From Spongiibacter nanhainus (GTDB taxonomy: Bacteria; Pseudomonadota; Gammaproteobacteria; Pseudomonadales; Spongiibacteraceae): a DNA stretch of 64,000 nucleotides. Location: NCBI RefSeq assembly GCF_016132545.1, contig NZ_CP066167.1:310001-374000 (forward strand). Reading direction: 5' to 3'. The translations under genes and the position numbers were made by a program. Under the pieces are notes generated by a model. The model saw nothing but the letters and a program-made list of their open reading frames with translations. It made no database searches and was not told the origin of the DNA. How positions within the stretch are numbered: the first letter of the stretch is position 1; each line of letters starts with the position of its first letter. Below are positions 1-64,000 of the stretch, piece by piece.

Positions 1-584
1 CCAGCTTCCCCGGCGATCGGGGGGGCTATGTCGGGGGTATGATGGAGCGGGTCTACAACCCGCTTGTCAGCCGGTTGCGCGCATTGCCAATGCCTACCAT
101 TGTGGCCTTGAATGGTCCAGCAATCGGAGCCGGTGTCGGTTTGGCCTTAAATGCCGATTTTGTTTTTGCCGACGAGGAGTCTTATTTCCATCTGCCCTTT
201 GTGCCTAAGTTCGCTATCGTCCCCGATTTTGGTTCCGGTTGGCTATTGGTGAGAGCTATTGGCTATAGCAAAGCTCTGGCACTGTGTTTGAATGGTGAGC
301 GGATTTCTGCTGCGAAAGCTATGGAGATGGGCTTGGTCCAGCAGGTGTGCAAGCCAGGGGCGGCACTCAGTGATGCGTTATTTTTGGCAGAGCAGATTTG
401 TCGTTGTGCAGGTACCGCTACTCTGAGGACAAAGGAATTGCTCAGGCAAGCTGAACACATGGAAATTGATGACTATTTGTCCTTTGAAAAAAAACTTCAG
501 GCCGAAAGCTTCAATAGCCGCTCGTTTGACGAGGCTATCGCGGCTTTTAAGGGGAGGCGTGTGCCTGATTTTCGTGGCATGTAG
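1..584 (+). CDS. Enoyl-CoA hydratase/isomerase (crotonase) family protein, 5' end outside window
   Basis: The reading frame is open from base 3 and the N-terminus lies outside the window. The visible part has the crotonase oxyanion-hole stretch (ALNGPAIGAGVGLAL) and then PDFGSGWLL, where family isomerases such as PaaG carry an Asp in a P-D-x-G motif. An isomerase-type reaction on an acyl-CoA is therefore as likely as hydration. The usual C-terminal helices (ISAAKAMEMGLV and on) are present. It lies on the same strand as, and 5' of, the acyl-CoA catabolic operon starting near 1823, with about 500 bp and one small gene between, so it may belong to the same pathway. Substrate unknown. Confidence 0.85.
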   Translation, partial: SFPGDRGGYVGGMMERVYNPLVSRLRALPMPTIVALNGPAIGAGVGLALNADFVFADEESYFHLPFVPKFAIVPDFGSGWLLVRAIGYSKALALCLNGERISAAKAMEMGLVQQVCKPGAALSDALFLAEQICRCAGTATLRTKELLRQAEHMEIDDYLSFEKKLQAESFNSRSFDEAIAAFKGRRVPDFRGM

Positions 585-669
585 GCTAACTTGTTCTGTA
601 AAGACTCTGGGCTGTCGCTTGTGGATAAGCCGCGATAGCAAATCTGTGGAAGATGAAAGGCAAATAAAA

Positions 670-687
670 AGTTACTAAAAGGTAACT
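670..687. promoter_or_regulatory. 18-bp inverted repeat in a gene-free stretch
   Basis: AGTTAC and GTAACT are perfect 6-bp arms around TAAAAG. It lies in the non-coding stretch 585-1084, which is A/T-rich and holds no convincing gene. The dyad could be a regulator site or a weak RNA hairpin; no T-run follows. Function not shown. Confidence 0.25.
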
Positions 688-996
688 AAAGCCATTGTCA
701 GGTGATAAGCGCTGCCGGCAGGCACTTTTGATAGTGCTGCAACTGGAAAAACATCGTCGCTAACCAAGGCTGAAAGCGTGGTAACCGGCTGCCTTTCAGG
801 AAAGCGATTTAAAAGCAGCTGGCGCATCAATTACCTGAGCACTGTAAGCGTTTGAATGAAAAAGAAAAATAATAGTAAAAGTTGAGCGAGCAAAAGTGTG
901 TTGTCGAAATAATTGGGGCGACATGCATTGTAAATAACTTTATGTCGATTTTTGTTTTCTGGCCATGTTGTCTGCAATCTAAATAGAGGCTAACAT

Positions 997-1017
997 TAAT
1001 TGAGCAGAATTCAATTA
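997..1017. promoter_or_regulatory. 21-bp inverted repeat upstream of the small gene at 1085
   Basis: TAATTGA and TCAATTA are perfect 7-bp arms with a 7-base centre, 67 bp before the ATG at 1085. The same half-site recurs at 1621-1627 and, inverted, at 1660-1666 upstream of the catabolic operon. One regulator could read both regions. This is inference from sequence only. Confidence 0.3.
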
Positions 1018-1084
1018 GTGTTGATTGCTGCTGTAAGAGTAGATAGGCGTGTCGCGCCATAAACCAATAATGGAGAATACAACA

Positions 1085-1384
1085 ATGAGTATTGCTGGTA
1101 ACTGGGATATCGTGCTCAACACGCCCATGGGTAAGCAGAAAGGTAAAATGAGCGCCAATGTGGATGGTGGTGAGCTGGCGGGCGAAATTCTCTCCCCGCT
1201 GGGTGCGATTCTTATCGAGGATGGTAAAACCGATGGTGACTCAGCTCAGTGGAACTGTAAGGTTACGACGCCAATTGCTATGACCTTGGAGTTTGATGTA
1301 ACCGTCGATGGCGATGACTTGAAGGGCGAAGTGAAAGTTGGGCCAATGGGCAAAAACTCTGTAGAGGGTACGCGGGCATCTTAG
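1085..1384 (+). CDS. Small conserved hypothetical protein, about 99 aa
   Basis: I chose the ATG at 1085 because GGAG at 1072-1075 stands 9 bases upstream; an in-frame GTG at 1049 would add 12 residues. The protein (MSIAGNWDIVLNTPMG at the start) has alternating hydrophobic and glycine/aspartate stretches (NVDGGELAGEI, DVTVDGDDLKGEVKVG) that suggest an all-beta fold. It has no signal peptide, membrane segment or cysteine pair. From memory, similar small proteins sit beside acyl-CoA and steroid or terpene degradation genes, which fits the location, but I cannot name a function. No strong terminator follows. Confidence 0.7.
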   Translation: MSIAGNWDIVLNTPMGKQKGKMSANVDGGELAGEILSPLGAILIEDGKTDGDSAQWNCKVTTPIAMTLEFDVTVDGDDLKGEVKVGPMGKNSVEGTRAS

Positions 1385-1699
1385 GGGGCGGCGCTCTAGA
1401 GTTCGGCGCTTAATTCCATTCATTTGTATCGCTTCCCGCTCTTCAAGCCCCGGTCCTGGGTGACCGGGGTCGCTCTCTCCCTTTTTCGTTTCCTCTCCTA
1501 CATACCTATTCTCTCCGTTTCTAAATGTGCCGATGGCTTGCGCGGCCGGTATGGGTTTTCTGTTGCTTGGTCTTTTGTGCCGGTCAAATTGATAGGGTTT
1601 ATCTGTAAAAACTCTGTCCTTAATTGAGTCTTGCTGGTCATTTTGTTATTGAGCTATAGTCAATTAAGCTTAAAGACAAGCTTGGTCATTCGATAAACG

Positions 1700-1774
1700 A
1701 TGGCACGCCTGGGCTCCTTTGGGGGTGCCAAAAAAGGTGTGCCCAAAAAGAAGCGTATGAAAAGCGCGAAATAA
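1700..1774 (+). CDS. Possible 24-codon basic leader peptide
   Basis: ATG at 1700 opens a 24-residue frame ending in TAA, very rich in lysine and glycine in its second half (GAKKGVPKKKRMKSAK). An in-frame TAA two codons upstream shows it is not the tail of a longer gene. No Shine-Dalgarno sequence is visible. The frame runs into the left arm of the hairpin at 1760-1800, so a leader-peptide role is conceivable, but chance is equally possible. Confidence 0.15.
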   Translation: MARLGSFGGAKKGVPKKKRMKSAK

Positions 1775-1800
1775 GTTAGGAAGAAAAACGTAGCGCTTTT
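1760..1800 (+). terminator. Inverted repeat with short T-run in the operon leader
   Basis: AAAAGCGC (1760-1767) and GCGCTTTT (1793-1800) are perfect 8-bp arms with a 25-base loop. The right arm ends in four Ts, just 22 bases before the operon's first ATG. It could be an attenuator or weak terminator. The long loop and short T-run make it weak. Confidence 0.3.
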
Positions 1801-1822
1801 CCTGCTGCCCCCAGGGCTCGGC

Positions 1823-2650
1823 ATGGCCCGCGTCCGGGTATTTGGTGCGAATAAAAATATGAGCGAATCAGAACTAGTACAAGAGCTCTCTGCTGACGGA
1901 AAACTGCGTTTAATAATGAATCGCCCTGAGGTTCATAACGCGTTCGACGATCGCCAGGTAGCTAATCTTACCGATGCCTTGCTGGCGGCGGCCGAAAACC
2001 CGGGGGTAAGGCTGGTTGTTATTGAGGGCAGAGGTAAAAACTTCTGTGCCGGTGGTGATATCAACTACATGCGCAGAATGGGGGAAAACACCTTTCAGGA
2101 AAATGTAGAGGATGCCCGCCGCTTGGCGACGCTCATGAAAGTCCTCAATGATCTACCGAAGCCCACGATTGCGAGAGTGCAAGGCGCTGCCATGGGTGGA
2201 GGTGTTGGATTGGTGTGCTGCTGCGACATCGCAGTTGGCGAGCCAAACACGTTCCTGGCGCTCAGTGAGATAAAGATCGGCATGGTGCCGGCGACGATAG
2301 CCCCGTATGTGGTGAAAACCATAGGCCCCAAGCCGGCCAGACGGCTATTTATGACCGGGGAAAAAGTCAGCGCTTCACGTGCTGAAGCCTTGGGTATGTT
2401 AAGCGAGGTCGTGGCGGACGGGAGCCTTGATTCCCGAATAGCGGAGATTTCGACCACCCTTCTCGCCAATGCGCCTTCCGGACTCGCCAAAGCCAAGCAA
2501 ATTATAGAGCGGGTTTCGCGGGGCGGCATAGACGAGAAAATGATCGAGGACACCGTGAGATTTATTGCCGAAATCCGCGACTCTACGGAGGGGAGAGAAG
2601 GGTTAAGTGCCTTTCTTGAGAAGCGAAAGCCTAATTGGTCTCACCACTAA
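1823..2650 (+). CDS. Enoyl-CoA hydratase, methylglutaconyl/isohexenylglutaconyl-CoA hydratase-like (AtuE/LiuC type)
   Basis: This is a full-length crotonase-fold protein of 275 aa. The oxyanion hole region reads RVQGAAMGGGVGL, followed by FLALSEIKIGMVPATIAPYV. The SE-x-x-x-G-(L/M)-(I/V)-PA-x-I-x-PYV pattern is typical of 3-methylglutaconyl-CoA hydratases (LiuC/AUH) and of AtuE. It would add water to the branched enoyl-CoA produced by the carboxylase encoded downstream. The ATG at 1823 has AGGG 6 bases upstream; an internal ATG at 1859 lacks a ribosome site but would give a more typical N-terminus. It is the first gene of a close-packed operon reaching 10190. Confidence 0.85.
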   Translation: MARVRVFGANKNMSESELVQELSADGKLRLIMNRPEVHNAFDDRQVANLTDALLAAAENPGVRLVVIEGRGKNFCAGGDINYMRRMGENTFQENVEDARRLATLMKVLNDLPKPTIARVQGAAMGGGVGLVCCCDIAVGEPNTFLALSEIKIGMVPATIAPYVVKTIGPKPARRLFMTGEKVSASRAEALGMLSEVVADGSLDSRIAEISTTLLANAPSGLAKAKQIIERVSRGGIDEKMIEDTVRFIAEIRDSTEGREGLSAFLEKRKPNWSHH

Positions 2651-2717
2651 ACCGCGTCGGCAATATAGCAAGCTAAACTGTAAGCAGCATACATAGACGG
2701 TGACAGGAGTCTTATTC

Positions 2718-4085
2718 GTGACCGAAAGAATCATACGCATTGCAAACGCTCAAGGATTTTGGGGCGACAGCAAGCTTGGCCCTATAAGGCTGGTAGAAGA
2801 AGGTCCGGTGGATTACCTGACCTTCGATTATTTGGCCGAGACGACGATGAGTATTCTGCAAAAGCAGAAAGCTCGTAACCCAGACGCAGGGTTTGCCACT
2901 GATTTTCCGCTTATGTTGAAGGACGTGCTGGCGACTTGTCAGAAGAAGGGAATCAAGATCATCGCCAATGCTGGGGGCGTGAATCTGCGGTCGTGTCTCA
3001 ATGCAACCAGGCAGGTAATACAGGAATTGGGGCTAAGTGGTATTAGTGTCGGTATCGTGGAAGGCGACGACATCCTGCCTAGTCTAAATGACCTTCGTTC
3101 AAAAGGTGAGCCATTGGTGCACCTGGAGACCGGTGAGCCGATAGATAAGGTCTTTGATCGAATAACCAGCGCCAACGTCTATATAGGGGCTCAATCCATT
3201 GTCGACGCCTTGCATGACGGTGCCGATATCGTGATTACAGGGCGAGCCAGTGACCCTTCCTTGGTGCTGGCGCCGCTAATGTATGAATTTGGCTGGGCGA
3301 TGGACGACTACGACAAACTGGCGGCGGGGACTGTCATGGGGCATATCCTTGAATGCGGACCTCAGTGTACTGGTGGCAACTATTCTGATTGGCGCCAAGT
3401 GAAGGATTTTGCGCGTATCGGTTACCCAGTGTGCGAGGCGAAAGCCGATGGCAGTTTTGTAGTGACAAAGCACGAGAATACCGGCGGTTTGGTATCCATA
3501 GAAACGGTCGGGTCCCAGTTACTTTATGAGCTGGGTGACCCGGAGAACTACTTAAGCCCGGATTGTGTTGTCGATTTCACTGCTATGGAGCTGAGTAGTG
3601 ATGGCGAGGATCGGGTTGTTGTATCCGGTGTGAAAGGGCGGGCACCTACTGACAGTTATAAAGTGTCAGTAGCCTACGCGGATGGCTACAAAATATTGAG
3701 TACCTTGTGTATATCCGGCCCCGATGCCGTAGAGAAGGCCCATGTGCTAGCCGATATCGTATTTGAACGTTTAGAAATGCAGGGCATTGCCATCCCCAGG
3801 GAAGACCGATTTCTCGAGTTGTTTGGTACCAATGTTCTTTGTAAGGGGGTGGTGCCTACTCTTGATCAGCCCGGCGAAATCCAGATGCGCCTTGGTGCCA
3901 GGGGCGATAACCGCAGGGACCTTGAGGTCTTAGGCAAGGAGATTGCGCCACTGCTGACTTCTGGTCCGCCGGGGGTGACAGGATTCGCTGGCGGCCGGGC
4001 GAGGGCCTCCGAGGTCGTCGGTTATTGGCCGGCGCTGATTAATAAGCGCTATGTCGTTACCTCACACAGTGTAGAGCGGGTATAA
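2718..4085 (+). CDS. atuA: AtuA N-terminal (DUF1446) domain protein
   Basis: The 455-residue protein is the DUF1446 part of AtuA, a protein required for growth on citronellol/geraniol in Pseudomonas and of unproven enzymatic role. Family features include ANAQGFWGDSKLGP near the start, the YLTFDYLAETTMSIL helix, the IANAGGVN strand and an ITGRASDPS stretch. I chose GTG 2718 because AGGAG at 2705-2709 is 8 bases upstream; an upstream in-frame GTG at 2700 would overlap that site. In Pseudomonas AtuA is one chain of about 600 residues, as I recall; here the C-terminal domain is a separate gene starting 3 bases after this stop. It has been suggested to act on the hydrated, carboxylated isoprenoid-CoA. 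Confidence 0.85.
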   Translation: MTERIIRIANAQGFWGDSKLGPIRLVEEGPVDYLTFDYLAETTMSILQKQKARNPDAGFATDFPLMLKDVLATCQKKGIKIIANAGGVNLRSCLNATRQVIQELGLSGISVGIVEGDDILPSLNDLRSKGEPLVHLETGEPIDKVFDRITSANVYIGAQSIVDALHDGADIVITGRASDPSLVLAPLMYEFGWAMDDYDKLAAGTVMGHILECGPQCTGGNYSDWRQVKDFARIGYPVCEAKADGSFVVTKHENTGGLVSIETVGSQLLYELGDPENYLSPDCVVDFTAMELSSDGEDRVVVSGVKGRAPTDSYKVSVAYADGYKILSTLCISGPDAVEKAHVLADIVFERLEMQGIAIPREDRFLELFGTNVLCKGVVPTLDQPGEIQMRLGARGDNRRDLEVLGKEIAPLLTSGPPGVTGFAGGRARASEVVGYWPALINKRYVVTSHSVERV

Positions 4086-4087
4086 CT

Positions 4088-4441
4088 ATGCCAACAGTAA
4101 GACTAATGGATATCGCTGTCGCCCGCTCTGGCGACAAAGGTAACAGCAGTAATATCGGTGTCATTGCAAAAAGCCGCGCCGTTTACGACTTTCTGTCGTC
4201 CACCCTCACGGCGGATAGTGTTAAATCCTGCCTCAGTCAAATTTGCCTGGGCGGGGTGACCCGCTACGAGTTACCCAAACTACTCGCCTTCAATTTCATT
4301 CTCGAAGACTCCCTTCGCGGTGGTGGCTCGCAAAGCCTCATTGTTGACGCGCAAGGCAAGGTTCACGGTTTGGCGTTGCTGCATATGGAGCTGGATGTTC
4401 CCGAAGAGCTGTGGGCTTCAATAGATCGGGAATCACATTAA
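4088..4441 (+). CDS. AtuA C-terminal (ferredoxin-fold-like) domain as a separate protein
   Basis: The 117-residue protein matches the domain that closes AtuA-type proteins: ARSGDKGNSSNIGVIAKS near the N-terminus, GGVTRYELPKLLAFNFIL in the middle and a glycine-rich SLRGGGSQSL turn. It begins 3 bases after the DUF1446 gene stop, so the two are almost certainly co-translated and act as one unit. No catalytic motif is known for it. Splitting this domain from DUF1446 occurs in some bacteria, as I recall; it matches the split of the carboxylase alpha subunit in the same operon. Confidence 0.8.
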   Translation: MPTVRLMDIAVARSGDKGNSSNIGVIAKSRAVYDFLSSTLTADSVKSCLSQICLGGVTRYELPKLLAFNFILEDSLRGGGSQSLIVDAQGKVHGLALLHMELDVPEELWASIDRESH

Positions 4442-4452
4442 CGAGAGCCGCT

Positions 4453-5946
4453 ATGACAACATTTAAGAAAGTACTAATTGCAAACCGGGGTGAAATAGCG
4501 CTGCGTGTTATTTCTGCTCTGCGCAAGTTGGGCATTTCCAGTGTTGCGATCTTTCACAGCGAGGATCGGCATGCCTTGTATGTGCGACAGGCGGACGAAG
4601 CTATCGAGGTCTACGGCGATACACCCACCGCCGCATATTTAGACATACCGCAGATTATTCAAGCCTGTAAAAAGAGCGCCTCAGACGCGGTTCACCCGGG
4701 GTACGGCTTTCTCTCTGAAAACGCCGGCTTTGCCCGCGCGCTCTCCGCCGAAGAAATCACTTTTATTGGACCGGAGGCGGACGTTATCGAGCTGATGGGC
4801 GATAAAATCGTCTCCAGGAACTTTGTCGAAAAGCACGGCTTTCCGGTGCCGCCTTCCATTAGTGTTCGCGCGTCCGATCTAGAGAGTGCCGAGTTGAGTG
4901 CTTTGCGGGATGCGGTGGAATCGATGGGGCTCCCTGTTGTGGTGAAGGCCGCGGCGGGTGGTGGCGGCAAAGGCATGAATATTGTCCGCGCATTGGAGGA
5001 TCTAGAGGGTAGTTTGCGGGTCGCGGCTTCAGAGGCGAAGAAATACTTTCACGATGAGCGCGTCTATATCGAGCGCTACTTCCCAAGTGCCAGGCACATC
5101 GAGGTGCAAATATTGGGCGACAGTGCCACGACGCTTCATCTAGGGGTAAGGGAGTGCTCTATTCAGCGTCGCTTCCAGAAGGTCATCGAGGAGGCGCCGT
5201 CACCGGCATTGTCAGAGCAGAAGCACCAGGAAATCTGTGAGGTTGCACTGGGCATAGCCCGCGCGGCGCGCTACAGCAGCGCGGGAACCGTGGAATTTTT
5301 ATACACCCCGGAAGGTGAGTTTTTCTTCCTGGAAATGAATACCCGAATTCAGGTCGAGCATCCGGTCACAGAGATGATCTACGGTGTCGATATTGTGGCT
5401 GAGCAAATACGCGTGGCAATGGGTGAAGGTCTAACGTTTACACAAGATGATCTTAAGCCCAGTGGGCATGCCATTGAGTGCCGGATTTGTGCTGAGGATC
5501 CCTTTAATAATTTTATGCCGGAAACGGGCAAGGTACTCTACCTAAATGAGCCAAGTGGAGACGGTATTCGGGTAGATAGTGGGCTCCATATTGGTCAGGT
5601 GATTGGGTCCTCATTCGACCCGATGCTAGCAAAGATAATTGTTCACGCTCCATCGCGCAGTGAGGCGATAGGTCGGCTTCGGGACGCGCTGGAAAATACC
5701 GTCATTCTTGGCGTCACAGTCAATATCGAATATTTGCAGCACCTCTTGGATCACCCCAAATTTCAAGTGGGTGACTTCGATACTGGTTTTATTGCTTCTG
5801 AGGCTTCGGAGTTAGAGCGGCGATCAGTATCTCAGGATGATCTTCAGGCTGTACTTGCCACAGCCTATCTTACCGATCGTGATACCCGCTTACTGGTGTC
5901 GGCTACGCCCGAGCCTTATTTGGCGATCGGTAACTGGCGGAACTAG
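4453..5946 (+). CDS. Biotin carboxylase subunit of an acyl-CoA carboxylase (geranyl-/3-methylcrotonyl-CoA type)
   Basis: The product is a 497-residue biotin carboxylase: KVLIANRGEIALRVI at the N-terminus, ATP-grasp glycine loop GGGGKGM, HIEVQILGD, ECSIQRRFQKVIEEAPSP and EMNTRIQVEHPVTE. It carboxylates biotin with ATP and bicarbonate. In methylcrotonyl- and geranyl-CoA carboxylases the alpha subunit (about 650-670 aa) also carries the BT linker and the biotinyl domain; this chain stops after the biotin carboxylase C-terminal domain and those parts lie in the next gene, 8 bases downstream. I chose ATG 4453 (start TTFKKVLIANRGE) over an upstream frame at 4411 that overlaps the previous gene. Confidence 0.9.
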   Translation: MTTFKKVLIANRGEIALRVISALRKLGISSVAIFHSEDRHALYVRQADEAIEVYGDTPTAAYLDIPQIIQACKKSASDAVHPGYGFLSENAGFARALSAEEITFIGPEADVIELMGDKIVSRNFVEKHGFPVPPSISVRASDLESAELSALRDAVESMGLPVVVKAAAGGGGKGMNIVRALEDLEGSLRVAASEAKKYFHDERVYIERYFPSARHIEVQILGDSATTLHLGVRECSIQRRFQKVIEEAPSPALSEQKHQEICEVALGIARAARYSSAGTVEFLYTPEGEFFFLEMNTRIQVEHPVTEMIYGVDIVAEQIRVAMGEGLTFTQDDLKPSGHAIECRICAEDPFNNFMPETGKVLYLNEPSGDGIRVDSGLHIGQVIGSSFDPMLAKIIVHAPSRSEAIGRLRDALENTVILGVTVNIEYLQHLLDHPKFQVGDFDTGFIASEASELERRSVSQDDLQAVLATAYLTDRDTRLLVSATPEPYLAIGNWRN

Positions 5947-5954
5947 GGGAACTT

Positions 5955-6509
5955 ATGCAACCACTTTATCTCATTGGTGAGCAGCAGCACGCCGTTACAC
6001 CCCTGAAGCGCAATGATCGAATTTGGTTGGAGATAGATGGCCATGCCGTCGATGTCCAATTCACTGAGCTGGGGCCTCACCGCGGCGAGATCATTGTCAA
6101 TGGGCATCTCAAGTCCTACCACGTTGCCCAAGAAGGCCAGACCCTGTTCGTACACTGTGCAGGCAAAACTTGGCGGCTTGAAGCGAAAGATGAGTTCGAA
6201 GCGTCTCGCAGCAGCGAAGCTGGTGCCGGTGAAATTAGGGCGCCCATGCCGGGAGTTTTGGTAGAGAGTTTCGCGAGCACTGGAGATCGCGTCGAGGCCG
6301 GCCAAACTGTGCTGTTGATTGAAAGTATGAAGTTGCAAACCGAGATAAAGGCGACCGTCAGTGGCGTGATCTCTGTGGCCGATCTTGCCGCTGGTGAGGC
6401 CTTTGAAAAGGGCGCGCTGCTAACCGTGATTGAGGCAGACAGCGAAGGCGAGAGTGTCGTTCAGACTGATGCGGACTCCAGTGCAATGAACTCAGAAGAC
6501 AAGCGATAG
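5955..6509 (+). CDS. Biotinyl carrier subunit of the acyl-CoA carboxylase
   Basis: This 184-residue protein has a C-terminal biotinyl domain: APMPGVL, then the biotinylation site ESMKLQ with Lys126 as the predicted biotin acceptor, then IKATVSGVI. The family usually has A/S-M-K-M; here Leu follows the lysine, an allowed variant. The first 85 or so residues (EIDGHAVDVQFTEL, WRLEAKDEF) look like strands of the BT domain that docks the biotin carboxylase on the carboxyltransferase in MCC/GCC-type enzymes. It is followed 11 bases later by the carboxyltransferase gene. Confidence 0.88.
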   Translation: MQPLYLIGEQQHAVTPLKRNDRIWLEIDGHAVDVQFTELGPHRGEIIVNGHLKSYHVAQEGQTLFVHCAGKTWRLEAKDEFEASRSSEAGAGEIRAPMPGVLVESFASTGDRVEAGQTVLLIESMKLQTEIKATVSGVISVADLAAGEAFEKGALLTVIEADSEGESVVQTDADSSAMNSEDKR

Positions 6510-6520
6510 GGGTATCCCCA

Positions 6521-8128
6521 GTGCGTAGAATACAATCAAAACTGAATACTGCCTCGCAGGATTACCGGGATTATCGCGACCATAATTTGAATTTGGTGAG
6601 GGATTTCCGTGAGCGGCAGGAGCGGGCGCGCTCAGATCGCCCGCAGCGCGATATAGACCGCTTGCGCAATCAAAACAAAATGCTGCCACGAGAGCGCCTG
6701 GACTTGTTGCTGGATCCAGGAACGCCCTTCCTTGAGTTTTCTTCCCTCGGTGCCAATATGGCTTACGATGGCGCAGCGCCAAGCGCGAATTGCATCACTG
6801 GTATTGGCGTTGTTTCCGGCCGGGAAGTGGTCATCGTGGCCCACGATAGTTCCAATAAAGGAGGGGCCTGGTTCCCGCTAACCGTCAAGAAGATGGTGCG
6901 TGCACTGGATATCGCCCTTGAAAACCGCCTTAACGTCATTCACCTGTGTGACAGTGCCGGTGGGTTCTTACCCATGCAGTCCGAAGTGTTTGGCGATAAG
7001 TACATGTCGGGCCGTATTTTTCGCAATCAGGTGCAGTTGTCAAAAATGGGCTGCAAGCAATTGGCTTTGGTATTTGGCCATTGCACGGCGGGGGGAGCCT
7101 ATGTTCCCGGTCTTTGCGAATACTCGGTTATCGTCAACGGAACGGGCGCGGTGTTTCTCGGTGGTCCACCTTTGGTAAAGGCCGCTACCGGTGAGGATGT
7201 GACGGTGGATGAGCTGGGCGGTGCGGCCATGCATACATCGGTGTCTGGCACCTGCGATTACTACGCTGCCAGCGAGCGTGAAGCGGTGGCGATCGGTCGT
7301 GAGATTGTACAGCAGTGGGAGTTGCCCCCGAAATATCCACTGCAAAGAGATACCCCTGAAGACCCCTACTACGATCCGTATGAGCTCTACGGCGTCATTC
7401 CCAACGACATAAAGAAGCAATTCGATATGCGAGAGGTCATCGCGAGACTTGTTGATGGCAGTCGCTTTTCAGAATACCAGCCTGACTATGGTGAAACCTT
7501 GGTATGTGGTATGGCCAATATATGGGGATATAAGGTTGGCATAATCGGTAATAACGGTGTTCTGTTCAATGACAGCACATTGAAAGCTGCGCACTTTATG
7601 ACTCTCTGTAACCAGAACAATATTCCGCTGGTTTTCTTACAGAATATTACCGGTTATATGGTGGGTAAAGAGTACGAGCAAAAGGGCATTACCAAAGATG
7701 GCGCCAAGATGCTGATGGTGCAGGGCAGTGTCGACGTGCCCAAGTTTACCATTATGACCAATGGTTCGTTTGGCGCAGGCAATTACGGTATGTGTGGTCG
7801 AGCTTGGGACGCCCGCACTTTATTTAGCTGGCCAAATAGTCAGATCGCCGTCATGGGTTCTGATCAGGCGGCAAATACACTGACAACAATTAAGGTAAAT
7901 CAGCTTAAGCGTCAGGGAGAGCAACCGACACCGGAACAGCTGGAGCATATCCGGCAGGAAGTGCTTGAAGACTACACCAATACCACCAGTGCCTATGCGA
8001 CCAGTTCAGAGATTTGGGACGACGGCATTATCGATCCGGTGGATACGCGCAATGCACTGGCTATGTCGATTTCTGTTTCATTGAACGCGCCTTTTGCCGG
8101 TACCAACTACGGCGTTCTGCGGCTTTAA
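6521..8128 (+). CDS. Carboxyltransferase (beta) subunit of acyl-CoA carboxylase, AtuC/LiuB-like
   Basis: The 535-residue protein transfers CO2 from biotin to the gamma position of a branched enoyl-CoA. Family marks are MLPRERLDLLLDPGTPF, the acyl-CoA region DSAGGFLPMQSEVF, GHCTAGGAYVPG, FLGGPPLVKAATGEDVTVDELGG and the C-terminal-half oxyanion region NITGYMVGKEYEQKG with GAGNYGMCGR. Start is GTG 6521, with AGGGG 8-12 bases upstream. The lack of HMG-CoA lyase and the presence of atuA nearby favour geranyl-CoA over 3-methylcrotonyl-CoA as substrate, but the specificity residues were not checked. Confidence 0.88.
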   Translation: MRRIQSKLNTASQDYRDYRDHNLNLVRDFRERQERARSDRPQRDIDRLRNQNKMLPRERLDLLLDPGTPFLEFSSLGANMAYDGAAPSANCITGIGVVSGREVVIVAHDSSNKGGAWFPLTVKKMVRALDIALENRLNVIHLCDSAGGFLPMQSEVFGDKYMSGRIFRNQVQLSKMGCKQLALVFGHCTAGGAYVPGLCEYSVIVNGTGAVFLGGPPLVKAATGEDVTVDELGGAAMHTSVSGTCDYYAASEREAVAIGREIVQQWELPPKYPLQRDTPEDPYYDPYELYGVIPNDIKKQFDMREVIARLVDGSRFSEYQPDYGETLVCGMANIWGYKVGIIGNNGVLFNDSTLKAAHFMTLCNQNNIPLVFLQNITGYMVGKEYEQKGITKDGAKMLMVQGSVDVPKFTIMTNGSFGAGNYGMCGRAWDARTLFSWPNSQIAVMGSDQAANTLTTIKVNQLKRQGEQPTPEQLEHIRQEVLEDYTNTTSAYATSSEIWDDGIIDPVDTRNALAMSISVSLNAPFAGTNYGVLRL

Positions 8129-8150
8129 TAACAATTAATAGGATACTTTC

Positions 8151-9320
8151 ATGAGTCAATTCTCCCTCAATAGTGAGCAGAGACAGCTGTTCGACCATAT
8201 TGATAAGTTCGCGAAGGCCGAGTTATTACCACTGGCTGAGAAGATGGATAACGAGGAGTGGTGGCCCAGTGATATTATGCCTAAGGTCGGTGAACTGGGC
8301 TTTCTCGGCGTAACCGTCCCCGAGCAATATGGTGGCTGCGGGATGACAATGCTTGAGGCGGGGCTGATTCTTCAGGCCTTTGCTCGCTACAACCACGCCT
8401 TTGCACTGGCTTGGGTTGCCCACGACAATCTGTGTGCGAATAACATTTACAACAATGGCAGTGAGTACATACGCGAGAAATATTTGCCCAAGTTGTGCTC
8501 TGGCGAGTGGATAGGCTGCCTGGGCTTGACAGAGCCAGGGGCCGGTTCGGATGCCTTGGGTTCGATGCGTACAAAGGCAGTTCGGGATGGCGATGAGTAT
8601 GTAATCAACGGCTCCAAGATTTACATAACCAATGGCCCGGTCGCCGATGTTTGTCTACTCTACGCTAAAACGGAGGTGGGCAAGGGCTCAAAAGGCATTA
8701 CTGCTTTTGTCGTTGAAACGAATACACCGGGCTTCAAAGTAGCGCAAAAGCTTAACAAAATGGGCTTTCGCGGCAGCCAAACCGCAGAGCTGGTATTTGA
8801 AGACATGCGGGTGCCTGTTAAGAATATTGTTGGTCGCGAGCACGAAGGACACCAGGTGGTCATGAGCGGCCTAGATTTTGAGCGCTCCCTGATTAGCCCC
8901 ATCAATGTGGGGATCGCCGAGCGAGCCTTTGAGTTGGCGGTGGACTATGCCAAAACCCGGGAGCAGTTTGGCAAGCCGATTTCGTCGTTTCAGATGGTGC
9001 AATCCCGGCTTGCGGATATGTATGTCTGGACCGAGACGATGAAGAACTTTTGCTGGACCGTCCTGGCTGAAGTCTCAGAGGTGGATGAGACCCAGGCCGG
9101 GCGTGGGGAAATTCACGCACGCACAGCTGCATCGGTAATGTACTGTGCCAATACCTGCAATCTGGTTCTGGATAATGCTGTTCAAGTCTTTGGCGGCAAC
9201 GGCTATATCTGGGAGTCGGAGATTAACAGGCTGTTCCGCTCGACAAAATTACTTGAAATCGGTGCTGGCACTACGGAAGTCCGCAAAATGATTATAAGCG
9301 GTGAGCTGTTGAAGGCTTAG
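8151..9320 (+). CDS. Acyl-CoA dehydrogenase, isovaleryl/citronellyl-CoA dehydrogenase-like
   Basis: This 389-residue FAD flavoprotein has LGLTEPGAGSDA, the FAD-binding strand region YITNGPVADVC, REQFGKPISSFQ and the C-terminal EIGAGTTEVRK. The usual catalytic Glu of medium-chain enzymes (YEGT) is replaced by Ala in IGAGT, and a Glu stands at residue 244 in GLDFERS. That is the arrangement of isovaleryl-CoA dehydrogenase, where the base sits in that helix. It would form the 2,3-double bond in citronellyl-CoA or a similar branched acyl-CoA, passing electrons to ETF. ATG 8151 follows the carboxyltransferase gene by 22 bases. Confidence 0.88.
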   Translation: MSQFSLNSEQRQLFDHIDKFAKAELLPLAEKMDNEEWWPSDIMPKVGELGFLGVTVPEQYGGCGMTMLEAGLILQAFARYNHAFALAWVAHDNLCANNIYNNGSEYIREKYLPKLCSGEWIGCLGLTEPGAGSDALGSMRTKAVRDGDEYVINGSKIYITNGPVADVCLLYAKTEVGKGSKGITAFVVETNTPGFKVAQKLNKMGFRGSQTAELVFEDMRVPVKNIVGREHEGHQVVMSGLDFERSLISPINVGIAERAFELAVDYAKTREQFGKPISSFQMVQSRLADMYVWTETMKNFCWTVLAEVSEVDETQAGRGEIHARTAASVMYCANTCNLVLDNAVQVFGGNGYIWESEINRLFRSTKLLEIGAGTTEVRKMIISGELLKA

Positions 9321-9335
9321 CCCGGGAGAGGCGAT

Positions 9336-10190
9336 ATGACGATTGAAAGTCAAGAGTTTGGGATGTCGTCTGAGCAGCTGGCGGCACAAAAGACAGTCTT
9401 TGACCCCAGTCTCTTCGAAGGTAAGCGCGTTGTTATATCTGGTGGCGGTAGCGGTATCGGCAAGGCCGCGGCGTGGTTGTTTGCCCGGCTTGGTGCAGAG
9501 GTAACTATAGTCGGACGAAGCGAACAAAAGCTGCAGTCTGTTGTTGAAGAAATACGTAGTCATGGATATTCGATAGTCAGCCATTCCCTGGACATTCGCG
9601 ATGCAAGTGCCGTTGAAAACTTCTTCGACGGACAGGGTAGTCCGATAGATGTGTTGGTTAACAGTGCGGGGGGGCAGTTTCCGCAACAGTCTATTGACTT
9701 TAGTGCCAACGGCTGGAAAGCCGTTATCGATACAAATTTGAATGGCACCTGGTTTATGATGCAGGCGGCTGCGCGTCACTGGCGAGCGCTCGATGCGCCG
9801 GGCAATATTGTTAACATTGTGACCGTCATTAGTCGAGGCATGCCGGGAGTGGCGCACACCTGTGCTGCTAGAGCAGGTGTGATCTACGCATCGAAATCGG
9901 TAGCGGTGGAATGGGCGCCACTTAATATTCGTATTAATTGTATCGCGCCGGGTATCACCAACACCGAGGGGATGAAGGTGTATCCTGATGAGGCGGTCCG
10001 CCACTTCACCGATTCCAATCCCATGCGCCGTTTTGCCTCGTCCTGGGAAATTGCCGAGGCTTGCGCATACTTTGCCAGTGATGCCTCAGGGTTTATTACC
10101 GGTGAGGTGTTAACGCTAGATGGCGGGGGGCAACTGTGGGGTGAGCTGTGGACAGCGGGCAAGCCCGACTACTTCAAAACCTCGTCATGA
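9336..10190 (+). CDS. SDR-family oxidoreductase, trans-2-enoyl-CoA reductase (PECR)-like
   Basis: The 284-residue protein has the Rossmann motif VVISGGGSGIGKAAA, NSAGGQFPQ and NIVTVISRG. Where most SDRs have Y-x-x-x-K, this one reads TCAARAGVIYASKSVAVEW; the pattern A-A-R-A-G-V with L/V-A-x-EW matches peroxisomal enoyl-CoA reductase (PECR) and related acyl-CoA SDRs, in which the classical Tyr/Lys pair is displaced. It probably reduces or oxidises a branched acyl-CoA intermediate. It closes the operon; AtuB and AtuG of Pseudomonas are also SDRs. The TetR gene on the opposite strand ends 20 bases later. Confidence 0.78.
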   Translation: MTIESQEFGMSSEQLAAQKTVFDPSLFEGKRVVISGGGSGIGKAAAWLFARLGAEVTIVGRSEQKLQSVVEEIRSHGYSIVSHSLDIRDASAVENFFDGQGSPIDVLVNSAGGQFPQQSIDFSANGWKAVIDTNLNGTWFMMQAAARHWRALDAPGNIVNIVTVISRGMPGVAHTCAARAGVIYASKSVAVEWAPLNIRINCIAPGITNTEGMKVYPDEAVRHFTDSNPMRRFASSWEIAEACAYFASDASGFITGEVLTLDGGGQLWGELWTAGKPDYFKTSS

Positions 10191-10210
10191 GCTTGATTTG
10201 AGCCGGTGCG

Positions 10211-10891
10211 TTAACCAACTAACTCCCGCAGTTGTAGCACCAGGCGTCGTATTTCCGGATCGGTACCACTATCTGCCCGATAAGCGATGCCGAAGTAAAC
10301 GATATCCGTCAGTTCGTCGGCGATATCATTGACGTCCAGCGATGAGCGGTCAAATATCAGATCCCACAAATAGTGTTCCATTGCGCCAAACAGGACATGC
10401 CGGATCATTCTGCTGGATACGCTGTCAGCAATTTCGCTGGTCTTCTTGCCTTCGTTAACAATGTCTGTGACGACTTGGGTGTAGCGTTTGCTTAGCTCGT
10501 AAATTTGTATGCCGAGTTCACGCTCCGCCTCCCGCGCCTCTTTCAGCATTAGTGAGCATAAGGCAGCGTTTTCAAAAAGCAACTGAGTGTGAGTGTGAAT
10601 AACGAAGCGCAAGCGCTCTCTTACGCCGGTAACGCGTTGTACGCCCTGCTCCATAACTTCAGTGATGCCTGCATAGAATTGCTCTATGACTTTAGCAACT
10701 AGGTTGTTCTTGGACTTGAAGTAATGGAGTACCGTGCCTTCAACAACTCCCACTTCCTTGGCAATGTCGGCAACCGTCCAGGACTCATACCCGCGGGTCT
10801 CAAAGACTTTTCTCGCCGCATTTAGTATCTCGCGTTGTCTTTCTTCGGGCGGGAGGCGTGTGCGCCCCACGGGTTGTGCTGCCTTATTCAC
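10211..10891 (-). CDS. TetR/AcrR-family transcriptional regulator
   Basis: The 226-residue protein has an N-terminal helix-turn-helix (ILNAARKVFETRGYESWTVADIAKEVGVVEGTVLHYFKSK) and a ligand-binding C-terminal domain of low conservation. It starts with GTG at 10891, with GAGAAG about 6 bases upstream. It converges with the carboxylase operon and diverges from the acyl-CoA ligase gene at 11233, sharing a 341-bp intergenic region that holds palindromes. By analogy with AtuR it is likely a repressor relieved by an acyl-CoA, but here its gene is at the far end of the operon. Confidence 0.85.
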   Translation of the reverse strand: MNKAAQPVGRTRLPPEERQREILNAARKVFETRGYESWTVADIAKEVGVVEGTVLHYFKSKNNLVAKVIEQFYAGITEVMEQGVQRVTGVRERLRFVIHTHTQLLFENAALCSLMLKEAREAERELGIQIYELSKRYTQVVTDIVNEGKKTSEIADSVSSRMIRHVLFGAMEHYLWDLIFDRSSLDVNDIADELTDIVYFGIAYRADSGTDPEIRRLVLQLRELVG

Positions 10892-10944
10892 TATATCTTC
10901 TCGATAAAAATGTTAGGCCCAATAGTAGGGGCTTTTATGTTGGG

Positions 10945-10958
10945 CATCAACGTTGATG
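10945..10958. promoter_or_regulatory. 14-bp perfect palindrome between tetR and the acyl-CoA ligase gene
   Basis: CATCAACGTTGATG is self-complementary and lies 54 bp upstream of the TetR start codon. GCCCAA (10917-10922) and TTGGGC (10940-10945) form another inverted pair overlapping its left edge. Its place in the divergent region makes it a candidate operator for the adjacent TetR protein. Confidence 0.45.
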
Positions 10959-11076
10959 TTGACGGCCAAGCGAATGCAGTTAACAAGGGTTTCAGTCGAA
11001 CCAAATCCCGCCTGCTATGCGCTGTTATGATAAAAAAGTCTAACTCAATAGTAGATGTAGGTTGTAGCGTTTACAC

Positions 11077-11094
11077 TAAAAGGCGTTACTTTTA
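11077..11094. promoter_or_regulatory. 18-bp inverted repeat upstream of the acyl-CoA ligase gene
   Basis: TAAAAG and CTTTTA are perfect arms around GCGTTA, about 140 bp before the ligase ATG. It is A/T-rich and could be a regulator site or chance. It is the second dyad of the tetR-ligase intergenic region. Confidence 0.3.
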
Positions 11095-11232
11095 ACATAT
11101 ATTTATGCGTATTGTGCTCTATTTGAGGACGGTGTTTATATTGAGCGTTATGCAATATGAGTTTATTCTGAAGCGACTAATGGTGTCGGCGTTGACCGGA
11201 CTTACAATAATTACATAACAACGAGGTGATCT

Positions 11233-12792
11233 ATGCGTTGTACTCAGCCAATCAGGCGCTCGGCGCAGCTATGCCCTCAAAAAACAGCCACCATATGCGG
11301 AGATAGGGTCAGGACTTTTACAGAATCGAAGGACCGTATTTCTCGCCTGGCGGGGGCCCTTCAGGCATCGGGCATTAAAGAAGAGGACCGGGTGGCGATT
11401 CTGTCCCTCAACTCGGATCGCTATTATGAAAGCTATTTTGCCATCCCTTGGTCTGGTGCGGTGGTAGTGCCTTTAAATATCCGCTGGACTGTACAGGAGC
11501 ATATTTACGCACTTAATGATTCGGCAGCGACGATGTTATTGGTCGATGATGCCTTCTACGGCATTGTTGATGACATAGTCAGCGGTATCGATGCTGATAT
11601 AAGAATCATTTATATGGGAGATGGCGATACGCCTGAAGGGGCTTTCGGCTTTGAGGATCTAATCACTGAGGCGCGGCCTGTTGGCGATGCAGGACGAAGA
11701 AAGGACGATCTTTTTGGTATCTTCTACACAGGGGGTACCACCGGCTTTCCAAAAGGGGTGATGATCTCCCACTCCAACTATTACAGCAGCTCGATGGCGC
11801 TCATGGCAGAGATGAATATCTGCCAGGGAGAAGTTCGCTATCTGCATGTGGCACCGATGTTTCACATGGCGGATGCTGCGATCAGCATGGCTAATACCAT
11901 CTCTGGAAACCCCCATGTTTTCATCCCCGCCTTTAATCCGGCTCAGATAGTAGAAAAAATACAGGCGCATTCGGTTACGGATGTTCTTCTTGTGCCGACG
12001 ATGATTGCGATGCTCCTTGAAGATGGTTGCCTGGAGCGAGCCAAAATCGAGTCTCTTAAAAAAGTCATCTACGGCGCGTCGCCAATGACCGAGGGAACAT
12101 TGACAGCAGCGTTGCGGGTACTGCCGGGTGTGCAGTTCTATCAAGCCTACGGGCAGACTGAATTGGCCCCTGTCGCGACGGTCTTGCGTCCTGAGTACCA
12201 CGTGTTGGAAGGGGAGCGAGCTGGAAAGATTCGCTCGGCAGGTCAAGCCAGCCTGATTTTGGAGCTAAAGATTGTAGATGCCGATGGCAATGAGTGCGAA
12301 GCCAACGACATTGGTGAGGTTTTGGTTAGCGGTCCCAACGCCATGTTGGGTTACTGGAACAACCCGGAGCAAACGCAACAGACCTTAAAAGACGGATGGG
12401 TCCACACCGGCGACGCGGGATACCTGGACAAGGATGGCTTTCTGTTCCTGGTGGATCGCGTCAAGGACATGATTGTAACCGGCGGTGAGAATGTGTACTC
12501 GGCGGAGGTAGAGAATGTGGTGTCCCAGCATCCAGCTGTTTTGCAGGTGGCTGTTATCGGCATTCCGAATGCGCAGTGGGGAGAAGCGGTGCACGCTGTG
12601 ATCCGATTAAAGGCCGATGCCCAGTTTGATGAAGAGGAGTTCTACCGTTTCTGTCGGGCGGGTTTGGCGTCGTATAAATGCCCTCGCAGTATAGACATTA
12701 TCGATGGCCCTCTGCCTACTACCAGCGTCGGTAAGATCTCCAAAAAAGACCTGCGTCAACCTTATTGGGAAGGGGTCGGTCGGAATGTGTGA
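11233..12792 (+). CDS. AMP-forming acyl-CoA synthetase (fatty acid/isoprenoid acid CoA ligase)
   Basis: The 519-residue protein belongs to the ANL superfamily. It has the phosphate loop YTGGTTGFPKGVMISH, the A5 motif YQAYGQTELAP, the A7 HTGDAGYLDKDGF, the hinge LVDRVKDMIVTGGENVY and a C-terminal Lys in GKISKKDLR. It would activate a carboxylic acid to its CoA thioester with ATP, feeding the acyl-CoA genes on the other side of tetR (the job of AtuH in Pseudomonas). RBS: ACGAGGTG precedes ATG 11233. SDR and TonB receptor genes follow on the same strand at short distances. Confidence 0.88.
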   Translation: MRCTQPIRRSAQLCPQKTATICGDRVRTFTESKDRISRLAGALQASGIKEEDRVAILSLNSDRYYESYFAIPWSGAVVVPLNIRWTVQEHIYALNDSAATMLLVDDAFYGIVDDIVSGIDADIRIIYMGDGDTPEGAFGFEDLITEARPVGDAGRRKDDLFGIFYTGGTTGFPKGVMISHSNYYSSSMALMAEMNICQGEVRYLHVAPMFHMADAAISMANTISGNPHVFIPAFNPAQIVEKIQAHSVTDVLLVPTMIAMLLEDGCLERAKIESLKKVIYGASPMTEGTLTAALRVLPGVQFYQAYGQTELAPVATVLRPEYHVLEGERAGKIRSAGQASLILELKIVDADGNECEANDIGEVLVSGPNAMLGYWNNPEQTQQTLKDGWVHTGDAGYLDKDGFLFLVDRVKDMIVTGGENVYSAEVENVVSQHPAVLQVAVIGIPNAQWGEAVHAVIRLKADAQFDEEEFYRFCRAGLASYKCPRSIDIIDGPLPTTSVGKISKKDLRQPYWEGVGRNV

Positions 12793-12829
12793 TTCATTTC
12801 GTAGCACTGCGTGGAGTGCTGAGTAAGCG

Positions 12830-13534
12830 ATGCAAAGGTGCCTGGTTATCACTGGTGGTAGTAAAGGAATCGGACTGGCGACCACCATGTTTTTTAAGCA
12901 GAGGGGCTACGAGGTCATTAACTTGTCTAGGAGTGCTGCGCCCTGTAGCGGAGTTGTCAACCTAGAGGTCGATTTCGCATACCCGGGATGGGAAGAGGAG
13001 ATTGAGCCCCAGTTGGTGGAGCTAATGACTGCCAAGGATGAGATTGTATTGGTCCACAATGCGGCTTTTTTATCTAAAGGTGGGGTTGGCGATTTGGACC
13101 CTTGCTCGCTGAGAGCCTCGTTCGAGGTCAATGTTGTTGCTCCATCTATCCTCAACAGGATGCTTCTGCCTTTTATGAAAGAGCACTCCTCAATCATTTA
13201 TATCGGCTCGACGCTCAGTGAGAAAGCGGTTGCCAATACTGCTGCCTACGTTGCAAGCAAACACGCCGTGGTGGGGTTGATGAGGAGTACCTGCCAGGAT
13301 CTGGTTGGTACGGCTATCCATACCTGTTGCGTCTGTCCAGGCTTTACCGATACCGATATGTTAACCAGCCACGTCGGCGGCAGCGAGGCTGTGGAGTCTT
13401 TGGTGAATCGCACTGTGACCCAAAAAAGGCTTATCCGTCCGGAAGAAATGGCGGACATGATTTACCTGTGCTCGCAAAATGTGCTGATCAATGGCTCGGT
13501 GATACACGCTAACTTAGGTCAGGTGGAGCACTAG
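12830..13534 (+). CDS. SDR-family oxidoreductase
   Basis: This 234-residue classical SDR has the cofactor motif VITGGSKGIGLATT, VHNAAF, IIYIGSTLS and the catalytic YVASK (Y-x-x-x-K). The Arg in NLSRS after the second strand would favour NADP. It follows the ligase gene by 37 bases and precedes the TonB receptor by 45, so it is probably in the same operon. A role in oxidising an alcohol or aldehyde to the acid used by the ligase is a reasonable inference; the substrate is unknown. Confidence 0.8.
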   Translation: MQRCLVITGGSKGIGLATTMFFKQRGYEVINLSRSAAPCSGVVNLEVDFAYPGWEEEIEPQLVELMTAKDEIVLVHNAAFLSKGGVGDLDPCSLRASFEVNVVAPSILNRMLLPFMKEHSSIIYIGSTLSEKAVANTAAYVASKHAVVGLMRSTCQDLVGTAIHTCCVCPGFTDTDMLTSHVGGSEAVESLVNRTVTQKRLIRPEEMADMIYLCSQNVLINGSVIHANLGQVEH

Positions 13535-13579
13535 TCCAATAAATATACACAGGCAGCACCATTTATTCGAGTATAAAAA

Positions 13580-15997
13580 ATGATCATTAGAATAATAAAT
13601 CTATATGACCGATTGGCGGAGTGCGTTTGTAGGGCCCCCTTTAAAAATAGAATAATTCTGCTTTTCTGTGCTGCTCTCTCGATGCAGGTCCACAGTGCGC
13701 GAATGTTAGAGGAGGTGGTGGTCACGGCGCAGAAGCGGGCGCAGACACTGCAGGAAGTGCCTATGTCGGTGTCTGCCTTGGCTGGAGATATGGCGGCGGA
13801 GGCGGCGATCGTCGATGCCCAGGATTTGGTCCAGTATACCCCTAACGTGAAGTTTACCGCGTCTAATCCCCAGTACAGCTCCACGATGATTCGTGGTTTT
13901 GGGTCACCGCCCTTGGCGAGAAATATAGAGCCCTCGGTTGGCTTGGTCATCGATGGGGTGAGTTATGGACGCAGTACATTCACAAATGACGGCGTCTTTG
14001 ATTTGCAGCGTCTGGAGGTTCTGCGTGGTCCTCAGGGAACCCTGTTCGGGAAAAATACTATCGCGGGCGTGTTGAACTTTACTACCGTTCCTCCCTCCTT
14101 CGATTTTGGTGGATACATCAATGTGGCGGAGGAAAGGTTGGATGGTAAGCGCTATGAGGCGGCGGTCAGCTTTCCGCTTGTCGAAGACAAACTCGCTGCT
14201 CGAATCAGCTGGCGCATGCGGGAAAAGTACCTAGGGCTCTATAACACGGCACGTAATAATGAAAAGGAGGAGTATGAGGACGAGTCGGTGCGTTTGCGTC
14301 TCGATTACTTTCCTACGGAGCTATTGGAGCTGAACCTGATTGCCTTTACTACTCACTATGAAGGCGTCGGAAACGGCTTTCAGCACTCTTACTTAACCGA
14401 AACGGCAAAACAAACCTTTCGCCAATCAGACCCGCGGGTAGAAGATGATGAGTTTAACGAAACTCGCTCTGCCAACGCACCGACCTTCGCCAGCCGGGAC
14501 AGTGATTCTGTGGCCCTAAAGATGAACCTGGATACGGGGGACTTCCTGTTTTTTAGGAATGGCAGCATCGATGCGCTGGCGAGCTGGGCCCGAGTTGACA
14601 CACCATTTCTGCTGGATACCGATTTTAGCCCGGTTAACAGTGGCTTCTTTCGCACCGATGGCCCCGATCGCTACAAACAACAACAGTTAGAGCTGCGCTA
14701 CAGTGCAGACAGTGAGCCGCTATTTGGCTGGGGCACGGCGATGGACTGGACCTTGGGTCTATTTGCGGGACGGGCCGAGTCAAAAGTGAGCCAGTCAAAC
14801 TTTTTGGTTTTGGATGGCTTTATCGCTCTGGCTCCGTTGATCGCGGAAGGACGTGGTGTACCTGTCCCTGCGTTTCTTGGCCCCCTGTTTTCTTTGCTTG
14901 GCGAAATCGGCATCACTCCTGGCGACGGAGAGGACTTTGTTATAGAGACCTTTGTCAATGTGAAATCAGAGACCTATGCGGTTTTTGGCCAAGCGGATTG
15001 GCAGCTCTCTGATTCTGTGACCGCATCACTAGGGTTGCGTCTTGGTAGGGAGACCATAGATGGGGAGCAGTCCAACTACTCCGACTCCATTGTTCCCAGC
15101 ATTACTAACGGCTCGGAGAATTACTATGAGAAGGGAAGCATAACAGAGGACGAGTTTTCACCAAAAGTCGCTATAAGTTGGTCACCCATTGACGAGCTCA
15201 CTGTATTTGGCAACGTGAGCAAGGGCTATAAAAGCGGGGGCTTTTCTGGGCCAGTTATTCATACCCGAAGCCTGCGCTACGAGCCTGAAGAAGCGCTCTC
15301 TGCTGAAGTCGGTGTAAAGACCCGACTATTCGATCAGTCGTTGGAATTAAATGCGACCGCATACACGATGCAGTTTAACGATCTGCAGTTGAACATCTTT
15401 GACGGCACGGCGATTTACACCACCAATGTCGATGAAGCTGAATCCTGGGGTGTGGAGGTGGATTTTCACTGGTTGCCCCCGTTGCCTTGGTTGACGCTGC
15501 AGGGGAGTCTCGGCTTTAACGAGACCAGATACGGTGATTTTCCTTGTGGACCCACAACTTGGGATGACGACGATGCGCTACCCGAATGTGGTCAAAACGC
15601 CGCTCCGTCCCAGGATTTAAGTGGGAAGGAGCTGCCTTATAACCCAGAGATGTCGGCCAGTCTGATGCCTACGATCCGTTTTCCTGTTGTTCCCGCTTGG
15701 GGGATAGGTGGAATGTTTGCATTGGATGTTATCCATCAAGGTGAGCATTTCCTGGACTATGATCTTGACGAAAAAACGAAGCAAGAGGCGACCACTAAGA
15801 TCAACGCGCGATTAGCCTTGGGTCCCGAGGATAAGCGTTGGGCGGTGATTTTTAATGCAAAGAACTTGACGGAAGAGCAAGAAAGATTGCTGGTGTTAGA
15901 TGCCATTCTCCAGGGCGGAAACTATGTGGCGATTACGCGCCCTGATGAAGTGCAATATTCGGTGGATTTTCGTTATAACTTTGGGCATCTAGATTGA
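13580..15997 (+). CDS. TonB-dependent outer membrane receptor
   Basis: The 805-residue protein has a hydrophobic export segment (NRIILLFCAALSMQVHSA), a TonB-box-like stretch EEVVVTAQKR, a plug domain (VPMSVSALAGD, MIRGFGSPP, LQRLEVLRGPQGTLFGKNTIAGVLNF) and a 22-strand-type barrel. This is the large group common in marine Proteobacteria that degrade hydrophobic compounds. It lies directly behind the ligase and SDR genes and before a LuxR-type regulator, so uptake of the isoprenoid or another poorly soluble substrate is likely. The last residues (RYNFGHLD) do not end in an aromatic residue but keep Phe four from the end. Confidence 0.88.
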   Translation: MIIRIINLYDRLAECVCRAPFKNRIILLFCAALSMQVHSARMLEEVVVTAQKRAQTLQEVPMSVSALAGDMAAEAAIVDAQDLVQYTPNVKFTASNPQYSSTMIRGFGSPPLARNIEPSVGLVIDGVSYGRSTFTNDGVFDLQRLEVLRGPQGTLFGKNTIAGVLNFTTVPPSFDFGGYINVAEERLDGKRYEAAVSFPLVEDKLAARISWRMREKYLGLYNTARNNEKEEYEDESVRLRLDYFPTELLELNLIAFTTHYEGVGNGFQHSYLTETAKQTFRQSDPRVEDDEFNETRSANAPTFASRDSDSVALKMNLDTGDFLFFRNGSIDALASWARVDTPFLLDTDFSPVNSGFFRTDGPDRYKQQQLELRYSADSEPLFGWGTAMDWTLGLFAGRAESKVSQSNFLVLDGFIALAPLIAEGRGVPVPAFLGPLFSLLGEIGITPGDGEDFVIETFVNVKSETYAVFGQADWQLSDSVTASLGLRLGRETIDGEQSNYSDSIVPSITNGSENYYEKGSITEDEFSPKVAISWSPIDELTVFGNVSKGYKSGGFSGPVIHTRSLRYEPEEALSAEVGVKTRLFDQSLELNATAYTMQFNDLQLNIFDGTAIYTTNVDEAESWGVEVDFHWLPPLPWLTLQGSLGFNETRYGDFPCGPTTWDDDDALPECGQNAAPSQDLSGKELPYNPEMSASLMPTIRFPVVPAWGIGGMFALDVIHQGEHFLDYDLDEKTKQEATTKINARLALGPEDKRWAVIFNAKNLTEEQERLLVLDAILQGGNYVAITRPDEVQYSVDFRYNFGHLD

Positions 15998-16131
15998 GTC
16001 GATGGGCGTGATAAAGAGACTCGTTTTTCGCGTTTGCTTGTGTATTCATCGCAACAGAGTTTCTGTTTTAGCCCAAATCAATAGGGCAGTTGTGAAGTAT
16101 GATCTAGTGTTGTGGTCGGGCTGCAAGTCGG

Positions 16132-17301
16132 GTGCAAAGTAAAGATATGGCTGAATTGCAAAAAACAACAAACGTGTCTCGGGCAGAAGGCGTTTTCGAC
16201 AGCTGCAATGCAACAATTGCAACAATGTACGAAGGGCTGTTGGGCCCCAGTCCAGTAAACCAATTACTGCGTACGCTGTTAGCGGAGTTTCGCGCTGAGA
16301 GCGTGTGTTTGCTTGTGTCTTCCAAACTCCTTGACCGGAATAATAAGTTATTCAGGATTGAGTCGGCTGATGCCAATTCGCTTGAAGACAGTTCTTATAG
16401 AGATGGATCAACTAAATGTTTTTCTGGTGGTGACGTCGTAGATCTACGCGATACGCGGATGGCTAATACTGCCTCCCTTGAATACGACGAGCAGTGGGTC
16501 AGTGCTAACTATCGACCACGTGGCCCTGGAGCGTCGAGCAGTTTTTTAGTCGATTCTCGGGTCGATTTTCGGTCTGAGTTGTGGTTTTTTAGGCGACAGG
16601 AACTTAGTGGCAATGAATTCGCGCGGCTAGAGTGCTATCGCCCCCACCTGGCCCAATTTTTAGAGTTGGGGAAGAAGGTAGATACACTGCGAGTCGAGCG
16701 GGATGTGTATTCTTGTGTTGCAGACAACATGCTGCTGTCGTCCTTCTTCTTAAACGCTCGCGGAGAGGTGGTTGCATTAAATCGCAATGCTCAGGATCTG
16801 GTTCAGCGCGAACGAGAAGTGGATTTGTCTGATGGCAACATACGATTGTCGGACCATGTTGCCGACGCAAAATTAAACTCGATCATTGGCAGAGCGGTGG
16901 CGGGATCAGGACCTGGGGCAGAGAAAGTGCCCTCTGTTCAAGTGCTGAGGGTGGCTAGGGAAAAAGACTACTCGGATTTACAGTTCGTCGTGAAGTCCCT
17001 CAGGACATCCTCTCCCGGACTGGGAAATGGCTACGCCGCTGTGGTGTTCGCGTGCGATACAGAGCTGTGTGCAACGGCGCCTATACGGGCATTGTGTGAG
17101 CTATTTGGTTTTACCAAAGCTGAGGCAAGGGTAGCGATGTTGTTGACTGATGGGCTGGATATTGACGAGATAAAGTGCCTACTTGATATCGAGAGGAACA
17201 CTGTCCGGTCTCATATTCGGTCAATATTTAGCAAAACAGGTGTTAACCGCCAGGCGCTTGTTGTGCGGCTGGTGTTAAAAAGCGTCGCTCAGTTTGCTTA
17301 A
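16132..17301 (+). CDS. LuxR-family (C-terminal HTH) transcriptional regulator
   Basis: The product is 389 residues. The last 65 form a LuxR/NarL helix-turn-helix (LFGFTKAEARVAMLLTDGL, then IKCLLDIERNTVRSHIRSIFSKTGVNRQALVV). The first 320 residues have no motif I recognise and may hold a PAS- or GAF-like sensor. Start is either GTG 16132 or ATG 16147; neither has a strong ribosome site. It follows the TonB receptor by 134 bp on the same strand and probably controls that uptake operon. A small inverted repeat (GCACC/GGTGC, 17303-17322) follows the stop codon. Confidence 0.8.
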   Translation: MQSKDMAELQKTTNVSRAEGVFDSCNATIATMYEGLLGPSPVNQLLRTLLAEFRAESVCLLVSSKLLDRNNKLFRIESADANSLEDSSYRDGSTKCFSGGDVVDLRDTRMANTASLEYDEQWVSANYRPRGPGASSSFLVDSRVDFRSELWFFRRQELSGNEFARLECYRPHLAQFLELGKKVDTLRVERDVYSCVADNMLLSSFFLNARGEVVALNRNAQDLVQREREVDLSDGNIRLSDHVADAKLNSIIGRAVAGSGPGAEKVPSVQVLRVAREKDYSDLQFVVKSLRTSSPGLGNGYAAVVFACDTELCATAPIRALCELFGFTKAEARVAMLLTDGLDIDEIKCLLDIERNTVRSHIRSIFSKTGVNRQALVVRLVLKSVAQFA

Positions 17302-17434
17302 CGCACCTATTTTTGTCGGTGCTAGGCATGTTTTTCGTGAGAAAGTTGTTTAGCTCTACAGGGCAGTAGTCCTTCTGAACAGGCCTTTGCTACTATCTTT
17401 GGTAGCTTATACGGATCCTGAACAAGGAATCACT

Positions 17435-17833
17435 ATGTCCATTCCCCTCCTGTGTATCGCGTTACTGGTAATCTTGTCGTTTGGATTGGGTTTCAATGTC
17501 TCAATGGCCAGAGCCAAAACTCAAACCAATTTCGGCTACCGCGAAGACCCTGAAGATACTCTGTATAAGGCCGTCCGGGCCCATGGCAATGCCATAGAGT
17601 ATGTGCCGATGCTGGCGCTGCTATTCTATATTCTCGATCAATTGCAGCCGGCCACCTGGGAATTGTGGGGCATCGTTCTGGTCACTGTGTTTAGAATTTT
17701 GGCAGCTATCGGTATTCTGCTGCCGCACACCATGAACAAACCTAACCCGATTCGCTTTGTCGGCAGCCTGGGGACCTACCTGGGCGGCTTGGCGCTGAGC
17801 GTTGGTTTGTTATTCCGCGCGATTGCTGGCTGA
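17435..17833 (+). CDS. MAPEG-family membrane protein
   Basis: The 132-residue protein has four predicted membrane helices and the MAPEG signature RAHGNAIEYVPMLALL (R-x-HGN-x-x-E-x-x-P). Bacterial members are glutathione-linked membrane proteins of mostly unknown substrate. I chose ATG 17435 because AAGGA lies 6 bases upstream; the frame is open to 17387 but without ribosome site. It converges with the FadL gene, their stops being 4 bp apart. Confidence 0.85.
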   Translation: MSIPLLCIALLVILSFGLGFNVSMARAKTQTNFGYREDPEDTLYKAVRAHGNAIEYVPMLALLFYILDQLQPATWELWGIVLVTVFRILAAIGILLPHTMNKPNPIRFVGSLGTYLGGLALSVGLLFRAIAG

Positions 17834-17837
17834 GAAA

Positions 17838-19142
17838 CTACCAGTCGTACTGCATGGCGAACACCACCGAGTAATACTCAAATTGTTCGGTGCCTCGCTC
17901 CCCCAACGGAAGTTGCCGGTTGTTGTAGCTGCGAGTGTTCCAGGGTAGATAGGTGTAGCTAAGCATCCCCGCCAACGCGTCACTGAATTGATGGCGGTAG
18001 CCGGCACTGATATGCCAGCGGGCGACGTAGTTGTTGAGTGGCGACAGGCCCCGGGCTTCGAGAACATTTTCGGTATGACTGATACCGCCATACAGGATTC
18101 TGGCATCGTCTAGCGCGTAGCGAGCGGCAATGGATTGGGAACCGTTGTTTTTGCCGGCAAAGTCGGCGTGATTGACAACCTTGGCAGAGGGCGCCGTTGC
18201 TTTCGGGCGGGATAGTCGCGTTGTCACCGAGCCTATCGCGTTGCTCCATCCATACCAGTTTAAATCGGCGCCCAGGGTCAGCTGGGGTGAAAGTTGCCAA
18301 GAGAGGCCGATGCCCAACTCTTCGGGAAGCGCCATACCATCTACCTCGGCATTGCCGTAGCGGACGCGACCCAAACCGATGCTATCAAAGTTAACGGTGG
18401 CATGGCCGCTGCGCAGGTTGAGTTTGGTGGCGGCGCTGTAAGCCAGCCCCAGTGTTAGGTTGTCGTTGACATCGTATTGCAGGCCGGCTTTCCAAGAATA
18501 GGATACGCCACTCAGGTCGGATAGGCGGGTGCCAAAAAAGCCGGAGTTTGCGTCCGAGCTGCCGGGCAGGACGGCTTGTTCGGCTTCGGCGTAGTTGGCC
18601 GAGACGCTAAGCCCCAGTCGCAGGTCGTCGTTGACGCGATAGGCCAGCGCCGGGGCGATGCGCAATACCCCGAGGATGGCGGAGACATCGTCTCGATTGC
18701 CAAACTCGGTTAGCAGGTCGTTATAGCGAAAGCCTACCCCTCCCTGGGCAAATACCCCTAGGCCTAGCGTCACCTCAGGTAGCGAGTCCAGGGGAGACAG
18801 CCACCCGCCGCTAAACAGGTAGCTGCTTTGATGATCGGAGCGGCTGTCATTGCCCAGCGAATCCTTGTGGCGAACCGCCGTGACGATGTGGGGTTCAAAG
18901 GCCACTTCCGCTTTCGGGGCGTTGGTTCGTGCGATGCCGGCGGGATTGTTATTGATCCCGGAAGGGCTTGACGAAAACGCCATGTCGGTACCGGCCATGG
19001 CATTGGAGTCAGGCCCAAAGCCCAGTGGCACCAGGGCGTGCCCGGCGAGGGCTGGGTGCTGAAAGCTTATCGCCAGTGCAGCCAGGGCGAAGCACGATAA
19101 GAGTCGTTTGGGCCGTGGGGCGCTCAGTATAGTGGCGGTCAT
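17838..19142 (-). CDS. FadL/OmpP1-type outer membrane long-chain fatty acid or hydrocarbon porin
   Basis: The 434-residue protein begins with a signal peptide ending near PALA-G and continues as a FadL-type barrel: AGTDMAFSSSPSGINNNPAGIA is the conserved N-terminal hatch segment (NPAG), and the chain ends in an aromatic residue (MQYDW). FadL proteins let fatty acids, alkanes or aromatics cross the outer membrane by lateral diffusion. It is divergent from a TetR regulator with a 22-bp palindrome between, which suggests direct repression. Confidence 0.85.
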   Translation of the reverse strand: MTATILSAPRPKRLLSCFALAALAISFQHPALAGHALVPLGFGPDSNAMAGTDMAFSSSPSGINNNPAGIARTNAPKAEVAFEPHIVTAVRHKDSLGNDSRSDHQSSYLFSGGWLSPLDSLPEVTLGLGVFAQGGVGFRYNDLLTEFGNRDDVSAILGVLRIAPALAYRVNDDLRLGLSVSANYAEAEQAVLPGSSDANSGFFGTRLSDLSGVSYSWKAGLQYDVNDNLTLGLAYSAATKLNLRSGHATVNFDSIGLGRVRYGNAEVDGMALPEELGIGLSWQLSPQLTLGADLNWYGWSNAIGSVTTRLSRPKATAPSAKVVNHADFAGKNNGSQSIAARYALDDARILYGGISHTENVLEARGLSPLNNYVARWHISAGYRHQFSDALAGMLSYTYLPWNTRSYNNRQLPLGERGTEQFEYYSVVFAMQYDW

Positions 19143-19208
19143 GATGGGTCTCCTGGGCTGTTCCCGATAGGCCCCCTGTTTCCAGCAATAAAACTAAGCT
19201 GCCAGGCG

Positions 19209-19230
19209 GCACATACCGATCGGTATGTGC
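19209..19230. promoter_or_regulatory. 22-bp perfect palindrome, probable TetR operator
   Basis: The half-site GCACATACCGA is followed immediately by its exact reverse complement. The palindrome lies 66 bp before the FadL ATG (19142) and 56 bp before the tetR ATG (19287). ATACCGATCGGTAT-like cores are typical of TetR-family operators. One dimer pair bound here could control both divergent genes. Confidence 0.8.
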
Positions 19231-19286
19231 ATTGGCAATGGGATAGCGCATCATGGGCAAAAAAGCGGTATTGGACTCAATAACAG

Positions 19287-19886
19287 ATGTCGAAGGACAG
19301 CGTACTAACAAAGCGGGAGCGCACCCGGGCATTGATATTACAAACAGCGGCGGCACAATTTGCCAAAGCGGGATACAGCGGAGTGAGCATGGCGGCCCTG
19401 GCCGGCGCCTGCAAACTGACCAAGGGAGCCCTGTACGACCACTTTAACGGCAAGAGTGATATTTACACCCAATGCGTCTCGCACTATGTAAAGCAGGGAA
19501 TGGACGATACCTTTGCCCAGAGCCTGACCGAGGCACAAGCGTCCCCCAGAGAGTGCCTGCTGAGTTTTATGGAGCATTTTCTAACGCGGCTGCGAGACGA
19601 TCTGGTGTTTCGCCGCCTGCTGCAGCGCCTGCTTATCGACTCTGACCAGCTGGATATGATCGCCGTCACCGAGTACGCCTTACTGAGCCCCTTTCATTAT
19701 GTGGTGAAGTTGCTTTTGGCGTACCGCCCCGGCATTGACGCCAAAAACCATATCTATGCCTTTTTCTGCTCGGCGATTTTGGGTGAGGATTTGCGCTCCG
19801 TGGCCGAGTATTTGTCGCCAGAAATAAAGTCGATGCCCACAGCGGAATCGGCACTGGCGTATTTTGCTGCCACCATTGATCAGTGA
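19287..19886 (+). CDS. TetR/AcrR-family transcriptional regulator of the FadL gene
   Basis: The 199-residue protein has an N-terminal helix-turn-helix (AAAQFAKAGYSGVSMAALAGACKLTKGALYDHFNGKSDIY) and a C-terminal ligand domain. AAGGAC follows rather than precedes ATG 19287, and the upstream sequence is poor in ribosome sites. It faces the FadL gene across a perfect 22-bp palindrome, so autoregulation and control of FadL are likely. The stop overlaps the frame of the membrane protein gene downstream. Confidence 0.85.
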   Translation: MSKDSVLTKRERTRALILQTAAAQFAKAGYSGVSMAALAGACKLTKGALYDHFNGKSDIYTQCVSHYVKQGMDDTFAQSLTEAQASPRECLLSFMEHFLTRLRDDLVFRRLLQRLLIDSDQLDMIAVTEYALLSPFHYVVKLLLAYRPGIDAKNHIYAFFCSAILGEDLRSVAEYLSPEIKSMPTAESALAYFAATIDQ

Positions 19887-19897
19887 GTCTCCGCACA

Positions 19898-20449
19898 ATG
19901 CCGTTTACACCTTTTCACATGGGCCCGGGTCTTGCCATTAAAGTGTTGTTGCAAAGTAGTTTTAGCTTGCTGGTGTTTGGCTGGTCGCAAATTGTTATGG
20001 ACTTGCAGCCTCTAGTTGTCATGCTGGTTGGGGAGGGGCATGTCCACGGATTTAGTCACACCTTTTTGGGGGCGACACTACTAGCCTTGTTTTCCGCGGC
20101 CACGGGTAAGTACCTCGGGGAAAGCGCTTTGCAGATTCTCGGTGTGACAGGTCTAGGAGTGGCAGGGCCAAGTGTGGCAGGGCAAGGGCGGATAGCTATT
20201 CGCTGGTGGGTCAGCCTTGTCTCCGCTTTTATCGGCACCTACAGTCATGTGGTGTTAGACGCTGTGATGCACACAGATGTTCAGCCCCTGTATCCCTATA
20301 TCTTAACCAATGACTTGCAGGGCTTGCTGTCGATCACTGCATTGCACAGCTTGTGTTTATACACTGGCCTTGTTGGCGGCGTGCTGTACTTTGTCGTTCT
20401 GGTCATGCAGTGCTATGCCGCCAAGAACAAGCCGTCTCGTAAACAGTGA
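19898..20449 (+). CDS. Membrane protein, DUF457/YdjM-like (putative membrane-bound metal-dependent hydrolase family)
   Basis: The 183-residue protein starts MPFTPFHMGPGLAIK and has four or five hydrophobic helices with histidines and aspartates at membrane edges (GHVHGFSHT, YSHVVLDAVMHTD). This His/Asp pattern recalls the DUF457-type membrane proteins; hydrolase activity is only a family label. I chose ATG 19898 because MPFTPFH is the conserved start; an in-frame GTG at 19883 overlaps the tetR stop. The two genes are likely cotranscribed. Confidence 0.65.
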   Translation: MPFTPFHMGPGLAIKVLLQSSFSLLVFGWSQIVMDLQPLVVMLVGEGHVHGFSHTFLGATLLALFSAATGKYLGESALQILGVTGLGVAGPSVAGQGRIAIRWWVSLVSAFIGTYSHVVLDAVMHTDVQPLYPYILTNDLQGLLSITALHSLCLYTGLVGGVLYFVVLVMQCYAAKNKPSRKQ

Positions 20450-20456
20450 CGATCAC

Positions 20457-21704
20457 CTAGAAGCGCAGTTTTACCGAGGTGCCATTGCCGGTTTCACTGC
20501 TAATATCGATCGCCCAGCCATAGCGATCACAGATGCGTTTCACCAGGTCTAATCCCAGGCCTGTTCCCCCGGGTTTGGTGGTATAGCTGCGATCAAATAT
20601 CAGCGGCAAGTCCGCCTCCGGGATGCCCGAGCCGGTATCGCGGATTTCAAGTGAGTGGCTGTCGCTGCGCAGCTCGATGTTGCCGCGGTGGCTGTGCTCA
20701 ATGGCGTTGCGAAGCAGGTTCGAAAGCATAATTTTGACCAGGCTTTCCGGAGCCTGCACAGTGAGCCCGTCACGGATCTGGGTGCTCAGAGCAATGTGGG
20801 CGGCATCTATATCCCCCTGCAAGTCGGCGATCAATTGTTCTATTACTTTGCCCACGTTACAGGGGCCGCCCTCGTTGATGGTGCGATCTTCTTCCCGGGA
20901 CAAAAATAGCGCCGCCTCGATAAAGGCCAGCATCTCACTGCAGGCCCGGCGGATGCGGGTGACGGCGCGCTGGGTGGCCGGCTGTGGGCAGTCGGCCTCG
21001 ATAATATCCACCGCGCCAATCATCACCGACAGCGGAGTGCGCAGTTCGTGACTGGCGGCTGCGGTGAAGGAGCGCTCCCTGTCTACAAATTGGTCGATAC
21101 GCTCCAGATAGCTGTCTACGGCGGCGGCTATCTGGCTGATATCGCTGTCGCCAAACTCCGCCTCGATTCTGACGCCGCGCTGCTTGGGTGACAGCTCTGT
21201 CAGGCGCTGAGTAAGTCGACGCACGGGTGCCAGCACGCTGTCCGCCGCTTTGCTGGCCAAATAAACGGCAACGATAAGCACGATGATCATGCCGCTCAAC
21301 AGAAACATGAGAAGTGTATGCTCCTGCTGCTCCCACTCCGAAATATCGTAGAGCAGAAAGACCTTTTCTCCTGCGTCCTCAACAATTTGCAGGTGATAGT
21401 GCTGTCTGTGCAGTTTGATACTGTGGTACGAACCCGTTGGCAGTGTTTGCACCCGCTGGGGCAGCGCCTCAATATTGCTGCCCCGATAATACTGCCATTC
21501 ATTGAGCAGCGGGTTGTTTAGTGAGTCTGCCTGATCGGGATCGTCCAAAAGAATATTCACATGTCGACTGACAATTTTGCCAAAGGTGGCCTCTTCCAGT
21601 TGCTGCTTGATCAGTAGCAACCCGCCGGCAAAGAGCGTGCTGGTTACAGTGACTATCACCGCAGTGACTAAAATAAGCCGGTATCGCAGGGTTTTGATTT
21701 TCAT
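20457..21704 (-). CDS. Sensor histidine kinase
   Basis: The 415-residue kinase has one membrane helix near residues 10-30, a periplasmic sensor domain of about 100 residues, a second helix at about 130-152, a HAMP linker and the kinase core. The H-box is ASHELRTPLSV, the N-box NLLRNAIEHS, the G-boxes RDTGSGIPEADLPLIF and GGTGLGLDLVKRI. Its start codon overlaps the response regulator stop by 4 bases. Its place next to a metal-type RND efflux operon suggests a CusS/CzcS-like metal or envelope sensor. Confidence 0.88.
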   Translation of the reverse strand: MKIKTLRYRLILVTAVIVTVTSTLFAGGLLLIKQQLEEATFGKIVSRHVNILLDDPDQADSLNNPLLNEWQYYRGSNIEALPQRVQTLPTGSYHSIKLHRQHYHLQIVEDAGEKVFLLYDISEWEQQEHTLLMFLLSGMIIVLIVAVYLASKAADSVLAPVRRLTQRLTELSPKQRGVRIEAEFGDSDISQIAAAVDSYLERIDQFVDRERSFTAAASHELRTPLSVMIGAVDIIEADCPQPATQRAVTRIRRACSEMLAFIEAALFLSREEDRTINEGGPCNVGKVIEQLIADLQGDIDAAHIALSTQIRDGLTVQAPESLVKIMLSNLLRNAIEHSHRGNIELRSDSHSLEIRDTGSGIPEADLPLIFDRSYTTKPGGTGLGLDLVKRICDRYGWAIDISSETGNGTSVKLRF

Positions 21705-22378
21705 GATTTGTTTGTCGTGTCTGCCAATCGGTAACCGACACCGTGCACTGTGTGCAGCAAGGGTGTGTCGAAGGCTTTATCAATGGCGTTGCGCAGGCTG
21801 TAAATGTGGGTGCGGAGGATGTCTTTGTCCGGGGGGTGGTCGCCCCAGATCAGCGTCTCAAGCTGGGCCCGTTTGACCACATTGGGGCTGTGCTCCATTA
21901 AGGTGTGCAGCAGTTTCCGTTGGATGGGGTTTAACTCCAGGGTGTGATCGCCCCGTCGCGCTTCCAGGGTTTGAGTGTCAAAGCTGAGGTCGGCGACCTG
22001 CAATGTCGGTGCCTCTGTATGCTGGCGTTTTAACAGCGCCAGCAGGCGCGCTTCCAGTTCCTTCACTGAAAAGGGTTTGACCAGGTAGTCATCGGCGCCC
22101 ACCTCGAAGCCCAGCAGTTTGTCATCGAGCTGATCCCGGGCGGTGAGCATAATTACCGGCGTGTGGTTGTGGCCGGCGCGCAGCTGCTTGCACAGCTCGA
22201 TGCCGCTCATTCTGGGCAGCATTAAATCCAGCACAATGGCGTCGAACTCGGCGCTGCGGGCCAGCTCCAGTCCCTGTTGTCCGTCAATGGCAAAGTCCAA
22301 CTGGTGGCCCTTGGGTTCCAAGTAGTCGGCAATGTTTTCCGCGATGTCGCGATTGTCTTCCACGATCAATAGATTCAT
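21701..22378 (-). CDS. OmpR-family response regulator
   Basis: The 225-residue protein has a receiver domain (VEDN at 7-10, phosphorylation site Asp51 in VLDLMLPRMSG, Lys in VKPF) and a C-terminal winged helix (VAD to end, with LLHTLMEHSPNVVKRAQLETLIWG). It forms an operon with the kinase and is divergent from the efflux genes at 22541. It probably activates them through boxes in the 162-bp region between. Confidence 0.9.
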   Translation of the reverse strand: MNLLIVEDNRDIAENIADYLEPKGHQLDFAIDGQQGLELARSAEFDAIVLDLMLPRMSGIELCKQLRAGHNHTPVIMLTARDQLDDKLLGFEVGADDYLVKPFSVKELEARLLALLKRQHTEAPTLQVADLSFDTQTLEARRGDHTLELNPIQRKLLHTLMEHSPNVVKRAQLETLIWGDHPPDKDILRTHIYSLRNAIDKAFDTPLLHTVHGVGYRLADTTNKS

Positions 22379-22423
22379 CGGCGAACGATCTGTCTGTTGT
22401 TGCTGGTACTGGCGAATCTAGCA

Positions 22424-22495
22424 TGACAAACGCCAAAAGGATGTCAAAAGCGCATTTTGCCCCCGCCGTCTCCTTGTCGACATTTTTTTGACAAG
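22424..22495. promoter_or_regulatory. Regulatory region between the response regulator and the efflux operon
   Basis: The region repeats a TGACAA/TGTCAA core: ATGACAAACGC (22423-22433), ATGTCAAAAGCGC (22441-22453), and CTTGTC (22473-22478) with GACAAG (22490-22495) as inverted arms 11 bases apart. The last also forms a TTGACA -35-like hexamer at 22488-22493; no good -10 follows at standard spacing. An activator-dependent promoter read by the adjacent regulator is plausible. Confidence 0.35.
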
Positions 22496-22540
22496 CCTCT
22501 CTTTAGTCTGGCCGCACATTCACTGACTGCGGACATCAAT

Positions 22541-23824
22541 GTGAAAGCCTTATTACCGTCTGCCGGACTGTACTTGATAGCAGCCACTTTGGTGGCGGCC
22601 AGCCCGGCGTACCCTGCCGATGTTAAAGCTCGAGAAGCCGTGGCCCACCCCCACAGCGAGCACCCCCATTTGAGTGTCGATAAGAACCTCGCGGTCGATC
22701 AGGTTTATCAGGCGGCAATGCAATTGGCGCCGGAACAGGCCTTGGGCGGTGCCTACCAACAACAAGCTGAAGCTCAGCGGCGAGTTGGTCGCGGGCTGAT
22801 AGCCAATCGCCCGCGCATTAACCTGAACTATTGGGATGATCAGGCCGGCGACAGTACCGGCTTGCAGGAAAGTGAGTTGGGAGTGGCAGTTGATCTGTGG
22901 CGCTGGGGTGAGCGTCGCAACGCCCGGGCACTGGCCGAGAGTTTTAACAGCGGCAGCCAGGATTGGCAGAGCTATCAACGGCTACTGGTATCGGGGCGTC
23001 TGCGGCAGGTGCTTCATCAGCTCAAGATCCGCGCGGCGAGGCGCCAGCACGCGGTGGATGCGGTGGCCGATGCCCAGCGCTTGTTGGCGGTCAGCGAAAC
23101 GCGTTTCAAAGCCGGGGCTATCCCCCGGGCCGCTGTGATGCAAAGTGAGACTTTGCTGCTGGCTGCGCGGCAGCAGTTGCTGGAGCATGAGGCGGAGCTT
23201 GTGGATGCCGAGCGGCAGTACGTGACTCTTACCGGTCTGCAGCGGCGCCCGGAAACCTTCTCTGAAGCGCTGCCTCAGCGGCGGCAGATAGACCAATATC
23301 ACCCCCAGCTTCGCCTATTGTTAACCCGCCGTCAGCAACATGTCCAAAAACTGGCCCAGCAGCGCCACCAGGCGGCGGGCAACAGTACGGTGTCCTTGGG
23401 CGTGCGCCGGGAGCGGGGCAGCGACAGCGAACCTGCGGTGGACAGCTTTGGCGTCAGTGTGTCGATTCCCTTTGGCGGCAGTGCTTATGCCGATGCCGCC
23501 AGCTCAGAAGCGGCGGTGGCGCTGGCCGATATCGATGTGCAGATCAAGCGGACCCGACTGCAACTGCAGCAACAGCTGCATGAGGTAGAGCACCAGCTGG
23601 ACGTACTGGCTGAATCCATCGACTTTGCCACCCGGGCGCGGGACCTTGCCCAGCGGCAGTGGCAGATGGCAGAGAAGGCCTTTGTCGCCGGTGAGTCCGA
23701 TATCCGCCCCACAATCTTGGCTCTGCAGCACTACCGGCAGAGCCAAGTGCAGTGGCAGGTGCTGACCCTGCGCCGTGACGAATTGATTTCCTCCCTAAGA
23801 CAGACTGTTGGAGAACCCCTATGA
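22541..23824 (+). CDS. Outer membrane efflux protein (TolC/CusC-like)
   Basis: The mature chain is a TolC-family outer membrane factor of heavy-metal efflux pumps, with long helices rich in Gln, Ala and Arg (RRQHAVDAVADAQRLLAVSETRFKAG and a second copy later). I chose GTG 22541, which gives a clean signal peptide (MKALLPSAGLYLIAATLVAASPAYPA); the frame is open to 22457 but adds a non-signal-like N-terminus. The segment AHPHSEHPH after the signal cleavage site is histidine-rich and could touch metal. It overlaps the next gene by 4 bases (ATGA). Confidence 0.82.
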   Translation: MKALLPSAGLYLIAATLVAASPAYPADVKAREAVAHPHSEHPHLSVDKNLAVDQVYQAAMQLAPEQALGGAYQQQAEAQRRVGRGLIANRPRINLNYWDDQAGDSTGLQESELGVAVDLWRWGERRNARALAESFNSGSQDWQSYQRLLVSGRLRQVLHQLKIRAARRQHAVDAVADAQRLLAVSETRFKAGAIPRAAVMQSETLLLAARQQLLEHEAELVDAERQYVTLTGLQRRPETFSEALPQRRQIDQYHPQLRLLLTRRQQHVQKLAQQRHQAAGNSTVSLGVRRERGSDSEPAVDSFGVSVSIPFGGSAYADAASSEAAVALADIDVQIKRTRLQLQQQLHEVEHQLDVLAESIDFATRARDLAQRQWQMAEKAFVAGESDIRPTILALQHYRQSQVQWQVLTLRRDELISSLRQTVGEPL

Positions 23825-24942
23825 CCTCTTTTATCTCGCGCCCCCGGCGGGCACTGGCTGCTTTTACCTTATTGATCTCTGCCAGTCTGATGCACCCTAT
23901 CTTTGCGGTGGCCGAAACCATCCCGCTCTCCAGCGAGGATCAGGCGCGCTTGGGCATTGTCAGTCAGCCTTTGGTTGCGGCCGATAGCAGTGTGGGTATT
24001 CGTGTACCTGCCATCATCATTCCGTCACCGGAGTCTCCCTCTCAGCTGGTAGCCCGTTACGACGGCGTGTTACTGCGCTGGCATCAACCTGGTGGTGCCG
24101 AGGTCGAGGCCGGGGAGCTTGTCGCCACCATTAACAGTCCAGCTCTGGCCCGTGTGCAGGAGCAATGGCTGGCAGCGGTATTTGAGCAGGCCAATCAACA
24201 GGCTTTGTTGGTCAAAGATCGGCAGCTCTATGCCGATGGCATTATCTCCCGGCAGCGCCTGGCGCAAACCGAACGCGCCGCACAGCAGGCATCCTTCAAT
24301 CGCGATGGCTGGCAGGGTCAGTTGAAACAGGCCGGTTTTGATGAGCAGGCCTTAAAGCAACTGCAGAGTGGCCAATTGCAGCCCGGGGACTACCCTCTGA
24401 AGGCGAGCCGGTCTGGGGAACTCAGTCGCGAATACGTTCGCGTCGGTGATGCGGTCTCCGCCAATCAGCCTCTGGCGTCGGTGACCAGCTCCGATACATT
24501 GTGGTTGCATGCCTCTATCAGTGGGGCTTTGGCTGACGGTTTGGCACTGGGTCAGGAATTGCAGATTGCCGAATCCAATAACACCCAGGCCAAGCTAATC
24601 CTGGTCAGCAAGAATCGTGAACTTAGCGCCCCTACCCAGCGGGTGGACATACTGGCCCGTTATCAGCATCCGGTGGCACTGCGGCCTGGGCAGCGAGTCA
24701 GCCTTATTCTGTCCAGCACCAGGGCGGGGGTGAAGGTCCCGGCCAGTGCAGTTACCCGCACTGGCGCCAAAGCCGCAGTCTATGTGCGGGGCGATGATGG
24801 CTTTGAACTGCGCAGTCCGTCTCTGGTTGCGCTGGGTGAGGACTACCTGGCCACCGCGGGCTTGCAAGCCGGTGAGGAGGTGGCCGTGCAGGGCACCGCG
24901 CAACTCAAAGGCATGTTGTTGGGCCTGGGAGGCGCTGAATAA
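23821..24942 (+). CDS. RND efflux periplasmic adaptor (membrane fusion) protein, CzcB/CusB-like
   Basis: The 373-residue protein has a signal peptide (ALAAFTLLISASLMHPIFAVA), the barrel-sandwich/lipoyl strands (ARYDGVLLRWHQPGGAEVEAGELVATINSP), a helical hairpin and a distal beta-barrel (LWLHASISGALADGLALGQEL). It links the inner-membrane pump to the outer membrane channel. No N-terminal metal-binding Met or His cluster of the CusB/CzcB type is obvious. The next ATG overlaps its stop by one base (TAATG). Confidence 0.87.
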   Translation: MTSFISRPRRALAAFTLLISASLMHPIFAVAETIPLSSEDQARLGIVSQPLVAADSSVGIRVPAIIIPSPESPSQLVARYDGVLLRWHQPGGAEVEAGELVATINSPALARVQEQWLAAVFEQANQQALLVKDRQLYADGIISRQRLAQTERAAQQASFNRDGWQGQLKQAGFDEQALKQLQSGQLQPGDYPLKASRSGELSREYVRVGDAVSANQPLASVTSSDTLWLHASISGALADGLALGQELQIAESNNTQAKLILVSKNRELSAPTQRVDILARYQHPVALRPGQRVSLILSSTRAGVKVPASAVTRTGAKAAVYVRGDDGFELRSPSLVALGEDYLATAGLQAGEEVAVQGTAQLKGMLLGLGGAE

Positions 24943-27900
24943 TGCTGTCGCGACTGATTCAATTCTCCCTCAGCCAGCGCCTGCTGATCGGCCTGTTAAC
25001 GCTGTTGTTGATTGGCCTTGGCGGTCGCGCGGCGATGAATATCGCCATCGATGCCTTTCCGGACATTTCTCCCACCCAGGTGAAAATTATCATCAAGTCG
25101 CCGGGTATGACGCCGGAGGAGGTGGAGAGCCTGATCACCCAGCCCATTGAGGTGGAGTTGTTGGGTATCTCCCGGCAGTCGATGCTGCGCTCTATTTCCA
25201 AATACGCGCTGTCGGCGATTACTCTGGATTTTGAGGAAGGCACAGATATTTACTGGGCCCGGCAGCAGGTTGCCGAGCGCATGAACAACATCTGGGATCA
25301 ACTGCCCGCTGGCATTAGCGGCGGTCTGGCGCCAATGAGTACGCCGCTGGGTGATATGTTTATGTTCACCGTGGACAACGAGCAGATGTCACTCAGTGAA
25401 CGGCGTTATCTGCTGGATTGGACCATCCGTCCGGCGCTGCGCACTGTTGACGGCGTGGCCGACGTTAACGCCTTAGGGGGCTTTGTCAAAACCTATGAAG
25501 TGGCGCCCCGTCGGGGCGATATGGCCACGCTCAAGGTCAGTACTCAGCAGCTGATCGAGGCGCTGGAGCGCAACAACCGCAACGATGGGGCGGGCCGCCT
25601 GGACCAGGGCGAGGAAGCCATTCTGGTGCGGGTAGCGGGTGCGCTGAGCTCGCTGGAGGAAATAGCCGACCTCCGTGTCAGCAATGCCGATGGCGAGACC
25701 TTTGCGTTGCGGCAGTTGGCGGATATCCGCCTCGGCGCTTTGGAGCGCTACGGCTCGGTAACCGTGGATGGCAAGGGCGAGGCGGTGCAGGGTCTGGTCA
25801 TCGGTCTGCGCGGTGCTAACGCCCGGCATGTGGTGCAGGGAGTGAAGGAAAAAATCGCCGAAATACAGCCCGCCTTGCCGGAGGGTACGACCCTGAACGT
25901 GTTTTACGACCGCGGCCAGCTGATTGAGCTGGCGGTGGGCACTGTGGGTGAAGCCCTACTGGAGGCGGTGCTGCTGGTGCTGGTGGTGCTGGGACTGTTT
26001 CTGGGTAATGTGCGGGCGGCGCTAACGGTGGCCAGTATTCTGCCGCTGTCGGCCTTGTTCACCTTTTTTATGATGGACCGCCTGGGTATGAGCGCCAACC
26101 TGATGAGCCTCGGCGGGCTGGTTATCGCCATCGGCATGCTGGTGGATTCCGCCATCGTGGTGGTGGAGAACATGGTGTCGCTGCTGTCGCATCACGACGG
26201 CCCCTCCAAGCAGGGCGCCCGCCGCTTGCCGCTGCTGCATATTCTGTTTCGGGCGGTCAAGGATGTGGCGGTACCGGTGACCTCCGGGGTGATTATCATC
26301 GTGATTGTGTTCCTGCCGCTAATGACCTTGCAGGGGCTGGAGGGCAAGTTGTTTGTACCGGTGGCGCTGACCATCGTGTTCGCCCTGTTCGGTGCACTGA
26401 TAATGTCGCTGACCGTGATCCCGGTTATCGCGTCCCTGTTGTTGAAAAGCGGCCAGGACGAAGAGCCCTGGTTGAGCCGTAAATTGATTAGCCTGTATCA
26501 GCCCCTGTTGGCCAAGGCCCTGCAACGCCCCGCTGTGGTGGTGACCTTTGCCGGGGGGCTGCTGGTATTGATGGCGGTGCTGTTTCCCTTTGTGGGTAAA
26601 ACGTTTATGCCCACCATGGATGAGGGCGACTTGATTGTGCAGTTGGAGTCGATTCCCTCGGTGAACCTCAGCAGTGGCATCCGCATGGTACAAAGCGTGG
26701 AAAAAGCCCTGCTGGACAACGTCGAGGAAATCGAGCGGATTGTGTCCCGCAGCGGCTCCGACGAAATCGGTATGGACCCAATGGGCCTGAACGAGACCGA
26801 TGTGTTCCTGCAACTGAAACCCCAGGATCAATGGCAGGTCGCCGACAAGGCCGCCCTGCAGGAGAAGATGCGGGCGGTGTTGGAACAATTCCCGGGAATC
26901 AATTACGGCTTTACTCAGCCGATTGATATGCGGGTGTCGGAAATGCTGACCGGCTCCCGGGGCGATATCGCCATTAAGGTCTTTGGCCCCGACCTCAGTA
27001 CCCTCAATGACCTGGCCCAGCGCATTAGCCATATTGTCGGCAATGTCGACGGCGCGGTGGATACCACGGCCACCCTCAATGAGGGCGCCCAGTATTTACA
27101 GGTCAATGTCGACCGGCTGAAAGCCGGGGCACTGGGCTTGAATGCCGATACCCTGCAACACCGTCTGCGGGCTGAAATCGAAGGGCTGCCGCTGGGCAAT
27201 ATCATTGAGCAGAGTGCCCGGGTGCCGCTGGTACTGCGCTACGACAAACCCGCCGGTGACGGCGTGGTGCAATTGCAGAACAGCCTGATGACCCTGGACG
27301 ATGGCCGGGTGGTGCCGCTGTCCGAGCTGGCCAGTATAGAGCGCATCGACGGTCCGGTGGGGGTGTCCCGGGAGTCGGGGCGGCGCTTTGCCGTGGTGCG
27401 CAGCAATGTGGCGGGCCGCGACCTGGTGGGCTTTGTCGACGAAGCCAAGCAGGTCATCGCCGCGCAGCTCGATATGCCCGAGGGCTATTCGCTGGCCTGG
27501 GGCGGGCAGTTTGAGAATCAGCAGCGCGCGGCCGCCCGACTGGGGCTGGTGGTACCTGTAGCTCTGGGGCTGATTGCCTTGCTGTTGTTTATTACTTTCG
27601 GCTCCTTGAAGCAGACATTGATTATTCTCTCCAATATCCCCTTTGCGCTTACTGGCGGTGTGGTGGCCCTGTGGCTGACTGGCGAGTTTATATCGGTACC
27701 GGCGTCGGTGGGCTTTATTGCCTTGCTGGGCATCGCGGTGATGAATGGGGTCGTGATGATGTCCTACTTTAATCAACTTCGGGCCAAGGGCCTGGATATT
27801 CACACGGTGGTAACCGAAGGTGCAGTGCGCCGCCTGCGACCAGTGATGATGACGGCTACCACCTGTGCGCTGGGCTTGGTGCCGCTGCTGTTGGCCAGTG

Positions 27901-28055
27901 GTCCGGGGTCAGAAATTCAAAAACCCTTGGCCATCGTGGTGATCGGCGGGTTGATCAGCTCGACCCTGCTGACCCTGTTTTTACTGCCAATTATTTATCG
28001 CCGTTTTCACAGTCCACTGGTTCGCCAGACCCAACTCGCTGAGGAGCAAGCCTAA
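24942..28055 (+). CDS. Heavy-metal efflux RND pump (CusA/CzcA family)
   Basis: The 1037-residue inner-membrane pump has the 12-helix RND pattern: one helix near the N-terminus (LLIGLLTLLLIGLGGRAAMNIAIDAFPDIS), a porter domain, helices 2-6, a second porter domain and helices 7-12. The proton-relay helix 4 reads AIGMLVDSAIVVVENMV; it keeps the central Asp but has Ala instead of the first Asp of the CzcA-type DFGxxVDGAV motif, more like the CusA (Cu/Ag) type. Metal specificity cannot be fixed from this. It is translationally coupled to its neighbours. Confidence 0.9.
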   Translation: MLSRLIQFSLSQRLLIGLLTLLLIGLGGRAAMNIAIDAFPDISPTQVKIIIKSPGMTPEEVESLITQPIEVELLGISRQSMLRSISKYALSAITLDFEEGTDIYWARQQVAERMNNIWDQLPAGISGGLAPMSTPLGDMFMFTVDNEQMSLSERRYLLDWTIRPALRTVDGVADVNALGGFVKTYEVAPRRGDMATLKVSTQQLIEALERNNRNDGAGRLDQGEEAILVRVAGALSSLEEIADLRVSNADGETFALRQLADIRLGALERYGSVTVDGKGEAVQGLVIGLRGANARHVVQGVKEKIAEIQPALPEGTTLNVFYDRGQLIELAVGTVGEALLEAVLLVLVVLGLFLGNVRAALTVASILPLSALFTFFMMDRLGMSANLMSLGGLVIAIGMLVDSAIVVVENMVSLLSHHDGPSKQGARRLPLLHILFRAVKDVAVPVTSGVIIIVIVFLPLMTLQGLEGKLFVPVALTIVFALFGALIMSLTVIPVIASLLLKSGQDEEPWLSRKLISLYQPLLAKALQRPAVVVTFAGGLLVLMAVLFPFVGKTFMPTMDEGDLIVQLESIPSVNLSSGIRMVQSVEKALLDNVEEIERIVSRSGSDEIGMDPMGLNETDVFLQLKPQDQWQVADKAALQEKMRAVLEQFPGINYGFTQPIDMRVSEMLTGSRGDIAIKVFGPDLSTLNDLAQRISHIVGNVDGAVDTTATLNEGAQYLQVNVDRLKAGALGLNADTLQHRLRAEIEGLPLGNIIEQSARVPLVLRYDKPAGDGVVQLQNSLMTLDDGRVVPLSELASIERIDGPVGVSRESGRRFAVVRSNVAGRDLVGFVDEAKQVIAAQLDMPEGYSLAWGGQFENQQRAAARLGLVVPVALGLIALLLFITFGSLKQTLIILSNIPFALTGGVVALWLTGEFISVPASVGFIALLGIAVMNGVVMMSYFNQLRAKGLDIHTVVTEGAVRRLRPVMMTATTCALGLVPLLLASGPGSEIQKPLAIVVIGGLISSTLLTLFLLPIIYRRFHSPLVRQTQLAEEQA

Positions 28056-28351
28056 TGTCCAATCAGCAACGTTTGATACTGACTATTCCGCCGAGCTTGG
28101 AAGACGATTTGATCGACTACCTTTTGAGTCTGGAGGACGTCGGCGGTTTCACGTCTTATCCGGTTCACGGCCACGGCGAAAATCGTCAACTGTCCATCGC
28201 CGAACAGGTGACCGGACGCCAGAAGCGGGTGCAGTTTGAGCTGATTTTGCCAAGCGATAAGCTGGAGGTGGTGCTAGCTGGTCTCAGAGAGCAGGTGGGC
28301 AGCGATATTTTTTACTGGCATCAGGACGTCAATGGCAGCGGCCATTTATAA
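28055..28351 (+). CDS. DUF3240 family protein
   Basis: The 98-residue protein (VGGFTSYPVHGHGENRQLSIAEQVTGRQ in the middle) matches the small cytoplasmic DUF3240 family, usually found behind heavy-metal RND genes. The fold is likely PII-like; the function is unknown, perhaps metal-responsive regulation of the pump. Its ATG overlaps the pump stop by one base. A terminator-like hairpin follows, so this is the last gene of the efflux operon. Confidence 0.85.
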   Translation: MSNQQRLILTIPPSLEDDLIDYLLSLEDVGGFTSYPVHGHGENRQLSIAEQVTGRQKRVQFELILPSDKLEVVLAGLREQVGSDIFYWHQDVNGSGHL

Positions 28352-28365
28352 GGGGCGCGAGCAAT

Positions 28366-28392
28366 GGCTTCTTTCTTGAGACAAGCCTTTTT
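28366..28392 (+). terminator. Rho-independent terminator of the efflux operon
   Basis: GGCTT (28366-28370) pairs with AAGCC (28383-28387); an alternative inner pairing is CTTG/CAAG. Five Ts follow directly (28388-28392). The position 15 bp after the DUF3240 stop and before the convergent ApbE gene fits termination. Confidence 0.55.
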
Positions 28393-28432
28393 CGCAATAA
28401 ACCGTTTTTACAGTACATCAGGATAGCGCCGC

Positions 28433-29317
28433 TTAACGTTGAACCCATTGCAATACCTCTTGAGCGGCGAGAAAGGCTTCGGCCTCCTGGCCCTCCAGCA
28501 TGGCCAGTGTCGCCAGTAAGCCGGCCTCAATGCAGGTGCTGGCGGCCACGGTCACCGAGCGCGGTGCGCCCATCACCGGCCAACCTGTGCGGGGGTTGAG
28601 AACGTGGGGGTAGCGTTTGCCCTTTTTAAGCAGGAAGCGGCGGGCATCGCCACTGGTGGCCAGACCGCCGCGCTGTAACTGAATCATGGCCGACTGCAGT
28701 CCACCGATACTTTCCACCCCCACCAGCCAATGGGGCTGGCCGGCTGGGGGTGCGGTAGCAAACAAATCGCCGCCAAAGTTAATCAGTACAGGCGTGTCGG
28801 TGAGCTCCAGCACCAGTGCGGCGGCGCGGTCCACCGCGTACTCTTTGCCGATACCGCCAAAATCGATCTCCATCCCCGGCTGCAGGCGCAGGGTGGGGGA
28901 CTGCCAGTGTAGTTTTTCCCAGCCGACGACTTGAAGTAGTGAGTCGATCTGCGACTGGGCGGGCAGGCGATCGCTGCCGTCAAATTTCCAGGCCCGGCGC
29001 AGTACACCGGAGGTCAGGTCAAAGGCGCCGTCGCTGATCTGATAGGCCTGCTGGGCAAAATCCAGTAACTGAGCGGTTTCCCCATCGACTTCTACTGGCT
29101 CGCCATTGGCATTGTTGATGCGGTAGACAATATTGTCGTTGCGATAGCGGGAGAACGTGCCTTCGATTCGCCAGGCCTCCTGGGCGACGGTCTCGGCCAC
29201 GCGCTGCGCCAGCTCAGGGTCAGTACTGTCAATCAGCACCTCGCAGGGACTGGCCATGGCGTCAAACTGCCCTGCCAGTCCGCTATCGGTATGCTTGAAA
29301 GTCAGTTGCCGCTGCAT
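28433..29317 (-). CDS. ApbE-family FAD:protein FMN transferase, divergent subfamily
   Basis: This 294-residue ApbE-like enzyme has DGAFDLTSGVL, DFGGIGKEYAVD, LINFGGDLF, LATSGDARRF and HVLNPRTGWPV. ApbE moves FMN from FAD to a Ser/Thr of an exported target protein. There are two oddities. No signal peptide or lipobox is visible (start MQRQLTFKHTDSGLAGQFD), though most ApbE proteins are exported. The magnesium motif A-D-A-L-A-T is replaced by EAGLLATL, losing the usual Asp. This is a distinct subfamily; activity must be shown. It is the last gene of the minus-strand redox block, 45 bp after dsbD. Confidence 0.82.
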   Translation of the reverse strand: MQRQLTFKHTDSGLAGQFDAMASPCEVLIDSTDPELAQRVAETVAQEAWRIEGTFSRYRNDNIVYRINNANGEPVEVDGETAQLLDFAQQAYQISDGAFDLTSGVLRRAWKFDGSDRLPAQSQIDSLLQVVGWEKLHWQSPTLRLQPGMEIDFGGIGKEYAVDRAAALVLELTDTPVLINFGGDLFATAPPAGQPHWLVGVESIGGLQSAMIQLQRGGLATSGDARRFLLKKGKRYPHVLNPRTGWPVMGAPRSVTVAASTCIEAGLLATLAMLEGQEAEAFLAAQEVLQWVQR

Positions 29318-29362
29318 TTTCCTGGATGCCGATTTGTGATTTTAGACTCGCGATAAAAAGTA

Positions 29363-31141
29363 TTAACTACCTTGAGCGGCTTTAAAAGCCGTGAGGACTT
29401 TTTCTTTGCTCAGCAGTTGCGGTAGCACGACTGCCGGCTTGCCACTGCCGGGGAAGAACACATACAGCGGCACACCGGAACGCTGATAGTGGGCCAACAA
29501 GCGACTGACCTCGGCATTGCGATTGGTCCAGTCCGCCTTCATATAGCGAATATGCTGCGTGCTCATGGCGTTTTTAACGGTGTCGGTGCCCAGGGCGATT
29601 TTTTCATTGGCCTTGCAGGTGATGCACCAGTCGGCAGTGACATTGAGAAAGATCGGCCCGCCGTCCTGGTGCAGCGCCGATAGCCGCGCCGGGCTATAGC
29701 GCAGGGCGTCGCCGTCCGCAGTGAGGGGGAACTTGCTCTGTTCTGTGGAGGGCGTCTGGATAGCAGCGGTCTCCGGCGTTATCCCCGACAATACCAGTGC
29801 GGCTCCCAAACAGGCGCTCACGGCCAGGCCACGGTGCCAGCGGGTGGGTTTGTTCCAGAAATACACCGCCACTGCGACAAACACGCAGCCCACCAATACC
29901 AGCATGGCGGCATTGATGCCGGCCTGACGGCCCAGTACCCACAGTAACCAAATGCCAGTGAGGTACATGGGAAAGGCCATAATCTCTTTGAGGGTGACCA
30001 TCCAGTTGCCGGGCCTGGGGAGCAGGCGCCCCAGGCCCGGTACAATCGATATCAGCAGGAAGGGCGTGGCCATGCCCAGGCCCAGAGCCAAAAATATGGT
30101 CAAGGCAATCGGCATGGGCTGAGTCAGCGCAAAGCCAAGCGAAGCCCCCATAAATGGCGCGGTGCAGGGGCTGGCTACGACCACGGCCAATACGCCAGTA
30201 AAGAACGACCCACTTAAGCCGCCTTTTTCAACTAAGTTTTGACCGACGCCTGTCAGCCCGCTACCCAGTTCGATGGCGCCAGAAAAACTCAGGCCCATGA
30301 TAAAAAACAGGTAGACCAAGGCCGCGACGAACCAGGGTGATTGCAGCTGATAGCCCCAGCCCAGTTCCTGCCCAGAGGCTCGCAGCAATATAAGCAGGCC
30401 GGCCACCAACATAAAGCTGGCCACGACGCCGGCGGTATAGATCAAGCCGTGCATTCGCCGTTCCCCGGCGGAGCTGTCGCTGCTCTCCAACAGGCCGATT
30501 GCCTTGAGCGCCAGAACCGGAAACACGCAGGGCATGAGGTTGAGGATCAGTCCGCCGGCGAAGGCCAATGCAGCCATGGCCAGCAGTTGCGGTATTGAGA
30601 ATACTCCGATGCTGCTTGCCGTGCCGGCGTCGAGGGTGGTGCCGATCTCGTTGTCGCTGTTGATAGTGCTCGTGCTGCCCCCATCAATGCGGGTGAGGGT
30701 TCCGCTGTCTGGCTCGACCCGATAGAGGCGGTGGTTGGGGGGATAGCACAGTCCGGCATCGGCGCAGCCCTGGGAACTGACGCGCAGGGTGAAGGGATCT
30801 CTCGTGGGCAGGGCGAGTTGGGCCTTGAGCTGGTGGTAGAACACCTCGACATCGCCAAAGTACTCGTCACGCTTGTGCTTACCCCGGGGTAATTTTATAG
30901 CGAGGGATTGGCTGTGCTCGCCTTCTATTATTGCGGCTTTGAAACGAGAGCCGTAAAGGTAATAACCCTCGGCAATGTGCCAGCGGATTAGCAGCGTATC
31001 GCCGTCTATTTCCGGCGTCATTTGGTAGGCCTGCTCGACGGGCAGGAATTGCTCGGCGTTGGATTCCACGTCGGTGGCATGGGCCGAGCTGGACAACAGC
31101 AAATTGAGAATAACAACAATGTAGATAACGGATATTTTCAT
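29363..31141 (-). CDS. dsbD: Thiol:disulfide interchange protein DsbD
   Basis: The 592-residue protein has a signal peptide (MKISVIYIVVILNLLLSSSAHA), the periplasmic alpha domain with the QGCADAGLCYPP cysteine pair, an eight-helix membrane core with the two key cysteine segments LMPCVFPVLALK and ASPCTAPFMGASLGF, and a C-terminal thioredoxin domain with WCITCK. It carries electrons from cytoplasmic thioredoxin to periplasmic thiol proteins such as TlpA or cytochrome c maturation factors. I chose the ATG at 31141; the frame is open far upstream but that part is a shadow of the neighbouring gene. A strong terminator for the upstream gene lies at 31172-31202. Confidence 0.92.
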   Translation of the reverse strand: MKISVIYIVVILNLLLSSSAHATDVESNAEQFLPVEQAYQMTPEIDGDTLLIRWHIAEGYYLYGSRFKAAIIEGEHSQSLAIKLPRGKHKRDEYFGDVEVFYHQLKAQLALPTRDPFTLRVSSQGCADAGLCYPPNHRLYRVEPDSGTLTRIDGGSTSTINSDNEIGTTLDAGTASSIGVFSIPQLLAMAALAFAGGLILNLMPCVFPVLALKAIGLLESSDSSAGERRMHGLIYTAGVVASFMLVAGLLILLRASGQELGWGYQLQSPWFVAALVYLFFIMGLSFSGAIELGSGLTGVGQNLVEKGGLSGSFFTGVLAVVVASPCTAPFMGASLGFALTQPMPIALTIFLALGLGMATPFLLISIVPGLGRLLPRPGNWMVTLKEIMAFPMYLTGIWLLWVLGRQAGINAAMLVLVGCVFVAVAVYFWNKPTRWHRGLAVSACLGAALVLSGITPETAAIQTPSTEQSKFPLTADGDALRYSPARLSALHQDGGPIFLNVTADWCITCKANEKIALGTDTVKNAMSTQHIRYMKADWTNRNAEVSRLLAHYQRSGVPLYVFFPGSGKPAVVLPQLLSKEKVLTAFKAAQGS

Positions 31142-31171
31142 ACTGGCCACCCATTTTGACCGGGGTAGAAC

Positions 31172-31202
31172 AAAAAAGGCGCGACTTCCGGGGAAGGGCG
31201 CC
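31172..31202 (-). terminator. Rho-independent terminator after the DUF3570 gene
   Basis: On the minus strand GGCGC pairs with GCGCC around an inner CTTCC/GGAAG stem, followed by six Ts (plus-strand As 31172-31177). A second inverted repeat CTGCCGG/CCGGCAG (31209-31240) lies between it and the DUF3570 stop. It separates the TlpA-DUF4266-DUF3570 unit from dsbD. Confidence 0.85.
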
Positions 31203-31256
31203 AAAGCTCTGCCGGATGTCGCGGTAGTATTGCCCGGCAGTGAGGGAGACCCTGGT

Positions 31257-32564
31257 TTAAAAGTCGTACACCACTCGCAACATAAGGGCGTCAACATCCG
31301 GATACAGTTCCTGCTTGTTGAGTTCGCCAAACTTGCCGTCTGGCTCATTACCGCTTTGCAGGTAGTACTCCAGCGCCACGCTCCAACTGTTGTTGGGGTT
31401 GTCCTGCCCCAGCTCGGCGCCGAAGGTATAGCCGTTAAACTCCCCCAGTCGATAGTCAGCTGACGCTTCGACCTTGTCGTTGCCGGCCACCGGTTGGCTG
31501 CCGTCCACAAAGAAGGGGGTGTAGAAATCCGCCGCGCTCTGTTGGTACAGCCTGATATGGGGTTGCAGGTAGAGGGTGTCGCCAAATTTCCAGCGGTAGC
31601 GCAGATCGATGGTGTGGGAGCTAATGCCCCAGTCGTCCACCATAAAGCGGTAGGAGGCATCCAGCACATCGCCGCCGATGTAGCGTTTGTACTGCCCATA
31701 TAGGCTGTGCTTCAGCCGGCTGTCGGGGCGGTTTTCGTAGACCACGCTGGGGAGATTAGGCTCGTTGCCATTGGTGAACAAAGGGCGGCCGCTTACCGGG
31801 TCCACCACGCTGATAATTTTATACGGGTCGGTCAGATAGCCACTGGATTGGCTCAGTGAATAATTGACCTGGAAAAGGCTGTTTTTGTCGATGACCTGGG
31901 TGACCCCGGCCACCAGGTCAAACAGCGTTTTGGTATCGCTGCTGCCATCCCGTGGCTGGCTGGCATCGGCCTCCTGCATCACGCCAAAGGCGATAGGCTT
32001 GCCGCCCACCGGATCGATGGCGTCGACGCCAGCGGAAATACCGCCGTTCCACGTGGTATTGCCCTGGTTGGTATCCCAGGCGAAAGACGAGTTTATCGAC
32101 AGTGACTGGTAGTCGTATTCCGATGATACATTCCCCCCCAGAACCATGGTGAGGTCTTTGGAGAGGGGGCGCTCCCAGGCCGCATTCAGTGCGACTCGGG
32201 TGTCTTTAAAGGATTCGTCCAGCGGGATCTCGCCGGCCTTAACGCTATAGCTGCTATGGCCGGAGGGTGTGGTGAAGGTTTGTGGCCGATCGGTGGGTAC
32301 AGCGCCGCTGCCCGAGGCACCGGTCAGGGTGTCCAGCGTTAGCTTCAACGATAGGGTTTCGTCGGTGTCTATTTGCTTGACCGCCTTGATAACGGGCTCT
32401 GCGGCGCTGACCCGGTCGGTCTCGTTGTAAAACAGTAGTGCGGCACTGACATCCCAGTCACCCACGTCGTGGGCGTTTTCAGCTAGGGCGGCATTGGCGC
32501 CCACCAACGCGCAGCTGGCGGCGGCCAATGACAGGCGAATCGATTTTTTGTGGTGAGTTTTCAT
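31257..32564 (-). CDS. DUF3570 outer membrane beta-barrel protein with a possible flavinylation motif
   Basis: The 435-residue protein has a signal peptide (ALVGANAALA-E) and a barrel-like mature part with alternating strands, ending VVYDF (terminal Phe), as in outer membrane proteins; it matches the DUF3570 family. Residues 78-84 read D-T-L-T-G-A-S, which fits the ApbE target consensus D-x-x-(S/T)-G-A-(S/T), with Ser84 in the position that carries FMN in NqrC-type proteins. An ApbE gene lies two genes away. Known: ApbE and its motif. Inferred: that this barrel is flavinylated. The operon also encodes a DUF4266 lipoprotein and TlpA. Confidence 0.8.
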   Translation of the reverse strand: MKTHHKKSIRLSLAAASCALVGANAALAENAHDVGDWDVSAALLFYNETDRVSAAEPVIKAVKQIDTDETLSLKLTLDTLTGASGSGAVPTDRPQTFTTPSGHSSYSVKAGEIPLDESFKDTRVALNAAWERPLSKDLTMVLGGNVSSEYDYQSLSINSSFAWDTNQGNTTWNGGISAGVDAIDPVGGKPIAFGVMQEADASQPRDGSSDTKTLFDLVAGVTQVIDKNSLFQVNYSLSQSSGYLTDPYKIISVVDPVSGRPLFTNGNEPNLPSVVYENRPDSRLKHSLYGQYKRYIGGDVLDASYRFMVDDWGISSHTIDLRYRWKFGDTLYLQPHIRLYQQSAADFYTPFFVDGSQPVAGNDKVEASADYRLGEFNGYTFGAELGQDNPNNSWSVALEYYLQSGNEPDGKFGELNKQELYPDVDALMLRVVYDF

Positions 32565-32585
32565 AGCGTGATTCCTGACTCCCTA

Positions 32586-32801
32586 TCAGTTACAGCCGCA
32601 GCCACCGCCGCCGAAGCTGCGGCCGCCGCTGGAAGCTTCTTTGCTGAAGTAGATGTGATCGTCCAGGGCCGAGCGCAGTGGCGAGCTGTCCAGCGCCATT
32701 TCCGGTTTGGCCAGGTTTTGCCGCTCCCAGGGTTCAACACCCAGGCTGCTGCAGGCGCTGAGAGAGAGGCCGGCCATTAACAACAAAGCTAGTTTTTTCA
32801 T
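32586..32801 (-). CDS. DUF4266 small lipoprotein ending in GCGCN
   Basis: The 71-residue protein has a lipoprotein signal peptide with lipobox LSAC (Cys17 lipidated) and a short mature part: VEPWERQNLAKP, then a glycine-rich tail SSGGRSFGGGG ending in C-G-C-N. The two tail cysteines form a CxC pair, the only other cysteines. The pattern matches the DUF4266 family, which I recall next to DUF3570 genes. Position between a TlpA thioredoxin and the DUF3570 barrel suggests the CxC pair is a thiol, metal or cofactor site at the outer membrane. Function unknown. Confidence 0.8.
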   Translation of the reverse strand: MKKLALLLMAGLSLSACSSLGVEPWERQNLAKPEMALDSSPLRSALDDHIYFSKEASSGGRSFGGGGCGCN

Positions 32802-32834
32802 CGTCGTCTCGCTAAATCGTGGCAGGTGAAGTCG

Positions 32835-33314
32835 CTAAGGCTGGATGGCGCGTTGAATGGCGCTGTCCAACTTCTCTGGTGTGCTTTTGGTGAAGCCGAT
32901 ATGCTTCAGTAGAAGTTGCCCCCGGCGGTCAAACAGGAAGGAGTTGGGCATGCCCGCCACCTGGAATTGCTGGGCAACGTGGCCGCTGGGATCATGAAAT
33001 ACTGGGAAGCTTGGTTTGAACTGGTCGATAAAAGAGCGGGCGCTATCGGCGTCTTCGTCGAGGTTAATTGTGACTACAGCTAGGTCATTGCCATAGCGGC
33101 TGACCAGCGTGTTCATGTAGGGGAAAGAGGCGCGACAGGGGCCGCACCAGGACGCCCAAAAATCCAAGTACACGACCTTGCCGCGGTAATCGTCCAGATT
33201 GAAACCGGATGCCGGTAACATCGGCGCCGCAGTCGAAGCCAATGCCGCCTGACTCAGACCGGCGGCCCATAAGATCAGGGGGGCGATAATGAGGAATACA
33301 AGTCTGCGCTTCAT
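32835..33314 (-). CDS. TlpA-family thioredoxin-like protein
   Basis: This 159-residue periplasmic thioredoxin has a signal peptide/anchor (LVFLIIAPLILWAAGLSQAALA), the active site DFWASWCGPCRASFPY and the cis-Pro region AGMPNSFLFD. It probably keeps cysteines of partner proteins reduced, drawing electrons from DsbD encoded nearby. It is the first gene of the TlpA-DUF4266-DUF3570 unit; a set of CTTAAG-like boxes lies 51 bp upstream. Confidence 0.88.
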   Translation of the reverse strand: MKRRLVFLIIAPLILWAAGLSQAALASTAAPMLPASGFNLDDYRGKVVYLDFWASWCGPCRASFPYMNTLVSRYGNDLAVVTINLDEDADSARSFIDQFKPSFPVFHDPSGHVAQQFQVAGMPNSFLFDRRGQLLLKHIGFTKSTPEKLDSAIQRAIQP

Positions 33315-33364
33315 GCCGTTACCATTTCCTGCTGGGTGGTGTAGGCAGACTGTAGGTAGGCAAA

Positions 33365-33392
33365 CTTAAGGAAACATTAAGAAATCCTAAGC
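33365..33392. promoter_or_regulatory. Tandem CTTAAG-type boxes, response-regulator-like (PmrA-box pattern)
   Basis: CTTAAG, 5 bases, ATTAAG, 5 bases, CTAAGC give an 11-bp period, the spacing of OmpR-family binding sites. The first two hexamers match the PmrA pattern YTTAAK-N5-YTTAAK closely (ATTAAG differs at the first base). The boxes sit in the divergent region between tlpA (start 33314) and the small membrane protein (start 33429). Confidence 0.5.
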
Positions 33393-33428
33393 TGATTAGA
33401 GGTTTCGCTGGTAAACAAGGAGGGTTGA

Positions 33429-33692
33429 GTGGCTGGAGAAAGTGGCGATGAGTCTGACTATGTCGGGCTTGGCCTGTGGGTGATTTATATAGTGGGGGCT
33501 GTGGTGCTGGTGTTTACCGGTTCACTGACCTTTAACCTGCTCCTTAACGGAGTCGACGCGGTGATCGACATCACCCCCCGAATGTCCGAGCAGCGCCGCA
33601 CCACCGGGGCTTTGCTGCCTTGCCTGGTTGGCTGGTTAGTCCTGGTCGGCATGTGGTACCTGCGCCGTAAGCTCCTGTCGACCGCGCGCTAG
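33429..33692 (+). CDS. Small membrane protein, unknown
   Basis: The 87-residue protein has two hydrophobic helices (LWVIYIVGAVVLVFTGSLTFNLLL and LLPCLVGWLVLVGMWYL) joined by a charged loop. GTG 33429 has AAGGAGGG 4-6 bases upstream, which decides the start. It is divergent from the tlpA operon across putative response-regulator boxes and may be co-regulated. I do not recognise a family. Confidence 0.65.
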   Translation: MAGESGDESDYVGLGLWVIYIVGAVVLVFTGSLTFNLLLNGVDAVIDITPRMSEQRRTTGALLPCLVGWLVLVGMWYLRRKLLSTAR

Positions 33693-33800
33693 ACTGGGGG
33701 CGCCCTACCTAATCCCAATGATGCCCTGACGCGGCGTTCGGGGCTAAGCTGGTGGCAATGAATCTAAGCACAATAACGATAACTGTTCAGGAGGCACCCC

Positions 33801-34658
33801 ATGCATCTCGGTTTCAGCACCATGAATACCCCCAAGGACCCCGACCCCAGGGAGCTGGCAGTCAAGCTTGAAGAGGCGGGCTTCGATTCGCTGTGGACGG
33901 GAGAGCACAGCCATATTCCCCGCTGTCGGACGACGCCCTATCCCGGTGGCGGCGAGTTGCCCGAGCCCTATTTGTGTATGCGGGACCTCTACGTGTCGTT
34001 GATGGCGGCGGCGGGTGTGACCACCAAACTCAAACTGGGGACCGGTATTGCGTTGATGATGGAGCGCGAATTGTTCTCCCAGGCCAAGACCATGGCCACC
34101 CTGGATTTGCTGAGCGAGGGCCGGCTGATGATCGGCGTGGGTGTGGGCTGGAACCGGGAAGAGTTTGAGAATGTCAGCCACATTCCCTTCAATAAACGCT
34201 ATAGCGGCTTGGAAGAGACCGTAGCTGCAACCCGGGCGCTATTCCGGGATGAAGCTCCCGAATATCACGGCAAATATATCGATTTTGACCCGGTGTGGTT
34301 TGAGCCCAAGCCGCAGCAGGCCGGCGGGCCGCCTATTTTGTTTGGTGCCATGGGGCCGGTGGGTATTGAGCACGCCGCACGCTGGGCTGACGGTTGGATG
34401 CCGGTGGACGTGGCGATGCCGGATATGACCGCCGATATTGCCAATTTCAAAAAACGGGTGGCAGAATTGGGCCGCGACCCCGAGGCGATAGATATCTCGG
34501 TGGTGGCAATGGGGGAGGTCAGTCGCGACCTGCTGCTGCGCTATCGAGACGCCGGTGCCACCCGGACGATTATTGGCGTGGGCATGGACAACTGGGACAA
34601 GCCAGAGATGGTGGAGCCGCTAATTGAGCTGGGGGAAAAAGTGGTGCCGGAGCTCTAA
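33801..34658 (+). CDS. LLM-class flavin-dependent oxidoreductase (luciferase-like)
   Basis: The 285-residue protein has the luciferase-like TIM barrel: SLWTGEHSHIP near residue 35, LGTGIALMMERELFSQAKTMATLD, GRLMIGVGVGWNREEFE and PPILFGAMGPVG. It most resembles the TIGR03619-type family annotated as F420-dependent. F420 synthesis genes are not in this window, so FMN use is equally possible. RBS AGGAGG stands before ATG 33801. No operon partner is evident; substrate unknown. Confidence 0.8.
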   Translation: MHLGFSTMNTPKDPDPRELAVKLEEAGFDSLWTGEHSHIPRCRTTPYPGGGELPEPYLCMRDLYVSLMAAAGVTTKLKLGTGIALMMERELFSQAKTMATLDLLSEGRLMIGVGVGWNREEFENVSHIPFNKRYSGLEETVAATRALFRDEAPEYHGKYIDFDPVWFEPKPQQAGGPPILFGAMGPVGIEHAARWADGWMPVDVAMPDMTADIANFKKRVAELGRDPEAIDISVVAMGEVSRDLLLRYRDAGATRTIIGVGMDNWDKPEMVEPLIELGEKVVPEL

Positions 34659-34748
34659 AACGGCGTTTTGGTCCGCGGCCAATTTGAGTCGTTATAAAAG
34701 AGCCGTTATCGTCGGCTTCTCTTAATTACGTGCTACTGGAAAAAAATA

Positions 34749-35000
34749 ATGATCGCGAAAGTGTTGACCATTGTGTTGTGGGTGCTGGGGATTATCGCCT
34801 GGGTATCACCGGTGCTGGGCCCCGCCACCACCTTTTTTGCCTACCTGGCGGTGGTGTTGTTGGTGGCCCATACCCTGGAAATCTTTATCGCCCTTCCCCA
34901 CCTTAAGAAATACCCCGGTGGCTTGGCTCAGAGCATCCTGCTGTGCCTGGTGTTCGGCGTGATTCACTGGATGCCACTGAGAAAGCTGGAGCAGGCCTGA
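34749..35000 (+). CDS. DUF1145-family membrane protein
   Basis: The 83-residue protein has three hydrophobic helices and the family-like segment AHTLEIFIALPHLKKYPGG followed by HWMPLRK near the end. DUF1145 proteins are small inner-membrane proteins of unknown role. It converges with trxC, with only 17 bp between stops. A short AGCCG/CGGCT hairpin (34705-34721) with a T/C-rich tail lies upstream and may end the LLM transcript. Confidence 0.75.
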   Translation: MIAKVLTIVLWVLGIIAWVSPVLGPATTFFAYLAVVLLVAHTLEIFIALPHLKKYPGGLAQSILLCLVFGVIHWMPLRKLEQA

Positions 35001-35017
35001 CTCTGCTCCGGGGCTGA

Positions 35018-35452
35018 TTACAACCCCAAACCGTCCAACCACTGGGCCAGCGCGGCGGGGGGCAGGGCGCCGGCCTGTTCGGCTACCTTCTGCTGACCGC
35101 GAAATACCATCAGCGTGGGAATGCTGCGAATGCCGTAACGCTGGGCGCTGGCGACGGCTTTTTCGGTATCCAATTTGATAAAGCGTGCTTTCGGTTCCCG
35201 CTGGGCGGCCGCTTGCTCAAATACCGGGGCCATACTCTTGCAGGGCCCGCACCAGGCGGCCCAGAAGTCCACCACCATGGGCAGGTGTTCGTGCTGCTGG
35301 TAACGGGCAAAGCCAGCATCGTCGAGGCTGAGGGTTTTACCTAAAAACAGCGGCTGGTGGCATTTTCCGCAGTTGGGGCCGTCGTCCAGACGCTCTTCCG
35401 CGACGCGGTTGATGGCCCCGCAACTGGGGCAGAGGGTTTGAATGGCAGGCAT
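35018..35452 (-). CDS. trxC: Thioredoxin 2 (TrxC)
   Basis: The 144-residue protein has the N-terminal zinc ribbon typical of TrxC (TLCPSCGAINR and GPNCGKCHQPLF, two CxxC pairs) and a thioredoxin domain with active site DFWAAWCGPCKSMAP and cis-Pro GIRSIPTLMVFRG. It is a cytoplasmic disulfide reductase often induced by oxidative stress. The ATG at 35452 gives the conserved start MPAIQTLCPSCG; the open frame continues 47 codons upstream without support. Confidence 0.93.
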   Translation of the reverse strand: MPAIQTLCPSCGAINRVAEERLDDGPNCGKCHQPLFLGKTLSLDDAGFARYQQHEHLPMVVDFWAAWCGPCKSMAPVFEQAAAQREPKARFIKLDTEKAVASAQRYGIRSIPTLMVFRGQQKVAEQAGALPPAALAQWLDGLGL

Positions 35453-35634
35453 CGCTGGGTCCTCATCGACGTAAATCGCTATAAGTTTATTACATCTTTG
35501 CGCTGGCGAGTTTGATTTTGCGCAAATCCTTTGTCGCGCGCTCCCCGTAAGTCGCATCAATAACGGTGCCCAATCCGCGCATTTATTGTACAATGCGCGC
35601 CTTTTCCAGCCGTATCGATCCCCCGGGAGTAAGC

Positions 35635-36897
35635 ATGTTTAGCAAAGAACTGACTGTTGCCAGTGTTGATGAGGAAATCTGGTCTGCGATTCAAGAGGAA
35701 GAGCGCCGCCAGGAAGAGCATATTGAGCTGATTGCCTCGGAGAATTACACCAGCCCAGCAGTGATGGAAGCACAGGGCACCGTGCTGACCAACAAATATG
35801 CTGAAGGTTACCCCGGTAAGCGCTACTACGGTGGCTGTGAGTATGTGGACAAGGCCGAGGACCTGGCCATCGAGCGGGCCAAAAAGCTGTTTGGTGCCGA
35901 CTACGCCAATGTTCAGCCCCACTCCGGTTCCCAGGCCAATGCGGCGGTTTACCAGGCATTGGTTGCCCCGGGTGACACCGTGCTGGGTATGAGCCTGGAC
36001 GCCGGCGGTCACCTGACCCACGGCGCCAAGCCCAACTTCTCCGGTAAAACCTATAATGCGGTGCAGTACGGTCTGAACAACGACACCGGCGAGATCGACT
36101 ACGCCCAGGTGGAAGCGCTGGCGCTGGAACACAAGCCCAAGATGATCGTGGCGGGCTTCTCGGCGTACTCCGGTATCGTTGATTGGGCAAAATTCCGCGA
36201 AATCGCCGATAAAGTGGGTGCCTACCTGATGGTCGACATGGCTCACGTCGCCGGTTTGATTGCGGCGGGTGTCTACCCCAACCCAGTGCCCATCGCCGAC
36301 GTGGTTACCACCACCACCCACAAAACCCTGCGCGGCCCCCGGGGCGGTCTGATTCTGGCCAAAGCCAACGAAGAGGTCGAGAAAAAGCTTAACTCGGCAG
36401 TCTTCCCCGGTGGTCAGGGCGGCCCCTTGATGCACGTGATTGCCGCCAAGGCAATCAGCTTTAAAGAAGCCATGGCGCCGGAATTTACCGACTACCAAAA
36501 GCAGGTGGTCGCCAATGCCCAGGCCATGGCCAAGACCTTTATCGAGCGCGGTATTAACATCGTCTCCGGTGGCACCCACAACCACCTGATGTTGGTGGAC
36601 CTGATCGGCAAGCCCTACACCGGCAAAGATGCCGACGCGGCATTGGGCGCGGCTAACATCACTGTGAACAAAAATGCGGTCCCCAACGACCCCCGTTCAC
36701 CCTTCATCACCAGCGGCCTGCGGGTCGGTACCCCGGCGGTAACCACCCGCGGCTTCAAAGAGGCGGAGTGCGTCGAGCTGGCCAACTGGATGTGCGACGT
36801 GCTGGAAGCCCTGGAAGCCGGTGACGCCTCTGCCAAGATCGAAGAAGTGAAGGGCAAGGTGCTGGAAATCTGCAAAAAATTCCCGGTCTACGGCTAA
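35635..36897 (+). CDS. glyA: Serine hydroxymethyltransferase (GlyA)
   Basis: The 420-residue PLP enzyme interconverts serine and glycine with tetrahydrofolate. It has [46 protein letters not shown] and the PLP lysine in [17 protein letters not shown] 35635 follows GGGAG by 7 bases; an upstream frame at 35566 is not supported. A TACAAT -10-like hexamer lies at 35589-35594 without a good -35. It is followed by nrdR and the riboflavin operon, a common gammaproteobacterial order. Confidence 0.95.
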
Positions 36898-36977
36898 GAC
36901 GCCTTATCGCGGTGCCCCTTAAGTGGCGCCGCCACAAGCTGCTAAGCTTGTAGTACTGAAGCGAGAGGCATTCTGCG

Positions 36978-37475
36978 ATGCGTTGCCCATTCTGCGACTT
37001 TGACGATACCAAGGTCATCGACTCACGGCTGGTAGCCGAAGGTGGGCAGGTGCGTCGGCGTCGCGAGTGCCTGTCCTGTAGTGAGAGATTCACTACCTAT
37101 GAAAGTGCCGAGCTGCTGATGCCCAAGGTCATCAAGACCGATGGCTCCCGGGAACCTTTCGACGAGGAAAAGCTGCGCTCGGGGATTCGCAAAGCGCTGG
37201 AGAAGCGCCCGGTCAGTGTCGAACGGATCGAGGCGGAAATCAGCGATCTCAAGCGTCGCTTGCAGGCTACCGGTGAGCGGGAAGTCCACAGCCGGGATGT
37301 TGGCGAGCAGGTCATGGAGGCCCTCAAGGCGCTGGACCACGTTGCCTACGTGCGCTTTGCCTCGGTCTACCGCAGCTTTCAAGATCTGGATGAGTTTCGC
37401 GCCGAGATCGATCGCCTCTCCGCTGAACCGGGTGGCGTCGACCTCAAAGGCAGCGTCGATCTCAAAAAACTATGA
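36978..37475 (+). CDS. nrdR: Transcriptional repressor NrdR
   Basis: The 165-residue protein has the zinc ribbon ([10 protein letters not shown], then [17 protein letters not shown]) and an ATP-cone domain ([20 protein letters not shown]). It represses ribonucleotide reductase genes in response to ATP/dATP. Its stop overlaps the ribD start by 4 bases (ATGA), the standard nrdR-ribD coupling. Confidence 0.95.
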
Positions 37476-38614
37476 CCTCCCCCTCCGGCGACAGGCCCTT
37501 CTCCCAGTCCGATCGGGAGTGGATGGCCAGGGCACTGCAACTGGCGGCGCTGGGGCGGGACTCCACCAGCCCCAACCCCCGGGTGGGCTGCGTGCTGACC
37601 CGGAACGACCAGCTGTTGGCCGAGGGCTGGCACCAGTGGGCCGGCGAGGGCCACGCCGAAGTCAACGCCCTGGCTCAGGTCGAGGATGCCAGCGGTGCCA
37701 CCGCCTACGTCACTCTGGAACCCTGCAGTCACCAGGGCAAAACGCCGCCCTGTGCCGACGCGCTGATTCGCGCCGGAGTTAGCCGGGTGGTGGTGGCGAT
37801 GAGCGACCCCAATCCGCTGGTGGCGGGGCGGGGACTGGCGCGCCTGCAGGAAACCGGCATCAAAGTCAGTAGCGGTTTGCTGGAGGCTCAGGCCAGAGAA
37901 TTGAATAAGGGCTTTGTGCGGCGAATGGAAGGCGGCCTGCCCTGGCTGCGGGCCAAATCGGCCATGAGTCTGGATGGCCGCACTGCGATGGCCTCGGGCG
38001 AAAGCCAGTGGATTACCGGTGCCGATGCCAGGGCCGATGTGCAGCGCCTGCGGGCCCAAAGCTGTGCCATTGTCAGCGGCGTGGAAACGGTGGTCATGGA
38101 CAATGCCGCGCTGACAGTGCGGCCGGAGAGCTTTGGCGGCAGTCCCGAGCAGCGCTGGCGGCAGCCGCTGCGGGTGATTGTCGATGGCAGCTTGCGCACA
38201 CCGCCGTCGGCCAAGTTGTTTGATGGCGGTGGCGAAATTGTGTTTGCCACCGCCAGTCAGGACGCCACCAAGCGCGAAGCCCTGGCAGCGCGGGGCGCCG
38301 GGTTTATCGACCTGGCCGGCGATGACCAGGGTCGTTTGGCGCCGGAGGCGGTGATGATGGCCCTGGCGGAGCGCGGCTGTAACGAGGTCTTGCTGGAGGC
38401 CGGTGCCAATCTGGTGGGTAGCTTCTTACAGGCCGGGCTGGTGGATGAGTGGTTTGTGTATATGGCGCCCTGCCTGATGGGCAGCGCGGGTCGCCCCCTG
38501 GCGCAGTGGCCGATGGCCACTATGGCTGAGCAGCAGGCGCTGGAGATTGTCGATATTCGCGCCGTGGGCCGGGATTGGCGAATTCACTGCAAGCCGGCAT
38601 TGAACAATGAGTAA
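37472..38614 (+). CDS. ribD: Riboflavin biosynthesis bifunctional deaminase/reductase RibD
   Basis: The 380-residue protein joins a zinc deaminase (GHAEVNAL and [16 protein letters not shown]) to a reductase ([12 protein letters not shown] and [12 protein letters not shown]). It carries out the deamination and NADPH side-chain reduction steps between the GTP cyclohydrolase II product and the lumazine precursor. It is coupled to nrdR upstream and is 12 bp from ribE. Confidence 0.94.
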
Positions 38615-38626
38615 AAACGGACGCTG

Positions 38627-39319
38627 ATGTTTACTGGCATTATCGAAGCAGTTGGCACGGTCGCCGCCTTACAGAGCAAAGGTGGCGACCTGCGCTTGCG
38701 AGTGCGCAGTGGCAAACTGCCGCTGGCGGAGGTCAAGCTGGGCGACAGTATTGCCACCAATGGCGTGTGCCTGACGGTGGTGGACCTTCCCGGCGACGGT
38801 TACTGGGCGGACGTGTCCCGGGAAACCCTGGCCTATAGCACGTTGGGGCAGCTTCAGGTCGGTCAGTCGCTGAACCTGGAGCGGGCGATGGCCGCCGACG
38901 GTCGCTTTGATGGCCATATCGTCAGCGGGCACTGCGACGGGGTCGGCAGTATTGCCTCTATTGCGCGGGACGCCCGCTCGGTGCGGGTGCAAATCGATGC
39001 CCCCACTGAGCTGGCTCGCTATATTGCCCACAAGGGCTCTATTTGCGTGGACGGTGTCAGTCTCACCGTCAACAAGGTTGAAGGGCGACGCTTCGACCTC
39101 AATATCGTGCCCCACACCGCCGCGGAAACCATTATCAGCGGTTATCGCAGTGGCGATACGGTAAACCTGGAGGTGGACGTGGTGGCCCGGTATCTGGAGA
39201 GGCTGCTAACGGCCGGAGCCGAGCATACTGTTGACGGCGCCGATGGTGGCGCGGATAGTGCGGGCGGCGGTCTCACCCTGGCCAAGTTGGCCGACAATGG
39301 CTTTTTAAAGGCAAAGTAA
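38627..39319 (+). CDS. ribE: Riboflavin synthase, alpha chain (RibE/RibC)
   Basis: The 230-residue protein is made of two lumazine-binding barrels, starting MFTGIIEAVGTV, with the second repeat around HIVSGHCDGVGSIA. It dismutates two dimethylribityllumazines into riboflavin. The C-terminus has a Gly/Ala/Asp-rich extension (residues about 200-225), longer than usual. The ribBA ATG follows 1 base after the stop. Confidence 0.94.
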   Translation: MFTGIIEAVGTVAALQSKGGDLRLRVRSGKLPLAEVKLGDSIATNGVCLTVVDLPGDGYWADVSRETLAYSTLGQLQVGQSLNLERAMAADGRFDGHIVSGHCDGVGSIASIARDARSVRVQIDAPTELARYIAHKGSICVDGVSLTVNKVEGRRFDLNIVPHTAAETIISGYRSGDTVNLEVDVVARYLERLLTAGAEHTVDGADGGADSAGGGLTLAKLADNGFLKAK

Positions 39320-39320
39320 T

Positions 39321-40442
39321 ATGGCGTTTAGCAAAACCGAAGAACTGATTCAGGACATCCGTCTGGGCAAGATGGTGATTCTGATGGACGACGAAGATCG
39401 CGAGAACGAGGGCGATCTGGTGATGGCCGCCGAGTGTGTGCGTCCTCAGGATATCAATTTTATGGCCACCCACGGTCGCGGCCTGATTTGTATGCCGATG
39501 ACCCGGGAGCGCTGCGAACAGCTTAATCTGCCCTTGATGGTGGACCGCAACGCGTCTGGTTTTGGCACCAAGTTCACCCTGTCCATTGAGGCCCGGGAAG
39601 GGGTGACTACCGGAATTTCTGCGGCGGATCGCGCCCACACCGTGCGCACCGCCGCTGCCAAGAATGCCACCGCCGACGATATCGTCCAGCCTGGGCATAT
39701 CTTCCCGCTTATGGCAGAGCCAGGCGGCGTCTTGAGCCGGGCCGGCCACACCGAGGCTGCCTGCGATCTGGCGCGCCTGGCAGGTTTTGCTCCCACCGGG
39801 GTGATCTGCGAAATCATGAATCCCGACGGCACGATGGCCCGCCGGGAAGACCTGGAAACCTTCGCCGCCGAGCACGACATCAAGATGGGCACCATCGCCG
39901 ACTTGATTCACTACCAGGTGCTCAATGAGCGCACCGTAGAGCGCATTAGCAGCGGTCCCATCAACACCGATTTTGGCGAGTTTACGCTGCACGCCTATCG
40001 GGATTCCGTCGCCGGCGAGCTGCACTTTGCAGTACAGAAGGGCGACGTCGATCCCGATCAGCCCACGCTGGTGCGGGTGCACCTGGGCTCGTCGATCCGC
40101 GACCTGTTGCACACCCAGGCACCGGGTACCACCTCGGGCTGGAATATGCATCGCTGTCTGTCCGCCATTGCCCAACACGGCGGGCTGGTCATACTGCTGG
40201 CCAACCGGGAAAACCCCGAAGATATTCTCGCCGAGCTGGATGTGGCTCGCGGATTACAAACGCCCAAGCAGGGTGACAGCATTCAGTATCAGAACACTTT
40301 CTTTAATGTCGGCTTGGGCTCGCAGATCCTTCGGGATATGGGGGCCGGGAAAATCCGCCTGATGGGCGCGCCGGTGAAGTATAATGCCATCTCCGGGTTC
40401 GACCTCGAGGTGGTGGAGTTTGTCAGCCCGGACGATTTGTAA
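39321..40442 (+). CDS. ribB: RibBA-type protein: DHBP synthase with degenerate GTP cyclohydrolase II domain
   Basis: The 373-residue protein has an intact N-terminal 3,4-dihydroxybutanone 4-phosphate synthase (DDEDRENEGDLVMAAE, THGRGLICMPM). The C-terminal half has the GCH II fold length but lacks the zinc cysteines: where active enzymes have ECLTGD...CDCG it reads VHLGSSIRDLLHTQ. It is therefore probably only a RibB, and the working GTP cyclohydrolase II is the RibA at 63126. This degenerate pairing is known in several Proteobacteria. Confidence 0.9.
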   Translation: MAFSKTEELIQDIRLGKMVILMDDEDRENEGDLVMAAECVRPQDINFMATHGRGLICMPMTRERCEQLNLPLMVDRNASGFGTKFTLSIEAREGVTTGISAADRAHTVRTAAAKNATADDIVQPGHIFPLMAEPGGVLSRAGHTEAACDLARLAGFAPTGVICEIMNPDGTMARREDLETFAAEHDIKMGTIADLIHYQVLNERTVERISSGPINTDFGEFTLHAYRDSVAGELHFAVQKGDVDPDQPTLVRVHLGSSIRDLLHTQAPGTTSGWNMHRCLSAIAQHGGLVILLANRENPEDILAELDVARGLQTPKQGDSIQYQNTFFNVGLGSQILRDMGAGKIRLMGAPVKYNAISGFDLEVVEFVSPDDL

Positions 40443-40478
40443 AACTGGCCAGAAATTGAATCGCAACAAGGATTAATT

Positions 40479-40940
40479 ATGAAAACCATCGAAGGAGTCT
40501 TCACCGGCGCGGCGGGTCAATTCGCCATTGTGGTGGGCCGCTGGAACAGTTTTGTGGTGGAGAGCCTGCTGGAAGGCGCCCTGGATGCGCTGCGCCGTCA
40601 CGGTGTTAGCGAAGACGATATCACTATCGTTCGCGCCCCCGGTGCTTTTGAAATCCCGCTGGTATGCCAGAAAGTCGCAGCGTCAAAAAAATATGACGCC
40701 ATTATTGCCCTGGGTGCAGTGATCCGTGGTGGCACACCCCATTTTGAATATGTGGCCGGCGAGTGCACCAAGGGTTTGGCACAAGTGTCTATGCAGCACG
40801 ATGTGCCGGTGGCCTTCGGTGTGCTGACCGTGGACAGCATCGAGCAGGCCATTGAGCGGGCCGGCACCAAGGCCGGCAACAAAGGGGAAGAAGCGGCCAT
40901 GTCGGCGCTGGAAATGGTCAGCCTGCTCAAGCAGCTGTAA
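40479..40940 (+). CDS. ribH: 6,7-dimethyl-8-ribityllumazine synthase (RibH)
   Basis: The 153-residue protein joins the pyrimidine and butanone phosphate. Key segments are [52 protein letters not shown] and the catalytic-site His region. CAAGGATTAATT precedes ATG 40479. It ends the riboflavin operon; a strong hairpin follows. Confidence 0.95.
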
Positions 40941-40961
40941 GGCGCTCCATTTCACTGATTA

Positions 40962-40996
40962 CGCCGCCGTTGAACACACGGCGGCGGTTCTTTATT
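40962..40996 (+). terminator. Rho-independent terminator between ribH and nusB
   Basis: CGCCGCCGT (40962-40970) and ACGGCGGCG (40978-40986) form a 9-bp GC-rich stem with loop TGAACAC, followed by GTTCTTTATT. The stem is strong but the T-run interrupted, so partial read-through into nusB is likely. Confidence 0.65.
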
Positions 40997-41018
40997 CAAG
41001 TTTACGCGAGAGCAAACC

Positions 41019-41567
41019 GTGGCTTACTCCGAACATCGCACAACCCAACAGCAGGCGCGCAGCCAAATGGCAGCGCACCGGCGCAAAGCCCGGCACTACG
41101 CCTTGCAGGCCCTGTATCAGTGGCAAATTGCCCGCCAGGCCCTCAACGATATCGAAGCGCAGTTTCTCAGCGACTACGATATGGCCAATGTGGATACCGA
41201 CTTCCTCCATGAGCTAGTCCACGGCATTCCCGCCGAAATCACCGAACTTCAGGCGCTGTTTGAACCCCATCTCGACCGTGAGCTGGACGACCTGGACCCC
41301 ATTGAATTGACGCTGTTGCGCATGGGCAGCTACGAGCTGCTGCGTCGTATCGATGTGCCCTACAAAGTCGCCATCAACGAGACGGTCAATCTTGCTAAAC
41401 GCTTTGGCGCCACTGATGGTTTTCGCTACATAAATGGTGTGTTAGATAAGGTGGCGGCCGAGGTGAGGGCGGTGGAAGTCAGCGCGGAAAAAGGCGCGGC
41501 CAAGAAAAATGGCGCCCAAAAAGATAACGCCGCTGGCGACGACGCTGAGCAAAGCTCGCGGAGTTAA
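41019..41567 (+). CDS. nusB: Transcription antitermination factor NusB
   Basis: The 182-residue protein is an all-helical NusB with RRKARHYALQALYQWQIA, ELTLLRMGSYELL and VAINETVNLAKRFGATDGFRYINGVLDK. It binds boxA RNA with NusE in rRNA transcription. It starts with GTG 41019. The N-terminal 19 residues and a charged Lys/Ala/Asp-rich tail (from about 157) are lineage-specific additions. thiL follows within 1 base. Confidence 0.93.
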   Translation: MAYSEHRTTQQQARSQMAAHRRKARHYALQALYQWQIARQALNDIEAQFLSDYDMANVDTDFLHELVHGIPAEITELQALFEPHLDRELDDLDPIELTLLRMGSYELLRRIDVPYKVAINETVNLAKRFGATDGFRYINGVLDKVAAEVRAVEVSAEKGAAKKNGAQKDNAAGDDAEQSSRS

Positions 41568-41568
41568 T

Positions 41569-42519
41569 GTGCCGTTGGGCGAATTCGAGCTCATCGAATC
41601 CTATTTTCGGCGCGGGTTTCCCGCCAGCGCCGCCGTCAGTGTGGCCAATGGCGATGACTGCGCCGGTCTAATGCTGCCACCTGGGGAGCAAGTGCTGACC
41701 TCTGTCGATACCCTGGTGGAGTCGGTGCACTTTCCCGTTGATGCGCCAGCCGAGGCGCTGGGCTATCGCAGCCTGATGGTAGCGGCCAGTGATCTTGCCG
41801 CCTGTGGTGCGACTCCCCATGCCTTTACCCTTTGTTTGACTGCCCCCGAGCTTGAAGAATCGTGGTTGGCGGCCTTTTCGGCCGGCCTGGCCCGTGCGGC
41901 GGCTGACTGTGGCATGGCGCTGATCGGCGGCGATACCACCCGCGGGCCGCTGGCCCTTAGCGTGCAGGTGCTGGGCAGTGCGCCGGTGGGCTCTGCCCTG
42001 CTGCGCGGTGGCGCCGCTGCCGGGGACGATATCTATGTGTCGGGGAGCCTGGGTGATGCCAGAGCGGCGCTGGCATACCTGCACTGTGAGTCACCGGCGG
42101 ACTCCCATCGGGAATTGCTACAGCGCTATTGGTATCCCCGCGCCAGGTTGGTTTTGGGGCAGGCGCTGCGAGGCATTGCCTCGGCGGCGATCGACCTTTC
42201 TGACGGCTTGGCGGCCGACCTTACTCATATTCTCCAGGCCAGCGAAGTGGGCGCCGACATTGAGTTACAGAGACTGCCGCTCTCATCGGCGCTGCTGGCT
42301 GCCGATGAAGCGCCCCACAATACAGCCTTGGCCGGGGGCGACGACTACGAGCTGTGTTTCACCGCTGCGCCTTCCCAGCGAGAGGCGATTGCCGGCTTGG
42401 CCCATCGACTCGCTTTGCCCTTGACCCGTATTGGCGAGACCCGTGCTACAGCTGGTCTGCGCTGCGTCGACGGGCAGGGCAAGGATCACCCCCTACCTTC
42501 AGGTTATCGACACTTCTGA
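41569..42519 (+). CDS. thiL: Thiamine-monophosphate kinase (ThiL)
   Basis: The 316-residue protein phosphorylates thiamine phosphate to the diphosphate. It has GEFELIESYFRR at the start, NGDDCAGL, TSVDTLVESVHF, LIGGDTTRG and DLSDGLAADL. GTG 41569 has GGAG 5 bases upstream and gives the conserved N-terminus. It supplies the final step of the thiamine pathway whose other genes lie at 50-62 kb. Confidence 0.94.
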   Translation: MPLGEFELIESYFRRGFPASAAVSVANGDDCAGLMLPPGEQVLTSVDTLVESVHFPVDAPAEALGYRSLMVAASDLAACGATPHAFTLCLTAPELEESWLAAFSAGLARAAADCGMALIGGDTTRGPLALSVQVLGSAPVGSALLRGGAAAGDDIYVSGSLGDARAALAYLHCESPADSHRELLQRYWYPRARLVLGQALRGIASAAIDLSDGLAADLTHILQASEVGADIELQRLPLSSALLAADEAPHNTALAGGDDYELCFTAAPSQREAIAGLAHRLALPLTRIGETRATAGLRCVDGQGKDHPLPSGYRHF

Positions 42520-42521
42520 CT

Positions 42522-42995
42522 ATGAAAGCCATCCCCACCTCAATGTTGAGCAATCCCATTCACCTGCTGTCGCTGGGCTTTGGCAGTGGGTTGTCGCCCA
42601 AAGCTCCCGGCACGATGGGCACGGTGGCGGCGTTGCCGCTGTGGTGTGCGCTGCAGTTATTGTCTCCAGCCACATACATTGTAGTGGTGGCGGCCTGTTT
42701 TGGACTCGGTGTTTACCTCTGCGGCGAAACAGCCAGGGCACTGGGTGTGCACGACCATGGCGGCATTGTCTGGGACGAGTTTGTGGGCTTGTGGGTGGCG
42801 CTTTTTTTAACGCCCTTTGAACCCTTCTGGGTGTTGTTGGGCTTTGCGTTATTTCGGCTGTTTGATATCTGGAAGCCCTGGCCGATCCGGGTGCTGGATG
42901 CCAAGGTCCACGGTGGCCTGGGTATTATGGTGGACGACCTGCTGGCGGGCTTTTATGCCTTCGTGGTTCTCCAGCTGTTATATTTAATACCTTAA
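42522..42995 (+). CDS. pgpA: Phosphatidylglycerophosphatase A (PgpA)
   Basis: The 157-residue inner-membrane phosphatase makes phosphatidylglycerol. It has GFGSGLSPKAPGTMGT, HGGIVWDEFVGLW, LFDIWKPWPIR and GGLGIMVDDLLAG (acidic residues of the active site). ATG 42522 lies 2 bases after the thiL stop; nusB-thiL-pgpA is a conserved order. Confidence 0.94.
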   Translation: MKAIPTSMLSNPIHLLSLGFGSGLSPKAPGTMGTVAALPLWCALQLLSPATYIVVVAACFGLGVYLCGETARALGVHDHGGIVWDEFVGLWVALFLTPFEPFWVLLGFALFRLFDIWKPWPIRVLDAKVHGGLGIMVDDLLAGFYAFVVLQLLYLIP

Positions 42996-43081
42996 GAAAA
43001 ACTCAAAGTCTGGGTGTTAGGCTGTTGGCTCCGGCGTTGTTCGGCGCTGCAATCGTTGTTTTTTTCAAAGGGAGAGATCGA

Positions 43082-43447
43082 ATGAAAAAGTTTGTGACCG
43101 GGGTGTTGTCCTTGTGCCTGGTTGTCCTGGTGGGCTGCAGTGAAAGTGAGCTCCACAAATCCATGGAGGGTATGGGCGGTGCCTATAAAGCCATGAAGGA
43201 CAGCCAGACTGCCGAGGCGATGAAAGCTGAGCTGGACACCTTCAAAGCGCAGCTGGCCATTGCACAAAAACAGCCAGTAAACCCCGAAGACCAAAACACC
43301 TTTGACGAAGGGCTGCAAAAAGTCGAAGAGCAAGTGGCTCAGCTGGAGCTGGCGCTGGAGACCGGCAGCCTGGAGGTGGCCAATACCATCCTTGCTCAGC
43401 TTCGGGAAATCAATAAGGAATACCACGACAAATTAGGCGTGGAATAA
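43082..43447 (+). CDS. Cytochrome b562-like lipoprotein
   Basis: The 121-residue protein has a lipoprotein signal with lipobox LVGC (Cys19), then a four-helix-bundle pattern matching soluble cytochrome b562. Met28 (HKSMEGM) and His115 (KEYHDKL) fall where the b562 axial ligands lie, and the KAELDTFKAQLAIAQKQ helix is similar. Heme binding is thus possible but not certain, since many b562-like proteins lack it. GGGAGAG precedes ATG 43082. A TauE/SafE permease gene follows 11 bp later. Confidence 0.72.
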   Translation: MKKFVTGVLSLCLVVLVGCSESELHKSMEGMGGAYKAMKDSQTAEAMKAELDTFKAQLAIAQKQPVNPEDQNTFDEGLQKVEEQVAQLELALETGSLEVANTILAQLREINKEYHDKLGVE

Positions 43448-43458
43448 GCGCCGGCGTA

Positions 43459-44232
43459 GTGGATCATTTGCCGCCATTGCTTGAGCAGCCACTGCTGCTG
43501 TTGCTGTCACTGGCGGCGAATGTGCTGTCGGCCATGGCCGGCGGCGGCGCCGGCTTGCTGCAGCTACCGGCGCTGATTTTTCTCGGCCTGCCGCTATCTA
43601 TGGCCTTGGCCACCCACAAGATAGCCACTGTTGCCCTGGGCTTGGGTGCCACCCTCAAGCATGCCAGGGAGGGGCACACCGCCTGGGGTTTTTCCCTGCT
43701 GATGCTGGCGGCGGGCCTACCTGGTGTGGTGGTGGGCGCCAATACTATTCTCTCGGTACCGCCAGCGTTGGCGGAAGTGTCCCTGGGGGTGCTGACCATC
43801 GGCCTGGGTGTCTATTCTTACTTTAAAAAACAATTGGGTCAGCAGTACCAGCCGTGTCATCGAGATCTACAGGGTTACCTGTTGGGAGCACTGGGCTTGT
43901 TCGCCCTTGGCGTGCTCAATGGCTCACTGACTTCGGGAACGGGCTTGTTTGTCACCGTATGGCTCATTACCTGGTTTGGTTACGACTTTAAGCGCGCCAC
44001 TGCCTACACCATGATTTTGGTGGGGTTATTCTGGAACGGTACCGGTGCGCTGGCGCTGGCCCTGCAAACCGAGGTGAAGTGGAGCTGGTTACCTGCGCTG
44101 TTGCTGGGCTCACTGCTGGGTGGTTACGCTGGCGCCTATTTGGCCATCAAATACAGCAATCCGCTGATCAAGCGGGTGTTTGAAGTGGTCACGGTAGCGG
44201 CGGGTGTGGCGTTGATTGTTCAGCATATCTAG
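43459..44232 (+). CDS. TauE/SafE-family sulfite/anion exporter-like membrane protein
   Basis: The 257-residue protein has about eight membrane helices and the family duplication (LSAMAGGGAGLLQLPALIFLGLP and GVLNGSLTSGTGLFVTVWLI). Members move sulfite, sulfoacetate or similar anions. GTG 43459 is the likely start although no ribosome site is visible. It may be cotranscribed with the b562-like lipoprotein. Confidence 0.85.
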   Translation: MDHLPPLLEQPLLLLLSLAANVLSAMAGGGAGLLQLPALIFLGLPLSMALATHKIATVALGLGATLKHAREGHTAWGFSLLMLAAGLPGVVVGANTILSVPPALAEVSLGVLTIGLGVYSYFKKQLGQQYQPCHRDLQGYLLGALGLFALGVLNGSLTSGTGLFVTVWLITWFGYDFKRATAYTMILVGLFWNGTGALALALQTEVKWSWLPALLLGSLLGGYAGAYLAIKYSNPLIKRVFEVVTVAAGVALIVQHI

Positions 44233-44346
44233 TGGTGTTGGCGCCAGGGGCAATGGAGGCTGCTACTGGTGCCATAGTCGGCGCCGATAAACTGCTATAG
44301 GGTGGTCTGCGTACCGGCATTTTTGTCTTACCAAGGAGCCCGCCCA

Positions 44347-45279
44347 ATGACGTCCGATTCTTCAGCCCCCTTCATTCTTTATCACTACGGCATGTCGCCC
44401 TATGCACAAAAAATCCGCGCCATGCTGGGTTACGCGGGGGTAGATTGGCAGTCCGTGACCACTGCCGGCGCTCCGCCCCGCCCTGAGCTGGCGGCGCTGG
44501 CCGGTGGCTATCGCAAAATCCCGGTGGCGCAAATCGGTGCCGATGTGTTTTGCGACAGTCGCACCATTGCCAGGGAAATCGCGGCGCTGGCCGATAAGCC
44601 CGCGCTGTCACCCGATAATGTCAGTGAGTCTGCTCAGCAGTGGATAGATCGGGCCGAAGGTCGACTGTTTTTTGCCTGCGTGATTGCCTCTGTGGGCCTT
44701 AAATTTACGGTCGGTGCCCTGCGGACGGTGTCGTTAAGTGGCCTTAAGGCCATTATGGTGGATCGCCGCGAAATGGCGAAAACCTCCACCATTCAAGCTC
44801 CCGATAAAAAAGAAGCCAAAGCCATGGCGCTAGAGCACTTGGCCCAGGTGGAAGCACAGTTAAGCGGTGAATACTTACTGGGTGCGGAGCCGGAGTTGGC
44901 GGATTTTGCTGTCTATCACCCCCTTTGGATGCTCCATGTCAAAGGCGGCAAGCGCTTTGTTCGCCGCTTCCCCAAAACCGTGGCCTGGATCGAGCGCCTC
45001 ACCGCACTGAGCGCCGGTAACTCCCAGGAAATCACTGCCGATCGGGCGCTGGCAATGGCAAAGCAGTCTCAGCCCCGGACGATCGACGAGGCCGACAAGC
45101 AGCACGAGCTGATGGGTAAAACGGTTCGGGTGGGGCCTAATGACTACGCCCAGGACGCCACCGAGGGCAAGTTGGTGGGCAGTACTGCCCACAGCTGGAT
45201 TGTGGCCCGGGAGCACCCACAAACCGACTTGGTGCATGTGCACTTTCCCAAGCAGGGATTCGACCTAGCCGTTTGTTGA
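44347..45279 (+). CDS. Glutathione S-transferase family protein with C-terminal extension
   Basis: The 310-residue protein has an N-terminal thioredoxin-like GST domain (LYHYGMSPYAQKIRAMLGYAG, YRKIPVAQIGADVFCDSRTIAREI) and a helical C-terminal domain. The last 60 residues (GKTVRVGPNDYAQDATEGKLVGS ... EHPQTDLVHVHFPKQGF) form an extra beta-like domain not in ordinary GSTs. ATG 44347 follows AAGGAG. Its stop lies inside an inverted repeat shared with the convergent helicase region. Confidence 0.82.
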   Translation: MTSDSSAPFILYHYGMSPYAQKIRAMLGYAGVDWQSVTTAGAPPRPELAALAGGYRKIPVAQIGADVFCDSRTIAREIAALADKPALSPDNVSESAQQWIDRAEGRLFFACVIASVGLKFTVGALRTVSLSGLKAIMVDRREMAKTSTIQAPDKKEAKAMALEHLAQVEAQLSGEYLLGAEPELADFAVYHPLWMLHVKGGKRFVRRFPKTVAWIERLTALSAGNSQEITADRALAMAKQSQPRTIDEADKQHELMGKTVRVGPNDYAQDATEGKLVGSTAHSWIVAREHPQTDLVHVHFPKQGFDLAVC

Positions 45280-45324
45280 TTTCCTATCTGCGTTGCCACT
45301 GCGGCGTTGAAAACGGAAATCAAC
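45275..45324. repeat. Inverted repeat between convergent GST and helicase genes
   Basis: GTTGATTTCC (45275-45284) and GGAAATCAAC (45315-45324) are perfect 10-bp arms, 30 bases apart. There is no T-run. It may act as a bidirectional transcript-end structure. Confidence 0.45.
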
Positions 45325-45368
45325 AACCTGCCAGTGGCGGTATAGGGCTAGGTGGCCAGCCCAGACCG

Positions 45369-47249
45369 CTACTGCGGTTTGGGCTTATTCTTGTTCGGCT
45401 TGCCTTTGCCGGGCTTGGCAGGGCGCGACGCCGCCTTGGCCTTGAGGGATTTGCGCTTGGTGTCGCCGGGGGCAGATTTGCGGTGCTCGCTGGGGGCTTT
45501 GCGCTTGCGGGGTAGCTTGCCGGGGGGCAGCTCGCCGCTAGTGTTGCGCCTCGGTTCTGGAGACTCGCCAACCCGGCTGATTTTGAGTTGCTGGCCGGAT
45601 ACCCACACCCGCTGTAACTGCTTGAAAATAGGCTTGGGCATGCCCTCGGGCAAATCCACCAAGCTGTGGTCGTCAAAGATCTTAACCCGGCCTATATGCT
45701 CGGCGTCGAGACCGGCTTCGTTGGCTAATGCGCCGACAATATTGCCGGGCTGCACACCGTGTTGACGACCGACTTCAATGCGGAAGCGTTCCATGTCCGG
45801 CTCGTCGCTAGTGGCAACGCGATGTGTGTCTTTCCGCCCCTTGTCTTTGTCCTTCCGCTTGGCGCTGCTCTCCGTTTCGCTTGAGGCCGTGCTGGCGAGC
45901 TTTTTGGGAGGGGCAAACAGTGGTGAATCGCCCTGAGCCAGACAGGCCAGCGCAGCGGCGATATCCAGCCCATCGGCATCTGGATGCTGCTTTTGGAAGT
46001 CTTCGATCAGGCTGCGGTAGGGCGCCAGTTTGCCGGCGCTCAATACATCGCTGATGCGTTGCTGGAATTTGGCAATGCGGCGCTCGCTAATGGCCTCGGG
46101 GCTGGGCGGCGTCATCGCGGTGATTTTCTGCCGCGTGGCCCGCTCAATGGCGTAGAGCATCCGCTTCTCGCGGGGCGTAATAAAGAGAATGGCCTCGCCG
46201 CTGCGGCCGGCACGACCGGTACGACCGATGCGGTGGACGTAGGCTTCGGTATCGTAGGGCACGTCGTAGTTGATGACGTGGCTAATCCGTTCCACGTCCA
46301 GGCCCCGGGCGACCACGTCGGTGGCCACCAGGATATCCAATTTGCCGGCCTTGAGGGCGTCCACAGTGCGCTCCCGCTGGGACTGGGGAATGTCGCCGTT
46401 GAGTGGTGCCGCGGCGTGGCCCTGGCCCTGCAGTGCTTCGGCCAGTTCAACGGTGGCGGTCTTGGTGCGTACAAAGATGATGCTGGCGTCCCGCTCCTCC
46501 ACTTCCAGAATACGGGCCAGTGCTTCTTGCTTGCTCATGCCTTTGGCGAGCCAGTAGCGCTGGGCAATATTCTCGGCGGTGGCGGTTTTGGCCTGGATGC
46601 GGATTTCTGCCGGCTCGTTCAAATATTGCTGAGCGATGCGCTTGATGGCTGTGGGCATGGTGGCGGAGAACAGCGCCACCTGTCGTTGTGTGGGTAGTTG
46701 TTGGAGTATCCACTCAACGTCATCGATGAAGCCCATGCGCAGCATTTCGTCAGCTTCGTCCAGCACCAGGTGGCGGAGCTCATCCAGCACCAGGGTTTTG
46801 CGGCGCATATGATCCATTACCCGGCCCGGAGTGCCGACAATGACGTGGGCGCCCCGGCGCAACTCGTCCAGTTGTCCTTTATAGCCCTGGCCACCGTAGA
46901 TGGGTAGCACCTTAAAGCCAGGCATAAAGTTGGCATAGCGTTCAAAGGCTTCGGCAACCTGGATAGCCAGCTCCCGGGTTGGCGCCAACACCAGTGCCTG
47001 AGGCTTACGCCGGGACACGTCGATGCGGGACAGTACCGGCAGTGCGAAAGCCGCTGTTTTGCCCGTGCCGGTTTGCGCCTGTCCCAGTAGGTCCCGGCCG
47101 GACAGCAACTCGGGAATCGTGGCGGCCTGAATCGGCGAGGGTGATTCGTAACCCACTTGGTCCAGTGCCATTAACAAGGGAGCGATCAGGTCAAGTTGGT
47201 CAAAGCGCTGTGCAGGCGCGGGTGCCGAGTCGGCGGGAGTGCTGGTCAT
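45369..47249 (-). CDS. deaD: DEAD-box ATP-dependent RNA helicase, DeaD/CsdA-like
   Basis: The protein has about 626 residues. The helicase core shows AQTGTGKT, PTRELA, the DEAD box VLDEADEM, SAT, and HRIGRTGRAGR; then a DbpA-type RNA-binding domain (VGRQHGVQPGNIVGAL, KIFDDHSLVDLPEGMP) and a very basic Lys/Arg/Pro tail. It acts in ribosome assembly and mRNA turnover, often at low temperature. The ATG at 47249 is preferred because the promoter at 47318-47346 would leave almost no leader for the alternative upstream start at 47303. Confidence 0.92.
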   Translation of the reverse strand: MTSTPADSAPAPAQRFDQLDLIAPLLMALDQVGYESPSPIQAATIPELLSGRDLLGQAQTGTGKTAAFALPVLSRIDVSRRKPQALVLAPTRELAIQVAEAFERYANFMPGFKVLPIYGGQGYKGQLDELRRGAHVIVGTPGRVMDHMRRKTLVLDELRHLVLDEADEMLRMGFIDDVEWILQQLPTQRQVALFSATMPTAIKRIAQQYLNEPAEIRIQAKTATAENIAQRYWLAKGMSKQEALARILEVEERDASIIFVRTKTATVELAEALQGQGHAAAPLNGDIPQSQRERTVDALKAGKLDILVATDVVARGLDVERISHVINYDVPYDTEAYVHRIGRTGRAGRSGEAILFITPREKRMLYAIERATRQKITAMTPPSPEAISERRIAKFQQRISDVLSAGKLAPYRSLIEDFQKQHPDADGLDIAAALACLAQGDSPLFAPPKKLASTASSETESSAKRKDKDKGRKDTHRVATSDEPDMERFRIEVGRQHGVQPGNIVGALANEAGLDAEHIGRVKIFDDHSLVDLPEGMPKPIFKQLQRVWVSGQQLKISRVGESPEPRRNTSGELPPGKLPRKRKAPSEHRKSAPGDTKRKSLKAKAASRPAKPGKGKPNKNKPKPQ

Positions 47250-47317
47250 AAATGTGTTACCGGGCCGCTGTGGCGGCGAAGAAGGCGCTTGCATGGCGCG
47301 CAATCGAAGGGCGGCGC

Positions 47318-47346
47318 ATTATACCGGGAGTGGCGGCGAATGTCCC
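47318..47346 (-). promoter_or_regulatory. Sigma-70-type promoter of deaD
   Basis: On the minus strand TATAAT (plus-strand 47318-47323) is separated by exactly 17 bp from GGGACA (47341-47346), a four-of-six match to TTGACA. Transcription would start near 47311 and give a leader of about 60 nt to the ATG at 47249. Confidence 0.6.
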
Positions 47347-47448
47347 GCGATTATTGATTGACAAGGCATCGGCCTTGGCATTCCACTATAGCGTGTAATG
47401 TTAGTGTCCCACTTATAAGTCGTTAGGATTTCTTACAGAGCGGTGTGA

Positions 47449-48786
47449 ATGGAAAATAAGAACCCAATAAAAGAGTTTGAACAGCAGTTGTTTCACTTCC
47501 TGGATATGTTGTCCCAGGGTGAGATTTACAGTGAGTTGGGGGTCATCACCCTGATTTACGTGCTTGCATGGTTACTGGCGGCCAGGGTGCGCAAAGTGCT
47601 GCCGGTATTGCGCACGCCGCCCTCGCCGCCGGAACAATACCCGCTAAAAAATCTGGCTTTCCGCTGCGGCAAGCTCTTATTCCCTGTCTTCGCCATTATG
47701 ATGCTGCGCCTGGCGGTGGAATTTAGCGAATGGTTCACCGAGGAAGGCTGGATTATGCGGGTGGCGCTGACCATTGCCATCCTGCTGGTGTTCCTGTCCT
47801 TTGTGAATATCACTATCCGCAGCAAGGCGGTGGCGGCCTGGTTCCGCTGGGTGGGTACGCCCTTGATTTTCCTCCATCTGGTCGGTGCCCTGGATGACAT
47901 CGTCGCGGTGTTGGATTCGGTCGCCGTCCAAGTGGGCAACATTCGGGTGTCTAGCTACGGCGTAATGCGCCTGGTGGTGTTTGGCTCACTGTTGTTTTGG
48001 CTGGGTCGAGTGTCCAGTGCGACGGGGCAGACCATTATCCGCCGTCAGGAATCCCTGGATATCCGCACCCGGGAGGTGCTGGCCAAGCTGTTTGAAATTG
48101 GCCTGACTATGGTGGTGGTATTGCTGCTACTGCAGGTGATGGGGATCAACCTCACGGCCTTGGCAGTATTTGGCGGTGCGGTGGGTGTCGGTCTGGGTTT
48201 TGGTCTACAGTCCATCGCCTCCAATTTTATATCCGGGATTATTATCCTGCTGGACCGCTCGGTGACAGTGGGGGATTACGTGGAGCTGGAGGATGGCCGC
48301 ACCGGGATTGTTACCCAGTTGAATATGCGCTCCACCACGCTGGAGACCTACGACGGCAAAGATATTGTCGTACCCAATGAAAAATTCATTACCTCCAGCT
48401 TTACTAACTGGACTCACAAAAACAACAAACAGCGTTACCGGGTGGATTTTTCGGTGGCCTACAAAACCGATGTGCGTTCGATGGTGGAGTTGGTAAAAAA
48501 AGCGGTGGCCGAGCACCCGCAGGTGCTGAGCGGTGACAAGGTGCCTTTTGAAGAGCGCCCCGACTGCGAAATCGACAGCTTTGGCGACTCGGGCATCAAC
48601 ATGTTTGTCGAGTTCTGGATGGAGGGTATTGACGATGGTCGCAACCGGGTGGGCGGCGATCTGCTGTTGATTATCCTGGAGACCCTGCAGCAAAACGGTA
48701 TCGAGATTCCCTTCCCTCAGCGGGAGGTGCGTATTCTCGATCCAGAGCATGGCCCCGCCTCCAATCAGCCTTCGGACGATGGCTAA
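47449..48786 (+). CDS. MscS-family mechanosensitive ion channel
   Basis: The 445-residue protein has about five membrane helices in the first 260 residues, then the pore helix and MscS beta domain: VFGGAVGVGLGFGLQSIASNFISGIIILLDRSVTVGDYVEL, VVPNEKFITSSFTNW and a C-terminal alpha/beta domain with ALS-type endings (EIPFPQREVRIL). It opens under membrane tension to release solutes. The start ATG 47449 lies downstream of the divergent deaD promoter. Confidence 0.9.
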   Translation: MENKNPIKEFEQQLFHFLDMLSQGEIYSELGVITLIYVLAWLLAARVRKVLPVLRTPPSPPEQYPLKNLAFRCGKLLFPVFAIMMLRLAVEFSEWFTEEGWIMRVALTIAILLVFLSFVNITIRSKAVAAWFRWVGTPLIFLHLVGALDDIVAVLDSVAVQVGNIRVSSYGVMRLVVFGSLLFWLGRVSSATGQTIIRRQESLDIRTREVLAKLFEIGLTMVVVLLLLQVMGINLTALAVFGGAVGVGLGFGLQSIASNFISGIIILLDRSVTVGDYVELEDGRTGIVTQLNMRSTTLETYDGKDIVVPNEKFITSSFTNWTHKNNKQRYRVDFSVAYKTDVRSMVELVKKAVAEHPQVLSGDKVPFEERPDCEIDSFGDSGINMFVEFWMEGIDDGRNRVGGDLLLIILETLQQNGIEIPFPQREVRILDPEHGPASNQPSDDG

Positions 48787-48949
48787 GGGCGCGCGGCGCA
48801 GCGGTTTTGGTGCTGCTGCCCTGGGCCGTGCTGGGGTTGCTCGCCCGAAGGCTGTACAATGCCGGCGCCGGTAAGGCCGGCTCCCATCACCGTTGTCTGA
48901 TCACCATTGCCTGATCGCCATCGACTAACCGCTGCTGAAGGACTGTATC

Positions 48950-51994
<3,045 letters not shown>

Positions 51995-52012
51995 GTTTGT
52001 TCGGAACGGAAA

Positions 52013-53083
52013 ATGGCTATGCCACAGCACATCGCTATCGTCGGCGCCGGCCTGATCGGTCGGCTGCTGGCTTGGAAGCTTCTTGAAAAAGGAGTGACGG
52101 TGACCCTGTTTGAGCGGGGCAGCCGGGATGGCGAGGGCAGTGCGGCCCGGGTCGCCGCAGCGATGCTGGCACCCTACACCGAAGTGGTCCACGCCGAACG
52201 AGTGGTGTTTGACTGGGGCAGGGAAGCGCTGGACTGGTGGCCGAAGGCCTTGCAAGATCTGCAGCGACTGACAGGAATTACCGTGCCGATTGGCCTCAGT
52301 GGCAGTATCGCGGTGGCCCACGAACAGGACCGCTCCAGTATGCAGCAGCTGCGTCAGGCCCTGCAGGCAGCGGTGCCGGACCATATGGACAAGGTCGAGG
52401 AGCTGGATCGTGCCGGCTTGGATGCTCTGGAGCCGGCGCTGAGTGAGCATTTTCATGGTGGTCTCTACCTGCGGGAAGAAGGCTATCTGGATAATCGCCA
52501 GCTGTTGCACGCCCTGGATAAGGCTATCGAAAAACTCGGTGGTCAGTGGCGGGAGCACAGCCCGGTGGAGGACATCGGCCCTGGCCGTGTTCAGTGCGAT
52601 GGCAATGCCCAATCCTTTGATCAGGTCATAGACTGCCGCGGCATCGGTGCAAAACTTGACCTGAGTAAATTGCGGGGCGTGCGGGGCGAGGTGCTTTGGG
52701 TGCGGGCGCCGGAGGTCAGTCTGTCCCGTCCGGTGCGATTGATGCACCCGCGTTACAAGCTCTATATTTCGCCGCGCTCCGACCACCGCTATGTGATTGG
52801 CGCCACTGAAATCGAGAGCGAGTCCATGGCGCCAGTGACAGTGCGCTCCAGCCTGGAGCTGCTGTCAGCTCTGTACACGGTGCACAGTGGTTTTGCCGAG
52901 GCGGTGGTGGAGGAGAGTCTGGTTCACTGCCGGCCGGCAATGCCGGATAACTTGCCGGTGGTCCTGGACGAACCGGGCTTGATGCGGGTCAACGGCTTGC
53001 ATCGCCACGGCTATTTGCTGGGGCCAAAGGTGGTGGAAGAGGCTTTGGGGAAGTTGGATATTGCGGTTGAGCGGCGGACATGA
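52013..53083 (+). CDS. thiO: Glycine oxidase ThiO (FAD-dependent)
   Basis: The 356-residue flavoprotein has the Rossmann motif IVGAGLIGRLLAWKLLEKG with acidic ribose-binding Glu (LFERG), a middle substrate-binding part and the C-terminal FAD motif GLHRHGYLLGPKVVEE. It oxidises glycine to the imine used by ThiG for the thiazole. It follows thiC and is followed by thiS and thiG. The last residues (RRT and stop) are encoded by hairpin repeat B. Confidence 0.92.
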   Translation: MAMPQHIAIVGAGLIGRLLAWKLLEKGVTVTLFERGSRDGEGSAARVAAAMLAPYTEVVHAERVVFDWGREALDWWPKALQDLQRLTGITVPIGLSGSIAVAHEQDRSSMQQLRQALQAAVPDHMDKVEELDRAGLDALEPALSEHFHGGLYLREEGYLDNRQLLHALDKAIEKLGGQWREHSPVEDIGPGRVQCDGNAQSFDQVIDCRGIGAKLDLSKLRGVRGEVLWVRAPEVSLSRPVRLMHPRYKLYISPRSDHRYVIGATEIESESMAPVTVRSSLELLSALYTVHSGFAEAVVEESLVHCRPAMPDNLPVVLDEPGLMRVNGLHRHGYLLGPKVVEEALGKLDIAVERRT

Positions 53084-53102
53084 AAGGCGTTGTCCGCCCT
53101 AC
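53073..53102 (-). repeat. Hairpin repeat copy B (minus orientation)
   Basis: Read on the minus strand this is GTAGGGCGGACA-ACGCCTTTCA-TGTCCGCC. The thiO stop codon TGA (53081-53083) lies within it. It is inverted relative to copy C 12 bp away. Confidence 0.85.
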
Positions 53103-53114
53103 ACATACGATGGC

Positions 53115-53144
53115 GTAGGGCGGACAACGCTTTATCTGTCCGCC
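53115..53144 (+). repeat. Hairpin repeat copy C
   Basis: GTAGGGCGGACA-ACGCTTTATC-TGTCCGCC, a 30-bp copy inverted to copy B. The B-C pair together can form a larger cruciform or RNA hairpin between thiO and thiS. Confidence 0.85.
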
Positions 53145-53172
53145 AGGATAAACCAATACGAAACCAAGTATC

Positions 53173-53376
53173 ATGATCTCGGTAAGTGTAAACAACGAAG
53201 ATAAACAGTGCGATCCGGCCCAGCCGCTATCCAGTCACCTCGATGACTGGGGATTTCAATGCGAGAAGGTGGCGGTAGCTGTCAACGGCGATTTTGTACC
53301 CCGCTCCAGTTACGGCGATTATCAGCTCAGTAACGGCGATCAGGTGGATGTGTTGGCGCCGGTTCAGGGTGGCTAG
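53173..53376 (+). CDS. thiS: Sulfur carrier protein ThiS
   Basis: The 67-residue ubiquitin-like protein ends in GG (PVQGG), the C-terminus that is thiocarboxylated to deliver sulfur to the thiazole. It has ISVSVNNEDKQC and VAVAVNGDFVPRS as in the family. ATG 53173 lies 28 bp after repeat C. thiG follows after 25 bases. Confidence 0.93.
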   Translation: MISVSVNNEDKQCDPAQPLSSHLDDWGFQCEKVAVAVNGDFVPRSSYGDYQLSNGDQVDVLAPVQGG

Positions 53377-53401
53377 AGAGCAGCTAACTTAAGGTGTCAG
53401 T

Positions 53402-54196
53402 ATGAGTGATAATGGCGATACATGGACTTTGTACGGGCAGACGTTCAGTAGTCGTTTGCTGATTGGCTCGGCCCTGTATCCGTCCCCCAAGGTCATGCAA
53501 GACGCGATTACGGCTTCCGGTTCGGAGATCGTCACGGTTTCTCTGCGCCGTCAGTCGCCTGAACAGCAAGGCGGAGGTGGTTTTTGGGATCAGCTGCGGG
53601 AACTGAATCTCACACTATTGCCCAATACCGCCGGTTGCCACAGCGTGAAAGAGGCGGTGACCCTGGCGCAAATGAGCCGGGAGCTGTTCGATACCGATTG
53701 GATAAAGCTGGAAGTGGTGGGGGATGACTACAACCTCCAGCCGGATCCAGTCGGCACCATTGAAGCGGCGGAAATACTGATCAACGAAGGTTTTAAGGTT
53801 TTCCCTTACTGCACCGACGACCTGGTGATTTGCCAGCGCCTGCGGGACGTAGGCTGCCAGGTGTTGATGCCCTGGGGCTCGCCAATCGGCACCGGACGGG
53901 GCCTGATGAATCCCTATAACTTACAGGCCATTCGCGATCGCATCCCCGAGCTGCCCTTGATTGTGGATGCCGGTATCGGCAAGCCCTCCCACGCGGTGCA
54001 GGCCTTGGAGCTGGGCTACGACGGCATACTGCTCAACACTGCGGTGGCTCAAGCCAATCATCCCATCACCATGGCTGGGGCATTCCGGGATGCGGTCAAC
54101 GCCGGTCGCAGTGCTTACTTAGCCGGCGCCATGCCCGAACGCCAAACTGCTTCTCCGTCGACCCCCACGCTTGGCATGCCTTTCTGGCACCAATAG
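53402..54196 (+). CDS. thiG: Thiazole synthase ThiG
   Basis: The 264-residue TIM-barrel enzyme forms the thiazole phosphate from DXP, ThiS-thiocarboxylate and dehydroglycine. Its Schiff-base lysine is in [33 protein letters not shown] and [12 protein letters not shown] are also conserved. The dxs gene at the window end supplies its DXP. Hairpin repeat D follows the stop. Confidence 0.96.
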
Positions 54197-54212
54197 CTTG
54201 GGGCGGCATGCC

Positions 54213-54239
54213 GGCGGACATAAACGATGTCCGCCCTAC
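54213..54239 (-). repeat. Hairpin repeat copy D (minus orientation, 27 bp)
   Basis: On the minus strand GTAGGGCGGACATCG then TTTATGTCCGCC, a copy with a shorter centre, between the convergent thiG and the 95-residue gene at 54241-54525. Confidence 0.8.
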
Positions 54240-54240
54240 C

Positions 54241-54525
54241 CTACTCTCTGATAATCAGATCGTGCTTTAAGATTAGGTTGCCCTCTTCGTCGAGCTGGGC
54301 ATAGTGCCGCGTATCGGTGTTTTGGAGCACGGTGACTCGCTCCTGGAATAGTGGTCGTCGAACAAAACACAGCGACCAGGCGAAATTCTCCGCTTGGTGT
54401 ATGGCGGCGCATTGTGCATCGGTCAGATGTTCTCGGTAGTCATCCGGAATGGGTGGGAGCTGTTTGGCCCGTCGGTCATTGACGGGTGCTGGCGCGCTTG
54501 CTCTGGCTGATAGGTGCTGCTCCAT
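54241..54525 (-). CDS. Conserved hypothetical protein, 94 aa
   Basis: The product has the conserved-looking stretch LPPIPDDYREHLTDAQ, then AENFAWSLCFVRRPLFQERVTVL and ends GNLILKHDLIIRE. I chose the ATG at 54525, with GAGGA about 8-12 bases upstream; an open frame 49 codons longer is not protein-like. There is no signal peptide or membrane segment. Similar small proteins occur in many gammaproteobacteria as I recall, without known function. Its 3' end abuts hairpin repeat D. Confidence 0.7.
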   Translation of the reverse strand: MEQHLSARASAPAPVNDRRAKQLPPIPDDYREHLTDAQCAAIHQAENFAWSLCFVRRPLFQERVTVLQNTDTRHYAQLDEEGNLILKHDLIIRE

Positions 54526-54809
54526 GCTCAAGGTCCTCGCGGTTAATCGGCGTTTTTCTTTTCTCCAGTCTCCAGCAGCACTCCCGCTTGGCTGAGCTAC
54601 CCACTGCCGGTGATCTTGCAACCTTGCAGGGGTTACGACACTGGCGGCAGGGTGGTGTGTACTAAGCGGCATTATATTGGTGTTAGATATAGATAGGGTC
54701 GGTGAGATTGGCGGCCAAGTCCAATACCCAAATGCTTTAATCTAGGTCGGCTTTATTATTTTATTCTATATAAGGTGGGGAGGAATAAGGCGTTTTCTGA
54801 GTGGCTTGA

Positions 54810-54839
54810 GGCGGACAACAACCGCGTTGTCCGCCCTAC
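54810..54839 (-). repeat. Hairpin repeat copy E (minus orientation)
   Basis: Minus strand: GTAGGGCGGACA-ACGCGGTTGT-TGTCCGCC. It forms an inverted pair with copy F, 23 bp apart. Confidence 0.85.
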
Positions 54840-54862
54840 GTTCGCGATGTTCTTCCAATCGA

Positions 54863-54892
54863 GTAGGGCGGACAGCGCTTTACCTGTCCGCC
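54863..54892 (+). repeat. Hairpin repeat copy F
   Basis: Plus strand: GTAGGGCGGACA-GCGCTTTACC-TGTCCGCC. It lies 12 bp after the 3' end of the minus-strand phosphatase gene, as other copies lie at gene ends. Confidence 0.85.
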
Positions 54893-54904
54893 GGTCCATG
54901 CGGC

Positions 54905-55927
54905 CTAGTCTAGATAACGCCCGCGTAACGTGGCGATATCCTCAGCGTCGACACCGATGGCCTGGTCCAGGTAAGCCTCCACCGAGCCGTAGCGGCTTTC
55001 GATCTCCTCAAATGCAAAACTTAAAAAAGGCGTGCCATCGGCAGTATACAAAGGGTTGGGTTTGTCGGAATGACCGCTCTTACTATAGCCCAGCATCATC
55101 TTGGCGAAAGCATTTGTTTTGGCCGCTTGCTTTAGGTCAACGTCGCCTTTCTCGTTTTTGGGGCGGCGGTATTGGGTGGATAGGAGGTAGTCCTTGAGAA
55201 TGGTCTCGCGGGGCACGCCCAGGGCGCTGAGAATCATTGCCGAGGTAAAGCCGGTGCGGTCCTGCCCTGCGGAGCAGTTCACCACCACAGCACCATCGGC
55301 CTCCAGCAATTCGTTGAAGTAGAGGCGCAGCTGGGGCTGCAGCTGTTGGGGAAGGTGGCGGTAGAGTTTAGCCATCATCAGCGAAGGGTCTTTGCTTATC
55401 GCCTCTTTGGCGGCCTCATCCATGTCGCCCTTGGGCATGGATTTGCCCATCATCGCCAGCATGCTGTATTCGTGATTAATGTAATTTACATCGTCACTGG
55501 CCTGTACCCAGCGGTTGGGGTAAAGCTCCAGCTCATCGCTGGAGCGCAGATCCACCACTGCACTGAAATTCATTTGATTCAGCGCCGCCATATCCTGCGC
55601 AGTGAGGCTGGTCATGGCGCCGGAGCGGAACAGCATATTGCGGCGAACCGTTTTGCCGTCCACGGTCATGTAGCCGCCCATATCCCGGAAGTTAGAGCTG
55701 CCCTCCAGTTTCAGCACCCGCTCGTCGCTGGCCACCAGCGCGGCATTGTGTTGTGAGATGCTGTCCTGGCTGACTGTTGCCTGAGCGGCCTGTGGAGATA
55801 CCTCGCTGCTGGCGCAGCCGGCAAGTCCCAGGCCCAGGGTCAGCGCCGAGAGTAATCCAATCGCCAGCGAGTGGCGGCGTGCTGCGCGGGCGAGGCCCGC
55901 GCTGTTGTTGCTGATCAATCGATCCAT
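54905..55927 (-). CDS. Tyrosine/inositol phosphatase-like lipoprotein (CX5R family)
   Basis: The 340-residue protein has a lipoprotein signal with lipobox GLAGC (Cys38) and a phosphatase domain with SNFRDMGGYM and the catalytic P-loop VVNCSAGQDRTGFTSA (CX5R, as in the Y_phosphatase3 group). It would hydrolyse phosphate esters in the periplasm or at the outer membrane. It lies 43 bp behind a TonB receptor gene on the same strand, suggesting that the imported substrate is phosphorylated. Substrate unknown. Confidence 0.85.
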   Translation of the reverse strand: MDRLISNNSAGLARAARRHSLAIGLLSALTLGLGLAGCASSEVSPQAAQATVSQDSISQHNAALVASDERVLKLEGSSNFRDMGGYMTVDGKTVRRNMLFRSGAMTSLTAQDMAALNQMNFSAVVDLRSSDELELYPNRWVQASDDVNYINHEYSMLAMMGKSMPKGDMDEAAKEAISKDPSLMMAKLYRHLPQQLQPQLRLYFNELLEADGAVVVNCSAGQDRTGFTSAMILSALGVPRETILKDYLLSTQYRRPKNEKGDVDLKQAAKTNAFAKMMLGYSKSGHSDKPNPLYTADGTPFLSFAFEEIESRYGSVEAYLDQAIGVDAEDIATLRGRYLD

Positions 55928-55970
55928 GGTGATATCCTTTTTGTTAAGTCTACTCGAAGCGAGGCCGGAG

Positions 55971-58445
55971 TTAGAAATTCACCCGTGCGCCCAGCAGGTA
56001 GCGGCGGCCGTAACTTTCCGACTGGTTGATGGTGCCATTGCCGGCGTAGCGCACGTCGGTTTCGTCAGTTAGGTTGTTGGCGTTGAAGTACACGGACATT
56101 CGCGCGCCATCGAAGTCGAAGGGCAGTTCGTAGCTCACGCTCAAGTCAACCCGTTTCTGCTCGCCCCACTTTTCGCTGGGGTCTTCGATGGGCGACACCC
56201 ATTCATCCCGGTACTGGTAGTTCACTCGGGTGGACAAACCGAAGTTCTCGTAAAACAGCGACACGTTGTAAATCATGTCTGAGGTGCCGGGGAGATCAGA
56301 CTTTGTGCCGTCCAATTCTTCAAACTCGCTGTTGAGTAAGGTCATATTGGCGCTGATACCAAAGCCGTCCAATGTCTGTGTTAGGTCGACGGCGTGGCCG
56401 ATAAAGTTCAGTTCGATCCCGCTCATTTCGCCATTGTCGCCATTGACTGCGCCGGTGTAAGTCCATTCCTGACCCTGCTCGCTGGGCACGTAAATACCGC
56501 CATTGATGGTCGTGCTGTCGGCATAGATCACGTTGTCTATCTGACGATAGAAGGCACCTACTGAAGCGATGCTGGCGGGCGCGAAGTACCACTCAAGTGA
56601 TGTGTCGATACCTATGGCTTCCTCGGCGTCGAGGGTTGGGTTCCCGCCCCGGACTTCCTCGTTGGCGACGTCGACGGACGCCGCCGCACGCCACTCGTCG
56701 TAGGTTGGCCGGTTGACACCGGTGGAGCCGGAGATACGCAGCTTCAAGTCGTCAGCCAGATCAATATTGACGTGAACGCTGGGCAGAATATTGGTGAAGT
56801 CGTCGTCGACAGCTATTTTCTCGCCGTCCACCGTGCCTTCGCTGGTGTAATCGGTCTGTTCGATGCGGGCACCGGCGACGATGTTACCCCAGGCAAAGCG
56901 GGTGGTGGTCATAGCGTAGAGGGCGAGGATGTCTTCGTCCATGACGATCAGGTCGGCGGGGCTGGGCTCAATGCTCCCCAGACCAGCCTGTTGCCAGGCT
57001 TTGCGCAGGCCTTTGTTGTTGTAGTAGGTGCCGCCAATGGTGTTACTGGTTTTGGCATCCCAGCGGCGACCGGTGTTGAAATCGTCGATATTGATGGACG
57101 CCGGGAAAGGCGCCACTGACGGGCTGCCGATCACGTAACCATCGGCTTCCCGCTGGTCCAGTTGCAGACCAATTTCCAGGGTGGCGCCCAAGTCAAACCA
57201 CTCAAAGTCACGCTCGGCATCCAGCTTGAATTTGTCGACGTCGACCTCGAGAGACTGACCGTAAAGAATGCCCAGGGTCATATTGTAGGCCAGGTCGTTG
57301 AGGTCGTCGGCCAGATACAGCTTGGGATTTTCGGTGTCACTCAAATCGTAGTCCGCGGTCGTTGCAGCGCCCATGCTGCGGGGAATCGGCAGGTAGGTTG
57401 TTGCTTCGGTTTCGGTGAGGTTGTAGCGGCCCTCTACCACCCAGTTGCCCAGCTGTAAGTCGGCGCCCAGGGTGTTGGTGAAGGTGGAGTTTTCGTAGCG
57501 GCCGTATTCCAGCATCCGCGACACTGCCGCAGCCCGGTCACTGGCTGTAGTGCCAGCTACCGGCTCGCTAAAGGTGAACACAAACTGGTTGCGCTCTTCC
57601 TTGTCGACAAACTCGCTGTACAGGGTGGAGAAAAAGGCGCGTTGCAGTGTGCCGTCGCCGCGGAATTCAAAGGTTCCGCCGTGGGCGCTGTCTTCCCGCA
57701 CGATCTTATAGCTGCGGAAATCCAACTCGTTGACCACCAGCTCGCCGTTGTCGTCCCGCTCCAGGTCGTATTCCCGGTTGTCGGTGATCTGTTCCCGGCT
57801 GTTTGCCGAGCTGAACAGCACCACGCCAAAGTGGTCGTTGGACCAGGCGCCGCGCAGGCCGAACTTGTCGATATCGCCGCCACCCAGTTTCTGTTCCCCC
57901 ATGCCGATATCGCCGGCGAAGGAGAAGCCCTCCTGGGCAAAGGGGCTGAAGGTGTGAATATTGATAAAGCCGGCGACGGATTCGCCGGGCATATTGGGCA
58001 GAATCGCCTTGTTGGCCTCGACCCGGCTGGTGATCACCGAGGGAAAGCTGTCAAAGCGCGGCACCCGGCCGTTATCGGCGCCGGGCACGTCGATGCCGTC
58101 AAAGGCGATACTGGTGTAGCGGAAAGGGGCGCCGCGGAAGTTGATGTAGCGGGCCTGGCCCTGGTCCCGCTCGATGGCCAGACCGGGCAGGCGGCCCAGA
58201 GAATCGGCCAGGTTCTGATCGGGGAAGCGACCGATGGTGTCGGAGGAGATAATATCGACGTAGTTGTCGGCCATCTGTTTCGCTTCCAGGGCGGCCTGCT
58301 GGCTGTCTTTGATGGGGGCGGCGACAACGGTAACGACCTCGACGTCCGGTTTGGCGTCCGCGGCAGGTTGCTGGGCGACGGCGGCGCCACTGGCCAGGGC
58401 GATGGCCGAGCACAGCAAGGTTTTGCGAAAGTCTAAGGCTCTCAT
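55971..58445 (-). CDS. TonB-dependent outer membrane receptor (Caulobacter-type)
   Basis: The 824-residue protein has a signal peptide (TLLCSAIALASGAAVA-Q), a TonB-box region (VEVVTVVAA), a plug with IGRFPDQNLADSLGRLPGLAIERDQGQARYINFRG and a barrel ending in Phe (LGARVNF). The plug pattern is that of the TIGR01782-type receptors, which take up sugars and other complex substrates. It pairs with the phosphatase lipoprotein gene downstream. A two-gene unit of unknown function lies 220 bp upstream on the same strand and may regulate it. Confidence 0.9.
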   Translation of the reverse strand: MRALDFRKTLLCSAIALASGAAVAQQPAADAKPDVEVVTVVAAPIKDSQQAALEAKQMADNYVDIISSDTIGRFPDQNLADSLGRLPGLAIERDQGQARYINFRGAPFRYTSIAFDGIDVPGADNGRVPRFDSFPSVITSRVEANKAILPNMPGESVAGFINIHTFSPFAQEGFSFAGDIGMGEQKLGGGDIDKFGLRGAWSNDHFGVVLFSSANSREQITDNREYDLERDDNGELVVNELDFRSYKIVREDSAHGGTFEFRGDGTLQRAFFSTLYSEFVDKEERNQFVFTFSEPVAGTTASDRAAAVSRMLEYGRYENSTFTNTLGADLQLGNWVVEGRYNLTETEATTYLPIPRSMGAATTADYDLSDTENPKLYLADDLNDLAYNMTLGILYGQSLEVDVDKFKLDAERDFEWFDLGATLEIGLQLDQREADGYVIGSPSVAPFPASINIDDFNTGRRWDAKTSNTIGGTYYNNKGLRKAWQQAGLGSIEPSPADLIVMDEDILALYAMTTTRFAWGNIVAGARIEQTDYTSEGTVDGEKIAVDDDFTNILPSVHVNIDLADDLKLRISGSTGVNRPTYDEWRAAASVDVANEEVRGGNPTLDAEEAIGIDTSLEWYFAPASIASVGAFYRQIDNVIYADSTTINGGIYVPSEQGQEWTYTGAVNGDNGEMSGIELNFIGHAVDLTQTLDGFGISANMTLLNSEFEELDGTKSDLPGTSDMIYNVSLFYENFGLSTRVNYQYRDEWVSPIEDPSEKWGEQKRVDLSVSYELPFDFDGARMSVYFNANNLTDETDVRYAGNGTINQSESYGRRYLLGARVNF

Positions 58446-58665
58446 TAAGTGTGTCTCCTAAATGTTTGGGACGGGCCGCTCAGACGGCGCTCTAATTCTC
58501 GGGGGCCCAGAAAGCGGCAGTGGTCGCCAGATTTGCTAGAGCCCCGAGCAGGTTAAAAAGGCAACGGTAACTGGGTGATGCGGGAGGAATTGTGGGTGTC
58601 TTGTATGTCGAAACCGTGAAAAAGATGTCTCTAAACGCCTTGGGGATATCTGTAAAAGCCCCGTG

Positions 58666-59895
58666 TTATGGGCGTTTGCTGTCAATCTGGATGTGTTGGG
58701 GCAAGGCGGCCAGGCGATATTTGGAGCGGGCGGTGCGATGATCCCTCTCCAGCTCAAAGAGATAGGGCGCCGCCAGTTGCTCGCCAAGTAGGCGGGTGAC
58801 CTCGTCTTTAATTTTGCTGCGATTCTGGTCCAGGGTTTTGGCCCGCAGGCCTTTTTCCTGCAAATCGTTGATGGCTTTCTGATGGCCGCCGAGGCTCTCC
58901 ATTAATTCGCTCAGTTCTTTGGCGCTGTCGTGGTCGGGGCGGTTGGAGGGGGGGTTGACGAACCAGCCCCCGTCGTCGTCATTTTGGTCGTTCCGGCGGC
59001 CGGCGTTCCGGTGGCCGGCACTCCGGCGGCGGGCATACCAAAGATAGTAAAAGTAGGGTGTGGCTGGCAGGCCAATTTCCACTCCGTGGGCCCAGACCCG
59101 CATTTGCCCGGTATCAAAGTGCAGGTGGGGTGGCGCCTCGGCAATATCCAGCGCTGCCGAGCTCTGCCCCGGCAGCAGATCCACAGCCAGCTCCAGCCAT
59201 TGCAGGCAATCCGCCGAGTCCAGTTGCCGGCCGGAGACACTGCGCAGTGCCTCCAGGGGGTCGCAGCCCCGGGCCAGCAGCAGCGCCAAAGCCTGCTGTT
59301 GGGTAGGGCTGTAGAGCCGCTGCTGGTGGCTCAATTCCAGGGCGCGATCGCGACTGATACCGCTGGCGATAAGGCGGTCAAAGATCTGTCGCTGGCCCGG
59401 TGGCAGTGGCGGCAATATCTGCGCCGCAATGAACAGGGCGAGCATGGCCAGACCAAAGGGCAGGCTCAGCGCGACAGGCCAGTTGACCTTGCAGTCGAGC
59501 CCCAGGGTCAGGGACTCCTGCTGTTCTCCAAGTTGCCAGTCCAGCAATACATGGCGATCGACAACGCCGGGCTGCAGAGCTTCGGTGTAGGGGTTGCCGC
59601 GCAGTTGCAGTACTCGGGCTCGGCACTGGGTCAGCGGGCTCAGTAGGTTTTGGGGATCCAACTTGCTGAGGTCGGTGTTGATCCGCTGGGCCAGCAAATC
59701 GTTGAGGCGGTGGTAGTCATAGAGGTTAACGCTGGCCTCGACAATGGCTTTGGGGAGCCGCTGGTCAATCTGGGCGCGCAAATCCTCCGACAGGGTGTTC
59801 AGCGCCTGCCACACGATAAACACTGTCAGCAGGGCCGTGGCGGGGATGACCATCAGGCTCGCGGTCAGCAGGCGTTTGCTCAGGGCGCGGTTCAC
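58666..59895 (-). CDS. Two-helix membrane protein with cytoplasmic domains, unknown function
   Basis: The 409-residue protein has a membrane helix near residues 10-30, a periplasmic loop to about 140, a second helix at about 141-162 and a large cytoplasmic part. Around 262-290 the pattern MRVWAHGVEIGLPATPYFYYLWYARRR recalls the strand-strand-helix entry of winged-helix DNA-binding domains. A repeat-coded Arg/Gly/Asn linker follows, and the end (APYLFELERDHRTARSKYRLAAL) is again wing-like. A membrane-bound transcription regulator is a guess. Its start overlaps the binding-protein gene by 4 bases. Confidence 0.6.
   Translation of the reverse strand: MNRALSKRLLTASLMVIPATALLTVFIVWQALNTLSEDLRAQIDQRLPKAIVEASVNLYDYHRLNDLLAQRINTDLSKLDPQNLLSPLTQCRARVLQLRGNPYTEALQPGVVDRHVLLDWQLGEQQESLTLGLDCKVNWPVALSLPFGLAMLALFIAAQILPPLPPGQRQIFDRLIASGISRDRALELSHQQRLYSPTQQQALALLLARGCDPLEALRSVSGRQLDSADCLQWLELAVDLLPGQSSAALDIAEAPPHLHFDTGQMRVWAHGVEIGLPATPYFYYLWYARRRSAGHRNAGRRNDQNDDDGGWFVNPPSNRPDHDSAKELSELMESLGGHQKAINDLQEKGLRAKTLDQNRSKIKDEVTRLLGEQLAAPYLFELERDHRTARSKYRLAALPQHIQIDSKRP
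58990..59034. repeat. Three tandem 15-bp repeats inside the membrane protein gene
   Basis: The units are GTTCCGGCGGCCGGC (58990-59004), GTTCCGGTGGCCGGC (59005-59019) and ACTCCGGCGGCGGGC (59020-59034). They encode pentapeptides of type A-G/R-R/H-R-N/S in a flexible cytoplasmic linker. Length variation between strains is likely. Confidence 0.8.
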
Positions 59896-60743
59896 GGGCA
59901 GCCCTCTGGCGTGAGCGTGGAGTCTCCCTCGAACAGCTGATCAAACAGTTGCAGGGCCTCGCTTAGCTCGCAGGCCAGCTCGGGGGAGTAGTGGCTGCGC
60001 TGTAGAAACCAGCTCCCCGAGGGGACGTCGTCATCCATCAGGGTAAAGTGCAGCTCGGTTTCGGTTAGCCCTTCAAGGCCGCCGCCGGTGCTGCTAATGA
60101 TGTCCACTTCACCCGCCAGGAAGGCCTTGAGAATTCCTTTGAAGCCCGGGTAAAAACGCTTTTGTTGTGGCGCGAGTTCGATGCCGGCAGCGGTTAGCGC
60201 CGCCATCGGTCGCAGATAGAAACTGAGGCTCTGCTGGTCCTGGGAGAAGCCGACCACCTTGTCGGCCAGGTAGGCCTGGGTAAGCTGGGGAGGGCTGTTC
60301 AGGCTCACCCAGTGCAGTGAATAGCGGGGCGAATCGATGATGGGCAGGTAGTAGGTGTGGGCGTCGGGGGTCAGTCCCTCGACGATATGGCGGCGGTTCC
60401 AGAACAGTTGATAGCGCCCCTCCACCAGGTGTTCGGCGCGGAGAAAGGCCCGCGGGTGCCAGCTAATGTCCACGGCTTGGTAGTGGCGGCCCACGATGTC
60501 GCTGTCGCACAGCCGGTCCGCCAGCTCTATTGCCAACTGGGAGGTCAGGGTCAGCACCTTGAAGGTTGGCAGGGTCCCGTCACCGCCAGTCGCGCAGCGA
60601 TAGCTGTCGTAATGCCCCAGTTTAATCGGCTCAAAGTGCTGGTTTGTCAGCCACAGGCTCGCCAGCACAGGTAGCGCGGCCAGCAGGGCGACGAGCAGGG
60701 CGTAGACGGGGCGCCGTCGTGTGATGATCGGAAGTGAGCGCAT
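59892..60743 (-). CDS. Periplasmic binding protein-like (PhnD-type) membrane-anchored protein
   Basis: The 283-residue protein has an N-terminal signal or anchor (YALLVALLAALPVLASLWL) and a domain resembling phosphonate-type substrate-binding proteins: GHYDSYRCAT, FYPGFKGILKAFLAGEVDIIS and SGSWFLQRSHYS. No ABC transporter genes are nearby; the only partner is the overlapping membrane protein gene. A sensing rather than transport role is therefore likely. Its gene is divergent from thiDE. Confidence 0.65.
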   Translation of the reverse strand: MRSLPIITRRRPVYALLVALLAALPVLASLWLTNQHFEPIKLGHYDSYRCATGGDGTLPTFKVLTLTSQLAIELADRLCDSDIVGRHYQAVDISWHPRAFLRAEHLVEGRYQLFWNRRHIVEGLTPDAHTYYLPIIDSPRYSLHWVSLNSPPQLTQAYLADKVVGFSQDQQSLSFYLRPMAALTAAGIELAPQQKRFYPGFKGILKAFLAGEVDIISSTGGGLEGLTETELHFTLMDDDVPSGSWFLQRSHYSPELACELSEALQLFDQLFEGDSTLTPEGCP

Positions 60744-60857
60744 AAATAGAATCGTTACCGGGCCCGAATGCTAGATATCGAATATGACGAGCAGATGACG
60801 GCGGGGATCGGCGTGTGCAGGTATACTGTGACGATCGGGAATAAACATAGAGGCTTT

Positions 60858-62345
60858 ATGGCAGCGACCCACAGCAAACCCATTGCCTGGAGTATCGCCG
60901 GATCGGATTCCGGTGGTGGCGCCGGCATCCAGGCAGACCTGGCGACCTTCCACGACTTTGGCGTCCACGGCTGCACCGTGATCACCGCCATCACCGCGCA
61001 AAACAGCTTTGCGGTGGGGCAGGTGTCGATGACGCCGCGGCGCACCATGGCCGCCCAGATCAATGCCTTGGACAGTGACTTACAGGCGGATGCCATCAAG
61101 TTGGGGATGCTGGGCAGCACCGAAGTGGTGGAGATGGTGGCCAAGTATCTGGAGGACTACCGGGGTTTTGTGGTCTGCGATCCGGTGATGGTGTCTACGA
61201 GTGGCGGTGAGTTGATGGAGGACGGCGTCAGCGAAGTACTGGTGGAAAAACTGCTGCCCCGGGCGGACCTGCTGACTCCCAATCTCAGTGAGGCGCAAAT
61301 TCTGTTGGGGCGGGAGATTAATGGCCTGGAGCAGGTCGAGCGGGCGGCGGCGGATATCGTTGCCATGGGCGCGCGGTCGGTGCTGTTGACCGGCGGCCAC
61401 CTCAGTACACGGCACAGCCAACGTCACGATTACTGGACCGATGGCCAGGATGGCTTTTGGTTGAGCGGGCCCAATATCGACACCCTGAATACCCACGGCA
61501 CCGGTTGTACTTTGTCTTCCGCCATTGCCGCGCTGATGGCCAAGGGCTTTGACCTGCGGGACGCCTTGGTGATTGCCAAGGCCTATGTATCCCAGGGCCT
61601 GCGCATGGCGGTGCAATTGGGGGGTGGCCCGGGGCCGGTGGGGCATGTGGGTTGGCCTCAGCGGCTGGCAGACTTCCCCTGTATCAGTCGCGACCTGGCC
61701 AGCTCGGTAACGCCGGCCTTTGCCTCCTGCGATGGGCCACTGGGCCTGTACCCGGTGGTGGAAACCGCGGACTGGGTCGAGACACTTTTGCAGTGGGGTG
61801 TAAAAACTGTGCAGCTGCGAGCCAAAGACCTACAGGGCGAAAGACTGGAAGCGGAGATTCAGCGCGCCGTTGCACTGGGCCGGGAGCATCAGGCGCGGGT
61901 CTTTATCAACGATCACTGGCAGCAGGCTATCGCCGCGGGCGCCTACGGCGTCCATCTCGGGCAGGGCGATCTGGATAGCGCTGATCTGGCGGCCATAGCC
62001 GCCGCGGGGCTGCGCCTTGGTGTCAGCACCCACTGTTATTACGAGGTGGCCCGGGCCCACGGCCTGCGTCCCAGCTATATCGCCATCGGCCCGATATTCC
62101 CCACCACCAGTAAAGATATGCCCTTTGGGCCCCAAGGGGTCAATCAACTGCGGCGCTGGGTCAATTTGTTGGGGCCTCACTACACGCTGACGGCGATTGG
62201 TGGAATTGATGGCAAGCGTGCTCCCGAGGTCCTCAGCACCGGGGTGGGCAGCTGCGCGATGATTACGGCGATCACCCTGGCCGATGATCCCCGTCAGATA
62301 GTGGAGCAATTGATGAGTCTGCACGCTGAGGCTGAGCTGGCATGA
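60858..62345 (+). CDS. thiDE: ThiD-ThiE fusion: HMP(-P) kinase and thiamine-phosphate synthase
   Basis: The 495-residue fusion has ThiD first (IAGSDSGGGAGIQADL, VMVSTSGGELM, NTHGTGCTLSSAIAA; residues about 8-265) and ThiE after (LYPVVETADWVETLLQWGVKTVQLRAKDL, VHLGQGDLD, IAIGPIFPTTSKDM; about 300-490). It phosphorylates HMP and couples it with thiazole phosphate. ATG 60858 follows AGAGG; the frame is open to 60768 without support. No TPP riboswitch is seen upstream. Confidence 0.94.
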   Translation: MAATHSKPIAWSIAGSDSGGGAGIQADLATFHDFGVHGCTVITAITAQNSFAVGQVSMTPRRTMAAQINALDSDLQADAIKLGMLGSTEVVEMVAKYLEDYRGFVVCDPVMVSTSGGELMEDGVSEVLVEKLLPRADLLTPNLSEAQILLGREINGLEQVERAAADIVAMGARSVLLTGGHLSTRHSQRHDYWTDGQDGFWLSGPNIDTLNTHGTGCTLSSAIAALMAKGFDLRDALVIAKAYVSQGLRMAVQLGGGPGPVGHVGWPQRLADFPCISRDLASSVTPAFASCDGPLGLYPVVETADWVETLLQWGVKTVQLRAKDLQGERLEAEIQRAVALGREHQARVFINDHWQQAIAAGAYGVHLGQGDLDSADLAAIAAAGLRLGVSTHCYYEVARAHGLRPSYIAIGPIFPTTSKDMPFGPQGVNQLRRWVNLLGPHYTLTAIGGIDGKRAPEVLSTGVGSCAMITAITLADDPRQIVEQLMSLHAEAELA

Positions 62346-62995
62346 CAACCCGGACGCTGCTGGCCAGCCTGTTCATGGTGTGCGCTGCGATGGCGTGGTC
62401 GGCGGCGTGGGCGGGAGAGAGTATCGTGGTTCGAGGCTTGTTTCAGGGCGCCGCCCTGTTAGAAATTAATGGCCTACGCAAACTGGTGCGGGAGGGGCAA
62501 ACTCACCCCGGCGGCGCGCGTTTATTGTCCGCCACTGCCCGGGAGGCGGTGGTGGAGTGGCAGGGCGAGCGCCACACCCTGACCCTCAACCGTTCGGTGG
62601 GCGCCAACTACCGGGATCAGACTGGCGAGCCGGTGGTGCTGCATCGCAATCGCAATAACGAATACCGCAGCAGTATCTATATTAACAACCGCTCAGTGGA
62701 TGCAGTGGTGGACACTGGCGCCAATGTGGTGGCCCTCAGCAGCCTGGACGCCAAACGTCTGGGTATCGAGTATCGCCAGGGCCAGCCCACCCGAGTGGCG
62801 ACGGCCTCAGGGACCGGCAGCGGCTACCGCATTACGCTGGATACCGTGCGCCTGGGCACCATTACCCATCGCCATGTGCCGGCGGTAGTCATCGACGGTG
62901 ATTTTCCCCATTTGGTGTTGCTGGGCATGACCTTTCTGGAGCATGTGGATCTGGAAGAGCGCGGCAGTGTGCTGACCCTGACGCCCCAGTTTTAA
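62342..62995 (+). CDS. Retropepsin-like aspartic protease family protein, exported
   Basis: The 217-residue protein has a signal peptide (LFMVCAAMAWSAAWA-G) and a C-terminal clan AA aspartic protease domain (AVVDTGANVVALSS with catalytic Asp-Thr-Gly, and a later VLLGMTFLE) like TIGR02281 proteins. The half-length domain would act as a dimer. Its ATG overlaps the thiDE stop by 4 bases although no thiamine link is known. Substrate unknown. Confidence 0.85.
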   Translation: MTTRTLLASLFMVCAAMAWSAAWAGESIVVRGLFQGAALLEINGLRKLVREGQTHPGGARLLSATAREAVVEWQGERHTLTLNRSVGANYRDQTGEPVVLHRNRNNEYRSSIYINNRSVDAVVDTGANVVALSSLDAKRLGIEYRQGQPTRVATASGTGSGYRITLDTVRLGTITHRHVPAVVIDGDFPHLVLLGMTFLEHVDLEERGSVLTLTPQF

Positions 62996-63125
62996 TCGTC
63001 GGGCTGCTGCCAGCAGCGCCGCGGCGGTGGCGATAGTGGCAATTTCGATCACTTAAGCTCCTCTGGATTCGCCTGATTCGGGCGGTGCTGCTAGAATGCG
63101 CGACCGGTTAGATTTGGAGACACCC

Positions 63126-63710
63126 GTGTCGGTGAAGTTTGTAGAATCCTCCCAGCTTCCCACCCCCTGGGGAGTGTTTGATATTCACGGATTTGAAGAC
63201 GCTGAGAGCGGCAAGGAGCACGTGGTATTGACCCTGGGCGATGTGAGTGACGGGCAGCCAGTTTTGGCTCGGGTGCACTCTGAGTGCCTGACGGGGGATG
63301 CCCTGTTCAGTATGCGTTGCGACTGCGGTGCTCAGCTGCAAGCGGCGCTGGAGAAAATTGCCGAAGAAGGCCGTGGGGTGTTGTTTTACCTGCGCCAGGA
63401 GGGGCGGGGCATCGGCTTGATGAACAAGATTCGCGCCTACAAATTGCAGGACGAAGGCGCAGACACCGTCGAAGCCAACGAAAAACTGGGTTTTGGTGCC
63501 GATATGCGGGATTACAGCCTGCTGAAGGTGATGTGCGAGCACCTTAATATTGGCAAGGTGCGCTTGATGACCAACAACCCCCGCAAGGTGAAGGCTCTCA
63601 CTGACCAGGGTGTCGACGTCGTGGAGCGTTTGCCGCTACAAACCGGCCAAAACCCCCACAATGCCAAGTATTTGGCCACCAAATCCGGCAAGTTAGGGCA
63701 TTTGTTCTAG
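63126..63710 (+). CDS. ribA: GTP cyclohydrolase II (RibA)
   Basis: The 194-residue enzyme starts riboflavin synthesis from GTP. It has the zinc motif [19 protein letters not shown] (three Cys), [15 protein letters not shown] and [12 protein letters not shown] chose GTG 63126, with GGAGA 5 bases upstream; GTG 63132 and an upstream ATG at 63096 are alternatives. A TAGAAT -10-like hexamer lies at 63092-63097. It provides the activity missing from the RibBA at 39321. Confidence 0.94.
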
Positions 63711-63723
63711 CGGGCTTTAGCCG

Positions 63724-63749
63724 CGCGCCGCAAAATTGGCGCGTGCTCT
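63724..63749. terminator. Hairpin between convergent ribA and dxs
   Basis: CGCGCC (63724-63729) pairs with GGCGCG (63738-63743) around GCAAAATT. A short TCTCTTT tract follows on the plus strand. It lies 13 bp after the ribA stop and may end both transcripts; the T-run is weak. Confidence 0.4.
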
Positions 63750-63773
63750 CTTTAGTATGCGCAGTACCAGCGC

Positions 63774-64000
63774 TTATTTTACCGAACTGATGACGGCCCG
63801 CGGGTCATGCAGGGCCGCCAGGCGTTGGCGTATCTGCTGCTCAATCCCTTCTGCCGACAAGCCCACCGATGCCAGTTGCTCGCCGTGATTGCCGTGATCG
63901 ACAAAGCGGTCGGGCAGCCCCAATTGCAGCACCGGCACTGAGCGGCCCTGCTGATTCAGGTACTCCACCACGGCGCTGCCGGCGCCGCCGGCAACAACGT
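63774..64000 (-). CDS. dxs: 1-deoxy-D-xylulose-5-phosphate synthase (Dxs), C-terminal part
   Basis: The frame on the minus strand is open to the window edge. It reads VVAGGAGSAVVEYL and VLQLGLPDRFVDHG, the C-terminal transketolase domain of Dxs, and ends RAVISSVK. Dxs makes DXP for isoprenoids and for the ThiG thiazole step. The rest of the gene lies to the right of the window. Confidence 0.9.
   Translation of the reverse strand, partial: VVAGGAGSAVVEYLNQQGRSVPVLQLGLPDRFVDHGNHGEQLASVGLSAEGIEQQIRQRLAALHDPRAVISSVK

Follow-up and report, generated by a model that had tools for sequence, protein, structure and literature searches.

The closest described system is the one reported by Meheust et al. 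in 2021 (PMC8238504), in which DUF3570 was identified as a substrate of ApbE. The DUF3570 protein of C. luteolum, co-expressed in E. coli with its own ApbE, was fluorescent, and the fluorescence was abolished by Ser-to-Ala replacement at both motifs, both of which needed replacing (PMC8238504). Clusters of genes encoding ApbE, DUF3570, a thioredoxin-like protein, DUF4266 with a C-terminal CxC and DsbD were described as a class, and DsbD was proposed to feed a hybrid thiol/flavin chain (PMC8238504). The text of that paper uses none of the terms "barrel", "cytosolic ApbE" and "cytoplasmic", assigns no membrane side, mentions no signal-less ApbE and names the outer membrane for siderophore receptors only. 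A later paper from the same group reports that the sites at which proteins are flavinylated differ according to location, the outer membrane among them, and does not name DUF3570. In a full-text search covering few subscription papers and no preprints, DUF3570 and DUF4266 were found in PMC8238504 alone.

The operon of Spongiibacter nanhainus

The window considered here, i.e., the whole stretch of 64,000 nucleotides that was analysed from S. nanhainus, holds one more member of the published DUF3570/DsbD system, with which it shares ApbE, DUF3570, the thioredoxin-like protein, DUF4266 with CxC, DsbD and the [S/T]GA[S/T] motif. The five genes form a single run on the minus strand (28433-33314) in the order TlpA, DUF4266, DUF3570, DsbD and ApbE, with TlpA upstream of DUF3570 and both DsbD and ApbE downstream of it. 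The TlpA/ResA-like periplasmic thioredoxin (32835-33314, minus strand) has a signal peptide and a WCGPC motif, and matches the Pfam families Redoxin, AhpC-TSA and Thioredoxin_8 and the NCBIfam ResA-like family. It is followed by a small DUF4266 lipoprotein of 71 residues (32586-32801, minus strand; PF14086, E=3e-24), with the lipobox LSAC17 and the C-terminal tail SSGGRSFGGGGCGCN. The DUF3570 outer-membrane barrel (31257-32564, minus strand) is 435 residues long, with a Sec-type signal peptide and a final Phe, and matches PF12094 with E=1.4e-129 and 433 bits (cut-off 25) over profile positions 3-427 of 427. The transmembrane thiol-disulphide reductase DsbD (29363-31141, minus strand) consists of an N-terminal DsbD_N domain, DsbD_TM and a C-terminal thioredoxin-like domain (PF11412, PF02683, PF13899). 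The last gene (28433-29317, minus strand) encodes an ApbE FAD:protein FMN transferase of 294 residues without signal peptide (PF02424, E=4e-65, 220 bits), in which the family motifs GGD, DFGGIGK and HVLNPRTG are all present. A gene for a CzcA-type heavy-metal efflux protein and, behind it, a DUF3240 (P-II-like) gene (24942-28351, plus strand) converge on the operon.

A first-pass annotation of this DNA had placed ApbE, DsbD and TlpA near DUF3570 on the same strand, which the Pfam and NCBIfam matches bear out; it had overlooked the fifth gene of the operon, DUF4266 with its tail GGGCGCN. Its statement that such a device had not been seen described does not hold, the five-gene cluster being an already published class (PMC8238504). 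The window adds one instance of that device, and its added value concerns the time and place of flavin attachment and the face of the membrane at which the flavin works: beyond PMC8238504, it provides evidence from which we infer FMN attachment before export and an FMN position near the cell surface.

The flavinylation motif and its gene neighbourhood

The motif D78-T-L-T-G-A-S84, noticed in the first reading of DUF3570, was found at residues 78-84 of the protein, encoded at 32313-32333 on the minus strand (32333 to 32313 in reading direction). A D..[ST]GA[ST] pattern arises in 102 of 20,000 shuffles (0.5%) of the mature protein. Among 121 DUF3570 homologues, every sequence has Ser or Thr at acceptor position 84, Gly82 and Ala83 are conserved at 95% each, and Asp78 at 89%, being replaced mainly by Glu, in the two-motif class. 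Most of these sequences match D-x-[LIMV]-[ST]-G-A-[ST] in the motif columns, and the TGAS of the window protein (81-84) aligns with the homologues at this family position. A single motif is present in the window protein, while two occur in the N-terminal part of 18 of the 121 sequences; the C. luteolum protein has two modified motifs, and two are also found in a second DUF3570 of S. nanhainus.

As for the neighbourhood, among 59 loci flanked by 3 kb or more on each side, which come from a sample drawn with a narrow alignment and thus biased to gammaproteobacteria with some Verrucomicrobiota, DUF4266 is the most constant companion of DUF3570 (58 loci), followed by ApbE (52), TlpA (49) and DsbD (19). 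In this set, seven genomes have no linked ApbE; each of them encodes a signal-less ApbE at another site, which in four cases lies beside a further DUF3570 gene. Checked against the possibility, raised with the original proposal, that it might be unconserved among DUF3570 proteins with linked ApbE, the motif proved to be both conserved and associated with ApbE. The claim that DUF3570 is covalently flavinylated by the neighbouring ApbE is thus supported by conservation, by association and by the C. luteolum relative (PMC8238504), and the window protein is predicted, with near certainty, to be an ApbE substrate. It is very improbable that the motif is a structural turn kept for folding and that the window DUF3570 is not flavinylated: some divergent DUF3570 proteins have SSAS or SNAS in place of SGAS, but a hydroxyl is retained at the acceptor in 121 of 121 sequences, the association with ApbE is tight and a relative has been directly flavinylated (PMC8238504).

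Two homologues (L113 and L120) read NALTGAS, with Asn for Asp78, and their genomes keep a signal-less ApbE that does not adjoin DUF3570. Proteins with SSAS or Asn78, which have no adjoining ApbE, were considered as controls lacking ApbE and were dropped, an ApbE being found 6-18 kb away or elsewhere in the genome. In relatives of Zhongshania (L050, L047/L035) the TlpA-DUF4266-DUF3570 triple occurs as a tandem duplication in which the DUF4266 tails are identical and one DsbD and one ApbE are shared, and the DUF3570 proteins bear a second motif, DPVTGAT, near residue 256.

Place and timing of FMN attachment

Export signals of ApbE were scored as the hydrophobicity of the leader before the conserved MASPCE, taking the longest possible ORF, and the absence of a signal rests on this score. 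No N-terminal hydrophobic signal was found in any of 96 DUF3570-linked ApbE proteins (maximum hydrophobicity 1.69); 89 of them had a leader long enough for scoring, and the rest had almost no leader. The canonical ApbE proteins of sister genomes (20 of 20) reach 2.5-3.25 and possess a lipobox. The leader of the window ApbE, of about 20 residues, has a hydrophobicity of about 0.5 and no lipoprotein signal. Moreover, at the Asp of A-D-A-x-A-T, which we take to be a metal-ion ligand in characterised ApbE proteins, Gly is found in 105 of 107 linked ApbE proteins, as opposed to Asp in all 20 canonical ones; the window protein reads IEAGLLAT, with Gly. It also carries GKEYAVD, the other signature of the DUF3570-linked subfamily, whose Glu is present in 106 of 106 linked proteins with letters at that position and is replaced by Gly in canonical ApbE proteins, and the GGD of the linked proteins corresponds to GGE in the canonical ones. 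Since the linked enzymes lack a signal and have Gly for Asp, FMN is probably attached to DUF3570 in the cytoplasm, before export. With regard to the export route of DUF3570, a twin-arginine-like leader was seen in one of 121 sequences, where it derives from an over-extended start; Tat export was rejected on this ground, and the other 120 sequences are consistent with Sec export.

The FMN-binding domain of NqrC and RnfG has, like the window DUF3570, a D-x-x-[ST]-G-A-[ST] motif for phosphoester-bound FMN. Unlike the window system, it has a soluble or inner-membrane fold and is served by a periplasmic lipoprotein ApbE with canonical A-D-A-x-A-T. A closer parallel for the enzyme comes from Klebsiella pneumoniae, in which an ApbE equally devoid of signal peptide works in the cytoplasm on a soluble cytoplasmic fumarate reductase (PMC12052999); its substrate stays in the cytoplasm, whereas that of the window is an exported outer-membrane barrel. 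We did not find this combination, a signal-less linked ApbE with an exported barrel as substrate, described in the literature.

Addition of FMN in the periplasm, during the transit of DUF3570, by the lipoprotein ApbE encoded elsewhere in the genome or by the linked ApbE exported in some other way, appears unlikely. All 21 genomes of the window's family carry an ApbE, the canonical ones with lipoprotein signals, and characterised ApbE proteins are mostly periplasmic (PMC12052999); however, the canonical type also occurs without DUF3570, and it is the signal-less type that tracks both the presence of DUF3570 and the number of clusters. In fact, an extra, non-canonical ApbE was found in 13 of 13 genomes of this family with DUF3570 and in one of eight without it (Fisher p=7e-5). 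Furthermore, the C. luteolum protein was flavinylated on cytoplasmic co-expression (PMC8238504), which speaks against attachment in the periplasm. The exception is a genome (G405) with an ApbE alone, no DUF3570 or DUF4266 being present within 18 kb; this ApbE looks like a relic. The genome of S. nanhainus itself has a second, divergent cluster (G000:C1, at about 3.52 Mb) that includes an ApbE of its own and a two-motif DUF3570, and a third ApbE elsewhere, of the canonical lipoprotein type.

The barrel, the thiol proteins and the predicted working face of the flavin

A search by sequence for relatives of DUF3570 among solved structures gave none. The AlphaFold2 model, built with 30 homologues, is a 16-strand barrel (pLDDT 86, pTM 0.84) whose best match among solved structures is the BamA barrel (Z 21.7, 278 residues, 3.1 Å), extending from the first to the last strand. 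The 16-strand topology is common to BamA, FhaC and PelB, which have about 10% identity to DUF3570; to our knowledge, no covalent flavin is known in these barrels. The assignment of DUF3570 to the outer membrane, already made in the first-pass annotation, is supported by the signal peptide, the C-terminal Phe (F435), the 16-strand model and the BamA-type matches. The motif had also been placed just inside the mature N-terminal part; this description understates its position, because in the strand order of the model the motif ends strand 3, opposite the termini. Since both termini are periplasmic in such barrels, this end of strand 3 is predicted to be on the extracellular side.

In the model, the long loops (81-120, 183-210, 242-282, 342-376 and 405-424) all follow odd-numbered strands, and 36 of the 40 positions conserved at 90% or more in the 121 sequences lie on the long-loop half (36 of 271 positions versus 4 of 127 on the other half; p=0.001). 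They include Y46, E48, R51, E149, D151, G242, Y243, D246, P247, K249 and R279, as well as P280, R283, R306, D310, D311, W312, R338, Q342, F347, D370 and R372. These residues look like a functional site around the predicted flavin rather than a plain pore, and it seems quite likely that the flavin is located on the extracellular side. A flavin facing the periplasm, or lying in the middle of the lumen, with the barrel acting as a periplasmic electron acceptor docked to TlpA and DUF4266, would have the advantage that all the known partners are periplasmic and that a thiol donor can most readily be imagined there; it is considered improbable, as the strand order sets residues 81-84 opposite the termini, together with all the long loops and the conserved positions just listed.

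The most constant of the possible thiol partners, DUF4266, shows little variation among close relatives over its last 22 residues (HIYFSKEASSGG..F.GGGCGCN), and all the homologues listed retain CGCN (CGCY in one case) at the very end; in the window, the CxC cysteines C68 and C70 and the terminal Asn71 are encoded at 32589-32600 on the minus strand. In about half of the loci the stop codon of DUF4266 overlaps the start of DUF3570 (gap of -15 or -9), suggesting from the gene layout that their translation is coupled. The CGCN codons appear to contain an out-of-frame ATGCAACTG in many loci (e.g., L013 and L011), and in 34 of 121 sequences ATGCAACTG is where DUF3570 (MQL or MRMQL) starts. The idea that the tail threads the barrel and so reaches the flavin was modelled with a DUF4266-DUF3570 fusion, in which the two in-frame genes were joined by reading the intervening stop codons as Gly. 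In this model, which had a short linker and a shallow alignment, the tail (pLDDT about 30) made no ordered contact with the barrel, and pLDDT was below 50 at residues 58-110.

The mechanism that we favour, with moderate confidence, gives the operon the role of making a flavin-bearing barrel in the outer membrane: cytoplasmic flavinylation is followed by assembly through Sec and BAM and by electron exchange with a thiol chain. A cytoplasmic ApbE dedicated to DUF3570 would move FMN from FAD to Ser84 of the unfolded, newly made pre-DUF3570, which would then be exported by Sec and inserted by BAM as a 16-strand barrel, FMN being placed at the extracellular mouth or in the upper lumen, among the conserved polar and aromatic cluster. 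Electrons from cytoplasmic thioredoxin might pass via DsbD and TlpA to the CxC cysteines of DUF4266, the lipoprotein that is produced beside the barrel and would be the thiol partner of the flavin, and the device would move electrons between the periplasm and some acceptor or substrate at the surface. The thiol relay may thus feed or maintain the flavin, although the path and the direction of the electrons are proposed with low confidence. We infer this path and direction, like the pre-export timing and the surface position, from the evidence given above. Observations that count against the mechanism include the linkage of DsbD in only about a third of the loci and the two Asn78 homologues whose genomes keep an ApbE. 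The fuller proposal, of a cytoplasmic Gly-for-Asp ApbE subfamily, of FMN passing through SecYEG and BAM, and of a surface flavin linked to the periplasmic DsbD-TlpA-DUF4266 relay, is put forward tentatively, at somewhat under even chances. If this holds, polypeptides with a covalently bound flavin are able to travel through the Sec and BAM machineries, and redox chemistry can be presented at the surface of Gram-negative cells by means of a flavin, without haem.

Alternatively, TlpA and DsbD could be a maturation service that keeps DUF4266, or another client, reduced, while the flavin uses a different donor, such as a surface cytochrome, or works as an oxidase or reductase on a substrate. The scarcity of linked DsbD (19 of 59 loci) agrees with such a service, as does the proximity of large c-type cytochrome lipoproteins to the second S. 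nanhainus cluster and to the divergent clusters; TlpA and DUF4266 are, however, nearly always adjacent to DUF3570, and none of the genes seen next to the window cluster encodes a cytochrome, so that this explanation is rather doubtful with respect to the thiol chain proposed above.

The second S. nanhainus cluster (L006, G000:C1:3515000-3531000; positions 1609-12153) has the order TlpA-DUF4266-DUF3570-ApbE and is flanked by three large CxxCH lipoproteins, two of which were scanned and match the RoxA-like cytochrome c family, whose members are relatives of rubber oxygenases. Divergent DUF3570 proteins with D-x-x-S-S-A-S-like motifs were found in a different type of cluster (L130, 7673-10399; L131, 8625-11654; L133; L134), which encodes a CxxCH lipoprotein of 900-1000 residues, an SH3-domain protein, a small outer-membrane barrel, TlpA and DUF4266, and in several of these genomes an ApbE lies 6-18 kb away. 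Two of the CxxCH lipoproteins of the divergent clusters were scanned, and both match the middle domain of hydrazine synthase alpha.
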